This document shows, piece by piece, positions 1-64,000 of a stretch of 64,000 nt of DNA. Numbering within the stretch: the stretch's first letter is position 1; each line of letters starts with the position of its first letter. The position numbers and the translations under genes are program-made. The notes under the pieces are model-generated. The model was not told where the DNA came from. It saw only the letters and a list, made by a program, of their open reading frames with translations, and did not search any database. The stretch comes from Caballeronia sp. NK8 (GTDB taxonomy: Bacteria > Pseudomonadota > Gammaproteobacteria > Burkholderiales > Burkholderiaceae): positions 496,001-560,000 of the forward strand of contig NZ_AP024327.1 in the NCBI RefSeq assembly GCF_018408855.1, written 5' to 3'.

Positions 1-423
1 TTCGCGGCTCATGCGCGACTCGACGCGATACGCATCGCCGCGCGGCCCCAGACACCCGCTGATGACGATGGGCGTGTCCGTCGTCTCGAACGCCTCGCGC
101 ACCCGCACGAGCAGATCGATCGCCTGCCGGTTGGCGTGCGCGAGCGTGGCATCGGAATAGCCCAGCTTGCGGCCCCAGTCCGCATTCGCGCGCCATGTCG
201 GCGCTTCGAGCACGAGGCCGACGCCCTCGCTTTGCGCCAGCGCCGCATAGCGCCGGAAATACGCGTCGAGGCGCGCCGTGCCCGCGGCGTCCTTCAGAAG
301 ATCGAACGCAGCGAAGCACGGCAGCTCGATGCCATCGTGAAAGATCAAGGTCGTTTCGATGCCGCCGTCGGTCATGAAAAGCGCGTCGTCGAGCTGCGGA
401 AGGTGCGTGCGGTACTGGCTCAT
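1..423 (-). CDS. Homocysteine S-methyltransferase family protein, 3' part missing
   Basis: Reading the minus strand from 423 to the window edge gives 141 codons without a stop. The protein starts MSQYRTHLPQLDDALFMTDG and contains the N-terminal family motif DGGIETTLIF and, further on, ISGCLGPRGDAY, both typical of homocysteine S-methyltransferases (MmuM/BHMT-like), which move a methyl group from a donor such as S-methylmethionine to homocysteine. The three C-terminal zinc cysteines would lie beyond the left edge. An in-frame ATG also exists at 429, but GGAG is only one base from it and seven bases from the ATG at 423, so 423 is preferred. It is divergent from the GlxA-type regulator gene at 619. 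Confidence 0.8.
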   Translation of the reverse strand, partial: MSQYRTHLPQLDDALFMTDGGIETTLIFHDGIELPCFAAFDLLKDAAGTARLDAYFRRYAALAQSEGVGLVLEAPTWRANADWGRKLGYSDATLAHANRQAIDLLVRVREAFETTDTPIVISGCLGPRGDAYRVESRMSRE

Positions 424-618
424 GGTCATGCTCCGTCTACGAGGTCCACGTCAATGAAAGGAGGAGATACAACACGCGCGTGCCGTTGCCCGTCCCTGTG
501 GGAGCCGGCTGGCGCACACGCCTTCCTTACACTTAAATAACAATACGACGGAGCCACGATACGACCCGCGCGCGTTCGACACCAAAGCCATTTCGGCAAC
601 TAACCGGACAAAACGGCC

Positions 619-1659
619 ATGAACGACCGATCACCCGTGCGCATCTGCATCCTCGCGCTGCCCGAGACGTCGGCGTCGGTGGTGTACGGCATGTACGACA
701 TGTTCATGTCGGCGGGACGCGACTGGGGTCTCATCGTCGAGGGCACGCCGGGGCGCGCGCCGATCGCGCCCATGGTCGTGTCGCGTCACGGCGGCGCGTT
801 CATCGCCGGCAACAACGTGCGCATCACGGCGGACGCGCCGCTCGACGCCTGCGATGACGCCGATGTCATCTGCGTGCCCGAGCTGCTGGTGCCGCCCGGC
901 GAGCCGCTCGCGGGCCGCTTCGACGATGAAATCGCGTGCCTGCGACGCTGCCATGCGCAGGGCAAGATCCTCGCGACGGCATGCTCGGGCGCGATCCTGC
1001 TCGCGGAAGCGGGCCTCCTCGATGGCCTCGATGCGACCACGCACTGGGCGTACTGCGATTTCATGTCACGGCAATATCCGTCGATCAAAGTGCGCGCGCA
1101 TCGCGCGCTCGTCGCATCGGGCGACGGCGAGCGGCTCATCATGGCGGGCGGCGGCGCGTCGTGGCTCGATCTCGCGCTGTATCTGATCGCGCGGCTCGCG
1201 GGCATCGAAACCGCGATGCAGACGGCGCGCATCAATCTCGTCGACTGGCACGACGTCGGCCAGCTGCCGTTCGCGCGGCTCGCGCGCACGCGGCAGGCGG
1301 AAGATGCGGTCATCGCGCGGTGTCAGTCGTGGATCGCCGAGCACTATGCGCAGCCCTCGCCCGTCGGCGCGATGATGCAGATGAGCGGCCTGCCCGAGCG
1401 CTCGTTCAAGCGCCGCTTTCAGCAGGCGACCGGCATGTCGCCGCTCGCATACGTGCATACGTTGAGGCTGGAGGAAGCCAAGCAGATGCTCGAAACCGAC
1501 CGTCAGCCGATCGAGGCCATCGCCAATGAAGTCGGCTATGAAGACGCGGGATTCTTCAGCCGGCTGTTCAGACGCAAGGTGAGTCTCACGCCGGCGCAAT
1601 ATCGCCGCCGCTTCGGCGCGATGCGCGATGCGATCGGCTGCATCAGCGAGAACCGGTAA
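619..1659 (+). CDS. GlxA-family AraC-type transcriptional regulator with DJ-1/PfpI domain
   Basis: The 346-residue protein has an N-terminal DJ-1/PfpI-like domain (about residues 1-200), with the elbow-type motif ATACSGAILLAEAG, followed by a C-terminal AraC DNA-binding domain (about 225-335) with two helix-turn-helix segments, for example MSGLPERSFKRRFQQATGMS and AIANEVGYEDAGFFSRLFRR. This is the GlxA architecture, and such regulators often control choline, betaine, carnitine or amino-acid breakdown genes. It is divergent from the homocysteine S-methyltransferase gene, its most obvious target, with 195 bp between the starts. Its last 17 bases overlap the convergent SLATT-like gene. Confidence 0.9.
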   Translation: MNDRSPVRICILALPETSASVVYGMYDMFMSAGRDWGLIVEGTPGRAPIAPMVVSRHGGAFIAGNNVRITADAPLDACDDADVICVPELLVPPGEPLAGRFDDEIACLRRCHAQGKILATACSGAILLAEAGLLDGLDATTHWAYCDFMSRQYPSIKVRAHRALVASGDGERLIMAGGGASWLDLALYLIARLAGIETAMQTARINLVDWHDVGQLPFARLARTRQAEDAVIARCQSWIAEHYAQPSPVGAMMQMSGLPERSFKRRFQQATGMSPLAYVHTLRLEEAKQMLETDRQPIEAIANEVGYEDAGFFSRLFRRKVSLTPAQYRRRFGAMRDAIGCISENR

Positions 1660-2164
1660 GCGTCGTCCCCGCCACCCGACGCGGCAAATGCGGCGCGGTC
1701 TGCGCGATGTGATCGAGTTCGTCGCGAACCGCGTCGATCACGCACGCGTCGCGCACGCAGGGATCGGCGGCGTGGATCGCTTCGAGCCGCCGCCGCACCG
1801 CGCCGTACTGCGCGCCCGCACGGCGATGCAGCTCGGCGCGCTCGCCGTAACGCAGGAATGTCTGCAACGAGGCGAGCACGGCGGCGCTCAGACTCGTCAT
1901 GCCGATGACGACGCGCACATCCGGCGACACCGCCGTCGCGACGAGCGACAGAAACGCCGATGTGCCCGTCGCCGCCGTGATGCCGATGACGGCGAGCCCC
2001 AGACGCCGGCCGCAGCGCGTCAGGCGGTCGGCCATCGCGTAATGGCGAAGCTGCGATTCGCGCGCGCGCCGGACCCACGTCAGCACGAGCGATGACGTGT
2101 CGCGAGGTGGATCGTACGAGGCTGCGGAGCCGGCTGGTGAAAGTTCCAGGGACGTGTCGGTCAT
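1643..2164 (-). CDS. SLATT-like two-helix membrane protein
   Basis: The 173-residue protein has two hydrophobic helices (about residues 55-77 and 82-105), followed by a charged helical tail beginning YGERAELHRRAGAQYGAVRR. This layout and tail resemble SLATT domains, the two-transmembrane modules named for association with SMODS nucleotidyltransferases and SLOG sensors and proposed to act as membrane effectors. No SMODS, SLOG, reverse transcriptase or other usual partner gene lies nearby, so function is open. It lies 74 bp downstream of the VOC gene on the same strand and its 3' end overlaps the GlxA-type gene by 17 bp. The family call rests on pattern recognition only. Confidence 0.6.
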   Translation of the reverse strand: MTDTSLELSPAGSAASYDPPRDTSSLVLTWVRRARESQLRHYAMADRLTRCGRRLGLAVIGITAATGTSAFLSLVATAVSPDVRVVIGMTSLSAAVLASLQTFLRYGERAELHRRAGAQYGAVRRRLEAIHAADPCVRDACVIDAVRDELDHIAQTAPHLPRRVAGTTLTGSR

Positions 2165-2238
2165 GTTCTAAGCGTTGTGCGAACAGACCTCATCTTTGCC
2201 GCGAATGCGGACAGAACACGTCCCGATCAGCCCGCGAC

Positions 2239-2655
2239 TCACTTGTCGTTGCGCGGCGGCTGGATCATCTTCCAGCCATTGCCGGCGGGATCGCGGAAGC
2301 CGGCGTCGACACTGCCGAAGCGATCGACCGGCTCCTGCGTGAACTCCACGCCGCTCGCCTTCAGCCGTTCGTAGCTCGCGCGGCAATCGGCGACATTGAG
2401 CACGAGCGGCGGCATCGCGCCCTTGGCGACCATCGCGCGCAGGGTTTGCGCCGTCGCGTCGTCGTGAACGGGCGGGCCGGGCGCGAACAGGCCGAGCTGG
2501 AACGACGGCTGATCCGGATGCTGCACGGTGAGCCATCGGTACGTGCCGTTGCGCACGTCGGTGTGAACGCGGAATCCGAGCTTGTCGACGTAAAACGCAA
2601 GCGCTTCGTCCTGATCGTCGACATAGATGCCTATCACGCTGATGCCCTGGTTCAT
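2239..2655 (-). CDS. VOC family (glyoxalase/bleomycin-resistance fold) protein
   Basis: The 138-residue protein is a single-domain vicinal-oxygen-chelate protein. It opens with ISVIGIYVDDQDEALAFYVD and ends in the typical FRDPAGNGWKMIQPP strand. Members include glyoxalases, dioxygenases and antibiotic-binding proteins, and the substrate cannot be read from sequence. Its start overlaps the stop of the AraC-type gene by four bases (ATGA), so the two are probably translated together and the regulator may control this gene. An ATG preceded by GGAGG supports the chosen start. Confidence 0.85.
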   Translation of the reverse strand: MNQGISVIGIYVDDQDEALAFYVDKLGFRVHTDVRNGTYRWLTVQHPDQPSFQLGLFAPGPPVHDDATAQTLRAMVAKGAMPPLVLNVADCRASYERLKASGVEFTQEPVDRFGSVDAGFRDPAGNGWKMIQPPRNDK

Positions 2656-3152
2656 GTGACCTCCTTCGTTGAAGATGGGCGCACTTTACCGTTCGCGACG
2701 CGCCGCCGCTTCTCCAAAACTGCGATGTTGAGATCCGGGCGCTGCGCGGCCTTCAGCACGCAGGCGGGCACGCGATCGACCGCGTGGTTATCGCTGCGGG
2801 ATGCGGCGCGCATCGCGCCCGGACTGTGGCCGGTGATATCGCGAAAGATGCGGCCGAAGGTGCCGAGGCTTTCCCAGCCGGTGACGAATGCGATGTCGGT
2901 GATGGGAAGATCGGTATCGCGCAACAGCGTGACGGCCTGCTCGATGCGCCGCGTCAACAGATAGCGATGCGGCGGAAGGCCGAACGCGCGCTTGAACGAG
3001 CGCGCGAAATGGGCTTCCGAGACGCCGCTGACTTCGGCCAGCCGCCTGACCGGCCAGTCTTCGTGCGATGACGCATCCATGCGGTCCTTCGCGCGCAGAA
3101 GGCGGCGCAGCAGGGCCGGGTCCTGCAAGGCGTCGGGGTCGTGGGATGGCAT
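2652..3152 (-). CDS. Short AraC-family regulator (DNA-binding domain only)
   Basis: At 166 residues this protein is little more than an AraC DNA-binding domain (about residues 20-125). The two HTH segments are visible in VRRLAEVSGVSEAHFARSFK and ITDIAFVTGWESLGTFGRIF. There is no separate effector-binding domain, so sensing may rely on the short termini, on redox or on protein abundance. It is translationally coupled to the VOC gene. Similar AraC-VOC pairs are common in Burkholderiaceae. The start is the first in-frame ATG; no strong alternative was seen. Confidence 0.85.
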   Translation of the reverse strand: MPSHDPDALQDPALLRRLLRAKDRMDASSHEDWPVRRLAEVSGVSEAHFARSFKRAFGLPPHRYLLTRRIEQAVTLLRDTDLPITDIAFVTGWESLGTFGRIFRDITGHSPGAMRAASRSDNHAVDRVPACVLKAAQRPDLNIAVLEKRRRVANGKVRPSSTKEVT

Positions 3153-3206
3153 GTGGCGTCGGGACGAAAATGCGTGCGGCTAGTTTAACCGGACGCGCCC
3201 CGCCCC

Positions 3207-5470
<2,264 letters not shown>

Positions 5471-5476
5471 GTCCGA

Positions 5477-5499
5477 GGGCGTCGCCGCGTGCGACGCCC
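5477..5499. terminator. Bidirectional hairpin terminator after dgdA
   Basis: A perfect 9-bp stem (GGGCGTCGC / GCGACGCCC) with a 5-base loop begins six bases after the dgdA stop and lies between two convergent genes. Only a short T-run follows, so it may work with limited efficiency or mark a rho-dependent end. The same GGCGTCGC/GCGACGCC stem recurs at 19081-19099. Confidence 0.65.
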
Positions 5500-5506
5500 C
5501 GGCCAT

Positions 5507-5980
5507 TTACCCGCCCGCCGCCGCGCGCTCGATCGCGTCGATGTCGATCTTCTTCATCTGCATCATCGCGTCCATCGCGCGTCGCGCGGCTTCGCGATCG
5601 GGGCTGTTGAAAATCTCGAGCATCCGCTTCGGCGTGATCTGCCAGGAAAAGCCCCAGCGGTCCTTGCACCACCCGCACGGTCCCTCCTCGCCGCCATTGC
5701 CGATGATCGCGTTCCAGTAACGATCCGTATCCTGCGCGCTGTCGGTGTGGACCATGAAGCTCACCGCTTCATTCGGCTTGAAATTCGGGCCGCCGTTCAG
5801 CCCGAGAAAACGCTGACCCAGCACGGTGAATTCGACGGTCAGCTCAGGCCCCTGCCCCACGCCCGGCTTGGCGGAAACGTGCCCCGCGCCGACATGGCTA
5901 TCCGGAAACGTGGCGGCGTAGAACTCCGCCGCCTCACGCGCGTCGCCATCGAACCACAGACAATTGACTAGCTCGGCCAT
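5507..5980 (-). CDS. PhnB-like VOC family protein
   Basis: The 157-residue protein opens with MAELVNCLWFDGDAREAAEF and contains FLGLNGGPNFKPNEAVSFMV and GWCKDRWGFSWQITPKRM, the usual signature of the PhnB/'3-demethylubiquinone-9 3-methyltransferase' branch of the VOC superfamily. Despite the name often transferred to it, the family's reaction is mostly unknown. The open frame extends further upstream, but the ATG at 5980 has a GGAG sequence just before it and starts the conserved domain, so it is taken as the start. It is convergent with dgdA. Confidence 0.85.
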   Translation of the reverse strand: MAELVNCLWFDGDAREAAEFYAATFPDSHVGAGHVSAKPGVGQGPELTVEFTVLGQRFLGLNGGPNFKPNEAVSFMVHTDSAQDTDRYWNAIIGNGGEEGPCGWCKDRWGFSWQITPKRMLEIFNSPDREAARRAMDAMMQMKKIDIDAIERAAAGG

Positions 5981-6020
5981 CGCGTTCTCCTTCGAGACAG
6001 TGGACAGTGCGCCGACGATA

Positions 6021-6959
6021 TCACGCCCGCGCCACCGCGCGCGCCCGGCCCCGCGCGGACGGCACGACTTCCGCCAGCAATTCCTCGTGCAGCGCGCGCA
6101 ACACCTCGACGAACGCCGACGCAAGCCGCTCGCGCGGCCGATGCGGCGGAAACAGCAGATAGGTCGGAAAGCGCACCGCCGGCAGGAACGGACGGATCGC
6201 GATATCCGGTCCTCGGAAATCGCGCGCGACGATCGGATGCGCAAGCGTCACGCCCATGCCGTGCCGCACCATCTCGCAGCACATCGCGGTGTATTGCGCC
6301 TCGATCGCGAGCACGCGCTTCACGCCCGCGCGCTGGAACACTTCGTCCATCAACGCGCGCGTGCCGTCGCCGTGACACAGCGAAATGAACGATTCGCCTT
6401 CCAGATCCTCCGGCCTGATGACGCGCTTCGCCACGAGCCGATGCTTCGCCGGCATCACGCACACGGCGGACACGCTCGATAGCTGCTCGACATCGCAGTT
6501 CGACGCCTCGCTCACATACACGGCAACGCCCAGATCGCAGAACTGCGACGCCGTCCAGTGATTCACCGTGCCCGACGTGTTCACATGCAGCGACACCGTG
6601 ACTTCCGGAAATAGCTCGACGAAGCGCTTGATCGCGTGCGGCACGAGCGTGATGCCCGCCGAAGGCATCGCCGCGATGCGCAAACGGCCGCTGCCGAGAT
6701 TGCGGATCTGCGCCGCCGCATTCGCGAGTCCCTGCAAGCCGACGAACGCACGTTCGACTTCGCGGAAGAAGGCGGTGCCCTCGCTCGTGGGAATCAACCG
6801 CACGCCGCTGCGCTGAAAAAGCTGCAGACCGGTTTCGCGCTCCAGTTGCGAAATCAGCCGGCTGACATTGGGCTGCGACGTGAACAGCGCCTTGGCCGCC
6901 GCGGTCATGGATCCGGACACCATCACCTCGCGAAACGCCTCGATGTGCTTCAGATTCAT
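6021..6959 (-). CDS. LysR-type regulator resembling NocR/OccR
   Basis: The 312-residue protein has a LysR winged HTH (about residues 1-60, with SMTAAAKALFTSQPNVSRLI) and an effector domain ending in a basic Arg/Ala tail. The N-terminus MNLKHIEAFREVMVSGSMTA is like the NocR/OccR group, which senses opines such as nopaline or octopine. It is divergent from the ABC transporter/oxidase operon that starts at 7140, its likely target. Three copies of an 11-bp repeat lie immediately upstream of its ATG, inside the ribosome-binding region. Confidence 0.88.
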   Translation of the reverse strand: MNLKHIEAFREVMVSGSMTAAAKALFTSQPNVSRLISQLERETGLQLFQRSGVRLIPTSEGTAFFREVERAFVGLQGLANAAAQIRNLGSGRLRIAAMPSAGITLVPHAIKRFVELFPEVTVSLHVNTSGTVNHWTASQFCDLGVAVYVSEASNCDVEQLSSVSAVCVMPAKHRLVAKRVIRPEDLEGESFISLCHGDGTRALMDEVFQRAGVKRVLAIEAQYTAMCCEMVRHGMGVTLAHPIVARDFRGPDIAIRPFLPAVRFPTYLLFPPHRPRERLASAFVEVLRALHEELLAEVVPSARGRARAVARA

Positions 6960-6961
6960 GG

Positions 6962-6993
6962 GTATTTTCCCCGTATTTTCCCCGTATTTTCCC
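6962..6993. repeat. Three tandem 11-bp repeats in the LysR leader
   Basis: The unit GTATTTTCCCC (on the LysR coding strand, GGGGAAAATAC) occurs three times in a row, the third copy lacking its last base. It starts two bases before the LysR start codon and so covers the ribosome-binding region. A change in copy number would shift the leader length by 11 bases. Confidence 0.85.
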
Positions 6994-7139
6994 TATTCTC
7001 GACGATCCCGATCCATATCATCCCTGCATAGATAAGTATTTTATTCGTATTGGACGATATGACCACCCGGCGCGACACTTCATTCCATCGACGGGCAAAC
7101 GAGCCCGCTCCCCACGTAACGGAACTGGAGATCGTCGTC

Positions 7140-8195
7140 ATGAGAAGCGCGCTGCCTCGCCGTCTGTCCGTCCTGTCCCGCACCGCGTTCGCGGTCCTTT
7201 CGATCACCGGAGCACTCGCCGCCCACGCCGAAACCACGCTCTATGTCGCCAACGTCGGCGGCTCGAACGAGCAGCTGTATCGGCAGAAGATCATTCCGCC
7301 GTTCGAGAAGGCGCACGACGTCAAGGTCGTCTACGTCGCGGGCAATTCGAGCGACACGCTCGCCAAGCTCCAGGCGCAAAAGGGCCATCAGCAGATCAAC
7401 GTCGCCGTGATGGACGACGGCCCCATGTATCAGGCGATGCAGATGAACCTGTGCGCCAAGCTCGACGACGCGCCGATCATGAACGACGTCTATCCGCTCG
7501 CGAAGCTCGGGCCTACGTCGATCGGCGTCGGCATGGTGGCGACCGGCATCGGCTACAACGAGCAGGCGTTCAAGAAGGCCGGCCTGCCGCCGCCCGATTC
7601 GTGGAAGGCGCTCACCGACAAGCGCATCAAGGGCAAGCTCGGCGTGCCGCCGATCACCAACACCTACGGCCTGCATACGCTCGTGATGCTCGCGCGGCTG
7701 TCCGGCGGCGGCGAGAAGAACATCGATCCGGGCTTCACCGAAATGACGAAGCAGGTCGCGCCCAACGTGCTCTCGTGGGCGCCGACGCCCGGTGAGATGG
7801 ACGGCCAGATGCAGTCCGGCGACGTGATTCTCGCGCCCTACGGCAGCGGCCGCGCGGTGGCCCTGCAGAACACCGGCTTTCCGCTCAAATTCGTCTACCC
7901 GAAGGAAGGCGCGGTCGCGTTGCAGGTGGCGGCGTGCGTCGTCGCGGAGAACGCGCAGCCCGCCCTGTCGCAGCAGTTCGTGCAGTACCTGCTGACGCCC
8001 GAAGTGCAGATGCTGCAGGCGCAGAACATCGGTCTCGGGCCGGTCAACAAGACCGTCAAGCTGACGCCGGAAATCGCCGCGCGCGTGCCCTACGGCCCCG
8101 AGCAGATCTCGAAGCTCACCGCGATGGACTGGGCCACGATCAACCAGCATCGCACCGAGTGGACCGAGCGCTGGAACCGTTCGGTCGAGCGCTGA
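7140..8195 (+). CDS. ABC transporter substrate-binding protein, PotD/spermidine-putrescine type
   Basis: The 351-residue precursor has a signal peptide of 30 residues ending ALAAHA, followed by an extracellular solute-binding domain (ETTLYVANVGGSNEQLYRQK, then GYNEQAFKKAGLPPPDSWKA). It would deliver its ligand to the two permeases and ATPase encoded next. Polyamine-type binding proteins of this group also serve opines and amino-acid derivatives. The frame is open further upstream, but the ATG at 7140 begins the signal peptide and has GGAG nine bases before it. It is the first gene of a tightly packed operon with amine/amino-acid oxidases. Confidence 0.9.
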   Translation: MRSALPRRLSVLSRTAFAVLSITGALAAHAETTLYVANVGGSNEQLYRQKIIPPFEKAHDVKVVYVAGNSSDTLAKLQAQKGHQQINVAVMDDGPMYQAMQMNLCAKLDDAPIMNDVYPLAKLGPTSIGVGMVATGIGYNEQAFKKAGLPPPDSWKALTDKRIKGKLGVPPITNTYGLHTLVMLARLSGGGEKNIDPGFTEMTKQVAPNVLSWAPTPGEMDGQMQSGDVILAPYGSGRAVALQNTGFPLKFVYPKEGAVALQVAACVVAENAQPALSQQFVQYLLTPEVQMLQAQNIGLGPVNKTVKLTPEIAARVPYGPEQISKLTAMDWATINQHRTEWTERWNRSVER

Positions 8196-8237
8196 AGCGC
8201 GCCCACGATCCGTTGACGTGACGAAGGAGCAACGCGC

Positions 8238-9326
8238 ATGGCCTTTCTGACTCTGCAAGGCATTTCGAAACGCTACGGCGATTTCACGGCGATCGAGCAG
8301 CTCGATCTGGCGGTCGAGCGCGGCGAGCTATTGTCGCTGCTCGGCCCGTCCGGCTGCGGCAAGACCACCACGCTGCAAATGGTCGCGGGCTTCGTCACGC
8401 CGACGACCGGCCGCATCGAACTCGATGGACGCGACATTACGCACGAGCGCCCGGAAAAACGCGGCATCGGCGTGGTGTTTCAGAGCTACGCGCTGTTTCC
8501 GCACATGACGGTGGCGGGCAACGTCGGCTTCGGACTGGAGATGCGCAAGGTGAAGCGCCGCGAGCGCGACGAACGCGTCGCCGAAGCGCTCGCGCTGGTG
8601 CGTCTGAACGGACTCGGGCATCGCTATCCGAAGGAACTGTCGGGCGGCCAGCGGCAGCGCGTGGCGATCGCCCGTGCTATCGCGATGCAGCCCGAACTGC
8701 TGCTGCTCGACGAACCGATGTCCAATCTCGACGCCAAGCTGCGCGAGGAGATGCACATCGAATTGCGCGCGATCCAGAAGCGTCTGGGCATCACGACGAT
8801 CCTCGTCACGCACGATCAGGTCGAAGCGATGACGATGAGCGATCGCATCGCGGTGATGCATCGCGGCGCGATCTCGCAGCTCTCCACGCCATACGACGCC
8901 TACGAGCGCCCCGCGACGCCGTTCGCATCGACCTTTCTCGGCCGCACCAACGCCTTTTCCGGCGAAGTGCTGCGGCGCAATCCGCGCTGTGCGATCGTCG
9001 ACGTCGCGGGCACGCAGATGCATGTGCCGCACGAAGGCCGTCATGTCGATGGCGCGGTGAACGTCTACATCCGTCCGGAGAAGGTGCATCTGGCGAACGG
9101 CAAAACCGGCGATGCCCGCGTGCGCGGCCGCATCGCGACGCGCGTGTTCGTCGGCAATCAATGGCTGCTCGAAGTGGAGACCGGCCTCGGCAAGCTGCGT
9201 GTGGCGCAGCCGAATCACGGCGCGCCGCCGCCCGAGGAAGGCGACGAAGTCGGTCTCGACTGGACCGACGACGACCTGCGCGTGCTCACCCAGGACATCC
9301 GGGAGAACGTCAATGGCCACGCTTGA
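8238..9326 (+). CDS. ABC transporter ATP-binding protein (PotA type)
   Basis: The 362-residue ATPase has Walker A GPSGCGKTT, the signature LSGGQRQRVAIARA, Walker B LLLLDEPMSNLD and the switch His in LVTHDQ, followed by a C-terminal TOBE domain (about residues 280-355). It powers import through the two membrane proteins encoded directly downstream. The first permease gene starts 14 bases before this gene ends, so the two are co-translated. AAGGAG precedes the ATG. Confidence 0.94.
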   Translation: MAFLTLQGISKRYGDFTAIEQLDLAVERGELLSLLGPSGCGKTTTLQMVAGFVTPTTGRIELDGRDITHERPEKRGIGVVFQSYALFPHMTVAGNVGFGLEMRKVKRRERDERVAEALALVRLNGLGHRYPKELSGGQRQRVAIARAIAMQPELLLLDEPMSNLDAKLREEMHIELRAIQKRLGITTILVTHDQVEAMTMSDRIAVMHRGAISQLSTPYDAYERPATPFASTFLGRTNAFSGEVLRRNPRCAIVDVAGTQMHVPHEGRHVDGAVNVYIRPEKVHLANGKTGDARVRGRIATRVFVGNQWLLEVETGLGKLRVAQPNHGAPPPEEGDEVGLDWTDDDLRVLTQDIRENVNGHA

Positions 9327-10185
9327 CGACGCCCGTCCCGGCGCCGCGCCGTGGCTGCTGTCGGGGCCCGCGCTGCTGCTTTTCATCGGCCTGCTGCTGG
9401 TGCCGCTCCTGCTCACGCTGATGCTGTCGTTCCGCGTGTTCAGCGATACCGCCGGCGTCTTGCCCGCCTTTACGCTCGGCAACTACTGGGAAGTGGTAAG
9501 CGATCCTTATTACGGCACGATCTTCCTGCGCACCGCCGGACTCGCGTTCGCGGTCACGCTGCTCTCGATCGTGCTCGGCGTGCCGGAGACCATCGTGCTC
9601 GCGCGCATGAAGCGGCCGTGGCAATCGCTGTGTCTGCTGATCGTGCTCGGTCCGCTGCTCATCTCGGTGGTCGTACGCACGCTTGGCTGGCAGATCCTGC
9701 TCGGCAACAACGGCGTGCTCAACAACGTGCTGCAGGCGCTGCACGTCACCGACGAACCCATCCGCCTGGTCTTCACGATGACCGGCGTGATCATCGCGCT
9801 CACGCACGTGCTGGTGCCGTTCATGGTGATGTCCGTCTGGGCGACGATGCAAAAGCTCGACCCGCAGGTGGAATGGGCCGGCCGCTCGCTCGGCGGCTCG
9901 CCGTTCGCGGTGTTTCGCCGCGTGGTGCTGCCGCAGATCATGCCGGGCGTGCTGTCGGGTTCGATCATCGTGTTCGCGCTGTCGGCGTCGGCGTTCGCCA
10001 CGCCCGCGCTAATCGGCGGACGGCGGCTGAAAGTGGTCGCGACCGCCGCCTACGACGAATTCCTCGGCACGCTCAACTGGCCGCTGGGCGCGAGCATCGC
10101 GGTGCTGCTGCTGATCGCGAACGTGGCGATCGTGATGGGTTGCAGCCGCCTTGCCGAACGCCGCTTCCGGCATATCTTCGACTGA
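9313..10185 (+). CDS. ABC transporter permease (PotB type)
   Basis: The 290-residue protein has about six membrane helices, beginning with a very hydrophobic first one (ALLLFIGLLLVPLLLTLML), and a typical EAA loop, EWAGRSLGGSPFAVFRRVVL, which docks the ATPase. The frame is open far upstream inside the ATPase gene, but the ATG at 9313 gives a normal permease N-terminus and overlaps the ATPase stop by 14 bases. It pairs with the second permease downstream to form the import channel. Confidence 0.92.
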   Translation: MATLDDARPGAAPWLLSGPALLLFIGLLLVPLLLTLMLSFRVFSDTAGVLPAFTLGNYWEVVSDPYYGTIFLRTAGLAFAVTLLSIVLGVPETIVLARMKRPWQSLCLLIVLGPLLISVVVRTLGWQILLGNNGVLNNVLQALHVTDEPIRLVFTMTGVIIALTHVLVPFMVMSVWATMQKLDPQVEWAGRSLGGSPFAVFRRVVLPQIMPGVLSGSIIVFALSASAFATPALIGGRRLKVVATAAYDEFLGTLNWPLGASIAVLLLIANVAIVMGCSRLAERRFRHIFD

Positions 10186-10201
10186 GCGGAGGACCCACAT
10201 C

Positions 10202-10999
10202 ATGAAAGAAAACGGCTGGCTCGCGCTCACCTACAACGCGTTCTTCCTGACCTTCATCGTCGCGCCGCTCGCGGTGGTGATGCTCGTCGCCTTCACCGAC
10301 AAGGGCTTCATCTCGATGCCCTTCGATGGCGCGTCTTTCCGCTGGTTCCACGCGATCATCGAGAACGGCGACATCGTCGCGGCGTTCTGGCTGTCGGTGC
10401 GGCTCGCGTTCGCGGCGGCGACCATCGGCGTGCTGCTCGCGGTGCCCGCCGCGCTTGCGATCGCGCGCTATCGCTTTCCGGGCCGCGCCGCGCTCACGAG
10501 CTTCTTCCTTTCGCCGATGATGATTCCGGCGGTCGTGCTCGGTATCGCGTTCCTGCGCTTTCTGTCGCTGCTGCATCTGTCGGGCTCGTTCTGGTCGCTG
10601 GTCGCGGCGCACGTGATCATCGTGTTGCCGTATGCGCTGCGGCTTGCGCTGTCTTCCGCCGTCGGGCTGGATCGCGATGCCGAGCGCGCGGCGCTCTCGT
10701 GTGGTGCGAGCCGCTTCACCGCGTTTCGCCGCGTCGTGCTGCCGATGATCCGCACGGGCGTGGCGGGCGGCTGGGTGCTGTCGTTCATCCAGAGCTTCGA
10801 CGAACTCACGATGACCATCTTCGTCGCGACGCCCGGCACCACGACGCTGCCCGTCGCCATGTACAACCAGATCGCGCAGACGATCGATCCGCTGGTGGCG
10901 TCGGTCTCGGCGGTGCTGATCGTCGGCACGGTCCTGCTGATGATCCTGCTCGACCGCATGGTCGGACTGGATCGCATTCTGATCGGAGAAGCCCGATGA
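10202..10999 (+). CDS. ABC transporter permease (PotC type)
   Basis: The 265-residue protein has about six membrane helices and the EAA loop ERAALSCGASRFTAFRRVVL. It is the second membrane subunit of the importer, and starts 16 bases after the first permease, behind a GGAGG sequence. Its stop TGA overlaps the ATG of the following flavoprotein gene (ATGA), linking transport directly with oxidation of the imported compound. Confidence 0.92.
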   Translation: MKENGWLALTYNAFFLTFIVAPLAVVMLVAFTDKGFISMPFDGASFRWFHAIIENGDIVAAFWLSVRLAFAAATIGVLLAVPAALAIARYRFPGRAALTSFFLSPMMIPAVVLGIAFLRFLSLLHLSGSFWSLVAAHVIIVLPYALRLALSSAVGLDRDAERAALSCGASRFTAFRRVVLPMIRTGVAGGWVLSFIQSFDELTMTIFVATPGTTTLPVAMYNQIAQTIDPLVASVSAVLIVGTVLLMILLDRMVGLDRILIGEAR

Positions 11000-12132
11000 C
11001 ATTTTCAAGCTCCGCCAGCCCCGATGTGCTCGTCCTGGGCGGCGGCCTGGTCGGCTCGGCCGTGGCCTACGGGCTCGCCCGCGAAGGCGCGCGCGTGACC
11101 GTGCTCGACGAAGACGACGGCGGCCTGCGCGCCTCGCGCGGCAACTTCGGCCTCGTGTGGATTCAGGGCAAGGGCTATGGCTTGTCGCCGTACGCGCAAT
11201 GGTCGCGCAGTTCGTCGACGCGCTGGCCCGGATTCGCCGATGCCTTGCAGAGCGAAACCGGCATCGATGTCGCGCTGCGTCAGCCGGGCGGCTTCCAGTT
11301 CCTGTTCGATGACGAAGAACGCGCGGAACGCGAGAAGCGCCTCTCGACGCTCAAGGCCGAGCTCGGAGATTACCCGTATCAGATGCTCAGCGCCGCCGAA
11401 GTGCGCGAGCGCATTCCGCAGATCGGGCCCGCCGTGATCGGCGCGAGCTATACGCCGATGGACGGCCACGTGAATCCGCTCAAACTGCTGCGCGCCCTGC
11501 ACGCGGCGATGCGGGCGCGCGGCGTGCGGCTCGTGTCGGCGGAGCGCGCGGAACGCGTCGTGCCGGAAGCGGGCGGATTCACGGTAACGGGCAAGCGCGG
11601 CACCTATCGCGCGGCGCGCGTCGTGCTCGCGGCGGGCCTCGGCAATCGCGCGCTTGCGCCGTTCGTCGGACTGAATGCGCCGGTCGCGCCGAATCGCGGG
11701 CAAGTGCTGGTGAGCGAGCGCGTCGCGCCGTTTCTCCACTATCCGACGCTCAACGTGCGCCAGACCGACGAAGGCAGCGTGCAATTCGGCGATTCGATGG
11801 AAGAAGTCGGCTTCAACGATTTCACCACGACGCACGTGCTCGCCGACATCGCCCGCCGCGGCGTGCGCGCCTTCCCGATGCTCAGGCACGTGCGGCTCGT
11901 TCGCATGTGGGCCGCGTTGCGCGTCTACAGTCCGGACGGCTTTCCGATCTACGACGCATCGCAGGCGCATCCGGGCGCGTTCGTCGTCACTTGCCACAGT
12001 GGCGTGACGCTCGCCGCCGCGCATGCGCTGCGCGTCGCGCCGTGGATCATGGGCGCGCCGATGCCCGACGAACTGCCGAGCTTCTCCGCGCGCCGCTTCG
12101 AGCACGCACAAGAACTGACTCCCGCACATTGA
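10996..12132 (+). CDS. FAD-dependent oxidoreductase, DAO family (HcnC/OoxB-like), first copy
   Basis: The 378-residue flavoprotein has the dinucleotide-binding motif VLGGGLVGSAVAYGLAREG at its N-terminus and a DAO fold similar to glycine oxidase, HcnC and octopine-oxidase subunit B. It would oxidise the C-N bond of an amine or amino acid and pass electrons to its iron-sulfur flavoprotein partners. It overlaps the last permease gene by four bases. A second DAO-family gene lies three genes downstream, so the operon encodes two alternative or cooperating catalytic subunits. Confidence 0.88.
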   Translation: MTFSSSASPDVLVLGGGLVGSAVAYGLAREGARVTVLDEDDGGLRASRGNFGLVWIQGKGYGLSPYAQWSRSSSTRWPGFADALQSETGIDVALRQPGGFQFLFDDEERAEREKRLSTLKAELGDYPYQMLSAAEVRERIPQIGPAVIGASYTPMDGHVNPLKLLRALHAAMRARGVRLVSAERAERVVPEAGGFTVTGKRGTYRAARVVLAAGLGNRALAPFVGLNAPVAPNRGQVLVSERVAPFLHYPTLNVRQTDEGSVQFGDSMEEVGFNDFTTTHVLADIARRGVRAFPMLRHVRLVRMWAALRVYSPDGFPIYDASQAHPGAFVVTCHSGVTLAAAHALRVAPWIMGAPMPDELPSFSARRFEHAQELTPAH

Positions 12133-12139
12133 GTTCGAC

Positions 12140-12502
12140 ATGACAGCCCAATCGAATCCCACGCTCTTCAAGCCGCTCGATGGCTCCGCAGGCGGCAACA
12201 TCGAAATCTGGTTCAACGGCCAGCCGCTCACCGTGCCCGCCGGACGTTCGGTCGCGGCGGCGCTGCTCGCGGCGGGCGTCTCGCGCTTTCGTGCGACCCC
12301 CGTCTCCGGCGCCCCGCGCGCGCCCTACTGCATGATGGGCGCGTGCTTCGAATGCCTGGTCGAAATCGACGGCGTGCCGAGCCGCCAGAGCTGCATGGTC
12401 GACGTAAAGGCCGGCATGCGCGTGCGCTCGCAGGAAGGCGCGCGCGATCTGCCGCCTTCGATCGCAACCGATGCTCCGCTGGAGAACGCCCATGGCCGCT
12501 GA
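12140..12502 (+). CDS. Small (2Fe-2S)-binding protein, HcnA-like
   Basis: The 120-residue protein has a ferredoxin-like domain with the cluster cysteines arranged as C-x4-C-x2-C (YCMMGACFEC) and a fourth Cys about 12 residues later (RQSC). This matches the small subunit HcnA of hydrogen cyanide synthase and the N-terminal part of sarcosine oxidase alpha. It should act as an electron carrier in a three-part dehydrogenase with the next two gene products. Its end overlaps the next gene by 11 bases. Confidence 0.88.
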   Translation: MTAQSNPTLFKPLDGSAGGNIEIWFNGQPLTVPAGRSVAAALLAAGVSRFRATPVSGAPRAPYCMMGACFECLVEIDGVPSRQSCMVDVKAGMRVRSQEGARDLPPSIATDAPLENAHGR

Positions 12503-13898
12503 TTTCGCACCCGAAGCAGTCGATGTCGTCGTGGTCGGCGCCGGTCCCGCAGGCATGAGCGCGGCCACCCGCGCCGCGCGCGCGGGCCTGAAAACCGTGC
12601 TGATCGACGAGCAGGACGCGGTCGGCGGGCAGATTTATCGCGCGATCGGCCGTGCGGACGCGCGCCGCAAGGAGATTCTCGGTCCGGACTACGCGGCGGG
12701 CGACGCCATCGCCCAAGCGTTCGCCGCGTCCGGCGCGCGCCATGTGACGAATGCGAGCGTCTGGCAGGTCACGCGCGAGCGCGGCATCAACTATCTGAAG
12801 GACGGCCAGATCGCCTCGTTCGATGCGCAGCGCGTGATTCTCGCAAGCGGCGCGCTCGAACGCCCCTTCCCGATTCCCGGCTGGACGCTGCCCGGCGTGC
12901 TGACGGCGGGCGCCGCGCAGATCCTGCTCAAGAGCGCGGGCGAAGTGCCCGCCGCGCCGCCGGTACTCGCGGGCTGCGGGCCGCTCCTGTATCTGCTCGG
13001 CTGGCAATACGTGCGGGCAGGCGTGCCGATTCGCGCACTCGTCGATACGACGCGTCACGAAGACCGCTGGCGGGCGAAGCGTCATCTGCTGTCGGCGCTG
13101 CGCGCGTGGCCTTTCCTGAGCAAGGGCCTGCAACTGATCCGCACGTTGCGCGACGCAGGCGTGCCGATCTTCGAGGCGGCGGACGATCTGCGCGTGGAAG
13201 CGCGCACCGGCACGGATAACGCCGAGCATGCGGCGGCGCTCTGCTTCACGACGCAGGGCGTCGCGCATCGCGTCGAAGCGGACGTGATCCTGCTGCATCA
13301 GGGCGTCGTGCCGAACACGCAGTTCACGCATGCGCTGCGCGCGGGGCATCGCTGGGACGATGCGCAACTGTGCTTCACGCCGAAGACCGACGCATGGGGC
13401 GAACTCGATGTGCACGGCATCTTCGTCGCGGGCGATGGCGCGGGCATCGGCGGGGCGCAGGCGGCCGCGTTGCAGGGCACGCTCGCGGGCATTGCTGCGG
13501 CGGCGCAACTCGGCGCGCTCGACACCGCCGCGCGCGATGCCGAAGCCGCCCCGCTGCGCCGCGCGCTCGCGGACGTCATGCGTATCCGGCCGTTTCTCGA
13601 CAGCCTGTATCGCCCGCGCCATGTGAATCGCATTCCGGGCGATGCGACCATCGTGTGCCGTTGCGAGGAAGTGACGGCGGGCGAGTTGCGCCAGTTCGTC
13701 GAATTGGGCTGCGTCGGGCCGAATCAGGCGAAGTCGTTTGGACGATGCGGCATGGGGCCGTGCCAGGGCCGCATGTGTGGACTCACGGTGACGGAGGTCA
13801 TCGCCGATGCACGTCGGGTCTCGCCCGCCGAAGTCGGCTATTACCGCATCCGTCCGCCGATCAAGCCGCTCACGCTCGGAGAACTCGCCGGTGAATGA
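12492..13898 (+). CDS. NAD(P)/FAD-dependent oxidoreductase with C-terminal BFD-type [2Fe-2S] domain (HcnB/OoxA-like)
   Basis: The 468-residue protein begins with the FAD motif VVVVGAGPAGMSAATRAARA, contains a second nucleotide-binding region around residues 155-175, and ends in a BFD-like [2Fe-2S] domain: CRCEEVTAGEL about 30 residues before CGMGPCQGRMCG. This is the layout of HcnB and octopine/nopaline oxidase subunit A. It would link the DAO subunit to the electron-accepting chain. The start ATG lies within the preceding gene, and its stop overlaps the following GTG start, all signs of a tightly coupled complex. Confidence 0.9.
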   Translation: MAADFAPEAVDVVVVGAGPAGMSAATRAARAGLKTVLIDEQDAVGGQIYRAIGRADARRKEILGPDYAAGDAIAQAFAASGARHVTNASVWQVTRERGINYLKDGQIASFDAQRVILASGALERPFPIPGWTLPGVLTAGAAQILLKSAGEVPAAPPVLAGCGPLLYLLGWQYVRAGVPIRALVDTTRHEDRWRAKRHLLSALRAWPFLSKGLQLIRTLRDAGVPIFEAADDLRVEARTGTDNAEHAAALCFTTQGVAHRVEADVILLHQGVVPNTQFTHALRAGHRWDDAQLCFTPKTDAWGELDVHGIFVAGDGAGIGGAQAAALQGTLAGIAAAAQLGALDTAARDAEAAPLRRALADVMRIRPFLDSLYRPRHVNRIPGDATIVCRCEEVTAGELRQFVELGCVGPNQAKSFGRCGMGPCQGRMCGLTVTEVIADARRVSPAEVGYYRIRPPIKPLTLGELAGE

Positions 13899-15063
13899 CG
13901 CAAGCGGAGTTCAGGAAGCGGACGTGCTGGTCGTGGGCGGCGGATTGCATGGCACGAGCAGCGCGTTTCATACGGCGCGGCGCGGCGCGAAGGTGATCGT
14001 GCTCGAAGCCGACTATGTCGCGCGCCATGCGTCGGGCGTAAATGCGGGCGGCGTGCGTACGCTCGGACGGCCCGTGCCGGAAATTCCGCTCGCGCTGATG
14101 TCGCGCGAAATCTGGCACGGCATGACCGATCTGATCGGCGAGGACGGCGGCTTCGTCGCGTCGGGCCAGTTGAAGATCGCCGAAACCGACGACGAACTCG
14201 AAGCCTGCCGCGAGCGCGTCGCGCTGCTCGAATCGCACGGCTTCACGCATGAGAAAGTGATCGACCGCGACACCGTGCTCGAACTCGAACCGGCGCTCGC
14301 GCGGCACGTGACGGGCGGCATCTGGGTCGAGCGCGACGGTTACGCGTTGCCCTTCAGGACGACGACCGCCTTCCGCCTCGCCGCGCAAAGGCTAGGCGCG
14401 CGCTTTCTGGAAGGCACGCCGGTGCGGCGCATCGAGCAGCGTGGCACGCGCTGGTTCGCGCACACGCCGCGTGGCACGTTCAGCGCGGAAAAGCTGCTCG
14501 TCACGGCGGGTGCGTGGTCCGGCGAACTCGCGAAGCAGGTGGGCGAACCGGTGCCCGTGCATCCGGAGGGGTTGATGCTGATGGTCACGCATCGCGTCGC
14601 GCCGTTCTGCCGCGCGACGCTCGGCGCGACGGGCCGGCCGCTCTCGTTCAAGCAGTTCGACAATGGCACGGTGGTGATCGGCGGCAAGCTGATCGGCATC
14701 GCGGATCTCGCGAATCGACATGGCGAAGTGGATTTCATCCGCCTCGTGAAGAGTGCGCGCACCGTGACTGATCTATTTCCGCATCTGCGGCATCTTGGCG
14801 TGAATCGCGCGTGGGCGGGGGTCGAAGCGTTTACCGCGGATGAATTGCCGGTGATTTCCGCGAGCCGCGAGGCGTCGAATCTTTACTACTCGTTCGGTTA
14901 TTGCGGTAGCGGGTTTCAGCTCGGGCCGGGGTGCGGGAAGCTCGTGTCGGAACTGATGCTCGATGGCGTGGCGTCGCTGTCGCTTGATGCTTTCGCCATT
15001 GATCGGTTTGAGCGCCATGCGGTTTTTAGTGACGCGAGTGCGTCGCGGCTCGTTGCGCATTAG
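13891..15063 (+). CDS. FAD-dependent oxidoreductase, DAO family (HcnC/OoxB-like), second copy
   Basis: The 390-residue flavoprotein has VLVVGGGLHGTSSAFHTARR near its start and a glycine-oxidase-like fold with a C-terminal SFGYCGSGFQLGPGCGKLVS motif. It starts at GTG 13891, overlapping the HcnB-like gene by eight bases; GGAG lies nine bases before it, and no in-frame ATG fits as well. With the preceding two genes it completes an HcnABC/OoxAB-like set. Hydrogen cyanide production is possible, but the ABC importer and the NocR-like regulator favour catabolism of an imported amine or opine-like substrate. Confidence 0.88.
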   Translation: MNDASGVQEADVLVVGGGLHGTSSAFHTARRGAKVIVLEADYVARHASGVNAGGVRTLGRPVPEIPLALMSREIWHGMTDLIGEDGGFVASGQLKIAETDDELEACRERVALLESHGFTHEKVIDRDTVLELEPALARHVTGGIWVERDGYALPFRTTTAFRLAAQRLGARFLEGTPVRRIEQRGTRWFAHTPRGTFSAEKLLVTAGAWSGELAKQVGEPVPVHPEGLMLMVTHRVAPFCRATLGATGRPLSFKQFDNGTVVIGGKLIGIADLANRHGEVDFIRLVKSARTVTDLFPHLRHLGVNRAWAGVEAFTADELPVISASREASNLYYSFGYCGSGFQLGPGCGKLVSELMLDGVASLSLDAFAIDRFERHAVFSDASASRLVAH

Positions 15064-15064
15064 G

Positions 15065-15686
15065 TTTGTCGCCGGATCCCGTTTTCGTGTTGGTTTATTG
15101 GCGTTGCCCCTGTGCGGGGCGGCAGTCACTTTCTTTGCTGCTGCAAAGAAAGTAACCAAAGAAACAGCTTGAGACGCCCGCGGTCATACGCAATTTGGGT
15201 GTTCTTCTCGTTGTTCGTGGCCTCTGTAGCGAGTGCCCTCACAGGCCTAATCGGGCGTGGACCGCGCACGGTCTGACAAGCTAGTACACCAAGGACGCAG
15301 GTTCAGCACGAAAAAGTTCCGGCACAGCGCTACGCGCTGCCGTTGGGTATGCAAGGGAAACCGACGAGAAAAAAGGATACGCAGAAGCACGCGCATCCCC
15401 GATGCACCCATCGGTCGCGTAGCGGGCCGGAGCCATTTCGTGCTGAACCAGTTACGCACGCGGCGCGATGTGGCAGACCGTGCGCGGTCCAAGCCCGGTT
15501 AGACCTACGAGGGCACTCGCTACTGAGTGCCACGAGCGAGGAGAAGGATACTCAAATTGCGTGTGACCGCGGGCGTCTCGAGCTGCTTTCTTTGGTTACT
15601 TTCTTTGCAGCAGCAAAGAAAGTGACTGCCGCCCCGCACAGGGGCAACGCTAATAAACCAACACGAAAACGGGATCCGGCGACAAA
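15065..15686. repeat. About 620-bp imperfect palindromic intergenic element
   Basis: The gap between the oxidase and RidA genes is a long inverted repeat centred near 15376. The outer roughly 110 bases of each arm (15065-15175 and 15577-15686) are almost perfect complements, sharing GTTTTCGTGTTGGTTTATT, GCGGCAGTCACTTTC and AAGAAAGTAACCAAAG. Similarity continues inward with more differences, for example a shared GGACCGCGCACGGTCTG block and GGTTCAGCACGAAA. The arms themselves contain small self-complementary blocks. Two mirror-image 81-codon open frames (both starting MDRAR) arise from the symmetry and are not thought to be genes. From memory, related sequences with this AAAGAAAGTAACCAAAGAAA core recur between genes in Burkholderia-group genomes. 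Confidence 0.85.
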
Positions 15687-15742
15687 AACAACGGCCGTAC
15701 AGACGCTTCCCTAGCGCATTTTTTTAACTCGGAGAACTACAC

Positions 15743-16096
15743 ATGAACGATATCGTTCGCATCGACACCAATCAACGCATGAGCCGCGTCGTAAAAGCGG
15801 CGGGCCTCGTATTCATCGGCGGCCAGACATCGGCCGATCCCACGCCGGACGTGAAGCTGCAAACCGCTAAAGTGCTCGAAAAGATCGACGGCTTTCTCGA
15901 CAAGGCCGGCATCGACAAGACGCGTCTCGTCTCCGCGCAAGTATGGCTCGCGGACATCGGCCGCGATTTCGCCGGCATGAACGAAGTATGGGACGCGTGG
16001 GTACCCGAAGGCTGCGCGCCCACGCGCGCGACGGTGCAGGCGCAACTCGCGTCGCCGGATCTGCTCGTCGAAATCGCGGTCGTGGCGCTCGGCTGA
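15743..16096 (+). CDS. RidA family protein (imine/enamine deaminase-like)
   Basis: The 117-residue protein has the RidA/YjgF/Rid fold: AGLVFIGGQTSADPTPDVKL near the start and SPDLLVEIAVVAL at the end. Family members hydrolyse reactive imines or enamines released by PLP enzymes and amine oxidases. In this branch the canonical catalytic Arg is not obvious at the usual C-terminal position (APTRATVQAQLAS carries an Arg near it), so it may belong to a Rid2-7 subgroup. Placement between flavin amine oxidases and a D-amino-acid dehydrogenase fits cleanup or processing of imino products. Confidence 0.88.
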   Translation: MNDIVRIDTNQRMSRVVKAAGLVFIGGQTSADPTPDVKLQTAKVLEKIDGFLDKAGIDKTRLVSAQVWLADIGRDFAGMNEVWDAWVPEGCAPTRATVQAQLASPDLLVEIAVVALG

Positions 16097-16111
16097 GGCG
16101 AAACGCGCCTC
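16095..16111. terminator. Small hairpin between RidA and dadA-like genes
   Basis: A 6-bp stem (GAGGCG / CGCCTC) with a 5-base loop lies at the RidA stop codon, between two convergent genes. There is no T-tract, so this is a weak terminator candidate. Confidence 0.3.
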
Positions 16112-16135
16112 GTGCACGGAGCGCCACGCGAGGGC

Positions 16136-17413
16136 TTATAGCAGCGCTTCGCTGCGCTCGATGCCGCCCGGCGCCGCTTCACGCACCGGCTGGCGAGGCA
16201 AGCGCTGCAACACCGCTTCCGCGACGAGTTCGGCCGTCGCCGCCGAAAGCGTCCAGCCAAGATGCCCGTGCCCCGTGTTGTAGAACACGCCGGGACGCTT
16301 GCCCTGTCCGACCTTCGGCAGCATGCTCGGCAACATCGGGCGCAGGCCGCTCCACGGAATCACGCGCGCCGTCGATACATCGGGGAAGTAACGCCGCGTC
16401 CATTCGACCAGCGGCGCGATGCGATCCGCGCGGATATCGCGGTTGAAACCGTTCAGCTCCGCCGTTCCCGCCACGCGAAAACGGTCCGCGCCGAGCCGGC
16501 TCGTGACGATCTTCGCGCGGTCATCGAGCAGGCTGACCCACGGCGCATGATCGCGGCTGCGGGCGTCGTCGAGGCAGACGGTGATCGAATAGCCCTTGAC
16601 CGGATAGACGTTGAGATGATCGCCCGCCATCGCGGCAAACGCCCGGCTGCCGACGCCCGCGCAGACCACGATGCCATCGAAGCCGAGTGGCTGCGACTCG
16701 CCCGCATGTTCGACGGTCAGCGTGAGACGCCCCGCCTGCTCATCGATCGATGTCACCGATGTGTCGTAACGGAACTCGACGCCATGTCGCGCGCAGGCAT
16801 CCGCGAGTCCGCGCGTGAACTTGTGGATGTCGCCCGTCGAATCCGACGGCGTGAAGAAGCCGCCATGAAACGCGCCGCGCAAGGTCGGCTCGATCGATTC
16901 GATCTCTTCAGGGGTGACGGCGTACCGGTCGAGACCCGCGCCCTTCAGAATCTCGTTGACCTTCGCGGCGGCGTCGAACTCCTTGCGCGTCGCGTAGAAA
17001 TGCAGGATGCCGCGCCGTTCGAGATCGAAGTCGATGTTTTCGTCCCGCGCGATGCGAAAGAGATGCTCGCGCGCCGCGATCGCGAGGCGCACGGTCTCAG
17101 CCGTATTGGCGCGGTAGTTCGGTATATGCCGCAGAAACTCGCCCATCCAGCTGTACTTGTGCCAGCTGGGGCGCGGGTTCATCAGAAGGGGCGCGTCGCG
17201 CGTGAACATCCATTTCAGCCCCTTCAGCACGGTGGCGCGGCTGTTCCACACTTCGGCGTTGCTCGCGGAAAGCTGGCCGCCGTTGGCGAACGACGTTTCC
17301 ATCGCCGCGTAGCGATGGCGTTCGAGAACGGTGACGCGAAAACCGCGCTGCGCGAGGGCGTAAGCGGTCGTGACGCCGGTGATCCCGGCGCCGATGATGG
17401 CGATTCGTGACAT
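16136..17413 (-). CDS. D-amino acid dehydrogenase (DadA family)
   Basis: The 425-residue flavoprotein opens with MSRIAIIGAGITGVTTAYAL (FAD-binding GxGxxG) and has the DadA features SFANGGQLSASNAEVWNS and GHGHLGWTLSAATAELVAE. It oxidatively deaminates D-amino acids (possibly glycine as well) to 2-oxo acids, passing electrons to the respiratory chain. The ATG at 17413 begins the conserved domain. A tandem glycine riboswitch lies about 60 bases upstream on the same strand, so glycine probably induces it. It is convergent with RidA, which could process the imine product. Confidence 0.9.
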   Translation of the reverse strand: MSRIAIIGAGITGVTTAYALAQRGFRVTVLERHRYAAMETSFANGGQLSASNAEVWNSRATVLKGLKWMFTRDAPLLMNPRPSWHKYSWMGEFLRHIPNYRANTAETVRLAIAAREHLFRIARDENIDFDLERRGILHFYATRKEFDAAAKVNEILKGAGLDRYAVTPEEIESIEPTLRGAFHGGFFTPSDSTGDIHKFTRGLADACARHGVEFRYDTSVTSIDEQAGRLTLTVEHAGESQPLGFDGIVVCAGVGSRAFAAMAGDHLNVYPVKGYSITVCLDDARSRDHAPWVSLLDDRAKIVTSRLGADRFRVAGTAELNGFNRDIRADRIAPLVEWTRRYFPDVSTARVIPWSGLRPMLPSMLPKVGQGKRPGVFYNTGHGHLGWTLSAATAELVAEAVLQRLPRQPVREAAPGGIERSEALL

Positions 17414-17470
17414 GACATGGTCCAGATTGATTGAGCATCGCCGGCCTTGGCCACATTCCTCAGCCGGCAC

Positions 17471-17672
17471 CGATGCCCCATCTGTCCATGTACCTGAGAG
17501 TTTCGCCCGCGAGCAGTCGACGTTTGCGCCGATAGCCAGGGCTCCCCTTCGGTGGGCGCGTGAAAGCGCCGCTCTCCAGATGTTCCGGCGCGCACGGTCC
17601 TTTTGCCTGAGAGTTTCCGGGGCGGTTGCTCCGTCGGCGTCGTCGCGGGGGACGAGCTCTTCCGTGGCGCGT
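17471..17672 (-). ncRNA. Tandem glycine riboswitch upstream of the D-amino-acid dehydrogenase gene
   Basis: On the minus strand two glycine-aptamer signatures follow each other. The first has GCCGACGGAGCAA, then GGAAACTCTCAGGCAAAAGG. The second has CCACCGAAGGGGAGCC, then CGAAACTCTCAGGTACATGG and GACAG. The CTCTCAGG boxes lie at 17606-17613 and 17493-17500. This is the standard two-aptamer glycine riboswitch (gcvT element), placed in the leader of the DadA-like gene at 17413. In most bacteria this element switches on the glycine cleavage system, so here it probably switches on glycine or D-amino-acid oxidation when glycine is plentiful. Confidence 0.9.
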
Positions 17673-17787
17673 TGTCGAACCCCTCGACAATACCGATACG
17701 AAACGCGCGTGGCAAGCCCCTTCGACGTTGACAGACCGCCGGGCTCGCCGTCAGACTGCCGTCGTCCGTTCTTTCACCGCACCAACG

Positions 17788-19041
17788 ATGCCGACTTCCC
17801 AACTGTCCGTCTACTTCTTCGCCCAGGCCGCTGTCATTGTGTTCGCGAGCCAGTTGGTCGGCCGGCTCGCGCAACGCGTTGGCCAGCCGCAAGTCGTCGG
17901 CGAGATGATCGCGGGCGTGCTGCTCGGGCCCTCGCTCTTCGGGCTGCTGCTGCCGCACTGGCAACAGGCGCTCTTCCCCAAGGCGACGATGGGCATGCTC
18001 TACGTCGCCGCGCAGCTCGGCGTCGGGCTCTACATGTTTCTGGTCGGCACGGAATTTCGCGCGGATCACTTTCGCGCACGCGCGAGAAGCGCGATGAGCG
18101 TTTCGCTCGCCGGCATCGTCGCGCCGTTCGTACTCGCGTTTGCGCTGACGCCGTGGCTGCTCACGATCACCGGCCTCTTCGCGGAAAAGGCGCGGCTCTA
18201 CGAGGCATCGCTCTTTCTGGGCGCGGCGATCGCGATCACTGCGTTTCCGATGCTCGCGCGCATCATTCACGAGCGCGGACTCGCCGGCACCTCGCTCGGC
18301 ACGCTCGCGCTGACCGCGGGCGCCTTCGACGACGCCGCCGCATGGTGCATCCTCGCGATCGTGCTGGCGAGCTTCGGCGGCTCGTGGACGGGCGCGTATA
18401 TGGCGATCGGCGGCGGCGCGGCCTTTGCGCTGTTCATGATCTTCGTCGGCGGCAAGTTGCTGCGCAGGCTCGCCGCCGGACTCGATCCCGACGCGCCGCT
18501 GCCCACGAGTGTGCTCGCCGCCGTGATGGTGCTGTTCTCGCTGTGCGCGTTCGCGATGGACTCGATCGGCATTCACGCGGTGTTCGGCGGCTTTCTGCTC
18601 GGCGTCGCGCTGCCGCGCGGCCCGCTTACCGAGAAGCTGCGCGACATGCTGCAGCCTTTCGTCGTCGTGTTTCTGTTGCCGATGTTCTTCACCTACTCCG
18701 GCCTCAACACGCGGCTCGACATGCTCATGGACCCGGCCATCATGGTGGCCGCCGTCGCCATTCTGTTCGCATCGTTCGGCGGCAAGGGCATCGCGTGCTG
18801 GGCGGCCGCGCGCATGAACGGCGAACCGCCCGGCGACGCAATGGCGATCGGCGCGCTGATGAACGCGCGTGGGCTGATGGAGCTGATCATCATCAATATC
18901 GGGCTGGCGGCGGGCGTGATATTGCCCGGCCTCTTTTCGATACTCGTGCTGATGGCCGTGCTCAGCACGCTGATGGCGACGCCGCTGTTCAACTGGATCG
19001 TGCGCCGTCAGGCGGCGTTGCGGGAGGTCGTGGCGGGGTAG
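17788..19041 (+). CDS. Cation:proton antiporter, CPA2 family
   Basis: The 417-residue protein is almost entirely membrane-embedded, with about 12 helices. Segments such as VGEMIAGVLLGPSLFGLLLP, AAIAITAFPMLARIIHERGL and GALMNARGLMELIIINIGL are typical of Na+(K+)/H+ exchangers of the CPA2/KefB-like group. No C-terminal KTN/RCK regulatory domain is present, unlike KefB/KefC. The ATG at 17788 starts the first helix; the frame is open upstream but runs through the riboswitch region. It is divergent from the dadA-like gene and a strong hairpin follows its stop. Confidence 0.9.
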   Translation: MPTSQLSVYFFAQAAVIVFASQLVGRLAQRVGQPQVVGEMIAGVLLGPSLFGLLLPHWQQALFPKATMGMLYVAAQLGVGLYMFLVGTEFRADHFRARARSAMSVSLAGIVAPFVLAFALTPWLLTITGLFAEKARLYEASLFLGAAIAITAFPMLARIIHERGLAGTSLGTLALTAGAFDDAAAWCILAIVLASFGGSWTGAYMAIGGGAAFALFMIFVGGKLLRRLAAGLDPDAPLPTSVLAAVMVLFSLCAFAMDSIGIHAVFGGFLLGVALPRGPLTEKLRDMLQPFVVVFLLPMFFTYSGLNTRLDMLMDPAIMVAAVAILFASFGGKGIACWAAARMNGEPPGDAMAIGALMNARGLMELIIINIGLAAGVILPGLFSILVLMAVLSTLMATPLFNWIVRRQAALREVVAG

Positions 19042-19080
19042 TTTTATCCGGATACCGAAGCATTATCGACGCGCCGCAGA

Positions 19081-19099
19081 GGCGTCGCTCTGCGACGCC
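19081..19099. terminator. Bidirectional hairpin between antiporter and DUF1328 genes
   Basis: A perfect 8-bp stem (GGCGTCGC / GCGACGCC) with a 3-base loop lies between two convergent genes. It has nearly the same stem as the hairpin after dgdA. Confidence 0.6.
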
Positions 19100-19113
19100 C
19101 CCTCATGCAAACT

Positions 19114-19275
19114 TCACCTTCGCATGAGCCCCATCACGAGCGTCACGAGGAAAATTACGAGGAATATGAAGAACAATATCTTCGCGATGCTCGCAGCGCC
19201 CGCCGCAATGCCGCCAAAACCGAGCGCGGCGGCGATCAGCGCGATCACGAAAAAGACCAACGCGTAATACAGCAT
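19114..19275 (-). CDS. DUF1328 small membrane protein
   Basis: The 53-residue peptide starts [20 protein letters not shown] and has two hydrophobic helices with a [14 protein letters not shown] hinge, which is the DUF1328/YtjA signature. Function is unknown; members are often linked to stationary phase or envelope stress. The frame is open upstream to 19371, but the ATG at 19275 starts the conserved domain and has GGAG a few bases before it. Confidence 0.88.
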
Positions 19276-19786
19276 GATGTTTTCTCCTTCCCGTTCGAAT
19301 CCGCCGCGCGCCCCATGTGCGCGGACAGTGCGGTAGCTTAAGCAAGCAGTATTCCTTACCGGATGGAGCATCGATTTTTCCCGTGATATCCTTGGCTTCG
19401 TCCTGCATACACCATCAAACCTGCATCGAGCCGCGAGCGCGGATCTGTCGTTTTTACACTGTCGTCAAGAAGACTCGTCGTCTGCCGTTAATTACAAAAA
19501 AGGACCCGAATCCGACAAGGCGCGGTGACGCTCGCTCGCGCGCTGTTCCGCGTTATCGAATGGTCATGCATTACGGGCACCATTCCAGCGGAGCAATCCC
19601 CGAATAAGGGCCATGCTCGCATGGTTGACGATCTGCGGTTCAAGGTCGATCGCTTCGCCATCTTGAGCGTCAAGCCATATGCGGCGGGCATCCCACCACC
19701 GGAGCGCGAACAGGCACGTTCGGATGCCATTCCTCCGACGATAGATTGACGGGCGCCGCCCTTGCGGCCCCATTGGGAAAGAATTG
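19276..19786. other. 510-bp gap upstream of the FtsH-like gene
   Basis: The left end should hold the DUF1328 promoter and the right end that of the FtsH-like gene. The sequence is less GC-rich than its surroundings. The only coding candidate is the short frame at 19621-19749, listed separately. No RNA gene or repeat was recognised. Confidence 0.4.
19621..19749 (+). CDS. Possible small hypothetical protein
   Basis: A 42-codon frame starts MVDDLRFKVDRFAILSVKPY and ends 37 bases before the FtsH-like gene (an alternative start lies at 19525). Third-position GC is only moderate compared with neighbouring genes and no clear ribosome-binding site precedes it. No family was recognised. It may be a leader peptide, a small protein or chance. 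Confidence 0.25.
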   Translation: MVDDLRFKVDRFAILSVKPYAAGIPPPEREQARSDAIPPTID

Positions 19787-21703
19787 ATGAAACCGGCAAG
19801 GAATTCGCTGCGGTCACGCGTTGGCCGATATATCGCGTATGGCGTGATCGCCGCCGCGCTCGTCGCGGGTGTGGGCGTGGTGCATTGGCGCAATGAAGTG
19901 CGCGCGACGCAATCGCAGCCCGCTGCGCTGAGTGGCATTGCGAATCAGATGCGGCACGACGCATCCGCGTGGACGCATCGGGAAAAGGACGCATCGGAAA
20001 TGCTGACCGATATTCGCGAGCGCAACGTCGCGACGATCGGCGTCAGCCCCGACGCGATCCTCGTGTCGACGATGAAAGGTGAAAAGTACTACGTCGCGGA
20101 CCACAAGGGCGCGTTCTCCAGCGCGCTGCTGCTCGGCGACATGAAACCGGGCGCCGCGTCGCCCTATCAGCTCGTATGGCTGCCCGACGCCGATGTGCGC
20201 GTGGGCATGGCGCGCTGGTCCGAAACGTTCGACCGCTCGCGCGACGTACTGAGTCTGCTGCTGCCCGTGCTGATGATCGGCGGCCTGCTCTGGTTCATGC
20301 GCCGCGAAATGCGCGGCGGCGCACAACTGCTTGGCACTTCGCCGACCTTGCGTTTCGACGACGTCATCGGCGCAGGCGAAGCGAAAGCCGCGCTCAACGA
20401 CGTGCGCGCCTGGCTTACCGAGCCTGCACAATTTACCGGCATGGGCGTGCGCGCGCCTTGCGGCATCCTGATGACGGGCGGTCCCGGCGTCGGCAAGACG
20501 CGCCTCGCGCAGGCGCTCGCGGGCGAATGCAACGCGAACTTCATCGCGATCACCGGCAGCTATTTCAGTGCGAAGTACTATGGCGTCGGCATCCAGAAAG
20601 TGAAGCATCTGTTCGAACTCGCGCGCAAGAATGCGCCGACGGTGATCTTCATCGACGAAGCGGATGGACTCGGCAAGCGCACCGATACCGGCGGCGGTCC
20701 GGTCGAAGCGGAGAGCAACCGCATCATCAATCAACTGCTCGCGGAAATGGACGGCTTCGAATCGAACGAAGGCGTGATCATCGTCGCGGCAACGAATCAT
20801 CCGGACAATCTCGACGAAGCGCTGCGCCGCCCCGGCCGTTTCGATCGCACGGTGCAGGTGCGTCTGCCGAGCGTCGACGACCGCGCCGAGATCCTGCGCT
20901 TCTACGCGGCCAATCTGAAGACGAAAGCCGACGACATCGACTTCGAACAGCTCGCGCGTCTGACGACGGGCCTCTCGCCCGCCACGCTGGCGATGATCGT
21001 GAATCAGGCGGGACTCGTCGCACGCAAGGCAGGCCAGCGCGAAGTCGGCGCGACACATTTCCTCGAAGCGATCAAGATCGCGCGCATCGGCGATATCAAC
21101 GGCGCGGAGCGCGCCTTGTCCGACGACGAACGCACGCGCGTCGCGGTGCATGAAGCGGGTCACGGACTCGTCGCCGCGCTGCTCGGCACGGGCGTGCTCG
21201 AAGAAGTCACGATCCTGCCGCGCGGCGGCGCACTGGGTGTAGCGCTCATCACGAAGATGCAGGACAAGCATCTTTATCGCGAAACCGAACTGCGCAACGA
21301 GATTCAGGTGCTGCTCGGCGGGCGCAATGCGGAACTGCTCGTGTTCGACGAAGCATCGAGCGGCGCGGCGTCTGACCTTCAGGAAGCGTCGCGCATCAGC
21401 CTCGACATGGTGTCGAAGTTCGGCTTCAACGAAGACGGCAATCTGTTCAGCCTCGCCGCGCTGCCGCAGCAATATGCGGGCTTGCAGTTGAAGAACTCGA
21501 TCGAGCACGCGAACGCGCTGCTGCACGATCTGAGCGATGCATGCCTCGCGCTGTTGCAGGCCAACGAGCCGGTGTTGCGCGCGATCGCCGATGAGTTGCT
21601 CGAATCGGAGACCGTGCCCGGCGAGACGGTTTATCGTCTGATCCGCGAACACGCGCAAGCGCTCGCGAACGAGGAAACCATCGACGAAGCACTGGCCGCC
21701 TGA
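19787..21703 (+). CDS. FtsH-like membrane AAA+ zinc metalloprotease, divergent paralog
   Basis: The 638-residue protein has a membrane helix (about 15-33), a periplasmic segment, a second helix (about 152-169), an AAA+ domain with Walker A GGPGVGKT (231-238), Walker B VIFIDEADG and the second-region motif LRRPGRFDR, then a peptidase domain with HEAGH (His455, Glu456, His459) and an Asp ligand region SGAASDLQEAS. This is the FtsH layout, but it differs from housekeeping FtsH: the pore motif is YYGVG rather than FVGVG and Walker A starts GGPGV. It probably degrades specific membrane or stress proteins. A TTG three bases upstream could also start it. Confidence 0.88.
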   Translation: MKPARNSLRSRVGRYIAYGVIAAALVAGVGVVHWRNEVRATQSQPAALSGIANQMRHDASAWTHREKDASEMLTDIRERNVATIGVSPDAILVSTMKGEKYYVADHKGAFSSALLLGDMKPGAASPYQLVWLPDADVRVGMARWSETFDRSRDVLSLLLPVLMIGGLLWFMRREMRGGAQLLGTSPTLRFDDVIGAGEAKAALNDVRAWLTEPAQFTGMGVRAPCGILMTGGPGVGKTRLAQALAGECNANFIAITGSYFSAKYYGVGIQKVKHLFELARKNAPTVIFIDEADGLGKRTDTGGGPVEAESNRIINQLLAEMDGFESNEGVIIVAATNHPDNLDEALRRPGRFDRTVQVRLPSVDDRAEILRFYAANLKTKADDIDFEQLARLTTGLSPATLAMIVNQAGLVARKAGQREVGATHFLEAIKIARIGDINGAERALSDDERTRVAVHEAGHGLVAALLGTGVLEEVTILPRGGALGVALITKMQDKHLYRETELRNEIQVLLGGRNAELLVFDEASSGAASDLQEASRISLDMVSKFGFNEDGNLFSLAALPQQYAGLQLKNSIEHANALLHDLSDACLALLQANEPVLRAIADELLESETVPGETVYRLIREHAQALANEETIDEALAA

Positions 21704-21717
21704 CCGGGAGAACCGAC

Positions 21718-22188
21718 ATGGTCGATGCGTATCGCAGCAAAGGGTTGTCCAGCGCGCTTTCGTATCAGGACCCGAAGGCCGCGTTCCGCTGGCTCGAAGC
21801 CGCATTCGGTTTCGAGCCGATGTTCGTCATCCTCGATGCCGACGGCAATCTCGCGCACTCCGAGATGTCGTATGGCGAATCCGTCGTGATGATCGGCAGC
21901 GAATGGAGCGACGATCACAAGAGCCCACGTTCGGTCGACGGCAAGAACACGCAGTCGGTGCATGTGCAGCTCGCGGAAGACGAGGACATCGACGCGCATT
22001 GCGCGCATGCGCGCGCGGCGGGCGCGTCGATTCTCGCGGAGCCGCAGACGCAGTTCTACGGCGACCGGACCTATCGCGCAAAAGACCCCGAAGGACATAT
22101 CTGGACGTTCGGCGTCACCGTAGAGCGCATGACGCCCGAGCAATGGGACGCGGCGAGCGGACTGACGACGCGCAAACGTCTCGATTGA
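21718..22188 (+). CDS. VOC family protein (PhnB/glyoxalase type)
   Basis: The 156-residue protein starts MVDAYRSKGLSSALSYQDPK and ends with KDPEGHIWTFGVTVERM, a VOC-superfamily pattern of the bleomycin-resistance/PhnB type. It begins 15 bases after the FtsH-like protease gene, behind a GGGAG sequence, so the two are probably co-transcribed. The substrate is unknown, and no functional link to the protease is obvious. Confidence 0.82.
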   Translation: MVDAYRSKGLSSALSYQDPKAAFRWLEAAFGFEPMFVILDADGNLAHSEMSYGESVVMIGSEWSDDHKSPRSVDGKNTQSVHVQLAEDEDIDAHCAHARAAGASILAEPQTQFYGDRTYRAKDPEGHIWTFGVTVERMTPEQWDAASGLTTRKRLD

Positions 22189-22201
22189 GCGGCGACGCGC
22201 C

Positions 22202-22981
22202 TTACTTCGCGCCCTGATCCGCGCCGAGATACTGCTTTTCCAGGCGGCCGATGGTGCCATCCTGCTTGAGGCGCGCGAGCGCGGCGTCGAGCGCCTGCAG
22301 CGTCTTGCCATCGCCCTTGCGCACGCCGATCACGCTGCTCGCGCCCAGCAACGCCGGATCGTCGATCCGCGGCCCTGCGAGCTCGAAGCGCGCGCCCTGC
22401 GGCTTCGCGAGAAAGCCGAGCCGCGCCGCCGAGCCGACCACGACGGTCGCATCGAGCCTGCCGTTGACGAGGTCGGCGTAGATACTGTCCTGATCCTGAT
22501 ATTCGCGCACGATCACGCCGCGCTTTTCCCAGTTCGCCTTCACGAACGCAGTCTGCGTCGAGCCTTGCAGCACGCCGACACGCTTGCCCACGAGCTTCGC
22601 CGCATCAGGCACGAGACCGCTGCCACGCGCGGCGACGAGGCGAATATCCGCCGCATACACGGGCTGCGTGAAGTCCATCACGGCCCGGCGCGCGGCCGTG
22701 GGCGCCATCGACGCGTTGATCGCATCGAACTTGCGCGCCTGCAATCCGGCGATGAGTCCGTCGAAGCTGCTTTCCACCCACACGCACTTCACGTTCGCCG
22801 CGGCGCACATCGCATTGCCGATGTCGATGTCGAGTCCGGCGAGACGGCCATCGGGCAACTTGTATTCGTAAGGCGGATAGCTCGGGTCGGTGCCGAAACG
22901 CAAGGTGCCGGCGGCGCACGCAGCTGCTGCCGCGGTCAAGGCGACGGCCACGAAAAGCGCGCGTACTCGATGATGCTTCAT
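22202..22981 (-). CDS. Amino-acid ABC transporter substrate-binding protein (family 3)
   Basis: The 259-residue precursor has a signal peptide ending near ACAAG, then the family-3 solute-binding pattern LRFGTDPSYPPYEYKLPDGR and LAGLDIDIGNAMC, typical of lysine/arginine/ornithine/histidine binding proteins. No permease or ATPase genes are next to it, so it must use a transporter encoded elsewhere. It lies 34 bases downstream of the M20 hydrolase gene on the same strand and probably supplies or recovers the amino acid that enzyme releases. The ATG at 22981 begins the signal peptide. Confidence 0.88.
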   Translation of the reverse strand: MKHHRVRALFVAVALTAAAAACAAGTLRFGTDPSYPPYEYKLPDGRLAGLDIDIGNAMCAAANVKCVWVESSFDGLIAGLQARKFDAINASMAPTAARRAVMDFTQPVYAADIRLVAARGSGLVPDAAKLVGKRVGVLQGSTQTAFVKANWEKRGVIVREYQDQDSIYADLVNGRLDATVVVGSAARLGFLAKPQGARFELAGPRIDDPALLGASSVIGVRKGDGKTLQALDAALARLKQDGTIGRLEKQYLGADQGAK

Positions 22982-23015
22982 CGAAAACTCCTTCAGACAA
23001 GGGATGAAATGGAAT

Positions 23016-24170
23016 TCAGGCCGCGCAACGGTCCAGCGCGAGCGCCACGAAGAAGCGCACGCCGAGCGGCAGCACGTCGTCGTTGAAATCGAACTCGGGA
23101 TGATGGCAATACACGCCGCCCTGACCCAGCAGCGCATAGGCGCCCGGCTTGCGCAACAGGAATTCCGAGAAGTCTTCGGAGCCATTGAGCGGCGCGAAAT
23201 CGCGCAGCACGTTGGGCGCGCCGAAGATGTCGTTGGCCACGCGAGCCGCCGCTTGCGCCTGCTCGCGATGATTGATCGTCGCCGGCGAGCTGTTGCAAAA
23301 CGCGACGGAGATCGCGCATTCGCTCGTCATCGCGATGCCCTCGCAGATCGCGCGGATACGCGACTTCATCTGCGTACGCACGCTTTCGTCGAACGCGCGC
23401 AGCGTGCCCGTCAGCGCCGCGTGCGACGGAATCACGTTCGGCGCGCTGCCTGCATGCACGCTGCCGATGCTCAGCACAGCGGTCGCGCCGGGATCGATCG
23501 AACGGCTCACGACCGTCTGCAACGCGCAGATGAGTTGCGCGGCGGCCATCACCGGATCTTTCGTTTTCTCGGGCGCCGATCCATGTCCGCCCACGCCGTG
23601 TACGTCGATCACGATTTCATCGCATGACGCGAGCATCGCGCCGTCGAGCACGCCGAACGTACCCGGCGGAAAATGCGGCGCGTTGTGCAGCGCGTAGATT
23701 TCGTCGTAGCCGAAGCGCGTTTCGATGTCGTCGGCGAGCATCGCGTTCGCGCCGCCGCCCGTTTCCTCGGCGGGCTGAAACACGAGCACCACCGTGCCCG
23801 CGAAATCGCGATGTCCGCTGAAGTGCCGTGCGGCGCCGAGCAGCATCGCGGTGTGGCCATCGTGGCCGCATCCGTGAAAGACGCCCGCGCGTTGCGAGCG
23901 ATGCATCGGCACGCCCTCTTCCTGCATCGGCAGCGCGTCCATGTCGGCGCGCAATGCAATCGTGCGCCCCTTGCCGCGCAGTCCATGCACGACACCCACG
24001 ACACCCGTGCCGCCGATGCCCGTATGCGTTTCGATGTCCCACGCCTGCAGCTTCGCCGCGACGAGTTCGCTCGTGCGATGCTCGTCGAACGCGACTTCGG
24101 GATTCGCGTGAATGTCGCGCCGCAAGGCGACCAGTTCGTCGATATCGATGTCGACGGTGTTCGTTTTCAC
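23016..24170 (-). CDS. M20 family amidohydrolase (hippurate hydrolase-like)
   Basis: The 384-residue enzyme has the M20D metal motifs ALRADMDALPMQEE, HGCGHDGHTAML, and FQPAEETGGGANAM, plus a lid domain around residues 185-300 with GVGGHGSAPEKTKDP. The family hydrolyses N-acyl amino acids such as hippurate. The start is a GTG at 24170, preceded by AAGGAG eight bases earlier; no ATG fits. It is divergent from the LysR gene at 24280 and is followed by an amino-acid binding-protein gene, suggesting N-acyl amino-acid scavenging. Confidence 0.9.
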   Translation of the reverse strand: MKTNTVDIDIDELVALRRDIHANPEVAFDEHRTSELVAAKLQAWDIETHTGIGGTGVVGVVHGLRGKGRTIALRADMDALPMQEEGVPMHRSQRAGVFHGCGHDGHTAMLLGAARHFSGHRDFAGTVVLVFQPAEETGGGANAMLADDIETRFGYDEIYALHNAPHFPPGTFGVLDGAMLASCDEIVIDVHGVGGHGSAPEKTKDPVMAAAQLICALQTVVSRSIDPGATAVLSIGSVHAGSAPNVIPSHAALTGTLRAFDESVRTQMKSRIRAICEGIAMTSECAISVAFCNSSPATINHREQAQAAARVANDIFGAPNVLRDFAPLNGSEDFSEFLLRKPGAYALLGQGGVYCHHPEFDFNDDVLPLGVRFFVALALDRCAA

Positions 24171-24279
24171 CCTTGCGTCTCCTTGTATACTTCGGCCTCG
24201 CATCCGTGCCGCTTTGCGCATACTAGGGGCGCGCCGGCCCGTGCCGGTTTCCAATTTCTCATGCACATAGCCAACGCTT

Positions 24280-25179
24280 ATGGAACGGGGAACGCTCAAG
24301 ACCGCGCAATTGCAGACGCTCGTCGCCATCGCCGAGCACGGCACACTGATGGCCGCCGCCGATGCGTTGAACGTATCGCAGCCCGCGGTCACGAAGAGCA
24401 TCAAGGAACTCGAAGCGCGCCTCGGCGTGCAACTGCTGGAGCGCAGCGGCGCGGGCGTGCGTCTCACGCGCTACGGCGAAACGCTGTTGCGCCGCGCGCG
24501 CGCCGTGGTCGCGGAAATCGTGAGCGCCGAGCGAGAACTGGACGAGATGAAGTCGGGCATCGAGCGCACCTTGTCGATCGGCGTGTCCTTGCTCGCATCG
24601 TCGATCGCGGTGCCCGACGCGTTGCGCGCGTTTCGCGAGCGGCTGCCCGGTGTCCGCCTCAACGTGCATGAGTGCGTGCCCGCGCAGATCATCGATGGGC
24701 TGCGCGACGGGTCGTTCGATCTGTGCGTCGCGTTCGTCGCCGACAGCGACATCACGGCGGAATATCGCGTCGTGCCGGTCAGTGAAACGGCGCAAGTGCT
24801 GGCCGTCCCGCGCGGCGATCCGCTCGCGAAGGAAAGGCAGCTTGCGCGCATGACGGCCGCGCGCTGGCTCTATTACCACACGCGCGACAGCCTGCCCGCG
24901 TTCTGGCGCGAGCTATGCGGCGGCAGCACCTTGCCGATGCCGTCGCATGTGAACATCTGCACGTCGCAGCGGCTCTATGCGCAGCTGGCGCAGGAAGCGG
25001 GAACGATCAGCGTGTGGCCCGAGCCGCTGCTCGATGAGGAAATTGCGCTCGGCCGCATGGAACGCCTGCACAGCGACGCGCAGACGACACGCCTCACGCT
25101 CGGCCTCATGTATCGCAAGGATCTGGTTTTGAGCGCGAGTCTCGAATACTTCATCGAGTGCATCCGGCGCACGGCCTAG
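24280..25179 (+). CDS. LysR-type regulator, likely for the M20 hydrolase operon
   Basis: The 299-residue LysR protein has an HTH in residues 8-67 (HGTLMAAADALNVSQPAVTK) and a standard effector domain. It is divergent from the M20 amidohydrolase gene with 109 bp between starts, so regulation of that gene is the simplest reading. Its stop is only two bases from the convergent molybdenum-hydroxylase gene end. Confidence 0.88.
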   Translation: MERGTLKTAQLQTLVAIAEHGTLMAAADALNVSQPAVTKSIKELEARLGVQLLERSGAGVRLTRYGETLLRRARAVVAEIVSAERELDEMKSGIERTLSIGVSLLASSIAVPDALRAFRERLPGVRLNVHECVPAQIIDGLRDGSFDLCVAFVADSDITAEYRVVPVSETAQVLAVPRGDPLAKERQLARMTAARWLYYHTRDSLPAFWRELCGGSTLPMPSHVNICTSQRLYAQLAQEAGTISVWPEPLLDEEIALGRMERLHSDAQTTRLTLGLMYRKDLVLSASLEYFIECIRRTA

Positions 25180-25181
25180 CT

Positions 25182-27389
25182 TCAAACCACCTTGCGCAGA
25201 TCGAACGGCGTCTCGCGCAGGCGCTTGGCCGTAAGACTGAACACGGCATTGCTCACCGCCGGCGCCACCGACGGACTCGACAACTCTCCGACGCCGCCGG
25301 GCTTCGCCGGATCGCCCTGCACGATGTGGATGTCGATGTCGGGCATGTCGCTCATCCGCATCACGCGATACGAATCGAAATTGGTCTGCTGAACCTGGCC
25401 GCGCCGGATATCGACGCGATCGGCGAGCGCGTGCCCGAGTCCCCACATCAAGCCGCCATACAACTGCTCTTCCACGCCGCCCGGCGAAACCGCCAGCCCG
25501 CAATCGGCCACGCACGTGAGCTTCTCGATCACGATGCCGTCGTCCCGCCGCGACACACGCGCGATCACGGCGACATAGCTGCCGTACGCCCGGTTCGTCG
25601 CGACGCCGAGCGCCGTGCCGCGCGGCAGCGGCTTGCCCCAGCCGGCTCGCGCCGCGGCCTCGCGCAATACGGCGACATGCCGCGCGTCCTGCATATGCGC
25701 GAGCCGGAAGTCGAGCGGATCGCGATGCCCCGCATGCGCGGCTTCATCCATGAACGACTCGACCGCGAACACGTTCGGGATGTAACTCACCGCGCGATAC
25801 CAGCCGGTCGGCACGCCCGTTTCGTGACGCACCCAGCCGATATCGACATGCGGCGCGCCATACGCGAACTCGAACTTGCTGATTGCTTCCGTGGTGCTGT
25901 AGTCCATGCGATCGGGACGATCGAAATAGCCCGGCTCCCACTGTTCCGGCGATGCGGGCATCACCGCGCGCAGTTGCAATGCCGACAGATTACCGCGCGC
26001 GTCGAGCACGGCCCGTGCGCGGTGATGGCTCGCCGAGTGATAGAAGAGCGCGCGCATTTCGTCTTCGCGGCTGTTCATCAGCTTGACCGGCTTGCCGGTC
26101 TGCAGCGCGAGCCAGGTGACTTCGAAGAGCCAGTATTTCGATTCCCGCGCACCGAAGCTGCCGCCCGAAACCAGTTCATGCAACACGACACGGTTCGCCG
26201 GAATGCGGCCGATCACTTCGGCTGCCTCCTGCGCCGTCGATGGCACTTGCAAGCCGCCCCAATACGCGATGCCGCCGTCTTTCGCCCACGCTGTCACGTT
26301 GATGGGTTCGAGCGGATTCGACGCCTTGTAAGGCATCGAATAAGACGCTTGAATCACGCGCGGCCCGCGCTTCAGTATCGATGCCGCATCGCCGCTCTTC
26401 ACAGTCGGCACGACGCGCGCGGCGGGATCGTCGAGCCATGCGGCCTGTTGCGCGGGCAGATCGTGGCTGTCGAAATTTTCGAAGGCGCTGTCTTCCCATT
26501 CGACGTGCAACGCGGCCTGTCCCTTGTGCGCGGACCAGTAATCGTCGGCAAGCACGGCGACGCCCGCCTGATTGCCGCCGAGCACATCCGGACGGCCGGG
26601 TATCTGCAGCACCTGGCGCACGCCGGGCACGGCGAGCGCGGCTTTGGCGTCGACGCTGCGCACGCGCGCATCGATCACGGGCGCGCGCGTGACGACCGCG
26701 ACGAGCATGCCGGGCAAGCGCACGTCGATGCTGTACGCAAACTTGCCGCACACTTTCTGGGCCGCATCGCGCTTGCTGCGCAACTTCCCGATGTATTTGA
26801 ACTGCGACGCATCCTTCAGGCGCACGTCCTTGGGCGCAGGCAAGCTTGCGGCGCTCATCGCGAGCGATCCATAGCTCGCGCGCGCGCCGTTCGCCGTGCC
26901 GATCACGAAGCCGTTATCGGTCGAACACGCAGCAGGCGACACGTTCCACTGCTTCGCGGCGGCAGCGATCAGCATCGCGCGAGCGGTCGCGCCCGCATGA
27001 CGCAAGCGATCGTATTCGAGCGACACGCTCGTGCTGCCGCCCGTCGAAAACACCTTCCACAAGGGATGAATGTAATCGGCATAGAAGGGATTCTCCGGCG
27101 TGATCACGTCGATGCGAAACGGATCGACATCCAGTTCCTCCGCCACGATCGCCGCGAGCGCGGTGCGCGTGCCGGTGCCGGAATCGTGCTTGTGGACGAC
27201 GAGCTTGATCGTGTCGTCGGGCAAGACGCGCACCCATGCGTTCGGCTCGAATTCCTGGTCCTTTGCGTGAGAATCGCCGCTCTTCGCCAGTGCCTCGGGC
27301 AAGCGAAAGCCGATCGCGAGTCCCGCTACGAGCAGCGCCGAACTCTGCTTCATGAAACGACGGCGCGCCGCGCCATGTTCGATGTGCAT
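25182..27389 (-). CDS. Molybdopterin-binding subunit of a molybdenum hydroxylase (IorB-like)
   Basis: The 735-residue protein belongs to the xanthine-dehydrogenase-family molybdenum subunits, of the isoquinoline 1-oxidoreductase beta type. A twin-arginine motif (RRRFMKQSSALL) in the first 25 residues predicts Tat export of a folded, cofactor-loaded enzyme. The region GGVGELSSPSVAPAVSNAVF near the C-terminus carries the likely catalytic Glu. Such enzymes hydroxylate carbon next to ring nitrogen or oxidise aldehydes. It follows the [2Fe-2S] subunit gene directly. No cytochrome c subunit gene is adjacent, unlike many periplasmic relatives. Confidence 0.9.
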   Translation of the reverse strand: MHIEHGAARRRFMKQSSALLVAGLAIGFRLPEALAKSGDSHAKDQEFEPNAWVRVLPDDTIKLVVHKHDSGTGTRTALAAIVAEELDVDPFRIDVITPENPFYADYIHPLWKVFSTGGSTSVSLEYDRLRHAGATARAMLIAAAAKQWNVSPAACSTDNGFVIGTANGARASYGSLAMSAASLPAPKDVRLKDASQFKYIGKLRSKRDAAQKVCGKFAYSIDVRLPGMLVAVVTRAPVIDARVRSVDAKAALAVPGVRQVLQIPGRPDVLGGNQAGVAVLADDYWSAHKGQAALHVEWEDSAFENFDSHDLPAQQAAWLDDPAARVVPTVKSGDAASILKRGPRVIQASYSMPYKASNPLEPINVTAWAKDGGIAYWGGLQVPSTAQEAAEVIGRIPANRVVLHELVSGGSFGARESKYWLFEVTWLALQTGKPVKLMNSREDEMRALFYHSASHHRARAVLDARGNLSALQLRAVMPASPEQWEPGYFDRPDRMDYSTTEAISKFEFAYGAPHVDIGWVRHETGVPTGWYRAVSYIPNVFAVESFMDEAAHAGHRDPLDFRLAHMQDARHVAVLREAAARAGWGKPLPRGTALGVATNRAYGSYVAVIARVSRRDDGIVIEKLTCVADCGLAVSPGGVEEQLYGGLMWGLGHALADRVDIRRGQVQQTNFDSYRVMRMSDMPDIDIHIVQGDPAKPGGVGELSSPSVAPAVSNAVFSLTAKRLRETPFDLRKVV

Positions 27390-27845
27390 TCAGGCCTCCG
27401 CCGCCGCGCGCTTGATGGCACGGCGGATGCGCGCATACGTGCCGCATCGGCAGATGTTGCCGGACATCGCCGCCGTGATGGTTTCATCGCTGACGGCCGG
27501 CTTGCCCTTGAGAAACGCCGCCGCCTGCATCACCTGTCCCGACTGACAATAGCCGCACTGCGGTACGTCCTCGGCGACCCACGCGCGCTGCAAGGGATGC
27601 GTGCCATCCCTGGACAGACCTTCGATCGTCGTGATGCGTCTGCCCGCTACAGCCGCGACGGGCAACAGGCACGCGCGCACCGCATCGCCGTCCAGATGCA
27701 CCGTGCACGCGCCGCAAAAGCCGCCGCCGCAGCCGAATTTGGTGCCCGTCAAACCCAGCGAGTCGCGCAGCACCCACAACAGGGGCATGTCTTCCGGTAC
27801 ATTGTCGAGCGAGTGCCGCGCGTCGTTGACGATGATTTCGATCAT
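27390..27845 (-). CDS. (2Fe-2S)-binding subunit of a molybdenum hydroxylase (IorA-like)
   Basis: The 151-residue protein has both [2Fe-2S] clusters of this family: a plant-ferredoxin type ([11 protein letters not shown] and a fourth Cys in RACLLPV) and a C-terminal helical type (CGYCQSGQ and CRCGTY). It passes electrons from the molybdenum subunit encoded immediately downstream (the two genes abut). It is divergent from a LysR gene starting 106 bp away. Cells would also need a sulfurase-like chaperone for the cofactor, not seen here. Confidence 0.92.
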
Positions 27846-27951
27846 GCGCTGTCTCCTGAATGTCGTTCGTGCGTGCGGTCATTATCGGAAGCCGATACGC
27901 AAGCGCGCCAGCGACGATTTCTTTGATCATCCGTAAGCCCGGCTAACACCC

Positions 27952-28857
27952 ATGTTGAAGCGCTACCCTTCGATCCAGTCGATGCAGGCCTTTCTGCAGG
28001 CGGCACGCGCCGGCAGCTTTTCGAGCGCGGCGCGGCAGTTGTCGCTCACGCACAGCGCGATCAGCCAGCAGATCCGCACGCTCGAAGAGTTCGTCGGCCA
28101 GCCGCTGTTCGTGCGCGAGGGCGCGCGCGTCGTGCTCACCGATGCGGGCGCGCTCTTCGCCAACCAGCTGGGCGACGGCTTCGAGCAGATCGACCGTGCG
28201 TTGTCGTCGGTGAAGGAGCGCGCGGTGAACCAGTCGATCACGCTCGACGTCGATCCCGAACTCGCGCAAAGCTGGCTCGTCGCACGTTTGCCCGCGTTGC
28301 TCGGCGCGTTGACGGGCACTTCGCTGACGATGCTGTCCGCGCCGCGCCACGATCGCAGCGCATTCGAGCGCGTGGATCTCGCGCTGCGTTACGGCTATGG
28401 CGAATGGGATGGTTTCGAGAATGCGCTGATCTGCGGCGACCGTCTGACGGTCATGGGCTCGCCCGCCCTGTTGAACGCGCGCGGGCTCGCGGCACCGCTC
28501 ACGCCGGAACAGGTGCTCGCGCTGCCTTTGCTCGGCTACACCAAGCGCTCATGGATTCCGTGGCTCGCTGCCGCCGGCCTGCCGGAAGTGGAACCGCATG
28601 CGCTCGCTGTCTTCGACAACGCCGCGGGGCTTATCGCGGCCGCGAGCGCGGGCGTGGGCGTCGGCCTTGCGCGCGGCCTGCTCGCCGCCGATGCGCAACG
28701 CGACGGCAGACTGATCGAACTCACGCACGTCGAGATTCCGACGCACTACAACCTCTACGCCGTTTGGCCGCGCGAGAAGTCCGCGCGCGTCGCGCCGCTC
28801 GTCGATGCGATACGCGAACTCGTCGCGCAAACGGTCAACGCGCGCCCCCGGAGTTGA
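27952..28857 (+). CDS. LysR-type regulator, GcvA-like
   Basis: The 301-residue LysR protein has MLKRYPSIQSMQAFLQAARA followed by a standard HTH (SFSSAARQLSLTHSAISQQI), the pattern of the GcvA/AmpR subgroup. It is divergent from the molybdenum hydroxylase genes and is their probable regulator. Its last 23 bases overlap the convergent LysR gene that faces the decarboxylase cluster. Confidence 0.88.
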   Translation: MLKRYPSIQSMQAFLQAARAGSFSSAARQLSLTHSAISQQIRTLEEFVGQPLFVREGARVVLTDAGALFANQLGDGFEQIDRALSSVKERAVNQSITLDVDPELAQSWLVARLPALLGALTGTSLTMLSAPRHDRSAFERVDLALRYGYGEWDGFENALICGDRLTVMGSPALLNARGLAAPLTPEQVLALPLLGYTKRSWIPWLAAAGLPEVEPHALAVFDNAAGLIAAASAGVGVGLARGLLAADAQRDGRLIELTHVEIPTHYNLYAVWPREKSARVAPLVDAIRELVAQTVNARPRS

Positions 28858-29728
28858 CGACATCGCGCACCGTGTCGAGAAACCGCGCCAGCACGGGCGA
28901 CGGCGTTTCCGCGCGATAACGCGCATGCAGCGACACTTCGGGACGCGGCGCCGCGAGCGGCACGAATGCGACGCCGCCGCCCGACAACTGCTGAGCCGAT
29001 GCAGGCAGCAACGCAACGCCAAGCCCTTCGCGCACGAGACAGAGAAGCGTGTGCAGTTCCACGACTTCCTGCTCGATGCGCGGCGTGAATCCCGCTTCGA
29101 CGCAACAGTCGCGCAGAAACCGCGCGAGTTGCGACTGCAGCAAGCCGAACGACAGAAAGCGCTCGGTTTCGAGCTCGCGCAACGCGATCTCCCCGCGTGA
29201 AGCGAACGGATGCGACAACGGCAACGCGACCACCGCCGGTTCGCGCAACACCACTTCGCTGACGATCTCCGGATCTTCGTGCGATACGCGAAAGAAGCAC
29301 ACATCGAGCCGCCGTTCCTTCAACGCCTGAATCTGCGCGGCCGGCGTCATCTCGTGCAGCGTCCACCTCACTTGCGGATGATTGCGCGCGAACACGCCGA
29401 GCGCGCGTGGTATCGGCTCGACCATCGCCGAGCTGATGACGCCGATCTCGAGGCTCCCCACTTCGCCGCGCCCCGCGCAACGCGTGAGATCGATCGCGCG
29501 CTCGAACTGCGCGAAGATCAGCGGCGCCTGTTCCTTCAGTGTTTTCCCTGCCTCGGTCAGTTCGACGCGATGTTGCGAGCGCAGAAAGAGCGCAGTGCCC
29601 ATCTCCTCTTCGAGGATGCGGATCTGCTGACTCAATGGCGGCTGCGAAATGTGCAGGCGCGCGGCTGCGCGGCCGAAATGCAGTTCATCGGCGAGCACCG
29701 CGAAGTACCGCAAAAGCCGCATGTCCAT
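28835..29728 (-). CDS. LysR-type regulator of the decarboxylase cluster
   Basis: The 297-residue LysR protein starts MDMRLLRYFAVLADELHFGR, like the CatR/BenM/TcbR group that responds to aromatic-pathway intermediates. It is divergent from the amidohydrolase-UbiD operon; a 15-bp perfect palindrome with T-N11-A spacing lies 36 bases before its start. Either of two nearby ATGs (29728, 29722) could be used. Co-induction by a muconate-like or carboxylate intermediate is a reasonable guess only. Confidence 0.88.
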   Translation of the reverse strand: MDMRLLRYFAVLADELHFGRAAARLHISQPPLSQQIRILEEEMGTALFLRSQHRVELTEAGKTLKEQAPLIFAQFERAIDLTRCAGRGEVGSLEIGVISSAMVEPIPRALGVFARNHPQVRWTLHEMTPAAQIQALKERRLDVCFFRVSHEDPEIVSEVVLREPAVVALPLSHPFASRGEIALRELETERFLSFGLLQSQLARFLRDCCVEAGFTPRIEQEVVELHTLLCLVREGLGVALLPASAQQLSGGGVAFVPLAAPRPEVSLHARYRAETPSPVLARFLDTVRDVVNSGGAR

Positions 29729-29763
29729 ATCGTCAACGTATCAAGATCGTGATCAAAAAATAT

Positions 29764-29778
29764 TGTACAGAGCGTACA
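29764..29778. promoter_or_regulatory. Putative LysR operator upstream of the amidohydrolase-UbiD operon
   Basis: TGTAC-AGAGC-GTACA is a perfect 5-5-5 inverted repeat and contains the LysR box T-N11-A. It sits in an AT-rich patch 36 bp from the LysR start and about 195 bp from the first amidohydrolase gene. Binding by the adjacent LysR protein is inferred. Confidence 0.6.
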
Positions 29779-29971
29779 TAACTTGTGAGACTGCATCGCA
29801 AGCAGCAGTGCACATCAGTGTGACACTCGATGCCGGCGAGGGGAAGACGCAAGCAAACCGCGTCTTGCAAAAGGCCGCATGGGCAAGCTCGCGAGAGCTT
29901 TCGTTCCATCGATGCGCCTGCCCGCGATCCGGCAACTGGACACGCCAGTTCCCCTCAAGGAGATCGAGACC

Positions 29972-30904
29972 ATGATCATCGACACAAGCTGTTATCCGAC
30001 CAATCTCGTCGACCTCGCCTGGCGCCATGACGGCGAGCCGTTTTCCGGCGAGCGCCTGATCGAGGTGATGGACGGACCGTACATCATCAACGGCAAGCCA
30101 CGCCGTATCGACAAGGCTTTCATTCAGCCGCCGCAAGGCAACACCATCTATACGTGGACCGACGGCGTGCGCTCCGGCCGCGAGTCGATCGACGACTATA
30201 TGGCCTATACCGTCGAGCTCACGCAGAAGTATCCCGACCGTCTGCTCGGCTGCTTCGTCTATAACCCGCGCTGCGGCCCGCAGAACGGCGCCGACGCGAT
30301 CGAGTTCTATGCGAAGGAGCACGGCTTCAGGATGGTGCAGTTGCAGGCCAACATGCATGCGTATCGTCCGGACCGCGCGCTCGACTGGCTGCGCCCGGCG
30401 TTGCGCAAATGCGCGGACCTCGGGCTGATCGTGAAACTGCATACCGGCGATGGTCCCTACAGCATTCCGAGCGAATGGTATCCGCTGATCCGCGAGTTTC
30501 CGTCGGTGCCGTTCATCATGGCGCACTTCGGCGTGCAGACCGGCGGCGTGTATTGCTTCGAGCCGTATCAGATGGCGCTCGATACGCCGAACGTGTATTG
30601 CGAGTCGAGCTGGTGCCTGCAATCGCGCATCGTCGAGTTCGCGAAGGTGTTGCCCACGCACAAGATCCTGTACGGCTCGGACACGCCGCCCAACGAACCG
30701 GGCATGTGGCTGCGCCTGCTCGAAGTGCTCTGTCACGAGCCGCCGCAAGGCCTCAACCTCGACGAAGACACGCTCGAGGATTATCTCGGCAACAACCTCG
30801 CGCGCATGCTCGGCATCGAACCGAGCGCGCCGCCGCGAAGCGTCGAGGAAGCACAGGCCTATCTCGACCAATGCAAAGAATCTGACTACGCAGGAGCGCG
30901 CTGA
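29972..30904 (+). CDS. Amidohydrolase_2 family protein lacking the HxH metal motif
   Basis: The 310-residue protein belongs to the amidohydrolase_2 (ACMSD/gamma-resorcylate decarboxylase-like) family and is a close paralog of the next gene product. It starts MIIDTSCYPTNLVD where the paralog has MIIDTHLHPTNLVD, so both histidines of the beta-1 HxH metal site (positions 6 and 8) are Ser and Tyr. Other likely ligands remain: His in VKLHTGDGPY, His in MAHFGVQTGG and Asp in YGSDTPPNEPG. It may be a non-catalytic or altered partner of the paralog. The ATG at 29972 has AAGGAG upstream; its stop overlaps the next ATG. Confidence 0.88.
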   Translation: MIIDTSCYPTNLVDLAWRHDGEPFSGERLIEVMDGPYIINGKPRRIDKAFIQPPQGNTIYTWTDGVRSGRESIDDYMAYTVELTQKYPDRLLGCFVYNPRCGPQNGADAIEFYAKEHGFRMVQLQANMHAYRPDRALDWLRPALRKCADLGLIVKLHTGDGPYSIPSEWYPLIREFPSVPFIMAHFGVQTGGVYCFEPYQMALDTPNVYCESSWCLQSRIVEFAKVLPTHKILYGSDTPPNEPGMWLRLLEVLCHEPPQGLNLDEDTLEDYLGNNLARMLGIEPSAPPRSVEEAQAYLDQCKESDYAGAR

Positions 30905-31836
30905 TGATCATCGATACCCATCTGCATCCGACCAATCTCGTCGACGAAGCCTGGCGGCATACGGGCGAGCCCTTCACCGGCGAACGCCTGCTGAAGATGA
31001 TGGACGGCCCGTACATCATCAACGGCAAGCCGCGCCGTATCGACATGGGCTTCATTCAGCCGCCGCCGGGCAACACCGGCTATCGCGACGGCAACCGGCG
31101 CGGGCGTGAAGGCATTCGCGATTACATGTCGTATATCGCCGAGCTTACGCAGAAGTATCCCGACCGCTTCATCGGCAACTTCACGTATAACCCGCGCTGG
31201 GGTCCGGAGAACGGCGCGGCCGAACTCGAATTCCACGTGAAGGAATACGGCTTCAAGATGCTCAAGCTGCACGCGAACATGCATGGTTATCGGCCGGACC
31301 GCGCGCTCGACTGGCTGCGCCCCGCGATGAAGAAATGCGCGGAGCTGGGCGTCGTCGTGCTGATCCATACCGGCGATGGTCCGTACACGATTCCGACGCA
31401 GTTCTATCCGATCATCCGCGAATTCCCGATGGTGAACTTCATCATCGGTCACTTCGGGATTCAGACGGGCGGCAATTACTCGTTCGAAGCCTTCTGGATG
31501 GCGATGGATACGCCCAACGTCTATTGCGAATCGGGCTGGTGCTATCAGTCGCGCATCGTCGAATTCGCGCGTCAGTTGCCGCGCAACAAGATCGTGTTCG
31601 GCACCGATTCGCCGCCGAACGAGCCGGGCATGTGGCTGCGCGAACTTGAAATGCTGTGCGGTCCCGCGCCGCAGGGCATGGATCTCGACGAGGACGGCCT
31701 CGAAGACTACATGGGCAACAACATCGCACGGCTGGTCGGCATCGAACCGACGAAACCGCCGAAAGACCTTGCCGAAGCGGAGAAGCGATTGAAGGCGACC
31801 TACGTGAAGAGCGACGAAGTCGCGCAGACAGCCTGA
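30904..31836 (+). CDS. Amidohydrolase_2 family protein (putative metal-dependent decarboxylase or hydrolase)
   Basis: The 310-residue protein keeps the full metal site: HxH in DTHLHPTN (His6, His8), His in LIHTGDGPY, His in IGHFGIQTGG and Asp in FGTDSPPNEPG. Family members decarboxylate aromatic or muconate-type acids (ACMSD, LigW, gamma-resorcylate decarboxylase) or hydrolyse lactones. It is the same length as, and very similar to, the preceding protein, so a tandem duplication is clear. The gene starts within the preceding stop codon (TGATG), implying coupled translation and perhaps a mixed complex. Confidence 0.9.
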   Translation: MIIDTHLHPTNLVDEAWRHTGEPFTGERLLKMMDGPYIINGKPRRIDMGFIQPPPGNTGYRDGNRRGREGIRDYMSYIAELTQKYPDRFIGNFTYNPRWGPENGAAELEFHVKEYGFKMLKLHANMHGYRPDRALDWLRPAMKKCAELGVVVLIHTGDGPYTIPTQFYPIIREFPMVNFIIGHFGIQTGGNYSFEAFWMAMDTPNVYCESGWCYQSRIVEFARQLPRNKIVFGTDSPPNEPGMWLRELEMLCGPAPQGMDLDEDGLEDYMGNNIARLVGIEPTKPPKDLAEAEKRLKATYVKSDEVAQTA

Positions 31837-31844
31837 CATCACGC

Positions 31845-31868
31845 GGGGCGCGGTTGCGCACGCGCCCC
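31845..31868 (+). terminator. Hairpin inside the operon, before ubiD
   Basis: An 8-bp perfect stem (GGGGCGCG / CGCGCCCC) with an 8-base loop, followed by TTCTT, lies between the second amidohydrolase stop and the UbiD-family start. It may reduce read-through or protect transcript ends, so that the upstream pair is made in larger amount than the rest of the operon. Confidence 0.45.
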
Positions 31869-31892
31869 TTCTTCCTTCCGACGGAGCTCACG

Positions 31893-33278
31893 ATGGCCGA
31901 TAACCTCTTTCGCGCCACGCAGGACTTTCATTGCTTCGCGCTTGCTTATCGCGAGCGTTATCCGGACGACGTGCTGACGCTCACGCAGCCGCTGTCCGCC
32001 GATCAGGATGTCACGGCGGTCGTCGCGGCGCTCGCATCACGCGGACAGCATCCGATGCTCGTGTGCGAGAACGTCGACGGCATCGGCACGCCTCTGGCGA
32101 CCAACTTCTTCGCCTCGCGTGAGCGCATCGGCCGCTTGTTCGACGTCGATGCGCGCGGTCTCTTCGACGCCTGGCAACAGCGCGCGAATGCGCCGATCGC
32201 GCCTGTGCATGTGGCAAGCGGCCCGGTGCTCGATGAAGTCATCGAGGCCGACGCCGTCGATCTCGCGCAACTGCCGATGATCCGCCACTTCGCCACCGAT
32301 CGCGGCCCGTACATCACGAACGCCGTGATCGTCGCGGAAGATCCGGTGACGGGCATCGCCAATCTCAGCTATCACCGCTCGATGCGCCACGCGAGGAACG
32401 CGCTCGCGACCAGCCTGCATTCGCGCGGCCACTTGTGGCGCATGTTGCAGACGGCGCAGGCGCGCGGCGACACGCTGAAGGTCGCGATGGTCATCGGCGC
32501 ACATCCGTTGTTCATGCTCGCTGCCGCATCGCGCGTGCCTTTCGGAGCCGATGAACGCGCAATCGCCGGGGGACTCTTCGGCGCACCGCTGGAACTCGTG
32601 CGTACGCCGCGTTACGGCATCGGCGTGCCCGCCGCCGCGGAGTTCGTGCTCGAAGGCACGATCGATCCCGAAGCGCGCGCCGAGGAAGGCCCGTTCGGCG
32701 AATTCACGGGCTATTCGTCGGACCGTTCGACCAACAACGTGTTGCGCGTCGACACGATGATGCGCCGTCGCGATGCGTGGCTCGTCGATGTCGTCGGCGG
32801 TCCGTATGCCGAGCATCTCACGCTCGCTCGCCTGCCGCGCGAAGCGGAGATGAGCGAGAAGCTGAAGGCGCGCTTTCCTTCCGTCACGGCGCTGCACTAT
32901 CCGAACTCCGGCACGCACTTTCATTGCTATGTCGCGCTGAAACAGACACGCGATGGCGAAGCGCGTCAGATCATGCTCGCGCTGCTCGGCTGGGACCCGT
33001 ATCTCAAGCACGTCGTGGCCGTCGATAGCGATATCGACATCACGGACGATTCACAGGTGCTGTGGGCGATCGCCGCGCATGCCCAGCCGCATGAGGACGT
33101 GTTCATCGTCGGCGGCTTGCCGGGCAGTCCGCTCGATCCGTCTTCGTCCGTGGATGGCACGACCTCGCGCATGGGCATCGACGCGACGCGCGGTTCGCAT
33201 TTCGACGGCATACGCGCGCGCATCGGCGAGGATGCGATGCGTCGCGCGGAAGAGATTCTCCAAGGAGCCACGCGATGA
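31893..33278 (+). CDS. UbiD family (prenylated-FMN dependent) decarboxylase
   Basis: The 461-residue protein carries the UbiD hallmark [10 protein letters not shown]; Glu265 and Glu270 correspond to the catalytic pair E277/E282 of fungal Fdc1, and an Arg-containing loop ([13 protein letters not shown]) precedes them. These enzymes use prenylated FMN to decarboxylate, or in reverse carboxylate, aromatic, heteroaromatic or alpha,beta-unsaturated acids. The UbiX gene that makes the cofactor follows with a four-base overlap, which argues for a dedicated catabolic enzyme and not the ubiquinone pathway one. GGAG precedes the ATG at 31893; the open frame further upstream is not coding. Confidence 0.93.
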
Positions 33279-33847
33279 GCACGCGACGCATCGCGGTGGG
33301 CATCAGCGGCGCGTCTGGCTTCGTGTACGGCGTGCGGCTGCTGGAATGGCTGCGCGAACTCGATATCGAAACGCACCTGACCATCTCGCGCAGTGCGCTT
33401 CTCACGATGTCGCACGAAACCGACTACAAGCTCGCCGATGTAAGCGCGCTCGCAAGCCACACGTATCGATGCGACGACGTGGCCGCCGCCATTTCGAGCG
33501 GCTCGTTCCGCACGCTCGGGATGATCGTCGCGCCGTGCTCGATGAAGACGCTCGCCGAAATCGCCAGCGGACTCTCATCGAGCCTCATCTCGCGCGCCGC
33601 CGACGTCACGCTCAAGGAGCGCCGCCCGCTCGTGCTGCTCGCACGCGAAACACCGTACACGCTGGCGCATCTGCGCAACATGGTCGCCGTCACGGAGATG
33701 GGCGGCATCATCTCGCCGCCGGTGCCCGCGTTCTACGCGCGCCCCGCTTCACTCGACCAGATGATCGATCACACGCTCGGGCGCGTGCTCGATCTGTTCG
33801 GCCTCGAATGCAACGGAGTGCGCCGCTGGAAGGAACACGAAGCCTGA
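33275..33847 (+). CDS. UbiX family flavin prenyltransferase
   Basis: The 190-residue protein has the UbiX flavoprotein fold: [20 protein letters not shown] at the start, [15 protein letters not shown] in the middle and [20 protein letters not shown] after it. UbiX attaches a dimethylallyl group to FMN to make the cofactor of UbiD enzymes. It overlaps the UbiD-like gene by four bases, so cofactor supply is coupled to its user. Length is normal for the family. Confidence 0.94.
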
Positions 33848-33876
33848 CTGACTCGAAGACTCAAAGGAGACATGCA

Positions 33877-34929
33877 ATGACTCACATCCACACCACGCAT
33901 AACGCATTCGACAAGATTCCGGTCACGGTGCTGACCGGCTTTCTCGGCGCGGGCAAGACCACGCTGCTCAACTACATCCTGCGCGAAAAGCACGGTCACA
34001 AGATCGCGGTGATCGAGAACGAGTTCGGCGAAGTCGGCATCGACGGCGGACTCGTGCTCGAATCGACCGAAGAAATCTATGAAATGACCAACGGCTGCGT
34101 GTGCTGCGTCGGCGCGGTGCGCGAGGACCTCGTGCGTATCGTGAGGATGCTCGTCGAGCGGCCCGAACGGCTGGATCACATCATCGTCGAGACGAGCGGG
34201 CTCGCCGACCCCTATCCGGTTGCGCAGACCTTCTTCATCGACGATCCGATCGCGCAGCGCGTGACGCTCGACGCCGTCGTGACGATGGTCGATGCGAAGC
34301 ATATCGCCGCGCATCTCGACGATCTCGTTCTCGATGGCCGCGACAACCAGGCCGTCGATCAGATCGTGTGCGCGGACCGCATCGTGATCAACAAGGTGGA
34401 CCTGGTGACGCCGCAGGACATCGCGACGCTCACGGAGCGACTTCGCGGGCTCAATGCGACGGCCGAGATCGTCGAGTCGAGCTACGCGCAGATCGATCTG
34501 CGCGGCATTCTGGGCGTGGGCGCGAATGAGTTCGCGCAACAACTCGTCGAAGCGGACGATCACCATGACCACCATGACCACGATCATCATGACGAAGACC
34601 ATGACGATCATCATCACGACGACACCGTTACATCGGTAGGCATCGAAGTCGACGCGGATGTCGATCTCGACGCGCTGCAGGCGTGGCTTGCCGAACTGCG
34701 CGCATCGGACGCGACGAATCTGTTCCGCATGAAGGGCATCTTCGCGGTGAAGGGCCAGCCGTATCGCTACGTGCTGCAAGGCGTGCACGACATCGTCGAA
34801 TTGCGCGCGGCGCAGGCATGGGGCAGCGAGCCGCGCTCGTCGCGCATGGTGTTCATCGGACGCGAGCTCGACCGCGCCGCGCTGACCGAGCGCTTCCATG
34901 CCTGTCTCGCCGTGCCACTCATGGCCTGA
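33877..34929 (+). CDS. CobW/COG0523 family GTPase with histidine-rich metal-binding segment
   Basis: The 350-residue protein has Walker [10 protein letters not shown], the metal-binding CxCC motif in [15 protein letters not shown] for guanine specificity, and a C-terminal CobW domain. Residues about 226-250 are almost only His and Asp ([20 protein letters not shown]), a metal-storage stretch. COG0523 proteins hand metals (Zn, Co and others) to client enzymes. Inside this operon the obvious clients are the metal-dependent amidohydrolases. The ATG at 33877 is preceded by AAGGAG; a two-codon ATG at 33872 is out of frame. Confidence 0.92.
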
Positions 34930-34968
34930 CGAACCAGGCCGCCGATAAAGATAATCAGGAGACACGTG

Positions 34969-36309
34969 ATGAACACCGACCAACACCCCGTCGATCGCGT
35001 CCTGCCCAAACGGCAGATGATCACGCTCGGCCTGCAGCACATGCTCGTCGCTTATATCGGCGCGATTGCCGTGCCGTTGATCGTCGCATCCGCATTGAAG
35101 ATGTCGCCCGCCGACACCACCGTGCTCATCAGCACGGCGCTCTTCTGCTCGGGCATCTCGACGGTGCTGCAGACCGTCGGGTTCTGGAAGTTCGGCGTGC
35201 GCCTGCCGATCCTGCAAGGTGTCGCGTTCAGCAGCGTGGGCCCGGTCATCGCGATCGGCATGAGTCCTGGCGTCGGCTTCGCGGGCGTGTGCGGCGCGGT
35301 GATCGGCGCGGGCGTGTTCACGATGTTCGCCGCGCCGCTCGTCGGACGCTTGCGCCGCTTCTTTCCACCTGTCGTGACGGGCTGCATCGTCACCGTGATC
35401 GGCCTGCAGCTCTTTCCGGTCGCGTACCAGTGGGCGGGCGGCGGCGAGCATGCGCAGCAGCACTTCGGCGCGCTGCCGTATCTGAGCGTCGCGTTGTTCG
35501 TCGCGCTGGTGATCCTTGCGATCAACCGCTTCGCCAATGCGTTCCTGCGCAATCTATCGGTGCTGATCGGCCTGATCGGGGGCAGTGCCCTGGCCTGCGT
35601 GCTCGGCATGGGCGACTTCCGCAATGTCGCCGACGCGCCGTGGTTCACGATGCCGCTGCCGTTTCACTTCGGCATGCCGGTGTTTTCCGTGGTGCCCGTA
35701 CTGACCATGATCGTCGTGATGGTCGTGCAGATGGTCGAGTCGATGGGTCTCTTCGTCGCGATCGGCGATATCGTCGACAAGAACATCAGCGAAGAGGACG
35801 CGGTGCGCGGCATGCGTGCAAACGGACTCGCGAGCGCGATTGCGGGGATGTTCGCTGCGTTCCCGTTCATCGCGTTCATGGAGAACGTGGGCCTCGTCAT
35901 TCTGACCGGCGTGCGCAGCCGATGGGTCGTCGCGGTGAGCGGCGTGCTCATGTGCGTGGTCGCGCTGGTGCCTAAGTTCGGCGCGGTGGTGGCCTCGACG
36001 CCTGCGGCCGCGCTCGGCGGCGCGGGCATCGCGATGTTCGGCGTGGTGGTCGCCGCGGGCGTGCAGACGCTTGCGAAAGTGGACTTCGAGCGCAATCGCT
36101 ACAACGTGCTGATCGTCGGCTTCACCATTGCGACCGCGCTGATTCCCGTGATGGCGCCACAGGTCTTCAGGCAGATGCCCGAGTGGACGCAGCCCTTCGT
36201 GCACAGCGGCGTGGTGCTCGCGTGTCTCGTATCGGTCGTGCTGAACGCCGTGCTCAACGGCGCGCACGAAGATGACGTCGTGCCTGCGCACAACATGGTG
36301 CGCGAGTAA
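34969..36309 (+). CDS. NCS2 family nucleobase:cation symporter
   Basis: The 446-residue membrane protein has about 14 helices and the NCS2/NAT signature region FMENVGLVILTGVRSR with Glu in the position that is Gln, Glu or Pro across the family. It also keeps QMVESMGLFVAIGDI, whose Glu is expected to line the substrate site. NCS2 proteins import uracil, xanthine, urate or similar ring compounds with H+ or Na+. In this operon the cargo is likely an N-heterocycle, perhaps carboxylated. A GTG one codon earlier (34966) could also start it; AGGAG precedes both. Confidence 0.93.
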   Translation: MNTDQHPVDRVLPKRQMITLGLQHMLVAYIGAIAVPLIVASALKMSPADTTVLISTALFCSGISTVLQTVGFWKFGVRLPILQGVAFSSVGPVIAIGMSPGVGFAGVCGAVIGAGVFTMFAAPLVGRLRRFFPPVVTGCIVTVIGLQLFPVAYQWAGGGEHAQQHFGALPYLSVALFVALVILAINRFANAFLRNLSVLIGLIGGSALACVLGMGDFRNVADAPWFTMPLPFHFGMPVFSVVPVLTMIVVMVVQMVESMGLFVAIGDIVDKNISEEDAVRGMRANGLASAIAGMFAAFPFIAFMENVGLVILTGVRSRWVVAVSGVLMCVVALVPKFGAVVASTPAAALGGAGIAMFGVVVAAGVQTLAKVDFERNRYNVLIVGFTIATALIPVMAPQVFRQMPEWTQPFVHSGVVLACLVSVVLNAVLNGAHEDDVVPAHNMVRE

Positions 36310-36312
36310 AAC

Positions 36313-37719
36313 ATGATGACAGGACGAACCTTCATGAATACGCAAAACCAAGCATTGCTAATCAAACGACCGGTTGCCGTAATGAGCGGATTGCGCGGCG
36401 ATGCCGCGCGTCTCGGCCAGGTCGACATTCGCATCCGTCACGGCATCATCGAAGCCATTGCGCCGGATCTGGAAGCACGCGACGGCGAACGCGTCATCGA
36501 TGCGCGTTCCTGTGTCGTCTATCCGGGCTGGGTGAACACGCATCATCATCTGTTCCAGAATCTGCTGAAAGCCGTGCCTTCGGGCATCAACGCAGATTTG
36601 CAGGAATGGCTCGCAGCGGTCCCTTATCCGCGCCTCGCACGCTTCACGCCGGACCTCGCGCGTGTCGCCGCACGCCTTGGCATGGCCGAACTGCTGTTGT
36701 CGGGCGTGACGACGTGCGCGGATCATCACTATCTCTATCACGCGGATGGCACCACGGAGACAGGCGACCTGCTGTTCGACGAAGCGGCGTCGTTCGGCCT
36801 GCGCTTCGTGCTCTGTCGCGGCGGCGCGTTGCAGGCGGCGGGCGATCATCCCGGCTTCTCGAAGGTCGCGCTGAAACCCGAGACGCTCGATCAGATGCTT
36901 GCCGATATCGAACGCCTGAAAACGCGCTATCACGATGCACGCGCGGCATCGATGCGCCGCGTCGTGGTCGCACCCACCACGCCGACCTTCTCGCTGCCGC
37001 CCGCGCTGTTGCCCGAAATCGCGCGGGCGGCGCGCGGCATGGGTCTGCGCATGCACACGCATCTTTCGGAGACGCGGCGCTATGTCGACTTTTGCCGCGA
37101 ACGCTTCGACAAGCTGCCGGTCGAGTTCGTCGCCGAGCACGAATGGCTCGGCCCCGATGTATGGTTCGCCCATCTCGTGCATCTCGAAGCGAGCGAAATC
37201 GCGATGCTCGCCGAAACTGGCAGCGGTTGCGCGCACTGCCCCGTCAGCAACGCGCGGCTCGGCAGCGGCATCGCCCCCGCGCCGCAGATGGCCGCGGCAG
37301 GCGTGCCCATGTCGCTCGCGGTGGATGGCGTGGCATCGAACGAGTCGGGCAGCATGATCAACGAGGCGCACTTCGCGTGGCTCGTGCATCGCGCGGCGCA
37401 GGGCGTCTCGGCGACGACCGTCGAGGAGACCATTCATTGGGGCAGCGCGGGCGGCGCGGGCGTGCTCGGCCTCGATGCAGTCGGCACACTCGAAGTCGGC
37501 AAGGCCGCGGACCTCGTGCTGTACGACATCGATGATCCGCGCTTCTACGGCTACCACGATCTCGCGGTGGCGCCGGTGACGTCGGGCGAGCCTGCGCGCG
37601 TGCGCTACAACGTCGTGAACGGCCGGGTAGTCGTCGATGACGGTGTGATTCCCGGACTCGATCTCGACGCGCTGCGCCACGAAGCCGCCGAGGGCGTGAA
37701 GATTCTACTGGCCGATTAG
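36313..37719 (+). CDS. Amidohydrolase, 8-oxoguanine deaminase/AtzA-TrzN-like
   Basis: The 468-residue enzyme belongs to the cytosine/guanine/triazine deaminase branch of the amidohydrolases. Metal ligands are visible: HxH at His77-His79 (VNTHHHLFQN), His in MRMHTHLSETRR context (about 240-250), His in WFAHLVHLE and Asp in LAVDGVASNES. The segment NARLGSGIAPAPQMAAAGVP is like 8-oxoguanine deaminase. It would hydrolytically remove an amino or other group from an N-heterocycle imported by the NCS2 carrier three bases upstream. Starts at 36313, 36316 or 36334 are all possible; no strong ribosome-binding site decides. Confidence 0.88.
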   Translation: MMTGRTFMNTQNQALLIKRPVAVMSGLRGDAARLGQVDIRIRHGIIEAIAPDLEARDGERVIDARSCVVYPGWVNTHHHLFQNLLKAVPSGINADLQEWLAAVPYPRLARFTPDLARVAARLGMAELLLSGVTTCADHHYLYHADGTTETGDLLFDEAASFGLRFVLCRGGALQAAGDHPGFSKVALKPETLDQMLADIERLKTRYHDARAASMRRVVVAPTTPTFSLPPALLPEIARAARGMGLRMHTHLSETRRYVDFCRERFDKLPVEFVAEHEWLGPDVWFAHLVHLEASEIAMLAETGSGCAHCPVSNARLGSGIAPAPQMAAAGVPMSLAVDGVASNESGSMINEAHFAWLVHRAAQGVSATTVEETIHWGSAGGAGVLGLDAVGTLEVGKAADLVLYDIDDPRFYGYHDLAVAPVTSGEPARVRYNVVNGRVVVDDGVIPGLDLDALRHEAAEGVKILLAD

Positions 37720-37731
37720 CGAGGCATCGCG

Positions 37732-38520
37732 ATGCAAACGAAACGCATAAGACTCGGAATCCTGACGCCATCGTCCAACACCGCGCTCGAACCGCTTACC
37801 TGCGCGATGCTGAGCGCACTGCCGCACGTGAGCGCGCACTTCGCGCGCTTCACCGTGACCGAGATCAGCTTGCGCGATGCGGCGCTCGGCCAGTTCGACG
37901 TCCGCCGCATTCTCGAAGCCGCGCGCCAGCTCGCCGATGCGCGCGTGGACGTGATCGGCTGGAGCGGCACGTCGGCGGGCTGGCTCGGCTTCGAGCGCGA
38001 CGAGGCGCTATGCCGTCAGTTGACGGAAGCGACCGGCATTCCCGCGACCACATCCGTGCTCGCGTTGAACGAGATCCTCGCGCAGACGGGCGTGCGGCGC
38101 CTCGGCATCGTTTCGCCCTATAGCGACGATGTGCAGACGCGCATCATCCGCAATTACGAAAGACTCGGCATCGAATGCGTGGCGGAACGGCATCTGGGTC
38201 TGAGCGAAAACTTCAGCTTCGCCGAGGTACCTGACGACGTTCTCGCCGAAATGATGCGCGAAGCCGCATTCGCGCGGCCCGATGCGGTGACGACGTTCTG
38301 CACGAACCTGCATGCCGCGCATCTGGCGCGACCATTCGAACGCGAGACGGACATTCCCGCTTACGACACGGTGGCCACTGTCGTGTGGAAAGCGTTGCGC
38401 ATGCTCGACGTGGACACGTCGCCGCTATCGAGCTGGGGAACGATGTTCGATGTCACGCCACCTCGCCGCTCTTCTTTTGCGACCGGTATTCCGTCGGCGA
38501 CATCAGAAACTGCTTTCTGA
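37732..38520 (+). CDS. Asp/Glu racemase superfamily protein, maleate isomerase/arylmalonate decarboxylase-like
   Basis: The 262-residue protein starts with the maleate-isomerase-like segment RLGILTPSSNTALEPLT. Racemase-fold enzymes usually use two cysteines. Here the second is present (Cys190 in TTFCTNLHA) but the first position reads IGWSGTSAG (about 75-83) with no Cys, a pattern known for arylmalonate decarboxylase. It could isomerise or decarboxylate a C4 or malonate-type product at the end of the pathway. The last roughly 23 residues, after LSSWGTMF, are encoded opposite the end of the convergent AraC gene (68-bp overlap) and look like a read-through extension. Confidence 0.8.
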   Translation: MQTKRIRLGILTPSSNTALEPLTCAMLSALPHVSAHFARFTVTEISLRDAALGQFDVRRILEAARQLADARVDVIGWSGTSAGWLGFERDEALCRQLTEATGIPATTSVLALNEILAQTGVRRLGIVSPYSDDVQTRIIRNYERLGIECVAERHLGLSENFSFAEVPDDVLAEMMREAAFARPDAVTTFCTNLHAAHLARPFERETDIPAYDTVATVVWKALRMLDVDTSPLSSWGTMFDVTPPRRSSFATGIPSATSETAF

Positions 38521-39442
38521 ACACCTTCGAAAACCGTTCGCCGTTGGTGAGTCCGGTTCTGCGCGCGATCTTGTCTATCGGCAAATCGCTTTTGGCGAGC
38601 AGCTCGCAACTGAGATCGAGGCGTGCGCGCAGAAGATATTGCGAAGGCGTCAAACCCATTTCGCGCTTGAAGAGCCGCAGGAAGTTGCGTTCGCTCATCG
38701 CGACGGTACGCGCCGCGTCGCCGACGGAGATCGCACGTCCGCAGTTACGTTCGAGCCAGCGCGCCGATTCCTGCGCTTTCTCCGCGAGCGTGGTCGTTCC
38801 GATCGTGCTGAGCATGATCGGCAGATGCTGGTCGTTGCACGAGGCGAGGCGATCGGCGACCGATGTCGCGACGTCATAACCCAGATCGCGTTTGACGAGC
38901 GCAAGCGAATTGATCAGCGCATCGCCGCGTTCCGTCGACGGTCCGCTCTTCGACGCACCGGGATTCCATGCGCCGCGCTCCACCGAAGCCCAGGCGCGCC
39001 GCGACACGCCCGCTGCCGAGAGCAGCACGTCGCCGTTGCCGAGTGAGTTGACCACGCGGCTTTGCGAGCACGCGATCCTCAATACCTCGATGAGCCCCTC
39101 GTCCGTGGCCGCACGGGCGACACCCGTTCCACCCGCGATATACAGGGCATCGAAGCCCTGAAACCGCTGACCGCCGAGCCGCTCGGTCCACACGCAAACG
39201 GACGACGAACAGGCGATCGCGCCACCGCGCGCCGAGACGAGGCGAACGCTATATCTCACGCTCTTGCTCGGACCGGATGACTGCAATTCGTTGGCGATAT
39301 GAAGCGCCTCGGCAAGCGTGCCTGCGCCCAGCAGCGAGAATCCGTCGTACAACAGAATTCCTATGAGGCTTGTCACTCTCTCTTCCGATGAGTGATAAAG
39401 GCTGCTGATCTCTGCATCGCCGAAGGCTGTCGCGTGGGACAT
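38453..39442 (-). CDS. GlxA-type AraC-family regulator, first of two related copies
   Basis: The 329-residue protein has an N-terminal DJ-1/PfpI-like domain (LIGILLYDGFSLLGAGTLAE, YIAGGTGVARAATDEG) and a C-terminal AraC domain (SERNFLRLFKREMGLTPSQY, KIARRTGLTNGERFSKVFRK). It closes the heterocycle cluster, convergent with the racemase-like gene and overlapping it by 68 bp. Its C-terminal half is strikingly similar to the regulator cut by the right edge of the window (63342 onward), so it could belong with the exopolysaccharide locus that starts next to it instead. Confidence 0.88.
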   Translation of the reverse strand: MSHATAFGDAEISSLYHSSEERVTSLIGILLYDGFSLLGAGTLAEALHIANELQSSGPSKSVRYSVRLVSARGGAIACSSSVCVWTERLGGQRFQGFDALYIAGGTGVARAATDEGLIEVLRIACSQSRVVNSLGNGDVLLSAAGVSRRAWASVERGAWNPGASKSGPSTERGDALINSLALVKRDLGYDVATSVADRLASCNDQHLPIMLSTIGTTTLAEKAQESARWLERNCGRAISVGDAARTVAMSERNFLRLFKREMGLTPSQYLLRARLDLSCELLAKSDLPIDKIARRTGLTNGERFSKVFRKQFLMSPTEYRSQKKSGEVA

Positions 39443-39901
39443 GGCGTTATCTCCCTATGTTTTCGGTTGCAGATTCACGCGGTAAATTCCGCACGATTCC
39501 GGCAGCGTAGTGTTCTATTCGGTACATCCTTTCCGCAGTGGCGGGCAAAAGCATGGTTTTGGCCGAGAACGGCGCGTCGTCCGACCGGCGCTTACGGCCC
39601 GTTGACATTCCTTACCTTCGTTTCGATCATCCCCATTTCGTTTGGATTGCCAAATTATTTAAACGAGCAATGGCGCGCAAACGTTGTCGCGGTATGCACC
39701 ATCGCGTGGAATAAGGTTATCGATTCGATGATCGCGCAGGCGAGACCCGCGTTTGAATGTCATCGGCCATCCGGCCAACATCTTGCCGAAATCCGTCACG
39801 CGAAAGGATGAAAACGGCACGACGACTACTCTTTTTTGTGAGCGTGCACATCTTTGGGGCTGTGCTTTCAATTCGAACGATACTCTGCCGGAGTCGCTCA
39901 C
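39443..39901. other. 459-bp gap between AraC-type and methyltransferase genes
   Basis: This divergent gap is clearly richer in A and T than the genes around it and holds promoters for both neighbours. It includes an AT patch near 39650-39662 (CAAATTATTTAAAC) and a TTTTTT run near 39832. No convincing open frame, hairpin or repeat was seen. Confidence 0.5.
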
Positions 39902-40669
39902 ATGAGCTTCAGCAAGCGATACTCGCAATACTATGATCTTTTCTATCACGAGAAGAACTACAAGGCGGAGGCAGCGTTCGTCACTGACCTCCTCGGCCGG
40001 CACGGAATCGTCGGCGGCAATCTGATGGATCTCGGTTGCGGAACCGGCCGGCATGCAGCCGAATTCGCAACGACAGGATTCAGCGTCGCCGGCGTGGACA
40101 TGAGCGCGGATATGCTCGCCCGTGCCGATGCACGCCGCATCACGCTGCCGGGCATGGTCGCGAAGCGGCTGAAGTTTCAGCAAGGCGACGCGCGCACCGT
40201 CAGGACCGAAGAGCTTTACGACGCCGTGGTCTCGCTGTTTCATGTCGCGAGCTATCAGACGACCAACGCCGACTTCATGGCGATGTGCCACACCGCGGCC
40301 ACGCATCTGCCGCGCTCGGGCCTCTTTCTCTTCGATTGCTGGTACGGCCCGGCCGTGCTCGCCGATCCGCCGAAAGTGCGCGTCAAACGTGCGTCGAGCG
40401 AAGATACCGCCGTGATACGCATCGCCGAGCCCATGATGCGTCCGCACGATAACACCGTCGCAGTGAATTACACGATCCTCATGACGGACTGGCAAACGCA
40501 ATGCGTCGAGACGGTGCTCGAGACACACGTCATGCGCTACATGTTCAAGCCGGAAGTGGAACTGATGCTGGACCTGAGCGGTTTTGAAGTGCTGGACAGC
40601 GTGCGATGGATGGGCGGCGAACTCAGCGCCGAGGATCTGTCAGCGACGTTCGTCGCGCGCAAGAGATGA
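39902..40669 (+). CDS. Class I SAM-dependent methyltransferase
   Basis: The 255-residue protein has the SAM-binding motif I LMDLGCGTGRHAAEFATTG and motif II region VAGVDMSADMLARA. It starts MSFSKRYSQYYDLFYHEKNY, a pattern common among methyltransferases in polysaccharide or secondary-metabolite loci. Its acceptor is unknown; being next to the exopolysaccharide genes, sugar or nucleotide-sugar methylation is possible. It ends at a strong hairpin shared with the convergent initiating transferase gene. Confidence 0.85.
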   Translation: MSFSKRYSQYYDLFYHEKNYKAEAAFVTDLLGRHGIVGGNLMDLGCGTGRHAAEFATTGFSVAGVDMSADMLARADARRITLPGMVAKRLKFQQGDARTVRTEELYDAVVSLFHVASYQTTNADFMAMCHTAATHLPRSGLFLFDCWYGPAVLADPPKVRVKRASSEDTAVIRIAEPMMRPHDNTVAVNYTILMTDWQTQCVETVLETHVMRYMFKPEVELMLDLSGFEVLDSVRWMGGELSAEDLSATFVARKR

Positions 40670-40675
40670 AATCAT

Positions 40676-40698
40676 GCATCGCGCCTTTCGCGCGATGC
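40676..40698. terminator. Bidirectional hairpin between methyltransferase and EPS initiating transferase
   Basis: A perfect 9-bp stem (GCATCGCGC / GCGCGATGC) with a CTTTC loop lies between two convergent stops. No long T-run follows on either side. Confidence 0.6.
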
Positions 40699-40705
40699 GT
40701 GTGAG

Positions 40706-42082
40706 TCAATAAGCGTTGCTATTGCGCATGCCCTTGAAGATTGTCGCCATGATGATCCGCATGTCGAGCGCGAACGACCAGTTCCCCAGATAGTACAAAT
40801 CGTGCGCAACGCGCGCTTCCATCTTTTCTATCCGGTCCGTTTCACCGCGAAAGCCGTTGACCTGCGCCCAGCCCGTAATTCCCGGTTTGACCCGATAACG
40901 ATGGATATAGCCCGACACTACCTTCCGATACAGATCGTCGTGTTCGAGCGCGTGCGGACGCGGCCCCACGACGGACATGTCGCCGCGCAGGACATTGAAA
41001 AACTGCGGAAGTTCGTCGAGGCTCGTGCGCCGCAGGAACGCGCCCACACGCGTCACGCGCGGGTCGTCGCGCGTGGCCTGTCTCAGCACGCCGGCCTCTT
41101 CGATATGCATACGCATCGAACGGAACTTGTAGATGGTGAATTCGTGCCCGTCGGCCCCTTTGCGGCGTTGCCTGAAAAACACCGGTCCGGGCGAACTCAG
41201 CTTGACCGCGAATGCGATGCAGATGAGAAGCGGTGCGACCGCGGTCAGCGCTGCGAGCGCGAAAAGGCGGTCGAACACATCTTTCTGCAGAAGCGCCCTT
41301 TGCGAAAGCGGAGAAGCCACGAGATTGATCGCGGCCACCCCGAGCAGGTCTGTCACGCCGCTTTCGAAGAGCGCAAGACTGCGCACATCGGGAATGAAAC
41401 GCACGTTGACGAGATCTTCACGAAACTCGTTCACGAAACGCAGGATGGTTCGATCCTGCGATAGCGGCAATGCGAGCCACACTTCGTGCACATGGTGCTC
41501 GCGCACGTGCCTGACGAATGCGTCGAAATCATCGAAGACCGGTACGCGTGACGTGATCGGTACATCGGGCGACGCGTTGTAGACGGCGATCGTCCGAAAA
41601 CCTGATTGATTCGCGCGCTCGATCCTGCGCATGATCGATTCACAGTGCTCGCCGCATCCCACCACGGCCACCTGATGAAAGTTCATGCCGGCCAGACGCA
41701 TGCGCGCGAGCACCGCATGCGTGAGCAGGCGTCCCACGATCATCCAGGCGCCCGACATCGCGGTCCAGTAGGCGAACCAGAGGCGCGAGACATCGTCGAG
41801 CCGATGCAGCGAGAACATCAGCACGAGCACACAGGCCTGCACGACCAGCCACGCCAGCGATACGTGGCTCGCCAGCACCACCTTGCTGCGTCCGCGCCAT
41901 GACTCGTATACGCCGAAGCCCGGGAACAGCACGAGTGCAAAGGCCGCGGCAATGGCGACGAACGGCATGTAATAGCCCGGCTCGGCGACGTTGTCGAACC
42001 TGATCCGCGACGCGATCGTCGCGCCGCCCACCACCATGGCGATATCGAAAAACCGCGCCAGCAATCCCTGAATATCGCGCAT
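40706..42082 (-). CDS. Undecaprenyl-phosphate glucose phosphotransferase (EPS initiating transferase)
   Basis: The 458-residue protein is a WcaJ/BceB-type polyprenyl-phosphate hexose-1-phosphate transferase. It has four or five N-terminal membrane helices, a central CoA-binding-like domain ([20 protein letters not shown]) and a C-terminal bacterial sugar transferase domain starting at [13 protein letters not shown], with [20 protein letters not shown] and [11 protein letters not shown]. It loads the first sugar phosphate (usually glucose) on the lipid carrier at the inner membrane, starting repeat-unit synthesis. It lies directly downstream of manC. Confidence 0.92.
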
Positions 42083-42118
42083 GTCTTTACCTCGGCTCCG
42101 AAGGCACTGTCGATGTGG

Positions 42119-43624
42119 TCAGATGCGGCCGTAGCAATCGTCGAGACGCACGATGTCGTCTTCGCCGAGATAGGAACCCGATTGCACCTCGATGATTTCG
42201 AGTTGCACCTTGCCCGGATTTTCCAGCCGATGGCGTACGCCGAGAGGAATGAAAGTGGATTCGTTTTCGGAAAGCAGAAACTGGTCGTCGCCGCGCGTCA
42301 CAAGCGCCGTGCCGCGCACGACGACCCAATGCTCCGCGCGATGATGATGCATCTGCAGCGATAACCTCGCGCCCGGCGCCACGACGATACGCTTGACCTG
42401 AAAGCGTTCGCCGCGTTCGATTGAATCGTAAAAGCCCCACGGACGCCGCACCTTGCGATGCATCTCCGCTTCCGGCGCGTGCTGCTCGCGGATACGCGTA
42501 ACCAGCTGCTTGATGTCCTGCGCATGTGCGCGATCCGCGACGAGCACGGCATCATCGGTATCGATGACCACGACGTTGGCCGTCCCCACACATGCGACCA
42601 GCCGTCCGCCTTCGGAGCGCGCATAACTCGACGTCGCCCCTTCGAACACCACACGTCCGCTCGCGACGTTGCCGGACTCGTCCTTGTCCATTGCGTCCCA
42701 TACGGCATCCCACGAGCCCAGATCCGACCATCCTGCCGCCAGCGGCACGACCACGCCCTTGCAAGGCGAACCGGCGTCGCCGATGTGCTCCATCACCGCG
42801 TAATCGATCGAGTCGGACGGCACGCGGCCGAACTGAAGCGGGCATGGACGAATGAAATGACCTTCGGCCTTGCCATCTTTCAGCGCGGCGGCGCATGTCG
42901 CATGCATCTCGCCGTTGAGGTGCTGGAGCGCCGCGAGCCACACGCTTGCCCGTACGATGAATATGCCGCTGTTCCACCAATAGCTCTGCGCCGCGACGTA
43001 TTGCGCGGCGAGTTCGGCAGCGGGCTTTTCGACGAAACGATCGATCAGATGCGCGCCGTCATCGAGCGGCTCGCCGATGCGGATATAGCCGAAACCGGTA
43101 TCGGGCCGCGTGGGCGGCACGCCGAGCGTCACGATCATGCCGCGCTCGGCATATTCCGCCGCGATTGCAATCGCGCCGTGCAGCGCGGCGATGTTCGAAA
43201 TGGAATGATCAGACGGCATCGCCACCAGGATCGCATCCTCGTCCTGCGCGATGGCCGCGAGCGCTGCGAGTGTGAGTGCCGGCGCGGTATCGCGGCGCGC
43301 GGGTTCGACGATGATCCGCGCATCGACACCGCAGAGGCGCACCTGTTCTTCAGTCGTAAAGCGATGCTCCTCGCCGCACACGATGATCGGTTGTGCGTCG
43401 ACGTCGAAGTTGCCCGCGAACCCTTCCATTCGTGTGACGGTAGCTTGCAGCAGTGAATCCCTTCCAACCACGCCGATCAGTTGCTTCGGGAACTGCTCGC
43501 GTGACATCGGCCACAGGCGTGTGCCCGAACCGCCCGCGAGAATGACCGGCACGATGCGACGGCAAGCCTGAATGCCCGGCTCTTGCGCACGCGTTGCATC
43601 TTCGGAACTCGTTGCGATTTCCAT
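42119..43624 (-). CDS. manC: Mannose-1-phosphate guanylyltransferase / mannose-6-phosphate isomerase
   Basis: The 501-residue bifunctional enzyme has the nucleotidyltransferase motif ILAGGSGTRLWPMSREQFPK at residues 30-50, and a C-terminal cupin isomerase domain with VKRIVVAPGARLSLQMHHHR and EHWVVVRGTALV. It makes GDP-mannose, the precursor used by Gmd further along the cluster. The N-terminus is extended by about 25 residues compared with typical ManC/AlgA. It is probably co-transcribed with the initiating transferase gene 36 bases downstream. Confidence 0.94.
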   Translation of the reverse strand: MEIATSSEDATRAQEPGIQACRRIVPVILAGGSGTRLWPMSREQFPKQLIGVVGRDSLLQATVTRMEGFAGNFDVDAQPIIVCGEEHRFTTEEQVRLCGVDARIIVEPARRDTAPALTLAALAAIAQDEDAILVAMPSDHSISNIAALHGAIAIAAEYAERGMIVTLGVPPTRPDTGFGYIRIGEPLDDGAHLIDRFVEKPAAELAAQYVAAQSYWWNSGIFIVRASVWLAALQHLNGEMHATCAAALKDGKAEGHFIRPCPLQFGRVPSDSIDYAVMEHIGDAGSPCKGVVVPLAAGWSDLGSWDAVWDAMDKDESGNVASGRVVFEGATSSYARSEGGRLVACVGTANVVVIDTDDAVLVADRAHAQDIKQLVTRIREQHAPEAEMHRKVRRPWGFYDSIERGERFQVKRIVVAPGARLSLQMHHHRAEHWVVVRGTALVTRGDDQFLLSENESTFIPLGVRHRLENPGKVQLEIIEVQSGSYLGEDDIVRLDDCYGRI

Positions 43625-43954
43625 GGAGGAACTCCGTGATCATTCACATTCAATCTTCGGAAGAAATGCTGTGCTCGACTTCGAGGCCGCGATATCTAAA
43701 AGATCATCGATGCGTGCGATGACGCCGACGTGTCGCGTTCATTGACTGTAGATAGCATCCGGGCCGGATGGTTCTCGTGACCGATTGTGGCAAGACATTG
43801 GCGCGGAGGGCATCGCGAGCTTTCGAAAGGCCTCCGCACGATCTCGCCGATGGCGTGCTTCGGTGATGCGCGGCGCTCAGGGGAGCGAAGATTCGCGCCC
43901 TGAACAAGCTCGCAGTATATGGGGAAGTTGAACGCGACGCTGCAATGACGTTGC
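43625..43954. other. 330-bp gap between manC and the aminotransferase gene
   Basis: Both flanking genes run on the minus strand, so this gap holds the manC promoter and leader. An imperfect hairpin is visible at 43803-43837: GCGGAGG and CCTCCGC arms around an inner CTTTCGAAAG palindrome. It could end the upstream aminotransferase transcript. No open frame of interest was seen. Confidence 0.45.
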
Positions 43955-45073
43955 TTAAAGGAACGTGGCCAGCATATTTCGAACCGCGGCCACTGCCTTG
44001 TCTTGCTGGGCCTCGGTGAGTGCAAGGCCGCTCGGCAGATAGAGTCCCCGCCGGCTCATGCGTTCGGCGACCGGGTAATGCTCCCCATCGAACAAGCCTT
44101 GTTTGCGAAACACCGGCTGTTCGTGCATGGGCCAGAAGAACGGCCGTGCGCTGACCCCCGCGTCGGCCAGCATCGAGCGCGCCTGATCCGCATCGATGGG
44201 CAGGCTGTGGTCGAGTATGAGACCGAACACCCAATAAATGTTATCGGCATAGGGGCACGCCACCGGCGCGAGTTCGAGGCCTCTCACGCCGCGCAAGAGC
44301 GCCTCGTAACGCTGCCCCAGTTGCCGCTTTCGCGCGATATGCGCGTCGAGCTTTTCGAATTGCGCGAGCCCGACCGCCGCCTGGAGGCTGCTCATTCGGT
44401 AATTCCAGCCGAGTTCTTCGTGAACGAAACGTCTCTCCGGCTTGAAGCACAGGTTGCGCAAACTACGCGCGCGTGCGGCGAGCGCATCGTCGTCGCACAG
44501 GATCATGCCGCCTTCGCCCGTCGCGATATGCTTGTTCGCATAGAAACTGAAGCAAGAGATATCGCCGAAACTGCCGCACTGGCGCCCGTCGTAGGTCTGG
44601 CCGATGGCCTGCGCCGCATCCTCGATGACGGCGATCCCATGCCGGTTCGCGAGCGCGAGCACAGGCGCCATGTCGACCGGCAGACCAAAGGTATGCACCG
44701 GCATGATCGCGCGCGTGCGGCTCGTGATCGCGGCTTCGATCTTCGTGACATCCATGTTCCACGTATCCGCGCTCGAATCGACCAGCCGCAGGCGAGCGCC
44801 GGTGCGGACGATGGCCGATGCGCAGGAGATGATCGTGTGCGTCGGGATGATCACTTCATCGTCGGGACCGAGTTGAAGCGCAGCGGCCGCTATATCGAGC
44901 GCCGCGCTGCCGTTCGCCACGGCAATCGCGTGCTTGCGTCCGACGTAATTCGCCATGGCCCGCTCGAAGCGCTCGACGAAAGCGCCATCCGAAGAGATCC
45001 ATCCACTCTCGATGCATTCGTTCAGATAAATCTTTTCGTTACCGTCGAGCAGGGGTTCATTTACCGGGATCAT
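43955..45073 (-). CDS. DegT/DnrJ/EryC1/StrS aminotransferase, perosamine synthase-like
   Basis: The 372-residue PLP aminotransferase starts MIPVNEPLLDGNEKIYLNEC and continues ESGWISSDGAFVERFERAMA, which closely resembles GDP-perosamine synthase (Per/RfbE) in layout. The PLP lysine lies in SFYANKHIATGEGGM. Per converts GDP-4-keto-6-deoxymannose, the Gmd product, to GDP-perosamine. The preceding gene encodes a cupin like nucleotide-sugar ketoisomerases, so a 3-amino sugar is an alternative. The gene starts 18 bases after the cupin gene. Confidence 0.87.
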   Translation of the reverse strand: MIPVNEPLLDGNEKIYLNECIESGWISSDGAFVERFERAMANYVGRKHAIAVANGSAALDIAAAALQLGPDDEVIIPTHTIISCASAIVRTGARLRLVDSSADTWNMDVTKIEAAITSRTRAIMPVHTFGLPVDMAPVLALANRHGIAVIEDAAQAIGQTYDGRQCGSFGDISCFSFYANKHIATGEGGMILCDDDALAARARSLRNLCFKPERRFVHEELGWNYRMSSLQAAVGLAQFEKLDAHIARKRQLGQRYEALLRGVRGLELAPVACPYADNIYWVFGLILDHSLPIDADQARSMLADAGVSARPFFWPMHEQPVFRKQGLFDGEHYPVAERMSRRGLYLPSGLALTEAQQDKAVAAVRNMLATFL

Positions 45074-45091
45074 CGCGGGCCTCGTCTGGTG

Positions 45092-45556
45092 TCAAGCTCG
45101 ACTTGCGGGTTCATTGAAGCGTACTTTTTCCTGCTCGCCGATGTACGGCCCCTGCTTCACCTCGATGAACGATACGTCATCGATGACTTCGAACCCGTGT
45201 CCTCCCGAAGCCAGCAGGATGACATCTCCGGCATGCAGCATGCGCTTCGTCACGAACTCCCGATCAGCGGTGTAAAGGCTGACCTGCATTCGCCCGCGCT
45301 TCACGAACAGCACTTCCTGCGTGCATTCGATCCGGCGCGGCAAACATGTATGCACATGCGCGTGAATCAGCTTTCCCGCGGGATGTTCCATATACGCGAG
45401 CTGTTGAGGAAACTCTCGCGGCGTCAGAAAGTTGATCCCTTCTTTCGAGTACGAATCGCGGATGATGATGGCCAGCGTAACCCCTGCCGAGGTGATGACT
45501 TCGAGAGTCGAATCCTGGATGACTTCAGCGCTGCCTGTTGCCGATAAAGATTCCAT
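45092..45556 (-). CDS. Cupin protein, WxcM/FdtA-like (sugar ketoisomerase-like)
   Basis: The 154-residue cupin has RDSYSKEGINFLTPREFPQQ and GKLIHAHVHTCLPRRIECTQ, then AGDVILLASGGHGFEVIDD. FdtA-type 3,4-ketoisomerases and WxcM-like proteins work on nucleotide keto-sugars, but the FdtA sequence signature is only partly visible, so another cupin role (for example a sugar-tailoring step) is possible. The gene leads a two-gene unit with the aminotransferase and is divergent from the fcl gene. Confidence 0.65.
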   Translation of the reverse strand: MESLSATGSAEVIQDSTLEVITSAGVTLAIIIRDSYSKEGINFLTPREFPQQLAYMEHPAGKLIHAHVHTCLPRRIECTQEVLFVKRGRMQVSLYTADREFVTKRMLHAGDVILLASGGHGFEVIDDVSFIEVKQGPYIGEQEKVRFNEPASRA

Positions 45557-45954
45557 GTTTTTATCCCCGACGAGAGCCTGTCGCGTCCTTTGGCACTGCG
45601 AGCGTTACGGCAGCCGTCCCTCCGGGCACACCATGAGCCCGCGACCGACCGTCACGCCTTCACGAAGCTTAGAACTGGCGCGCCGATCAACCGAGGTCGT
45701 TGGCCGAATAAACCATGACGTTGGCCGAAGCAGGTCTCGCGCGATGAGGCCGTTTCAAGGACGATCCTTGCATCGGTGTCATCGGCAAGAAATAAGCATG
45801 CACAGCGACAATATCTTGGCACCGTCCGCCACAAACGCGATGTTGTCCGGATGCATGGCTAACCTGACAATCGCACGTCAGGACTCTCCGGATCCAGTGT
45901 CTGCGGGAAATCACGTTTCGATCAACGCACCTCAATGGACGATTGAGCACCAAC
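45557..45954. other. 398-bp divergent control region between cupin and fcl genes
   Basis: This region separates two opposed parts of the EPS locus and must hold both promoters. A perfect 6-8-6 inverted repeat (CCTGAC at 45863-45868, GTCAGG at 45877-45882) lies about 75 bp before fcl and could be an operator. No coding frame was accepted. Confidence 0.5.
45863..45882. promoter_or_regulatory. Inverted repeat upstream of fcl
   Basis: CCTGAC-8 bp-GTCAGG is a perfect 6-bp inverted repeat spanning 20 bp, a size typical for a dimeric repressor or activator site. It lies in the divergent promoter region of the EPS locus. The binding protein is unknown. Confidence 0.4.
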
Positions 45955-46905
45955 ATGAATAAAGGTTCTCGGATCTATGTCGCCGGACACAACGGCATGG
46001 TCGGCTCAGCGCTTCTGCGCGGTCTCGCCGCGCGCGGCTATCACCATCTGATCACGCGATCCAGGAAGGAGCTCGACCTGCTCGACCAGCGCGCCGTAAT
46101 GGCATTCTTCGCTCAGGAGAATATCGATGTCGTGCTCCTCGCCGCGGCGAAGGTTGGCGGGATACACGCGAACTCGACACAGCCGGCATCGTTTCTCTAT
46201 GAGAATCTCGTGATCGAAAGCAATGTGATTCATGCGGCGTTCACGAGCGGCACGCCCGAGCTGATCTTCTTCGGCTCCTCCTGCATCTATCCGAAGTATT
46301 GCCCGCAACCCATCCGGGAAGACTATCTTCTGACGGGCGCCCTCGAACAGACCAACGAAGCGTATGCCATTGCAAAGATTGCCGGTCTCAAACTCTGTGA
46401 GGCTTATAGCCGCCAGCATGGAACGCGCTACCTCTCGGTCATGCCCACGAATCTTTACGGCCCGAACGATAACTATGATCTGCAGAGCGGGCATGTTCTG
46501 GCCGCGCTCATTCGCAAGACGCACGAGGCGAAGCTCAACGGACTACGGTCGCTCCCGGTGTGGGGATCGGGATCTCCGAAGCGGGAATTTCTCCACGTCG
46601 ACGATCTGGCGTCCGCCGTGCTCGCGCTTCTGGATAGTGAACACACCGAAGGTCTTTTCAATATCGGATATGGCAAGGATATATCGATCGCCGACCTCGC
46701 CCGCCTGATTTGCGATGTCATCGGCTTTTCCGGATCGCTCGATTTCGATCTGTCCAAACCGGACGGAACGCCGAGAAAGTTGCTCGACGTATCGAAGCTG
46801 GCCGCGCTCGGCTGGTCGCCGACGATTGCGCTGCGTGATGGCATTGCGGCGACTTATGCCGACTACATGAAGAACGTGCAGCGAATGGGCTATGCCGACG
46901 CGTAA
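45955..46905 (+). CDS. fcl: GDP-L-fucose synthase
   Basis: The 316-residue short-chain dehydrogenase has the NADP motif VAGHNGMVGSALLRGL, the catalytic Ser in FFGSSCIYPK, and Tyr/Lys in EAYAIAKIAGLKL. It epimerises and reduces GDP-4-keto-6-deoxy-D-mannose to GDP-L-fucose, the step after Gmd (encoded at 50484-51602). The ATG at 45955 is taken over a TTG at 45943. It runs opposite to most of the EPS genes, followed 24 bases later by the dioxygenase gene, and may have been acquired together with it. Confidence 0.93.
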   Translation: MNKGSRIYVAGHNGMVGSALLRGLAARGYHHLITRSRKELDLLDQRAVMAFFAQENIDVVLLAAAKVGGIHANSTQPASFLYENLVIESNVIHAAFTSGTPELIFFGSSCIYPKYCPQPIREDYLLTGALEQTNEAYAIAKIAGLKLCEAYSRQHGTRYLSVMPTNLYGPNDNYDLQSGHVLAALIRKTHEAKLNGLRSLPVWGSGSPKREFLHVDDLASAVLALLDSEHTEGLFNIGYGKDISIADLARLICDVIGFSGSLDFDLSKPDGTPRKLLDVSKLAALGWSPTIALRDGIAATYADYMKNVQRMGYADA

Positions 46906-46929
46906 CGCGTAACGTACTCGGAGAATTCA

Positions 46930-47919
46930 ATGGCAAGCGTGCCTTTGTCCGCCGTGGAGATTCAGGAAGCGACTCGAATCGCGCCGGCTCATGCAGAAGA
47001 TCGATTCGAGAATGCGCTGTTCACTCGCGAGTTCCTCTCCGTCGACATCGGTCAGGTAGTCGACGAGCTGAACCAGAAAGGCTACTTCGCATTCCCTTCC
47101 GCGCTGACGCCCGAAACCATCTCAAGAATAGAGCGCGACGCGACCGAGACGAAGCATAGCCTGAATGTCAACAAGGTCGGCGGCGTGTTCTCGGAAAGGC
47201 AATACTATCTGACGAACCTGCTGGCGGTTTCGAAGACGTTCTATGACTTCGCGACATCGCCGTTTGTCTTCGGCGTCAGCGAAGGATATCTTGGAGATCA
47301 GTTCAGACTCAAGGCGCTGAGATACTACGAGACCTATGGCGGCCACCATATGCAGTGGCATACCGACAACAAGACCGACAGGAAATTCGCGCAGATACCC
47401 GGCATCATTTTCATCTTCTATGTGTCGGATGTCGAAGACGGCGAATTTCAGTACGTCGAAGGCTCGCACTTGTGGTCGGGCGAAAAAGCGTACAGCGACT
47501 ACACGGATGAATTCATCGCCGATAACTTCGCGTCCTCCGTCAAGAGCTTCAGGATGCCTCGCGGGTCGCTCGTCATCTATAACACCTACGGCATTCACAG
47601 GGCGCGACCCGTCGCGGACAAGAACTTCGTGAGGAAGAGTGTCTTCTTTCAGGTGGACAGCGAAATCGAGAAATCTGAGCCGATCATCGTCAATACTGAA
47701 TTCGTCTCCCGTCTCGATGATCGAACTTCGATGTTTCTGGGTTTCGGCCGGCCTTCGAACTATGATGTCTTTCCGGACACCACGCTCCATTCGCTTCCGC
47801 TCGATCAGACCATGTTATCGGTCATGGGGAAGTATCTTTGCTTCCGCTTGTCGCGGGGGGCGTTCGCGCGATTTCCGAGTTCGCTCAAACCGGTGATTCG
47901 GAAATTGATCGGGAAATGA
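46930..47919 (+). CDS. Phytanoyl-CoA dioxygenase (PhyH)-like Fe(II)/2-oxoglutarate oxygenase
   Basis: The 329-residue protein has the facial triad HxD...H of this superfamily: His144-Thr-Asp146 in MQWHTDNKTD and His223 in YGIHRARPVADK; an Arg two residues later could bind 2-oxoglutarate. PhyH relatives hydroxylate lipids, antibiotics or sugars. Lying 24 bases after fcl inside an EPS locus, a role in modifying the polysaccharide or a nucleotide sugar is plausible, but such use is not established. Its codon use looks less GC-biased than that of neighbouring genes. Confidence 0.8.
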   Translation: MASVPLSAVEIQEATRIAPAHAEDRFENALFTREFLSVDIGQVVDELNQKGYFAFPSALTPETISRIERDATETKHSLNVNKVGGVFSERQYYLTNLLAVSKTFYDFATSPFVFGVSEGYLGDQFRLKALRYYETYGGHHMQWHTDNKTDRKFAQIPGIIFIFYVSDVEDGEFQYVEGSHLWSGEKAYSDYTDEFIADNFASSVKSFRMPRGSLVIYNTYGIHRARPVADKNFVRKSVFFQVDSEIEKSEPIIVNTEFVSRLDDRTSMFLGFGRPSNYDVFPDTTLHSLPLDQTMLSVMGKYLCFRLSRGAFARFPSSLKPVIRKLIGK

Positions 47920-47949
47920 GGCCGTCAGGCGTGAGCGACCTACCGCGCC

Positions 47950-49107
47950 CTACCCACGTTTCGCGAGAATCGGCGACAGAGTCTCTCTAAATGCCCCTTG
48001 AGTGAGAAGCGAAGCAACCGCATCAATTGCCTTCTCTATATTCGAGCGCTTACGCAAATAGATTTCCTCCGCACCAACCAGCGCCTCGACGATAGACTCC
48101 GCCTCGGGTTTCGCGAAACAGATGGCATCGTGAATCTCTTTCATACTGATGGCCGGAAGATCGGTGGATATCACCAACCTTCCCGACGCAACATACTCGA
48201 CGACCTTGAAAGGAAAAACTCCATTGCTCATCTTTTCGATCGACGCATGCGGATTCACCAGTACGTCGCAGTCCGAGATCAGATCAAGCAACGTTTCATC
48301 GTCGACACGGCCGTGAAAGTGCACCGAGTGACCTTCGGCGCACAGGCGCGTGAACTCCGCCGCCAGCGGTCCCGTTCCGCATACGTGAAAGCTGAACCGC
48401 TCGCCCGATAGGCGAATCATATCGAGCACCACGTCAGCCCCCTTTTCCGCGCTCAGTCCACCAAAATAGCCGATCACAGTGCGCGTACCTCCCCGCGAGA
48501 ACGGGCGACGACGCCTGCAGACTTCGATCAATCCATCGGATACCACACCTGGACACAGCACGACCGGACACCCGCTGCGTCGTGCTTCACGTACGGACAA
48601 GTAATCATTGACCGCAAGACACAATGAAGGCGCGGGCAGAAGAAATCGCCATGTGATGAAGTCGAGCAGCGGCTTGGGATGCCAGCGCCGTCGTGAGAAC
48701 AGCCAGTCTTCGAACTGAAGGACGAGACGCGCGCCGAACTGTCGCGTCAATGCGCGCGCGAGCATCGACTCGAATGCGTACGGGTTATAGATCCACACGG
48801 TCTCCGGCTTGCCCAGTTTCGAAATCTCGCGGCTCACGGCCGCCACTTCGAAAAGGTTCAACATCTTGCCGATGGTTCTTACGGGATAGCGCCGCAGCGT
48901 GATCTCGCGAATGTGCCTGTCGCCGACGCGCACATCGCGGATTTCCCTATGCGACCACCCTTCCTTCTCGTGCGCCGTGTTGATCAACACCACATCGTTC
49001 GCGAGATGTGTCGCGAGGGTCAGAAAAAACTCCAGTTTGCGCGCTGCACCGAGATCCCTGTTCGAATCGCGGTCAGCAGCGCTATACGGCGCGATGAATA
49101 CCAGCAT
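47950..49107 (-). CDS. Glycosyltransferase (GT4-like)
   Basis: The 385-residue protein has a GT-B fold pattern: VIGYFGGLSAEKGADVVLDM in the C-terminal half, then FHVCGTGPLAAEFTRL and the sugar-nucleotide-binding segment ASIEKMSNGVFPFKVVEYVA with the usual E-x7-E-like spacing. It should add one sugar of the repeat unit at the cytoplasmic membrane face. Its start overlaps the end of the polymerase gene by 26 bases, so both are coupled. Confidence 0.85.
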   Translation of the reverse strand: MLVFIAPYSAADRDSNRDLGAARKLEFFLTLATHLANDVVLINTAHEKEGWSHREIRDVRVGDRHIREITLRRYPVRTIGKMLNLFEVAAVSREISKLGKPETVWIYNPYAFESMLARALTRQFGARLVLQFEDWLFSRRRWHPKPLLDFITWRFLLPAPSLCLAVNDYLSVREARRSGCPVVLCPGVVSDGLIEVCRRRRPFSRGGTRTVIGYFGGLSAEKGADVVLDMIRLSGERFSFHVCGTGPLAAEFTRLCAEGHSVHFHGRVDDETLLDLISDCDVLVNPHASIEKMSNGVFPFKVVEYVASGRLVISTDLPAISMKEIHDAICFAKPEAESIVEALVGAEEIYLRKRSNIEKAIDAVASLLTQGAFRETLSPILAKRG

Positions 49108-50437
49108 GGTCGCTCCGCACCAGATGTCGGGAAAAGGGGTTGCTCGTCATGCTCACAGATCGCCAGTACGTGTCGCCGAAACAGAGGAACAGCGTCGTCA
49201 CCAACGGATACTGTTCCCAGAGATTGATATCCATACACGCGCCTATCGTGATTCCGAGGAACACCAGATAACGCGCGAACAGATTCCGTGAATGATGCGG
49301 ACAAATTCGCCAGAGGAATGCGAGCGCGCCCGTCATGAAGATGAACATGCCGAGCGCGCCAATCTGAAACTGCATGGTGACGAAGGCGTTGTCGATAAGC
49401 TGATTGAACCGGTACTGCTCCGGATCGACGCCTGATCGCTCCAGCATCGTAAAGGCCGTATTCGTGCCGACGCCAAGACCTCTGCCGAGCAATAGCTCTT
49501 CGGCATTCGCGTCCGCCAGCTGGGTTGCGATATTGCCGAGGTTATACAGCCGGCCGCCTTCATCGAGCTGATTGGCGAGAACATCGCCACGACCGACTGC
49601 ATCGACCATATGCGTGTAGCCGCCCAACATCAGACACGCGGCGATCGGCAGTGCGCTTATCACGAGGAGCATCCGGCCATTGCGATTGAGCCTGCCGTCC
49701 AGCATCTCCCAGATCATGACGGCGGCCACCGGAGCAATGGATATCATCGCGAAGCGCGTACCGGAAGAAACTGCAATTGCCACCGCCACGGCCAGCAACA
49801 TCAAACGGATCACGAGCCGCGCACGGTCGAGAATCAGCGCCATGCATGCCAGGGAAATCGCATACATGCCGGCGAGCGCCGCGTTGCTGAGCAGACCCGT
49901 GTACCGGTCGCCCGCAAACGAAGCCGTCTGACCCTGACCGAGCAGCATCCACTGCCGGACCGCGACATAGAAGTCGAACGCGCCGAGCGCCAGCAAAGCG
50001 GCGACGAACAGCGTCTGGCCTCGCGCGCCATCGGGTAACCATCGTGCGAAAAGAAATAGCCCGAACGATGCATGCACCAGAAGCACCCAGCGCAATCCGG
50101 CGGCGAGAAAGAACAATGGCGTCGAACCCGCAATGAACGGCACGAGTCCCACCGATATGACGCAAAGAATCCATGCGAAGAACAGCAGAACGAGCGTGCG
50201 CGTGCCGTATGGAAAGCGGCTCATGCCCAGTGCAAGCGGCCAGCAAACGCCGATCACGGCAATGCTTGCGTCCTTCACATACTTGACTGCGCCCGCCTCT
50301 TCCATGCCTGCCGCGCCCATGTTCCATACATTGATGGAGCCGGAGGCGAGCGCAGTGAGCGCCTGATCCGCGTATTGCGCGAGTGCCGCGGCGAAAAGCG
50401 TGTAGACGGCGAGCGAAAATATCCAACGGGTCACCAT
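49082..50437 (-). CDS. Wzy-type polysaccharide polymerase / O-antigen ligase family protein
   Basis: The 451-residue protein has about 11 membrane helices and a large periplasmic loop (about residues 285-375) with DEGGRLYNLGNIATQLADAN and LLLGRGLGVGTNTAF, the arrangement of Wzy/WaaL proteins. In this locus polymerisation of lipid-linked repeat units in the periplasm is the likely job. Sequence conservation in this class is low, so the call rests mainly on topology and context. It overlaps the downstream glycosyltransferase gene. Confidence 0.85.
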   Translation of the reverse strand: MVTRWIFSLAVYTLFAAALAQYADQALTALASGSINVWNMGAAGMEEAGAVKYVKDASIAVIGVCWPLALGMSRFPYGTRTLVLLFFAWILCVISVGLVPFIAGSTPLFFLAAGLRWVLLVHASFGLFLFARWLPDGARGQTLFVAALLALGAFDFYVAVRQWMLLGQGQTASFAGDRYTGLLSNAALAGMYAISLACMALILDRARLVIRLMLLAVAVAIAVSSGTRFAMISIAPVAAVMIWEMLDGRLNRNGRMLLVISALPIAACLMLGGYTHMVDAVGRGDVLANQLDEGGRLYNLGNIATQLADANAEELLLGRGLGVGTNTAFTMLERSGVDPEQYRFNQLIDNAFVTMQFQIGALGMFIFMTGALAFLWRICPHHSRNLFARYLVFLGITIGACMDINLWEQYPLVTTLFLCFGDTYWRSVSMTSNPFSRHLVRSDHAGIHRAV

Positions 50438-50483
50438 GACTTGCGCTCCGAAGTATTACCGCCCGCTCAACGAACGCACGTCG

Positions 50484-51602
50484 TCATTCGTGATGTTCCA
50501 GCGCCCGATATCCTGCGAGCGTGATCAACGCATCGCGCTTGGCAATCTGATAGTCGGACAGGACCATCTCCTTCACGAGCGCGGCAAAGGTCACGGTCGG
50601 TGCCCAGCCCAGTTTCGCGTGAGCCTTCGATGGATCGCCCAGCAAGGTCTCCACTTCGGTCGGCCTGAAATAGCGAGGATCGACCCGCACGATCACCGTA
50701 CCGGGCGTGACTCGGCATTCCTTGCTGGTGACCGCGTCCACGATGCCGACTTCGTCGACGCCGCTACCTTCGAACCGCAGCCTGATGCCGAGTTCCGCCG
50801 CCGCCTGCTGCACGAACTCCCTGACGCTGTATTGCACGCCCGATGCAATGACGAAGTCTTCCGCTTCCGGTTGTTGCAGCATCAGCCACTGCATCTGGAC
50901 ATAATCGCGTGCGTGTCCCCAGTCGCGCAACGCGCCGAGATTGCCGAGATACAGACAGTCCTGCGATCCGATCGCGATGCGTGCGACCGCGCGCGTGATC
51001 TTGCGCGTCACGAACGTTTCGCCACGAACGGGCGATTCGTGATTGAACAGAATGCCGTTGCACGCGTAAATGCCGTACGCCTCGCGATAGTTCACCGTGA
51101 TCCAGTACGCGTACATCTTCGCCACCGCATAAGGACTGCGCGGATAGAACGGCGTGGTTTCCCGCTGAGGCACTTCCCTGACCAGACCATACAATTCGGA
51201 AGTCGATGCCTGATAGAAGCGCGTGCGCTTCTCGAGACCCAATATGCGTATCGCTTCGAGCATCCGCAACGCGCCCAGACCGTCCGCGTTGGCAGTGTAT
51301 TCGGGCTCTTCGAACGAAACCGCGACATGACTCTGCGCGGCCAGGTTATAGATCTCGTCCGGCTGCACGCGCTGGATGATGCGCAGCATGCTCGACGAAT
51401 CCGTCAGATCGCCGTGATGCAGATGAAAGCGGCGCTCCGCGACGTGATCGTCCTCGTACAGATGGTCGATACGGTCGGTGTTGAAAAGCGACGAGCGGCG
51501 TTTCACGCCATGCACTTCATATCCCTTGTCGAGCAGAAATTCAGCGAGATACGAACCATCCTGACCGGTGATTCCGGTGACCAGCGCGACTTTGTTCGGC
51601 AT
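50484..51602 (-). CDS. gmd: GDP-mannose 4,6-dehydratase
   Basis: The 372-residue extended short-chain dehydrogenase has [20 protein letters not shown] at the N-terminus, [18 protein letters not shown], the catalytic Thr/Glu in [19 protein letters not shown] and YxxxK in [12 protein letters not shown]. It turns GDP-mannose into GDP-4-keto-6-deoxy-D-mannose, used by Fcl and probably by the perosamine-synthase-like aminotransferase. It lies between the Wzc kinase and polymerase genes on the minus strand. Confidence 0.96.
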
Positions 51603-51643
51603 CGTTTCTTCTCCTCATTTGCGTACGCCAGTTTGAAATGCGT

Positions 51644-53890
51644 TCAGACGGTCCGGATATTCGACTCACCGCGACTCTTGCTGTATCGATACGATGTCCC
51701 GTAGCCCGAGCCGTAAGTGGATCGGTCGGCGGGGACATCGGTGAAGAGCACACCGCTCACGCTGACGCCGCCCTTTTGCAGGCGGCTCAACGCCTCGTGC
51801 ACTTCTGCGACGGAATGTCGTCCGTGCCGCACGACGAACAGCGTCGTTCCGGCCTGACGTCCGATCAGCGTGGCATCGGTGACGGCGAGCACGGGCGGCG
51901 TGTCGATGACCACGGAGTCGTAACGCATCGAGGCCGCATCGATCAGCTCGCTCAGGCGGCGGCTCATGAGAATGTCGGCGGGATTGAGCGAATCGCCGCC
52001 GCGTGGAATCAGATCCACGCCATCCATGACGTCGCGCTGCACGACATCGTCGAATGCGGCTCCGTTCAGCAGCTCGCGAAGTCCGGCGCCGCCGGCCGGC
52101 GCGAAAGAAGCGTGCATGTTGCCCATCCGCATGTCGGCGTCGATGAGAAGCACTCTCTTGCCGCCAGCGGCCTGCACGGCGGCCAGATTCGCCGATAGAA
52201 ACGACTTGCCCGCGCCGGGCGTCGAACTCGTGATCATGATCACGTTGTTGCGCGGCGCTCCGCCGATCGACTGCAATGCCGTGCGCAGACTTCGCACGCC
52301 TTCGACCGCCACGTCACAGGGCGATCGCGCGGCCAGCACATGGACGCCGGGAAGCCTGCGGCGCATGTCTTCCTGAAGCCTGACTTGCCGTTCGCTGTGC
52401 GGCACCACGGCGCAAACGGGGACGCCCAGGGCGCGCTCGATCTCCACGCTGCGTTCCACGCCGCCGATAATCGCCTTGCGCAGGAATGCAGCGACGATGC
52501 CAAGCGCGACGCCCAGCGCGGCGGACAAGGACAACAGCGCGCGCCAATTGGGTTTGATCGCCTTTTCGGCTGGCAGCGCGCGATCGACGATTCGCACATT
52601 GCCGACATTCCCTGCCTTGATCACGCGCAGTTGCTGTGCGCTATTCAGGAGGCTCGTATAAAGCTCGGTATCGACACGCACGTCGCGCATGAGACGCAAC
52701 GCTGTCTGCTCGGTATCGGGCAAGGTCGCGATACGCCGGCTCAACGCTTCACGGTCCTGTTGCATCCGGGCGATCTTGGCATTGACCGCCGCGAGCGCCG
52801 GATAACCCGGCTGGTAGCGCTCCGCGATATCGTCGCGCTGCTGCATGAGTCCGCGCATGGCCGTATCGAGATCGACGACCTGTTGCAATAGAAGCCGGCT
52901 CTCCACGCTGAGATCGACCGTACCCCGGCTATTACGGAAGGCGTTGTATTGATCTTCCGCTAGCTGCAGTTCCGCTCGCAGTTTCGGCAACTGGCCTTCC
53001 AGGAAAAGCAGCGAATGCTCCGCTTCGGACGATCGTCTCGCGAGATCCTGGGCGCGATATTCCTGAGCGATCGTATTGACGATATCGGCCACCCGCGACG
53101 GATCGCGGCCCTCGAGCGCGATGCCGATCATGCCCGATTGCGACTTCCTTTCCGAAATGGCCAAAGCGCTTTGCAGCGCAAGAATGGTCGCGAGCGTCGA
53201 ATTCGCCGTCAGGGTGAATTCACAGCCGGGCGGCGCGTAGAGTTCGTTGACCACGAGGCGCGCTTCGCCGCCTCCATAAGGCGCCACCAGCTCCTTGCCT
53301 GCCGTTCCCTGGCCGAGCACGATGCCATCCGGTGCGATCAGTTCGTACGAACCATCCTTGCCCGCCTTGACGAGAAACTCGCGGCCGATCGCAGAGTGCG
53401 GGATGTCGAACTTCGATACGTCGATTCTTTCGTCACCCCATGCGAAGCGCCGCAAACCGAACGGCGCGTCCGAAAAACTCGTTGCGCCGTTCAACTTGGC
53501 GATCCATTGGCCGAAGACGGGAAAGTAGCGCGGATAGGCGCTGATCTCCAGATGCAATTGCCGCACGGTTTCGCCCACTACTAGGCGCGAACGAATCAGC
53601 TCCATTTCGGTATCGGCGCCCGCCTTGACTTTCGAATCGAAGATCGATGCAAGGCGGCCCAATGCTTCCGCATCGGACGAGCTCGAATTCTGCGAGCCGA
53701 TTTGTATGAGCGCATCGGCGCGATACATCGGCGGATTCAGCGCACCGTAAAAGGCGCCGAGCGCGAGAATGCCGAGCGCAACCATGCATACGAGGCGCCA
53801 GCTGTCGCTCAAGACCCGAAAGTAGTCCGATATCGACACGTTGTCCCCGTGCATCGAATCGCCGTGCGTGTCCTGTTTCATCGAGGCCAT
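51644..53890 (-). CDS. Polysaccharide biosynthesis tyrosine autokinase (Wzc/BceF-like)
   Basis: The 748-residue protein has a Wzz-type chain-length domain between two membrane helices (about 35-55 and 450-470), coiled-coil periplasmic segments, and a cytoplasmic BY-kinase domain with Walker A SSTPGAGKSFLSANLA, Walker A' LLIDADMRMG and Walker B SVVIDTPPVL. The C-terminal tail YGSGYGTSYRYSK carries the autophosphorylated tyrosines. It controls polymer length and export. The ATG at 53890 is chosen, with 53881 also possible; the frame is open upstream. The usual Wza pore and Wzb phosphatase genes are not adjacent. Confidence 0.93.
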   Translation of the reverse strand: MASMKQDTHGDSMHGDNVSISDYFRVLSDSWRLVCMVALGILALGAFYGALNPPMYRADALIQIGSQNSSSSDAEALGRLASIFDSKVKAGADTEMELIRSRLVVGETVRQLHLEISAYPRYFPVFGQWIAKLNGATSFSDAPFGLRRFAWGDERIDVSKFDIPHSAIGREFLVKAGKDGSYELIAPDGIVLGQGTAGKELVAPYGGGEARLVVNELYAPPGCEFTLTANSTLATILALQSALAISERKSQSGMIGIALEGRDPSRVADIVNTIAQEYRAQDLARRSSEAEHSLLFLEGQLPKLRAELQLAEDQYNAFRNSRGTVDLSVESRLLLQQVVDLDTAMRGLMQQRDDIAERYQPGYPALAAVNAKIARMQQDREALSRRIATLPDTEQTALRLMRDVRVDTELYTSLLNSAQQLRVIKAGNVGNVRIVDRALPAEKAIKPNWRALLSLSAALGVALGIVAAFLRKAIIGGVERSVEIERALGVPVCAVVPHSERQVRLQEDMRRRLPGVHVLAARSPCDVAVEGVRSLRTALQSIGGAPRNNVIMITSSTPGAGKSFLSANLAAVQAAGGKRVLLIDADMRMGNMHASFAPAGGAGLRELLNGAAFDDVVQRDVMDGVDLIPRGGDSLNPADILMSRRLSELIDAASMRYDSVVIDTPPVLAVTDATLIGRQAGTTLFVVRHGRHSVAEVHEALSRLQKGGVSVSGVLFTDVPADRSTYGSGYGTSYRYSKSRGESNIRTV

Positions 53891-54183
53891 GTGTTCGCCA
53901 GTAGGGTGCGTTGCAACCGGCGGCAATGCGTGGCCGCCAGGCGCAGTGATGTGAGGAACGACGCAGCGCACGACGTCTTTGTGTCCGTCGTTGTTGGTTA
54001 ATTTACATGCGCCATCGTCGCGAACTAATTGGCGACGGAAATCGCCAAGATGTTGTCGTGAGCGAAGGCCATGCCGGCAAGAAGGCGATGCTCTTTCGAA
54101 GCGGCGGCGTGCGTCGGCGAGGCTTTGCCGGCTGATGCAAACAAGCGCGTTGTAGCATCCGCCGGATAACATCTGTCGCGTGG

Positions 54184-56253
54184 CTATTCGAACGGACGAT
54201 TGCCAAGCATGAACACGCGATGCGCGCCTGCATTCGCGGCAATGAGCTTGAGCGTTCCTTTTCTACTGACCGCAAAGCGCACGAGATCGCTTCCCGACAC
54301 GAGCGTTCGGACCGGCTCGCCTGCGCCTCGTTGCGACAGATTCAGCAGATACAGGCCCGTCGATGCATGACCGGACCCATTCGCGTCGCGCGACACGAGC
54401 ACGATCACGGCGTGCGCCCTGTCATCCGCGCGGACTGGCACGCCCGTGTCAAAGCTGTCTGAATCGAAGGCCATGCTGAAGAGACCCGATCCGCCGATGT
54501 CGTGTCTGACCTGCTCCACCGCACGAAGCGCTCCACCGCGTATCGTCACATCGCCGTCGAAGCGCGCCGCGCCCAACGTAAAGCGATCCTGCGCGTCCCT
54601 GAGCGTGCAGTCCCACGACTGCACGGGCGCGATCGGACCATCCGACTGAATGGCGCATGCGCCGTAAGCTTGCTGGACGTTGACGCCGAAGACAGAGGAC
54701 GAGACGTCGAGCGTTCCGATGAATGCCGGAACGACTACGCCATTTCCCAGATAAGGATCGTCCCAGCCCGCACCGACAGGTCCGCTTCGCCGCGGATTGT
54801 CGCGATAACCGACACGCTCCAGATAGACCCCGTTGAAGACGGCGGACTGACACGCATCGACGAGCACGGCGGGCCGGGGCGACATTGCGTGCGATATCTG
54901 CATGAAGACGTTTTCGTTCGAGGGACGCGCATATCGCGACATCACGCGAATGCAGAAGCCGCAGATACCCCGGTACGGATACGCCCTCGCCTGCGATGCA
55001 GCGTTGAGTTGCGTGCCGAGTCTCGATTCATTGTTCCGCGTCTTGAAGAACGTGGCATCGAACCAGGTGTCGATACGTCGTTCGTCATCGCCATAAGCGC
55101 GCTCGTAGATGTTGCGCACATTGATGAAGGTGCACTTGTCCGCGAAGCCGCCGCGCTCGTTGTAGTCGTCGTTGCGATCGGCCCATTGACCTCCGACGAG
55201 GATCGGCACGCCCGTCCTCTGCGCTTCGATATTGCTGAACATGCATTGTTCGAGCACAGCGGCATAGACGCCGATGCCGCATCCGAGAAAGCGGAGCTTT
55301 TCGAAGGCGCAACATGCCAGCGTCGAGGAAAGGGCCGCAAAAGCGATAAAGCAATCGATGAAAGTGAGATCCTCGAGTCCGCTTTCAAACACGAGTTCGT
55401 GACCATCCAGCACGCCAAAGGTGATCGGCTGCCGCGCGTCCGCCATGCCGTAGCGATATGCGCCCTTCACCACGGCATTGATTCCACATAGCTTCACGCC
55501 GGGCCATACGCCCACGCAATAGGATTGACGCGATGCCGGCTCCGGCGAAAGCTTCCTGTCTTTGGAGCTTCGACTCTGCCCGTCATCATGGCAGGGAATG
55601 GCGAGCGTTCCCGACACGGCCGCTACGCGATACGTCCCGTTGTCGAGCACTACGCGCTGTGCGCGCCCCGTCGAGGCATAGCGTGAGCCCGCGAACGCGA
55701 CCGCGCGGTTGATGGCATCGGTGTCATCGGTCGTCCCGTCTCCTTGCGCACCGAACCACCTGGCGTGGATATCGCCCTCGAACACGCGCTTCCAGCGCTT
55801 TCCCGACTTCGATACGATGATCGTGCCGCCATTGTCCGCACTCGATGCGTCATCCGGATCGAGCCAATAGCACGCCGTATCCGAGCCGCGATGACCCGCC
55901 GATTGCTGAGACACGACGAGGTGCGTGAGCGTCCCGGCATACTGGCGCAGCCTTGCATAACCCTGAATCGGCCCTTCTGAAAGGATGTATCCGGAGACTT
56001 CGCCTATGCGCGCCTGCAGGAGCGAATTCCTGACGACGACGATTCTGTCCTCGGGTGAAAGACTTTCCGCGAGCTGCATCGGACCGGATGAGCCCTGCTG
56101 CTGCGCGGGCAGATCCTTGGCTGATTCCGCACGACGCGCTTGCGCACCCACCGCCAACACGCCGCAACACGCGACGAGAATTTTCGTCAGTGCGCGGCGT
56201 CTGGTTTTCAGCGCCTCGCCGGCCGCCTGCCACTTTCTCCATAACTGGACCAT
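54184..56253 (-). CDS. Exported beta-helix (pectate-lyase-superfamily) protein of the EPS locus
   Basis: The 689-residue protein has a leader with TRRRALTK followed by the hydrophobic ILVACCGVLAVGAQA, resembling a Tat or Sec signal. After a linker it contains HARWFGAQGDGTTDDTDAIN, the classic entry into a right-handed parallel beta-helix of pectate-lyase/tail-spike proteins, and then many short repeating strands. Such proteins in EPS loci act as lyases, epimerases or acyl-modifying factors. No catalytic set can be named. Starts further upstream (ATG 56304, TTG 56310) would overlap the flippase gene; 56253 gives the cleanest leader. Confidence 0.75.
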   Translation of the reverse strand: MVQLWRKWQAAGEALKTRRRALTKILVACCGVLAVGAQARRAESAKDLPAQQQGSSGPMQLAESLSPEDRIVVVRNSLLQARIGEVSGYILSEGPIQGYARLRQYAGTLTHLVVSQQSAGHRGSDTACYWLDPDDASSADNGGTIIVSKSGKRWKRVFEGDIHARWFGAQGDGTTDDTDAINRAVAFAGSRYASTGRAQRVVLDNGTYRVAAVSGTLAIPCHDDGQSRSSKDRKLSPEPASRQSYCVGVWPGVKLCGINAVVKGAYRYGMADARQPITFGVLDGHELVFESGLEDLTFIDCFIAFAALSSTLACCAFEKLRFLGCGIGVYAAVLEQCMFSNIEAQRTGVPILVGGQWADRNDDYNERGGFADKCTFINVRNIYERAYGDDERRIDTWFDATFFKTRNNESRLGTQLNAASQARAYPYRGICGFCIRVMSRYARPSNENVFMQISHAMSPRPAVLVDACQSAVFNGVYLERVGYRDNPRRSGPVGAGWDDPYLGNGVVVPAFIGTLDVSSSVFGVNVQQAYGACAIQSDGPIAPVQSWDCTLRDAQDRFTLGAARFDGDVTIRGGALRAVEQVRHDIGGSGLFSMAFDSDSFDTGVPVRADDRAHAVIVLVSRDANGSGHASTGLYLLNLSQRGAGEPVRTLVSGSDLVRFAVSRKGTLKLIAANAGAHRVFMLGNRPFE

Positions 56254-56278
56254 GACGTCGAAATGCGCTTGGAAGGAA

Positions 56279-57706
56279 TTACGCCGTCGGCCCAAGCGAT
56301 GCATGGGCAAGAATTCGCTTTCTGAAAAGCCCTATATATACGATGTAATCAGCCACGATACTGGCAATGATCGTCGACCAGATAACCCAGTCCACCGTGC
56401 CGAACTTCGTCAGCAGATAGATCTTGAGCGGAACCGACACCGCGCAGAACACGAGCACGGCGAGCAACTGCGGCCGCAACTCGCTCACACCATTGAGAAA
56501 GATCGTGAAGGCATTGGCCATGGCTTCGACCACGGCCAGCACCGCCGCAGCACATCGCAGTTCGATCGGCACGTCGAGGTGACTCCCGGTCCATACCTTC
56601 AGCAACCACGGCGACAAGGCGAGGATCAGCGCGCTCATGAAAAGCGCCGTGCCCGTCGTCACGCACATGGATAACTTCAGCGTGTTCCTGATGAATTTCT
56701 TTTCACCGCGCGATCGTGCATCGGCATAAAGACCCCACAACGGGCCCGATAACATCAGCATGGCCACGGTGATGGCCTGAAACAGCCGCTGCGCGACGGC
56801 CAGTCTCGCGACTTCGCTCGCGCCGAGAATATGCGACACGATCAACGGATCACACGCGTTGCCGCATATCATCCCGATCTGGAGAATGAGGAATACGCCG
56901 CCGGTTCGCATCAGCGCGGTGCAGTCACGCAAACCGCTGCCGCTCCAGATGCCGCGACGGAGCCGAAACATGCGCTCCAGATAGAGCCGCACCAGAAGAA
57001 TGATCGCGGTCGCGACCTGCACGCCATAGGTGCAAAGAACGAGATAGGGCATGGGCGCGTGGGAGCGCGCACAAAGATAGAGCAGCGGCAGCGAGCAAAG
57101 ATATCCGATCGCCGCAACCGTATGCGGCTCCCACGCTCGCTGCAGGCCAAAAAAGACCTTTCTTACGCCACCGAGCGGAATGTTCACGCAAAACAGCGCG
57201 ATGAAAGTGAAAGTCGACAGCACGGCCTCCCGAGCCACTTCCGGCGACTCGATCTTGAGCAGGTGCTGAAAGTCCAGCAGCATCATGACGCCGATCAGTA
57301 CGCCTCCCGCCGCAACGCCGATCCCGGTGAGCAGCACGATGCCGCGCGTGACGATCGTCTGAAGGGCTTCATGATCGTCGGACGTCTTGGCATCCGCCAC
57401 GAGATTGACGAGCCCGTTCGCTACGCCGAGGTCCAGCACCTGAAGCATGACGGCGAGGCTCGATATCGTCATCCAGATGCCGAAGCGCTCTTGTCCGAGA
57501 TACGGAAGCGTAAAGGATACCGATAGCACCACGACGGCAAAGCCCAATGCCGCGCTCACCGAATTGCAGGCAGCCGAGCGCGCGGCCCGTAGATAGCGTT
57601 CCCTGTCGCGCCCTTCCGACGCGCCGACGCCGAATGGCAGTCGACGAAAGCAGTGTCGCAAAACGGATGCGGGCGCGCGTGCGAAGGAACGTTCTTGAAG
57701 CGGCAT
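56279..57706 (-). CDS. Wzx-type polysaccharide flippase (MATE-like oligosaccharide exporter)
   Basis: The 475-residue protein has about 12 membrane helices in two bundles, starting with SVSAALGFAVVVLSVSFTLP and GQERFGIWMTISSLAVMLQV, the usual opening of polysaccharide-biosynthesis (RfbX/Wzx) flippases. It would move lipid-linked repeat units across the inner membrane to the polymerase. The ATG at 57706 is taken as start; an upstream TTG is less likely. A basic N-terminal extension of about 45 residues precedes the first helix. Confidence 0.87.
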   Translation of the reverse strand: MPLQERSFARAPASVLRHCFRRLPFGVGASEGRDRERYLRAARSAACNSVSAALGFAVVVLSVSFTLPYLGQERFGIWMTISSLAVMLQVLDLGVANGLVNLVADAKTSDDHEALQTIVTRGIVLLTGIGVAAGGVLIGVMMLLDFQHLLKIESPEVAREAVLSTFTFIALFCVNIPLGGVRKVFFGLQRAWEPHTVAAIGYLCSLPLLYLCARSHAPMPYLVLCTYGVQVATAIILLVRLYLERMFRLRRGIWSGSGLRDCTALMRTGGVFLILQIGMICGNACDPLIVSHILGASEVARLAVAQRLFQAITVAMLMLSGPLWGLYADARSRGEKKFIRNTLKLSMCVTTGTALFMSALILALSPWLLKVWTGSHLDVPIELRCAAAVLAVVEAMANAFTIFLNGVSELRPQLLAVLVFCAVSVPLKIYLLTKFGTVDWVIWSTIIASIVADYIVYIGLFRKRILAHASLGPTA

Positions 57707-57749
57707 TGGGTCGTCTCGTACGGAAAAGGACAGCAATTAGCGCCTGAGC

Positions 57750-58907
57750 TCACGCAATTTGACCGCTCATCAACGCGATATAGTTCTGAGCCACGCGTGA
57801 AACATGAAAGCGATGCTCGAAGCACTGCTTCGCCGCTGCCCTCATCGCGGTCTTTTCTGTTTCCGGTAAGCGCGTCCATTGCATCAGGAGCCGCGTCACG
57901 CCCTGCTGCGTGTCTTCGTCCGCGAGACCGGCGCCATCGGCTACGACCTCCTGCCAGATTCCGACCTTGTCGGTCAGAAGCACCGGCACGCCGCACGCGA
58001 GCGCTTCGGCCACCACCACACCGAAATTCTCCTGATGCGACGGCAAGACCATGACATCCGCCGCTTTCAACAACGACCACTTGTCGGTGCCCTTCACCAT
58101 GTCCAGCCAGGTGATGCTTTCCGCGAGCCCGAGTTGTTCCGCTTCACGACGCAGCTTCGAAGCGAGGCCATTGTTGTCCGGCCCGGCGATGACGAGTCGA
58201 TAGTCCCCAGCCGCGTGCCGAATTTCGTGAAAGGCGCGGATCAGCAAATCGCATCCTTTCTTTTCGTGGATTCGCCCGAGAAAAAGTATCAGCTTTTTGT
58301 TGTCCGATGAGCCGGAAGCGCGCCATTTCTCGACCTCGCTCGCACCGATCGAAGGCGGTGGCGCCGTGCCGATGGTCATCGTGTTTTCATTCGCCCGATA
58401 AAGCGGGAAAGCTTTGCGCGCCAGTTCGCGCTCGCTTTCGGTGGTGAACAGCACGCCCTTCGCGCCACCGACAACATGCCGTTCCACGAACAGCCAGTAA
58501 ACGAGCTTCTTTGCGTACTTCAGCGGATGACCGGCGTTGAACCACGGGTCCAGCATGCCGTGCGGCATCACGAAATAAGGGATGTTTCGCGGACGCAGCG
58601 AGAACACCGCCGCCGCGCTGTGAAACTGCCAGATGCCGTCCACCACGATCGCATCGTATTGTCTGCCGTGCCGGCTGAGCCATCGAACCAGCCGAAAGCT
58701 CAGCGCGTATTTGCCTGCATAGTGGCCAAGGCGCACGACACGATCGAACGCGGCGTCATCGGTCTTATCGGCATGCGCCGAAGCATCGAGGCAAACGATA
58801 TCCACGCTGTGTCCGCAGAGCCGGAGTTCCGTCGCGAGCCTCTTGAGCGCCTCGGCGGGGCCGCCATACCGTGCCTCGATGGACGGAATGATATGAAGCG
58901 TTTTCAA
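57750..58907 (-). CDS. Glycosyltransferase (GT4-like) with TTG start
   Basis: The 385-residue protein starts LKTLHIIPSIEARYGGPAEA and has the GT4 pattern KLILFLGRIHEKKGCDLLIR and PSHQENFGVVVAEALACGVP. The TTG at 58907 has GGAGG six bases upstream and begins the conserved N-terminus, whereas the ATG at 58949 would add 14 unrelated residues. It adds a sugar to the growing repeat unit. A leader that resembles a single glycine aptamer lies about 50-135 bases upstream on the same strand. Confidence 0.88.
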   Translation of the reverse strand: MKTLHIIPSIEARYGGPAEALKRLATELRLCGHSVDIVCLDASAHADKTDDAAFDRVVRLGHYAGKYALSFRLVRWLSRHGRQYDAIVVDGIWQFHSAAAVFSLRPRNIPYFVMPHGMLDPWFNAGHPLKYAKKLVYWLFVERHVVGGAKGVLFTTESERELARKAFPLYRANENTMTIGTAPPPSIGASEVEKWRASGSSDNKKLILFLGRIHEKKGCDLLIRAFHEIRHAAGDYRLVIAGPDNNGLASKLRREAEQLGLAESITWLDMVKGTDKWSLLKAADVMVLPSHQENFGVVVAEALACGVPVLLTDKVGIWQEVVADGAGLADEDTQQGVTRLLMQWTRLPETEKTAMRAAAKQCFEHRFHVSRVAQNYIALMSGQIA

Positions 58908-58957
58908 TGACGTCCTCCGATGAATCGTGATGCACTCCCGGATAGCCATCGTAGTGT

Positions 58958-59042
58958 CCGCTCTGCCTGAGAGATGCCCTTGGCGGAAATCATCAAGCTT
59001 TTGGCCGGCTCTCCTCCCCTGGTACGCGGGGTTGGAGGGGAG
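58958..59042 (-). ncRNA. Leader element resembling a single glycine-type aptamer
   Basis: On the minus strand a GC-rich hairpin (CTCCCC/GGGGAG, 59014-59042) runs directly into GGAGAGCCGG, then TTTCCGCCAAGGGCAT, CTCTCAGG (58966-58973) and CAGAGCGGACAC. The order GGAGAG / CGCC-A-AGGG / CTCTCAGGC / GGACA matches one glycine aptamer, but with CCAAGGG in place of CCGAAGG. It sits in the leader of a glycosyltransferase gene, not a glycine gene. It may be a singlet glycine riboswitch, a variant with changed ligand, or a decayed copy. Confidence 0.5.
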
Positions 59043-59174
59043 TCATTGCGCCCATCGTTCAGCCAAGGTCTTGCCAAGTTCAGTCAGAACCGGTCCAGTG
59101 CATGCACGACAGGCTAACGTTGGACGAGTACACGATCAGCCTCACACATGCATTCCTTCTCGGGGACCTCAAAC

Positions 59175-60566
59175 ATGCTGTTCAAGCGAGCCGCTGCGAG
59201 CGCTACCTACGATCGTGATCTGTCCGTTCCCCGGTACGCTAGCCACCGCGCCGAGTATCAGGAACTCACGAACGGCGCGGATCGCGTTCTGAACCGATTC
59301 AAGATCCGGCCCATCCGGATGGTGGTTTTGCTCGAGCAGGACAATTCGACGGGTGGTGGATTCCAGCAGGCGACGAATGCCGCGCTTCTGCTCAAGCGTC
59401 TGCCGCCCGAACTCTGCAGCGTGACGTTCGTGACGACGCGTCGGTCGGCGATCGAAGAATTGCGTCTCAACGGCGTCGACGCTCATTACCTTCCGATCCG
59501 ACAATGGCAACGACTCCTCGCACGCGTGCATGTGATGTGGCGTCAGTTGAATCCACCATCGTTATTCAAGCGGCGAATCCATTTCAACTGGCTGGATCGG
59601 TCTCTGCGAGATATGAACGCCGATCTCGTCTATTTCACTTGTCCGTCGTACCTTGCGCTCGTGACCGCGCAGTTCAGTTATCTCTTCACGGTCTGGGATC
59701 TCGCGCATCGGGATGAGGTGGACTTTCCCGAAGTGCGATCCGGTGGAGAATTCGAACGTCGCGAGCAGATTTATCAGCAGGCGTTGAAGAAGGCGACGGG
59801 CATCATCGTGGATTCGCAGGCCGGTCACGATAACGTCGTCCGGCGTTATGGCGTCGATGCGGATAGGGTTCATGTGATTCCCTTTTCTCCCGCCACCGGT
59901 ACGCTGCTACCCGAGCACGAACTCGGCCAGCCGGATCGCCATATCGACGTCAAGGCCGAGTACGGTCTGGACTGCGACTACATTTACTATCCCGCGCAAT
60001 TCTGGCCGCACAAGAATCACGTGTATTTGCTGCGAGGACTACGCAGCCTGGAAGATCGATTTGGGATTCGCCTGGGCGCTGTATTCTCGGGTCGCGACCT
60101 CGGCAATCTCGCTCATGTCCGGTCCGTCGCGGCCGATCTCAGGCTGACCGACAGGATTCGCTTCGCCGGCTTCGTACCTGATCGCGAAGTGGCGAGCCTT
60201 TATCGTCAGGCAATCGCATTGGTTATGCCTACCTATTTCGGCCCGACGAATCTCCCCCCTTATGAAGCATTTCAGCTCGGCGTCCCGGTGCTTTATTCGG
60301 ACCTCAGGAATCTGCGCGAGCAGGTGGGCGACGCGGGCCTTCTTATCGACCTGCTGAACCCTGACTCGATGGCCGACGCGCTTCAGACGCTCATGAACGA
60401 TCCGCACTTGAGAGAGATGCTGATCGAGCGAGGAAAACAGCGTATCGGATCGCTCACGGATGACCGGCGGCTTTCGGTTATCGCGAATGCTTTGGAGGCG
60501 TTTCGCGCACGCCGGATGTGCTGGCCGGCTATCGACGCGAGCTCGTCCATGAAAGCCGAGGGATGA
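59175..60566 (+). CDS. Glycosyltransferase family 1/4 protein
   Basis: The 463-residue protein has an N-terminal extension of about 50 residues followed by the GT-B fold. The C-terminal part shows YYPAQFWPHKNHVYLLRGL and the nucleotide-sugar segment YFGPTNLPPYEAFQLGVPVL. The ATG at 59175, behind GGGGA, is preferred over 59148. It begins a plus-strand group of four genes (two glycosyltransferases, a methyltransferase and an acetyltransferase) divergent from the flippase-kinase group. The gap to the next gene is three bases. Confidence 0.87.
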   Translation: MLFKRAAASATYDRDLSVPRYASHRAEYQELTNGADRVLNRFKIRPIRMVVLLEQDNSTGGGFQQATNAALLLKRLPPELCSVTFVTTRRSAIEELRLNGVDAHYLPIRQWQRLLARVHVMWRQLNPPSLFKRRIHFNWLDRSLRDMNADLVYFTCPSYLALVTAQFSYLFTVWDLAHRDEVDFPEVRSGGEFERREQIYQQALKKATGIIVDSQAGHDNVVRRYGVDADRVHVIPFSPATGTLLPEHELGQPDRHIDVKAEYGLDCDYIYYPAQFWPHKNHVYLLRGLRSLEDRFGIRLGAVFSGRDLGNLAHVRSVAADLRLTDRIRFAGFVPDREVASLYRQAIALVMPTYFGPTNLPPYEAFQLGVPVLYSDLRNLREQVGDAGLLIDLLNPDSMADALQTLMNDPHLREMLIERGKQRIGSLTDDRRLSVIANALEAFRARRMCWPAIDASSSMKAEG

Positions 60567-60569
60567 ATC

Positions 60570-61358
60570 GTGCTGACTGCCGCTACTTTTCTTGCGCCCA
60601 TCGCGCGCCGACTCGGTTTCAGCGCCGAGTTCAACGGCAGCTATGGATCGTGGTCCGACGCGCTTGCCGCGGCCGGCGGTTACGATGCACCGCAGATTCT
60701 CCAGACGGTGCACAGTTCGGCGTTGCGGGTCAAACGAGGCGAAGCCGCTTTCGAGCGCGATTCGGTCTGTTTCATGCACGAGGAATTTCGCTGGCCTCTG
60801 CTGAGTTGTCTGCTCTACATAGCGAACGCCAGACAAAACGGCCTGCATGTCGTGGATTTCGGCGGATCGCTGGGCAGCCTCTATTTCCAGCACAAAAAGT
60901 TTCTGAGCGCGACGAGCGGCCTGATGTGGTCGATCGTCGAACAGGCGGAATACGTGCGCGTCGGGCGCACGGATTTCGAGGACGACACCCTGAAGTTCTT
61001 CGCCACGCTAGATAACGCATCGGCGCGAAGCGAAATCGACATCACGCTCTATTCCGGCTCGCTTCAGTATCTCGAAGATCCATTCGACGAGCTTCGCCGC
61101 GCCGCAGCCCTTTCAGCATTCGTCATAGTGGACCGCACGCCATTCATCGAAGCTCAGCAGGACCGTATCGCGATACAGCACGCACGCAATTCGATGTATG
61201 ACGGAACCTATCCTCACCGCTTCTTCTCCAGGCAGAAGTTCGATCGCTTCATGATGGAACTCGGGTTCACCATGTTCTGCGAATGGGATGGATTCGACAA
61301 AACGGATGCGGATTGCCGATATCAGGGCGTTGCCTATCGGGGACCGGTTCGAAGATAG
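60570..61358 (+). CDS. TIGR04325 family putative methyltransferase
   Basis: The 262-residue protein has GSYGSWSDALAAAGGYDAPQ near the start and HVVDFGGSLGSLYFQHKKFL as a SAM-binding-like motif, the pattern of the TIGR04325 'putative methyltransferase, LIC12133' group found in polysaccharide loci. It may methylate a sugar of the repeat unit; the acceptor is unknown. The start is GTG 60570, three bases after the glycosyltransferase stop. Confidence 0.8.
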   Translation: MLTAATFLAPIARRLGFSAEFNGSYGSWSDALAAAGGYDAPQILQTVHSSALRVKRGEAAFERDSVCFMHEEFRWPLLSCLLYIANARQNGLHVVDFGGSLGSLYFQHKKFLSATSGLMWSIVEQAEYVRVGRTDFEDDTLKFFATLDNASARSEIDITLYSGSLQYLEDPFDELRRAAALSAFVIVDRTPFIEAQQDRIAIQHARNSMYDGTYPHRFFSRQKFDRFMMELGFTMFCEWDGFDKTDADCRYQGVAYRGPVRR

Positions 61359-61378
61359 ATCGCGGCAGGAACATTCAA

Positions 61379-61993
61379 ATGGCATCGGAACTGTTTACCG
61401 ACGAACGCGTGTCGACCGACACAACGCCTTCGCGCGAAGGGAACGATGATCGCATCATCGATCTGGGCCGCGCAGGCAAGGGCAATTATGCAAAGGTGCG
61501 CTCGTCTTTCATCGAAGCGTTATGGTTTGTCGTCGAGGCCAGCGTCATCAATAACAAGCTCGTGCCATTCTCCGTCCTGCGCGTTGCGCTTTTGCGGCTA
61601 TTTGGCGCAAGGATCGGCTCGGGTTGCCGTTTCGTGCATCCGGTGCGCGTGAAAGCGCCCTGGAATCTCGTGGTCGGCGATCACTGCTGGTTCGGCGTGA
61701 ATGCGTGGATCTACAACCAGGCGCCGATTCACATTGGCTCGCACGTCTGCATTTCCCAGGGCGCTTTCCTCACGACCGGATCGCATGCCATGAGCACGAC
61801 GATGGATCTGCGCGTCGCGCCTATCGTCATCGAAGACGGCGTGTGGATCACGGCGAACTGCGTCGTGCAGATGGGCGTCACGATCGGCCGTTCGGCCGTG
61901 GTCACGCCACTATCCGTCGTGCATCGTTCGCTCGAGCCTGAAGGCGTCTACGGCGGCAACCCATGCCGCTTCATTCGCAAGCGCTTCGATTGA
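61379..61993 (+). CDS. WcaF-like hexapeptide-repeat acetyltransferase
   Basis: The 204-residue protein has a left-handed beta-helix of hexapeptide repeats: GARIGSGCRFVHPVRVKAPW, VVGDHCWFGVNAWIYNQAPI, HIGSHVCISQGAFLTTGSHA with the likely catalytic His, and VIEDGVWITANCVVQMGVTI. It resembles colanic-acid acetyltransferase WcaF and should O-acetylate the polymer or its lipid-linked precursor. It precedes a WcaI-like transferase, the same neighbourhood as in colanic-acid loci. Confidence 0.88.
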   Translation: MASELFTDERVSTDTTPSREGNDDRIIDLGRAGKGNYAKVRSSFIEALWFVVEASVINNKLVPFSVLRVALLRLFGARIGSGCRFVHPVRVKAPWNLVVGDHCWFGVNAWIYNQAPIHIGSHVCISQGAFLTTGSHAMSTTMDLRVAPIVIEDGVWITANCVVQMGVTIGRSAVVTPLSVVHRSLEPEGVYGGNPCRFIRKRFD

Positions 61994-62073
61994 AAGTCAC
62001 GGCTCATCGAATTGCCGTTCTTCGATACTCGACGCGCACTCGATTCTCCAATTCCCGCAATGAAGGTGGCTCG

Positions 62074-63330
62074 ATGAAAGTGCTGATGTTCTCGCTCAAC
62101 TATGCGCCCGAAGTCACCGGGGTTGGAAAATACTCGTCCGAAATGGCGGAATGGCTCGCATTGCGCGGCCATACGGTGCGCGTCATTACCGCGTCGCCGT
62201 ACTATCCCGAGTGGCGCGTGCAGTCCGGCTACAATCCGCGCACTTATATGACCGAGTGCATCAACAATGTCTCCGTCATACGCGTTCCGTTCTGGTGCCC
62301 GAAGCGTCCATCCGGTCTGAAGCGCGTATTGCATCTGATGAGCTTTTCGCTCTTCGCCATTCCGGCCGCGATAAAGCAGATCACGTGGCGTCCTCAGGCC
62401 GTATGGCTCGTCGAACCGCCTTTGTTCGCTTCTCCCGTCGCATTGTTGGCTGCGCGCATTGCCAGCGCTTCATGCTGGCTTCATGTTCAGGACTATGAGG
62501 TCGATGCCGCTTTTCGCCTTGGCATACTGAAAGGCCAGGCTGCGAAACGGCTCGCCCTGCGTATCGAAAAATGGCTGATGTCCCGTGCCGATGTGGTTTC
62601 CACGCCGTCCGCCGCAATGACACGGCTCGCCGTGCAAAAGGGCGTCCCTTGCGAAAAGGCCTTTACGTTTCCGAACTGGGTCGATATGCAGCACGCGCAC
62701 CCGGATAGCCAGCTTAGCTCGTATCGCGCGCAACTCGCCATCGACTATGGCGTACGGGTCGTGCTCTATTCGGGAAATCTCGGGCTCAAGCAAGGTCTGG
62801 AAATCATTGCGGAGGCCGCGGCGCTTCTGACGTGGCGCAGAGACATCATGTTCGTGATTTGCGGCGCGGGACCCGCAAAAGCGTTTCTGCTCGACAAGGC
62901 GCGCGATCTGCCGAATGTGAAGTTTCTCGATCTGCAACCGAAGGATCGCTTCAACGAACTGATGGCGCTTGCGGACATGCACGTCCTTCCACAACGCGCC
63001 GATGCCGCGGATATCGTCATGCCGTCGAAACTCGGCGCGATGTTGTCGAGCAATCGCCCTGTGATTGCAACGGCAAATCAAGGCACCGAGCTATGGGACG
63101 TCGTGAACGAGGTGGGACTCGCGATCGAACCCGAGTCGCCGAAAGCCTTGTCGCACGCCATCCTTCGCCTCGCCGACGACCAGCCGCTTCGCGAGCGTCT
63201 CGGCGCGCTCGGCCGGCAATATGCGGCGTCCAATCTATCGAAGGAGTCGATTCTTCTGCAATTCGAGGCGCGACTTCGCAGCTCGGTCACCGCAAGGCGC
63301 GGCGTCGGCGACGAAGCGACGACGATCTAG
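62074..63330 (+). CDS. wcaI: WcaI-like glycosyltransferase
   Basis: The 418-residue protein opens with MKVLMFSLNYAPEVTGVGKY and SSEMAEWLALRGHTVRVITA, typical of WcaI, and has VVLYSGNLGLKQGLEIIAEA and PQRADAADIVMPSKLGAMLS in the sugar-nucleotide half. In colanic acid synthesis WcaI transfers fucose, which fits the GDP-L-fucose genes here. It ends 11 bases from the convergent AraC-type gene with no obvious terminator. Confidence 0.88.
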   Translation: MKVLMFSLNYAPEVTGVGKYSSEMAEWLALRGHTVRVITASPYYPEWRVQSGYNPRTYMTECINNVSVIRVPFWCPKRPSGLKRVLHLMSFSLFAIPAAIKQITWRPQAVWLVEPPLFASPVALLAARIASASCWLHVQDYEVDAAFRLGILKGQAAKRLALRIEKWLMSRADVVSTPSAAMTRLAVQKGVPCEKAFTFPNWVDMQHAHPDSQLSSYRAQLAIDYGVRVVLYSGNLGLKQGLEIIAEAAALLTWRRDIMFVICGAGPAKAFLLDKARDLPNVKFLDLQPKDRFNELMALADMHVLPQRADAADIVMPSKLGAMLSSNRPVIATANQGTELWDVVNEVGLAIEPESPKALSHAILRLADDQPLRERLGALGRQYAASNLSKESILLQFEARLRSSVTARRGVGDEATTI

Positions 63331-63341
63331 CCGCCGATGCC

Positions 63342-64000
63342 TCAACGCTTCTGCCGGCTTCGTCCGCGATATTCGGTCGGGGACATCGAGAACTCCTTGC
63401 GAAACAGCTTCGAGAGTCTTTCTCCGTTGCTGAGCCCCGTCCGGCGCGCGATCTTGTCGACCGGCAGATCGCTACTCTCGAGCAATTTGCACGTGAGGTC
63501 CAGACGCGCGCGAAGCAGATACTTCGACGGCGTGACGCCGATTTCACGCTTGAAGAGACGCAGGAAGTTGCGCTCGCTCATCGAAGACATCCGCGCCGCG
63601 TCGACTACGGAGATCGGCTTTGCGCAGTTGCGCACGAGCCAGCGCGCCGACGCGCGCGCTTTCTCCGCGAGCGTCGTGTCGTACATTTGCTCCAATGTGC
63701 TCGCGAGAGAGAGGTCCGCGCCCGAGCCGAGACGGTCCGCCACGCGCACCGCCAGTTCCGCGCCCAGATCCCTTTTGAGCAACGCAAGCGACGTCATCAA
63801 GGCTTGATCGCGTTCGTACTCTGGAAGAATATCGGTCGTCGACCGGGGATGAATGTCCTGTTTCATCGAAGGCCATTCGCGTGGTCCCACACCTGCCGCC
63901 GACAAAAGCATGTGACCATTGCCGATAGCGGTAATCTTCACGCTCTTCGCGCTGACACGTCGCAATAGATCGATGAGCCCGTCATCCGCGGAGGCGCGCG
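63342..64000 (-). CDS. GlxA-type AraC-family regulator, second related copy (5' part beyond the window)
   Basis: The visible 219 codons cover the end of the DJ-1-like domain and a complete AraC domain (SERNFLRLFKREIGVTPSKY, KIARRTGLSNGERLSKLFRK). The reading frame continues to the window edge (SADDGLIDLL matches TDEGLIEVL of its relative), so the start lies outside. It is closely similar to the regulator at 38453-39442, including a shared LSAAGV and TTLAEKA region. The two copies lie on either side of the EPS locus and probably arose by duplication. Confidence 0.88.
   Translation of the reverse strand, partial: RASADDGLIDLLRRVSAKSVKITAIGNGHMLLSAAGVGPREWPSMKQDIHPRSTTDILPEYERDQALMTSLALLKRDLGAELAVRVADRLGSGADLSLASTLEQMYDTTLAEKARASARWLVRNCAKPISVVDAARMSSMSERNFLRLFKREIGVTPSKYLLRARLDLTCKLLESSDLPVDKIARRTGLSNGERLSKLFRKEFSMSPTEYRGRSRQKR

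Follow-up and report, generated by a model that had tools for sequence, protein, structure and literature searches.

A co-inherited gene unit of Caballeronia sp. NK8 with paired amidohydrolases and a UbiD-type protein, tentatively assigned to the breakdown of a pteridine-like heterocycle

Which compound is acted on by a row of eight genes in Caballeronia sp. NK8, encoding amidohydrolases, a UbiD-type protein and a nucleobase carrier, is the question raised by the DNA described here, a window of 64,000 nt from contig NZ_AP024327.1 (the window being the whole stretch that was analysed). All eight genes are intact, lie on the + strand and span positions 29972–38520, and the intergenic distances along the row (−1, 56, −4, 29, 36, 3 and 12 bases) bear out the preliminary description of a same-strand row with overlaps or short gaps, the extremes being −4 and 56 bases. 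Pfam and NCBIfam matches to the eight proteins comprise Amidohydro_2 (twice), three UbiD domains, a UbiX-type flavin prenyltransferase, CobW with CobW_C, an NCS2 carrier, Amidohydro_1 and Amdase, which confirms the families named earlier for the two amidohydrolases, UbiD, UbiX, the metal chaperone and the NCS2 carrier. The starts of AH1 (29972), UbiD (31893) and CobW (33877) are as placed here, and an Rfam scan of 22000–41000 gave zero matches. The features are as follows.

25182–27389, − strand: large molybdopterin subunit of a two-subunit, IorB-type Mo hydroxylase (Pfam MoCoBD_1, MoCoBD_2), with a Tat-like N-terminal signal, RRRFMKQSS
27390–27845, − strand: small [2Fe-2S] subunit of the Mo hydroxylase, IorA-type (Pfam Fer2, Fer2_2)
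27952–28857, + strand: lysR2, LysR-type regulator (translation read; homologue in 44/80 loci)
28835–29728, − strand: lysR3, LysR-type regulator, divergent from the operon (translation read; homologue in 59/80 loci)
29972–30904, + strand: AH1, Amidohydro_2 protein with SCY and no HxH metal motif (PF04909, match beginning at residue 59)
30904–31836, + strand: AH2, Amidohydro_2 protein that keeps HLH and other residues of the metal site (PF04909 from residue 3)
31893–33278, + strand: UbiD-type prFMN decarboxylase, predicted (PF20695, PF01977, PF20696; TIGR00148)
33275–33847, + strand: UbiX flavin prenyltransferase (TIGR00421 and NF004685, above cut-off; 78/80 loci)
33877–34929, + strand: CobW-type GTPase metallochaperone with a segment rich in His (PF02492, PF07683; 77/80 loci)
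34966–36309, + strand: NCS2 carrier, xanthine-permease subfamily (TIGR03173; NCS2 gene in 77/80 loci)
36313–37719, + strand: AtzA-like amidohydrolase of the PRK12393 family, probable deaminase (NF009059; 51/80 loci)
37732–38520, + strand: single-cysteine arylmalonate-decarboxylase-like protein, accessory (PF17645; 28/80 loci)

The divergent Mo hydroxylase, the two LysR genes and the loss of the metal motif in AH1 are additions to what had been described before. Our tentative answer to the question is that the genes form a catabolic funnel, probably LysR-controlled and ending in the purine pathway, whose substrate is a fused heterocycle resembling a nucleobase, most probably a pteridine.

A lack of co-conservation, named in the preliminary description as grounds for its refutation, was looked for across 80 related loci of beta-, gamma- and alphaproteobacteria and was not seen: AH1, AH2 and UbiD are found together in every one. 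UbiX occurs in 78 of these loci, CobW and NCS2 in 77 each, and all six jointly in 75; NCS2 was not found in the available stretches of loci L046 and L074 and is not annotated in a Ponticoccus stretch. These counts exceed chance and show one co-inherited unit, which looks catabolic, and the divergent Mo hydroxylase (25182–27845) and both LysR genes belong to it as well. The protein searches covered the best 120 of 281 matches and the best 120 of 855 matches. Within a 200-genome sample of the window's family AH1 has matches in 38 genomes, each with exactly two, one per paralogue, while it was matched in 4 of 398 genomes of a phylum sample and AH2 in one of 385 alphaproteobacterial genomes, that one being the genome on which the sample was centred. 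The carriers include soil, marine and plant-associated species, and the core occurs on pSymB of a laboratory organism, Sinorhizobium meliloti 1021. Among the matches listed in searches of the open-licence literature there was no paper describing the gene set.

The most distinctive part of the unit is the amidohydrolase pair. AH1 has SCY where the HxH metal motif is expected in all 80 loci, and the first motif position is Ser or Ala in 13 of 13 AH1 rows of one alignment (A3), whereas AH2 retains HLH in 80 of 80 and, among 31 aligned rows, has invariant H155 and H183 and an Asp at position 235 in at least 90 %. AH2 thus has the HxH and the later His, His and Asp of a metal-dependent Amidohydro_2 protein and AH1 lacks the HxH; the two look like the products of one old duplication of which both copies have been retained jointly. 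The predicted AH2 fold matches the group that contains ACMSD, 5-carboxyvanillate decarboxylase, LigJ and isoorotate decarboxylase, and AH2 shares the metal motif of that group, although identity is only 11–24 % and AH2 is always encoded with a paralogous partner that has no HxH. Since putative lactonases and a hydratase are among the fold matches as well as decarboxylases, the fold does not favour hydrolysis over decarboxylation.

UbiD is predicted from its sequence to be a prFMN decarboxylase. It scores 287.9 bits against TIGR00148 (cut-off 244.85), has the N-terminal, Rift-related and C-terminal UbiD domains, and is encoded next to ubiX. Its best matches of solved structure are 6h6v, which we take to be the furan-acid enzyme HmfF (226 bits over residues 43–441), and 7p9q, presumably an indole-acid enzyme. 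The motifs EGPFGE and HR, which contain the catalytic Glu and Arg near prFMN, align with those of 6h6v, but the match is a distant one, and HmfF, which functions in furan-acid catabolism, is not known to be encoded with AH1/AH2, an NCS2 carrier and a deaminase as the window's UbiD is. On sequence, the acid on which the window's UbiD acts may be nucleobase-like or benzoate-like. In one rival reading isoorotate, 5-carboxycytosine or another pyrimidine carboxylate would be deaminated and decarboxylated to uracil, with AH2 working in the manner of isoorotate decarboxylase. We regard this as decidedly improbable: such a compound has one carboxylate, yet two decarboxylases and a Mo hydroxylase are present, which is odd, and dihydropyrimidinase, present in 20 of 25 cluster genomes, was not found in the other five at an E-value of 1e-100, the Rut route being outside this search.

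For the pteridine funnel that we tentatively favour, the genes flanking the core would supply oxidation, import and deamination. A Tat-like motif is present in 49 of 49 large-subunit homologues of at least 44 % identity among the loci, which suggests that oxidation takes place ahead of uptake, and a small-subunit homologue, of the window's or a distant type, is found in 65 of 80 loci. Among solved chains the large subunit is nearest to 8gy3 (224.6 bits), the large subunit of an aldehyde dehydrogenase, and ring hydroxylation itself is therefore something that we infer. The NCS2 carrier falls in the xanthine-permease subfamily (TIGR03173, 475.9 bits; cut-off 414.15), but its signature motif begins with E-N and not with the Q that opens this motif in xanthine carriers. 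Among 77 NCS2 carriers of the loci the motif is E-N in 49, Q-N in 21 and unparsed in seven, four of which are E-N by eye. The E/Q difference was considered as a marker of substrate and is suggestive, but was set aside, as the motif does not follow the type of deaminase: in S. meliloti the carrier reads Q-N and a CodA-like deaminase is encoded nearby.

The preliminary description had called the next protein 8-oxoguanine-deaminase/AtzA-like, and only the second half of this name holds: it scores 782.3 bits against NF009059 (PRK12393; cut-off 543), while a score of 416.5 against a cut-off of 532 for 8-oxoguanine deaminase (PRK08203) places it outside that family by NCBI's rule. It can be aligned over nearly its full length with 8-oxoguanine and isocytosine deaminases (3hpa, 7ww2; Vcz, URA3) and with 2paj, sharing the motifs NTHHH, HTHL and VDG, but it has APTTP where the 8-oxoguanine enzymes have APCSP. 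The nearest solved structure is 2paj, for which we know of no reported activity. Substrates of its relatives include guanine, 8-oxoguanine and isocytosine, according to one report (PMC6186785).

The last gene had been described as maleate-isomerase/arylmalonate-decarboxylase-like. Membership of the Amdase family stands, and the cysteine pattern, with a single one, is that of arylmalonate decarboxylase, although the protein's score for that enzyme (NF052327, 75.1 bits) is below the cut-off of 225. Maleate isomerases have two active-site cysteines and arylmalonate decarboxylases one; the label of maleate isomerase was dropped, the first isomerase cysteine being absent. Among 28 homologues the first site reads WSGTS in 23 and the second FCTN in 25, the remainder being unparsed. 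The protein does match maleate isomerases in sequence (4fq7, E-value 9.4×10−12), and this, with the action of two-subunit Mo hydroxylases of this kind on N-heteroaromatics, is what could be expected if a carboxylate of a pyridine, pyrazine or similar ring, once hydroxylated, lost its carboxylate to UbiD and AH2 and was then opened to give a maleamate-like acid, the last gene supplying a cis–trans isomerase for that acid. That reading is distinctly unlikely, since the gene is present in only 28 of 80 loci and its product is without the first isomerase cysteine, none of the scanned proteins of the unit is a dioxygenase or monooxygenase that cleaves rings, and an NCS2 carrier of such acids is not known to us. 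The Pfam scan of the unit's proteins likewise revealed no enzyme set for a leftover acid, so that a common metabolite would be expected as the product. Of the earlier proposal of a nucleobase-like heterocyclic acid, the nucleobase-like heterocycle and a carboxylate at some point of the route fit the unit; a pyridine or triazine as substrate seems less likely to us, there being no ring-cleaving oxygenase among the scanned proteins.

The front end of the unit is exchanged between lineages around an unchanged core. Five alphaproteobacterial plasmid stretches retain AH1, AH2, UbiD and UbiX with a CobW-type GTPase, but the hydroxylase is of the three-subunit XDH type, and in the three stretches that were scanned the amidohydrolases are CodA-like and not AtzA-like; hydroxylase and deaminase are thus swapped for distant versions. 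In two Caballeronia genomes there is a single UbiD of the core subfamily (64 %), other UbiD proteins being at 37 % or less. Both cores (L036 and L043) are flanked by two NCS2 genes, LysR genes and one AtzA-like gene; L036 has two hydroxylases in addition, and L043 has one, of the second type. Exchange of front ends with a constant core, and the presence of two front ends at a single core, indicate that the core probably handles a common intermediate, and the carboxylate may therefore arise within the route and not be carried by the imported compound.

From the observed gene set, co-inheritance, motif pattern and front-end exchange we infer a set of reactions and their order, starting from a pteridine and leading to xanthine. 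The Mo hydroxylase, exported in the window's version, would first put oxo groups beside ring nitrogens, the NCS2 carrier would bring the product into the cell, and the AtzA-like enzyme would swap the 2-amino group for oxo. AH1/AH2, metallated with the help of CobW, might then open or rearrange the ring, with AH2 holding the metal and AH1 contributing residues or shape. UbiD, with prFMN made by UbiX, would take off the carboxylate, and the product, probably xanthine, would join the ordinary purine pathway. A more specific and rather doubtful version has AH1/AH2 acting as an obligate pair that converts tetraoxypteridine to xanthine-8-carboxylate, which UbiD would decarboxylate to xanthine, different front ends feeding in pterins or lumazines. 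The two compounds are isomers of formula C6H4N4O4, and an enzyme that converts one into the other was reportedly described in the 1960s (EC 5.5.1.3, tetrahydroxypteridine cycloisomerase). This is the step that we would attribute to the pair; we know of no sequence for the enzyme, and a text search of the open-licence literature for its name gave no match. If correct, the proposal would identify genes with which bacteria degrade pterins and folate fragments, a process for which sequences are to our knowledge available only for the first steps. It would also bring purine-type acids within the range of prFMN chemistry and account for the strict retention of two partner enzymes, one of which has lost its metal motif.

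Soil bacteria have pterin deaminases active on folate and pteroate, as stated in a report on Variovorax sp. F1 and Agrobacterium Arad3529 (PMC9513972). Both compounds are 2-amino-4-oxopteridines, like the proposed substrate class, but that deaminase is absent from the window and the alphaproteobacterial loci encode a CodA-like one. The same report names lumazine-6-carboxylate as a candidate intermediate, not detected, in a folate-degrading soil bacterium (PMC9513972), and the same genes in a changed order could serve an imported pterin- or lumazine-6-carboxylate from folate breakdown, oxidized, imported and deaminated, with UbiD removing the 6-carboxylate before AH1/AH2 open the ring. The probability of this is low, as ring opening should need further enzymes, none of which is among the unit's scanned proteins, and as a single core flanked by two front ends suits a later common intermediate better. 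All observations of gene content fit equally well with the same funnel acting on another fused or substituted ring (a purine analogue, flavin fragment or xenobiotic) and giving a product other than xanthine; this is unlikely, the spread over soil, marine and plant-associated carriers arguing for a common natural substrate. Even with another ring as substrate, the core would be a well-bounded, widespread module with a testable common intermediate.

For the pteridine funnel with its purine exit, the content of the carrier genomes is consistent with the proposal. Xanthine dehydrogenase and hydroxyisourate hydrolase (TIGR02962 and TIGR02963 models) are above cut-off in 25 of 25 cluster genomes, against 39/150 for TIGR02962 and 33/150 for TIGR02963 in a phylum sample that includes the window's own genome; genome size and kinship confound this comparison. 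In a within-family control xanthine dehydrogenase was present in 38 of 38 cluster genomes and in 102 of 162 without the cluster; it is thus common in the family regardless of the cluster, which removes most of the force of the co-occurrence and leaves weak support for a purine exit. Seventeen of 20 listed genomes without xanthine dehydrogenase are of 3.8 Mb or less, the smallest cluster carrier being 4.4 Mb. Uricase of the TIGR03383 type was found in none of nine cluster genomes, which says little since bacteria often use other urate oxidases.

Clustering of the ORFs around the loci, most of them without identification, revealed no recurrent purine- or folate-pathway neighbour that we recognized, and no pteridine-specific gene was recognized near the core, which counts against the pteridine reading. 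One Paracoccus stretch (L090) encodes HppD and a Rieske-type protein about 11 kb from AH1, which are probably unrelated to the unit.

The plus strand between 29972 and 38520 carries eight genes in one run, successively separated by -1, 56, -4, 29, 36, 3 and 12 bases, spacing that makes co-transcription likely. Gene content and domain matches confirm the eight-gene set of the preliminary description and extend it, as a molybdenum hydroxylase and regulators appear to belong to the same unit:

29972-38520, + strand: AH1 and AH2 (adjacent paralogues, both Amidohydro_2), UbiD, UbiX, a CobW-type GTPase, an NCS2 carrier, an AtzA-like amidohydrolase and an arylmalonate-decarboxylase-like protein, in that order
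27952-28857 and 28835-29728: two LysR genes, between the operon and the hydroxylase
25182-27845: two-subunit molybdenum hydroxylase, beyond both LysR genes

The host genome is 9.2 Mb, and the nearest matches are in Caballeronia. When one genome per species was searched with AH2, 227 stretches encoding a relative were found and the best 80 were kept as loci, a choice that biases AH2's own identities upwards. Among these best 80 of 227, several of which are truncated by contig ends, AH1, AH2 and UbiD are each present in all 80, UbiX in 78, CobW and NCS2 in 77 each, and the six together in 75; the AtzA-like gene is found in 51 and the last gene of the operon in 28. A hydroxylase large subunit, of the window's type or a distant one, occurs in 62/80 loci, and we count it as a predicted member of the system. 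The 64 hydroxylase matches within the 80 loci split into 49 with at least 44 % identity, all bearing a Tat-like motif (RRxF) close to the N-terminus, and 15 with 24-27 % identity, none of which has this motif (a loose pattern match in the Rhodoplanes locus L074 being counted as absent). The motif suggests that the window's version probably oxidizes its substrate outside the cytoplasm, ahead of NCS2 uptake.

A further addition to the preliminary description is that AH1 is an invariant partner that lacks the metal motif. A subgroup of AH1 proteins (P0051 and 9 aligned rows) has ACH at the motif position, and in P0051 Ser also replaces the later Asp, which points to a metal site eroded further. 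The Rhodoplanes locus (L074:5908-16897) encodes AH1 and AH2; its UbiD, of only 43 % identity, lies some 1.7 kb upstream of them, and the stretch examined showed neither NCS2 nor UbiX. The window's own genome has five more, distant UbiD matches (28-36 % identity; C5, C3 and C1), two of which belong to a single frame.

The AH2 scan found carriers that include Caballeronia, Paraburkholderia, Burkholderia, Cupriavidus, Ralstonia, Crenobacter, Pseudomonas, Marinobacterium, Brucella/Ochrobactrum, Paracoccus and Rhodoplanes, to which plasmid records (98 with any match, 91 covering at least 80 % of the query; 60 of the 98 considered) add Sinorhizobium, Ensifer, Shinella and Ponticoccus. Occurrence is patchy, with 38/200 sampled genomes of the window's family and 4/398 of the phylum.

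Also new is that the front-end enzymes are exchanged between lineages as the core stays the same. AH1-AH2-UbiD-UbiX and a CobW-type GTPase are kept in plasmid stretches of five genera (Sinorhizobium, Paracoccus, Ensifer, Ponticoccus and Shinella; one stretch each), where the hydroxylase is a three-subunit XDH-type enzyme; XdhC is annotated in three of the five and NCS2 in four, all except the Ponticoccus stretch. Each encodes one more amidohydrolase, and the three scanned (Sinorhizobium, Paracoccus, Ensifer) are CodA-like, under the cut-offs of all families shown. In Ensifer (L091:3791-6093) and Shinella (L093:3765-6097) an annotated aldolase, which might process a side chain, adjoins a further amidohydrolase and an ABC transporter of the BMP type; the Ensifer aldolase, the only one covered by the scan, scores over the PRK06486 cut-off.

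Two genomes, those of loci L036 and L043, each have only one UbiD of the window's subfamily (64 % identical; others at most 37 %) beside two front ends, both complete in L036 only. The window-type front end of L036 comprises NCS2 (95 %), AtzA-like protein (93 %), hydroxylase (90-92 %), two LysR (95-96 %) and the last gene (88 %), and the second front end comprises NCS2 (49 %), hydroxylase (45-62 %) and LysR (40 %). For L043 the corresponding values are, on the window-type side, NCS2 94 %, AtzA-like 92 % and LysR 93 %, with no window-type hydroxylase found in the stretches examined, and, for the second front end, NCS2 51 %, hydroxylase 45-72 % and LysR 39 %. The simplest reading of a single core flanked by two front ends is that two substrates funnel into one intermediate handled by AH1, AH2 and UbiD. 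The pairs L036/L097 and L043/L099 each show a window-type front end lacking a core of its own beside a paralogous core, the latter accompanied by a separate NCS2, hydroxylase and LysR.

The proposal of an undescribed pathway for an N-heterocyclic acid holds in general outline, as the set looks like an uncharacterized pathway that fits a nucleobase-like ring and would include a prFMN decarboxylation, its details being putative; no paper describing this gene set was found in the openly licensed literature searched. By sequence comparison the AtzA-like protein is related to guanine, 8-oxoguanine and isocytosine aminohydrolases, activities described for its relatives (PMC6186785). It falls under the 8-oxoguanine deaminase cut-off, with APTTP where those enzymes have APCSP, and by profile score NCS2 is of the xanthine-permease subfamily. 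The hydroxylase's nearest solved relative is an aldehyde dehydrogenase subunit; molybdenum hydroxylases of the xanthine-oxidase family often oxidize carbons adjoining ring nitrogens. A domain scan found no ring-cleaving oxygenase and no enzyme set for a leftover acid among the unit's scanned proteins, so the route would be expected to end in an ordinary metabolite.

As a substrate class, pteridines fit, since the pterin ring carries 2-amino and 4-oxo groups, hydroxylases of the xanthine type oxidize both pterins and lumazines, and in the 1960s an enzyme was reportedly described that isomerizes tetraoxypteridine to xanthine-8-carboxylate, to our knowledge without a gene. UbiD would then make xanthine. 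This pteridine hypothesis is a further addition to the preliminary description, specific and refutable. Purine catabolic genes are present in 25/25 cluster genomes tested, compared with 20/25 for dihydropyrimidinase, and xanthine dehydrogenase in 140/200 family-sample genomes, including 38/38 with the cluster. This is weakly compatible with xanthine as product, because 102/162 cluster-free genomes also have the enzyme and those without it are mostly small (17 of the 20 listed are at most 3.8 Mb; the smallest cluster carrier is 4.4 Mb).

Around the unit, the hydroxylase is flanked by a peptidase of the M20 type (PF01546) together with a LysR gene (23016-25179), both shared by only 2/80 loci. 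Two AraC regulators have a DJ-1/PfpI-like domain (38453-39442 and 619-1659), the former overlapping the operon end and found in 3/80 loci. An FtsH-like protein with AAA and M41 peptidase domains (19784-21703) is surrounded by unrelated genes, and 40706-51602 holds, as judged by eye, exopolysaccharide-synthesis-like genes (sugar transferase, mannose-1-phosphate guanylyltransferase type, DegT-type aminotransferase and nucleotide-sugar enzymes).
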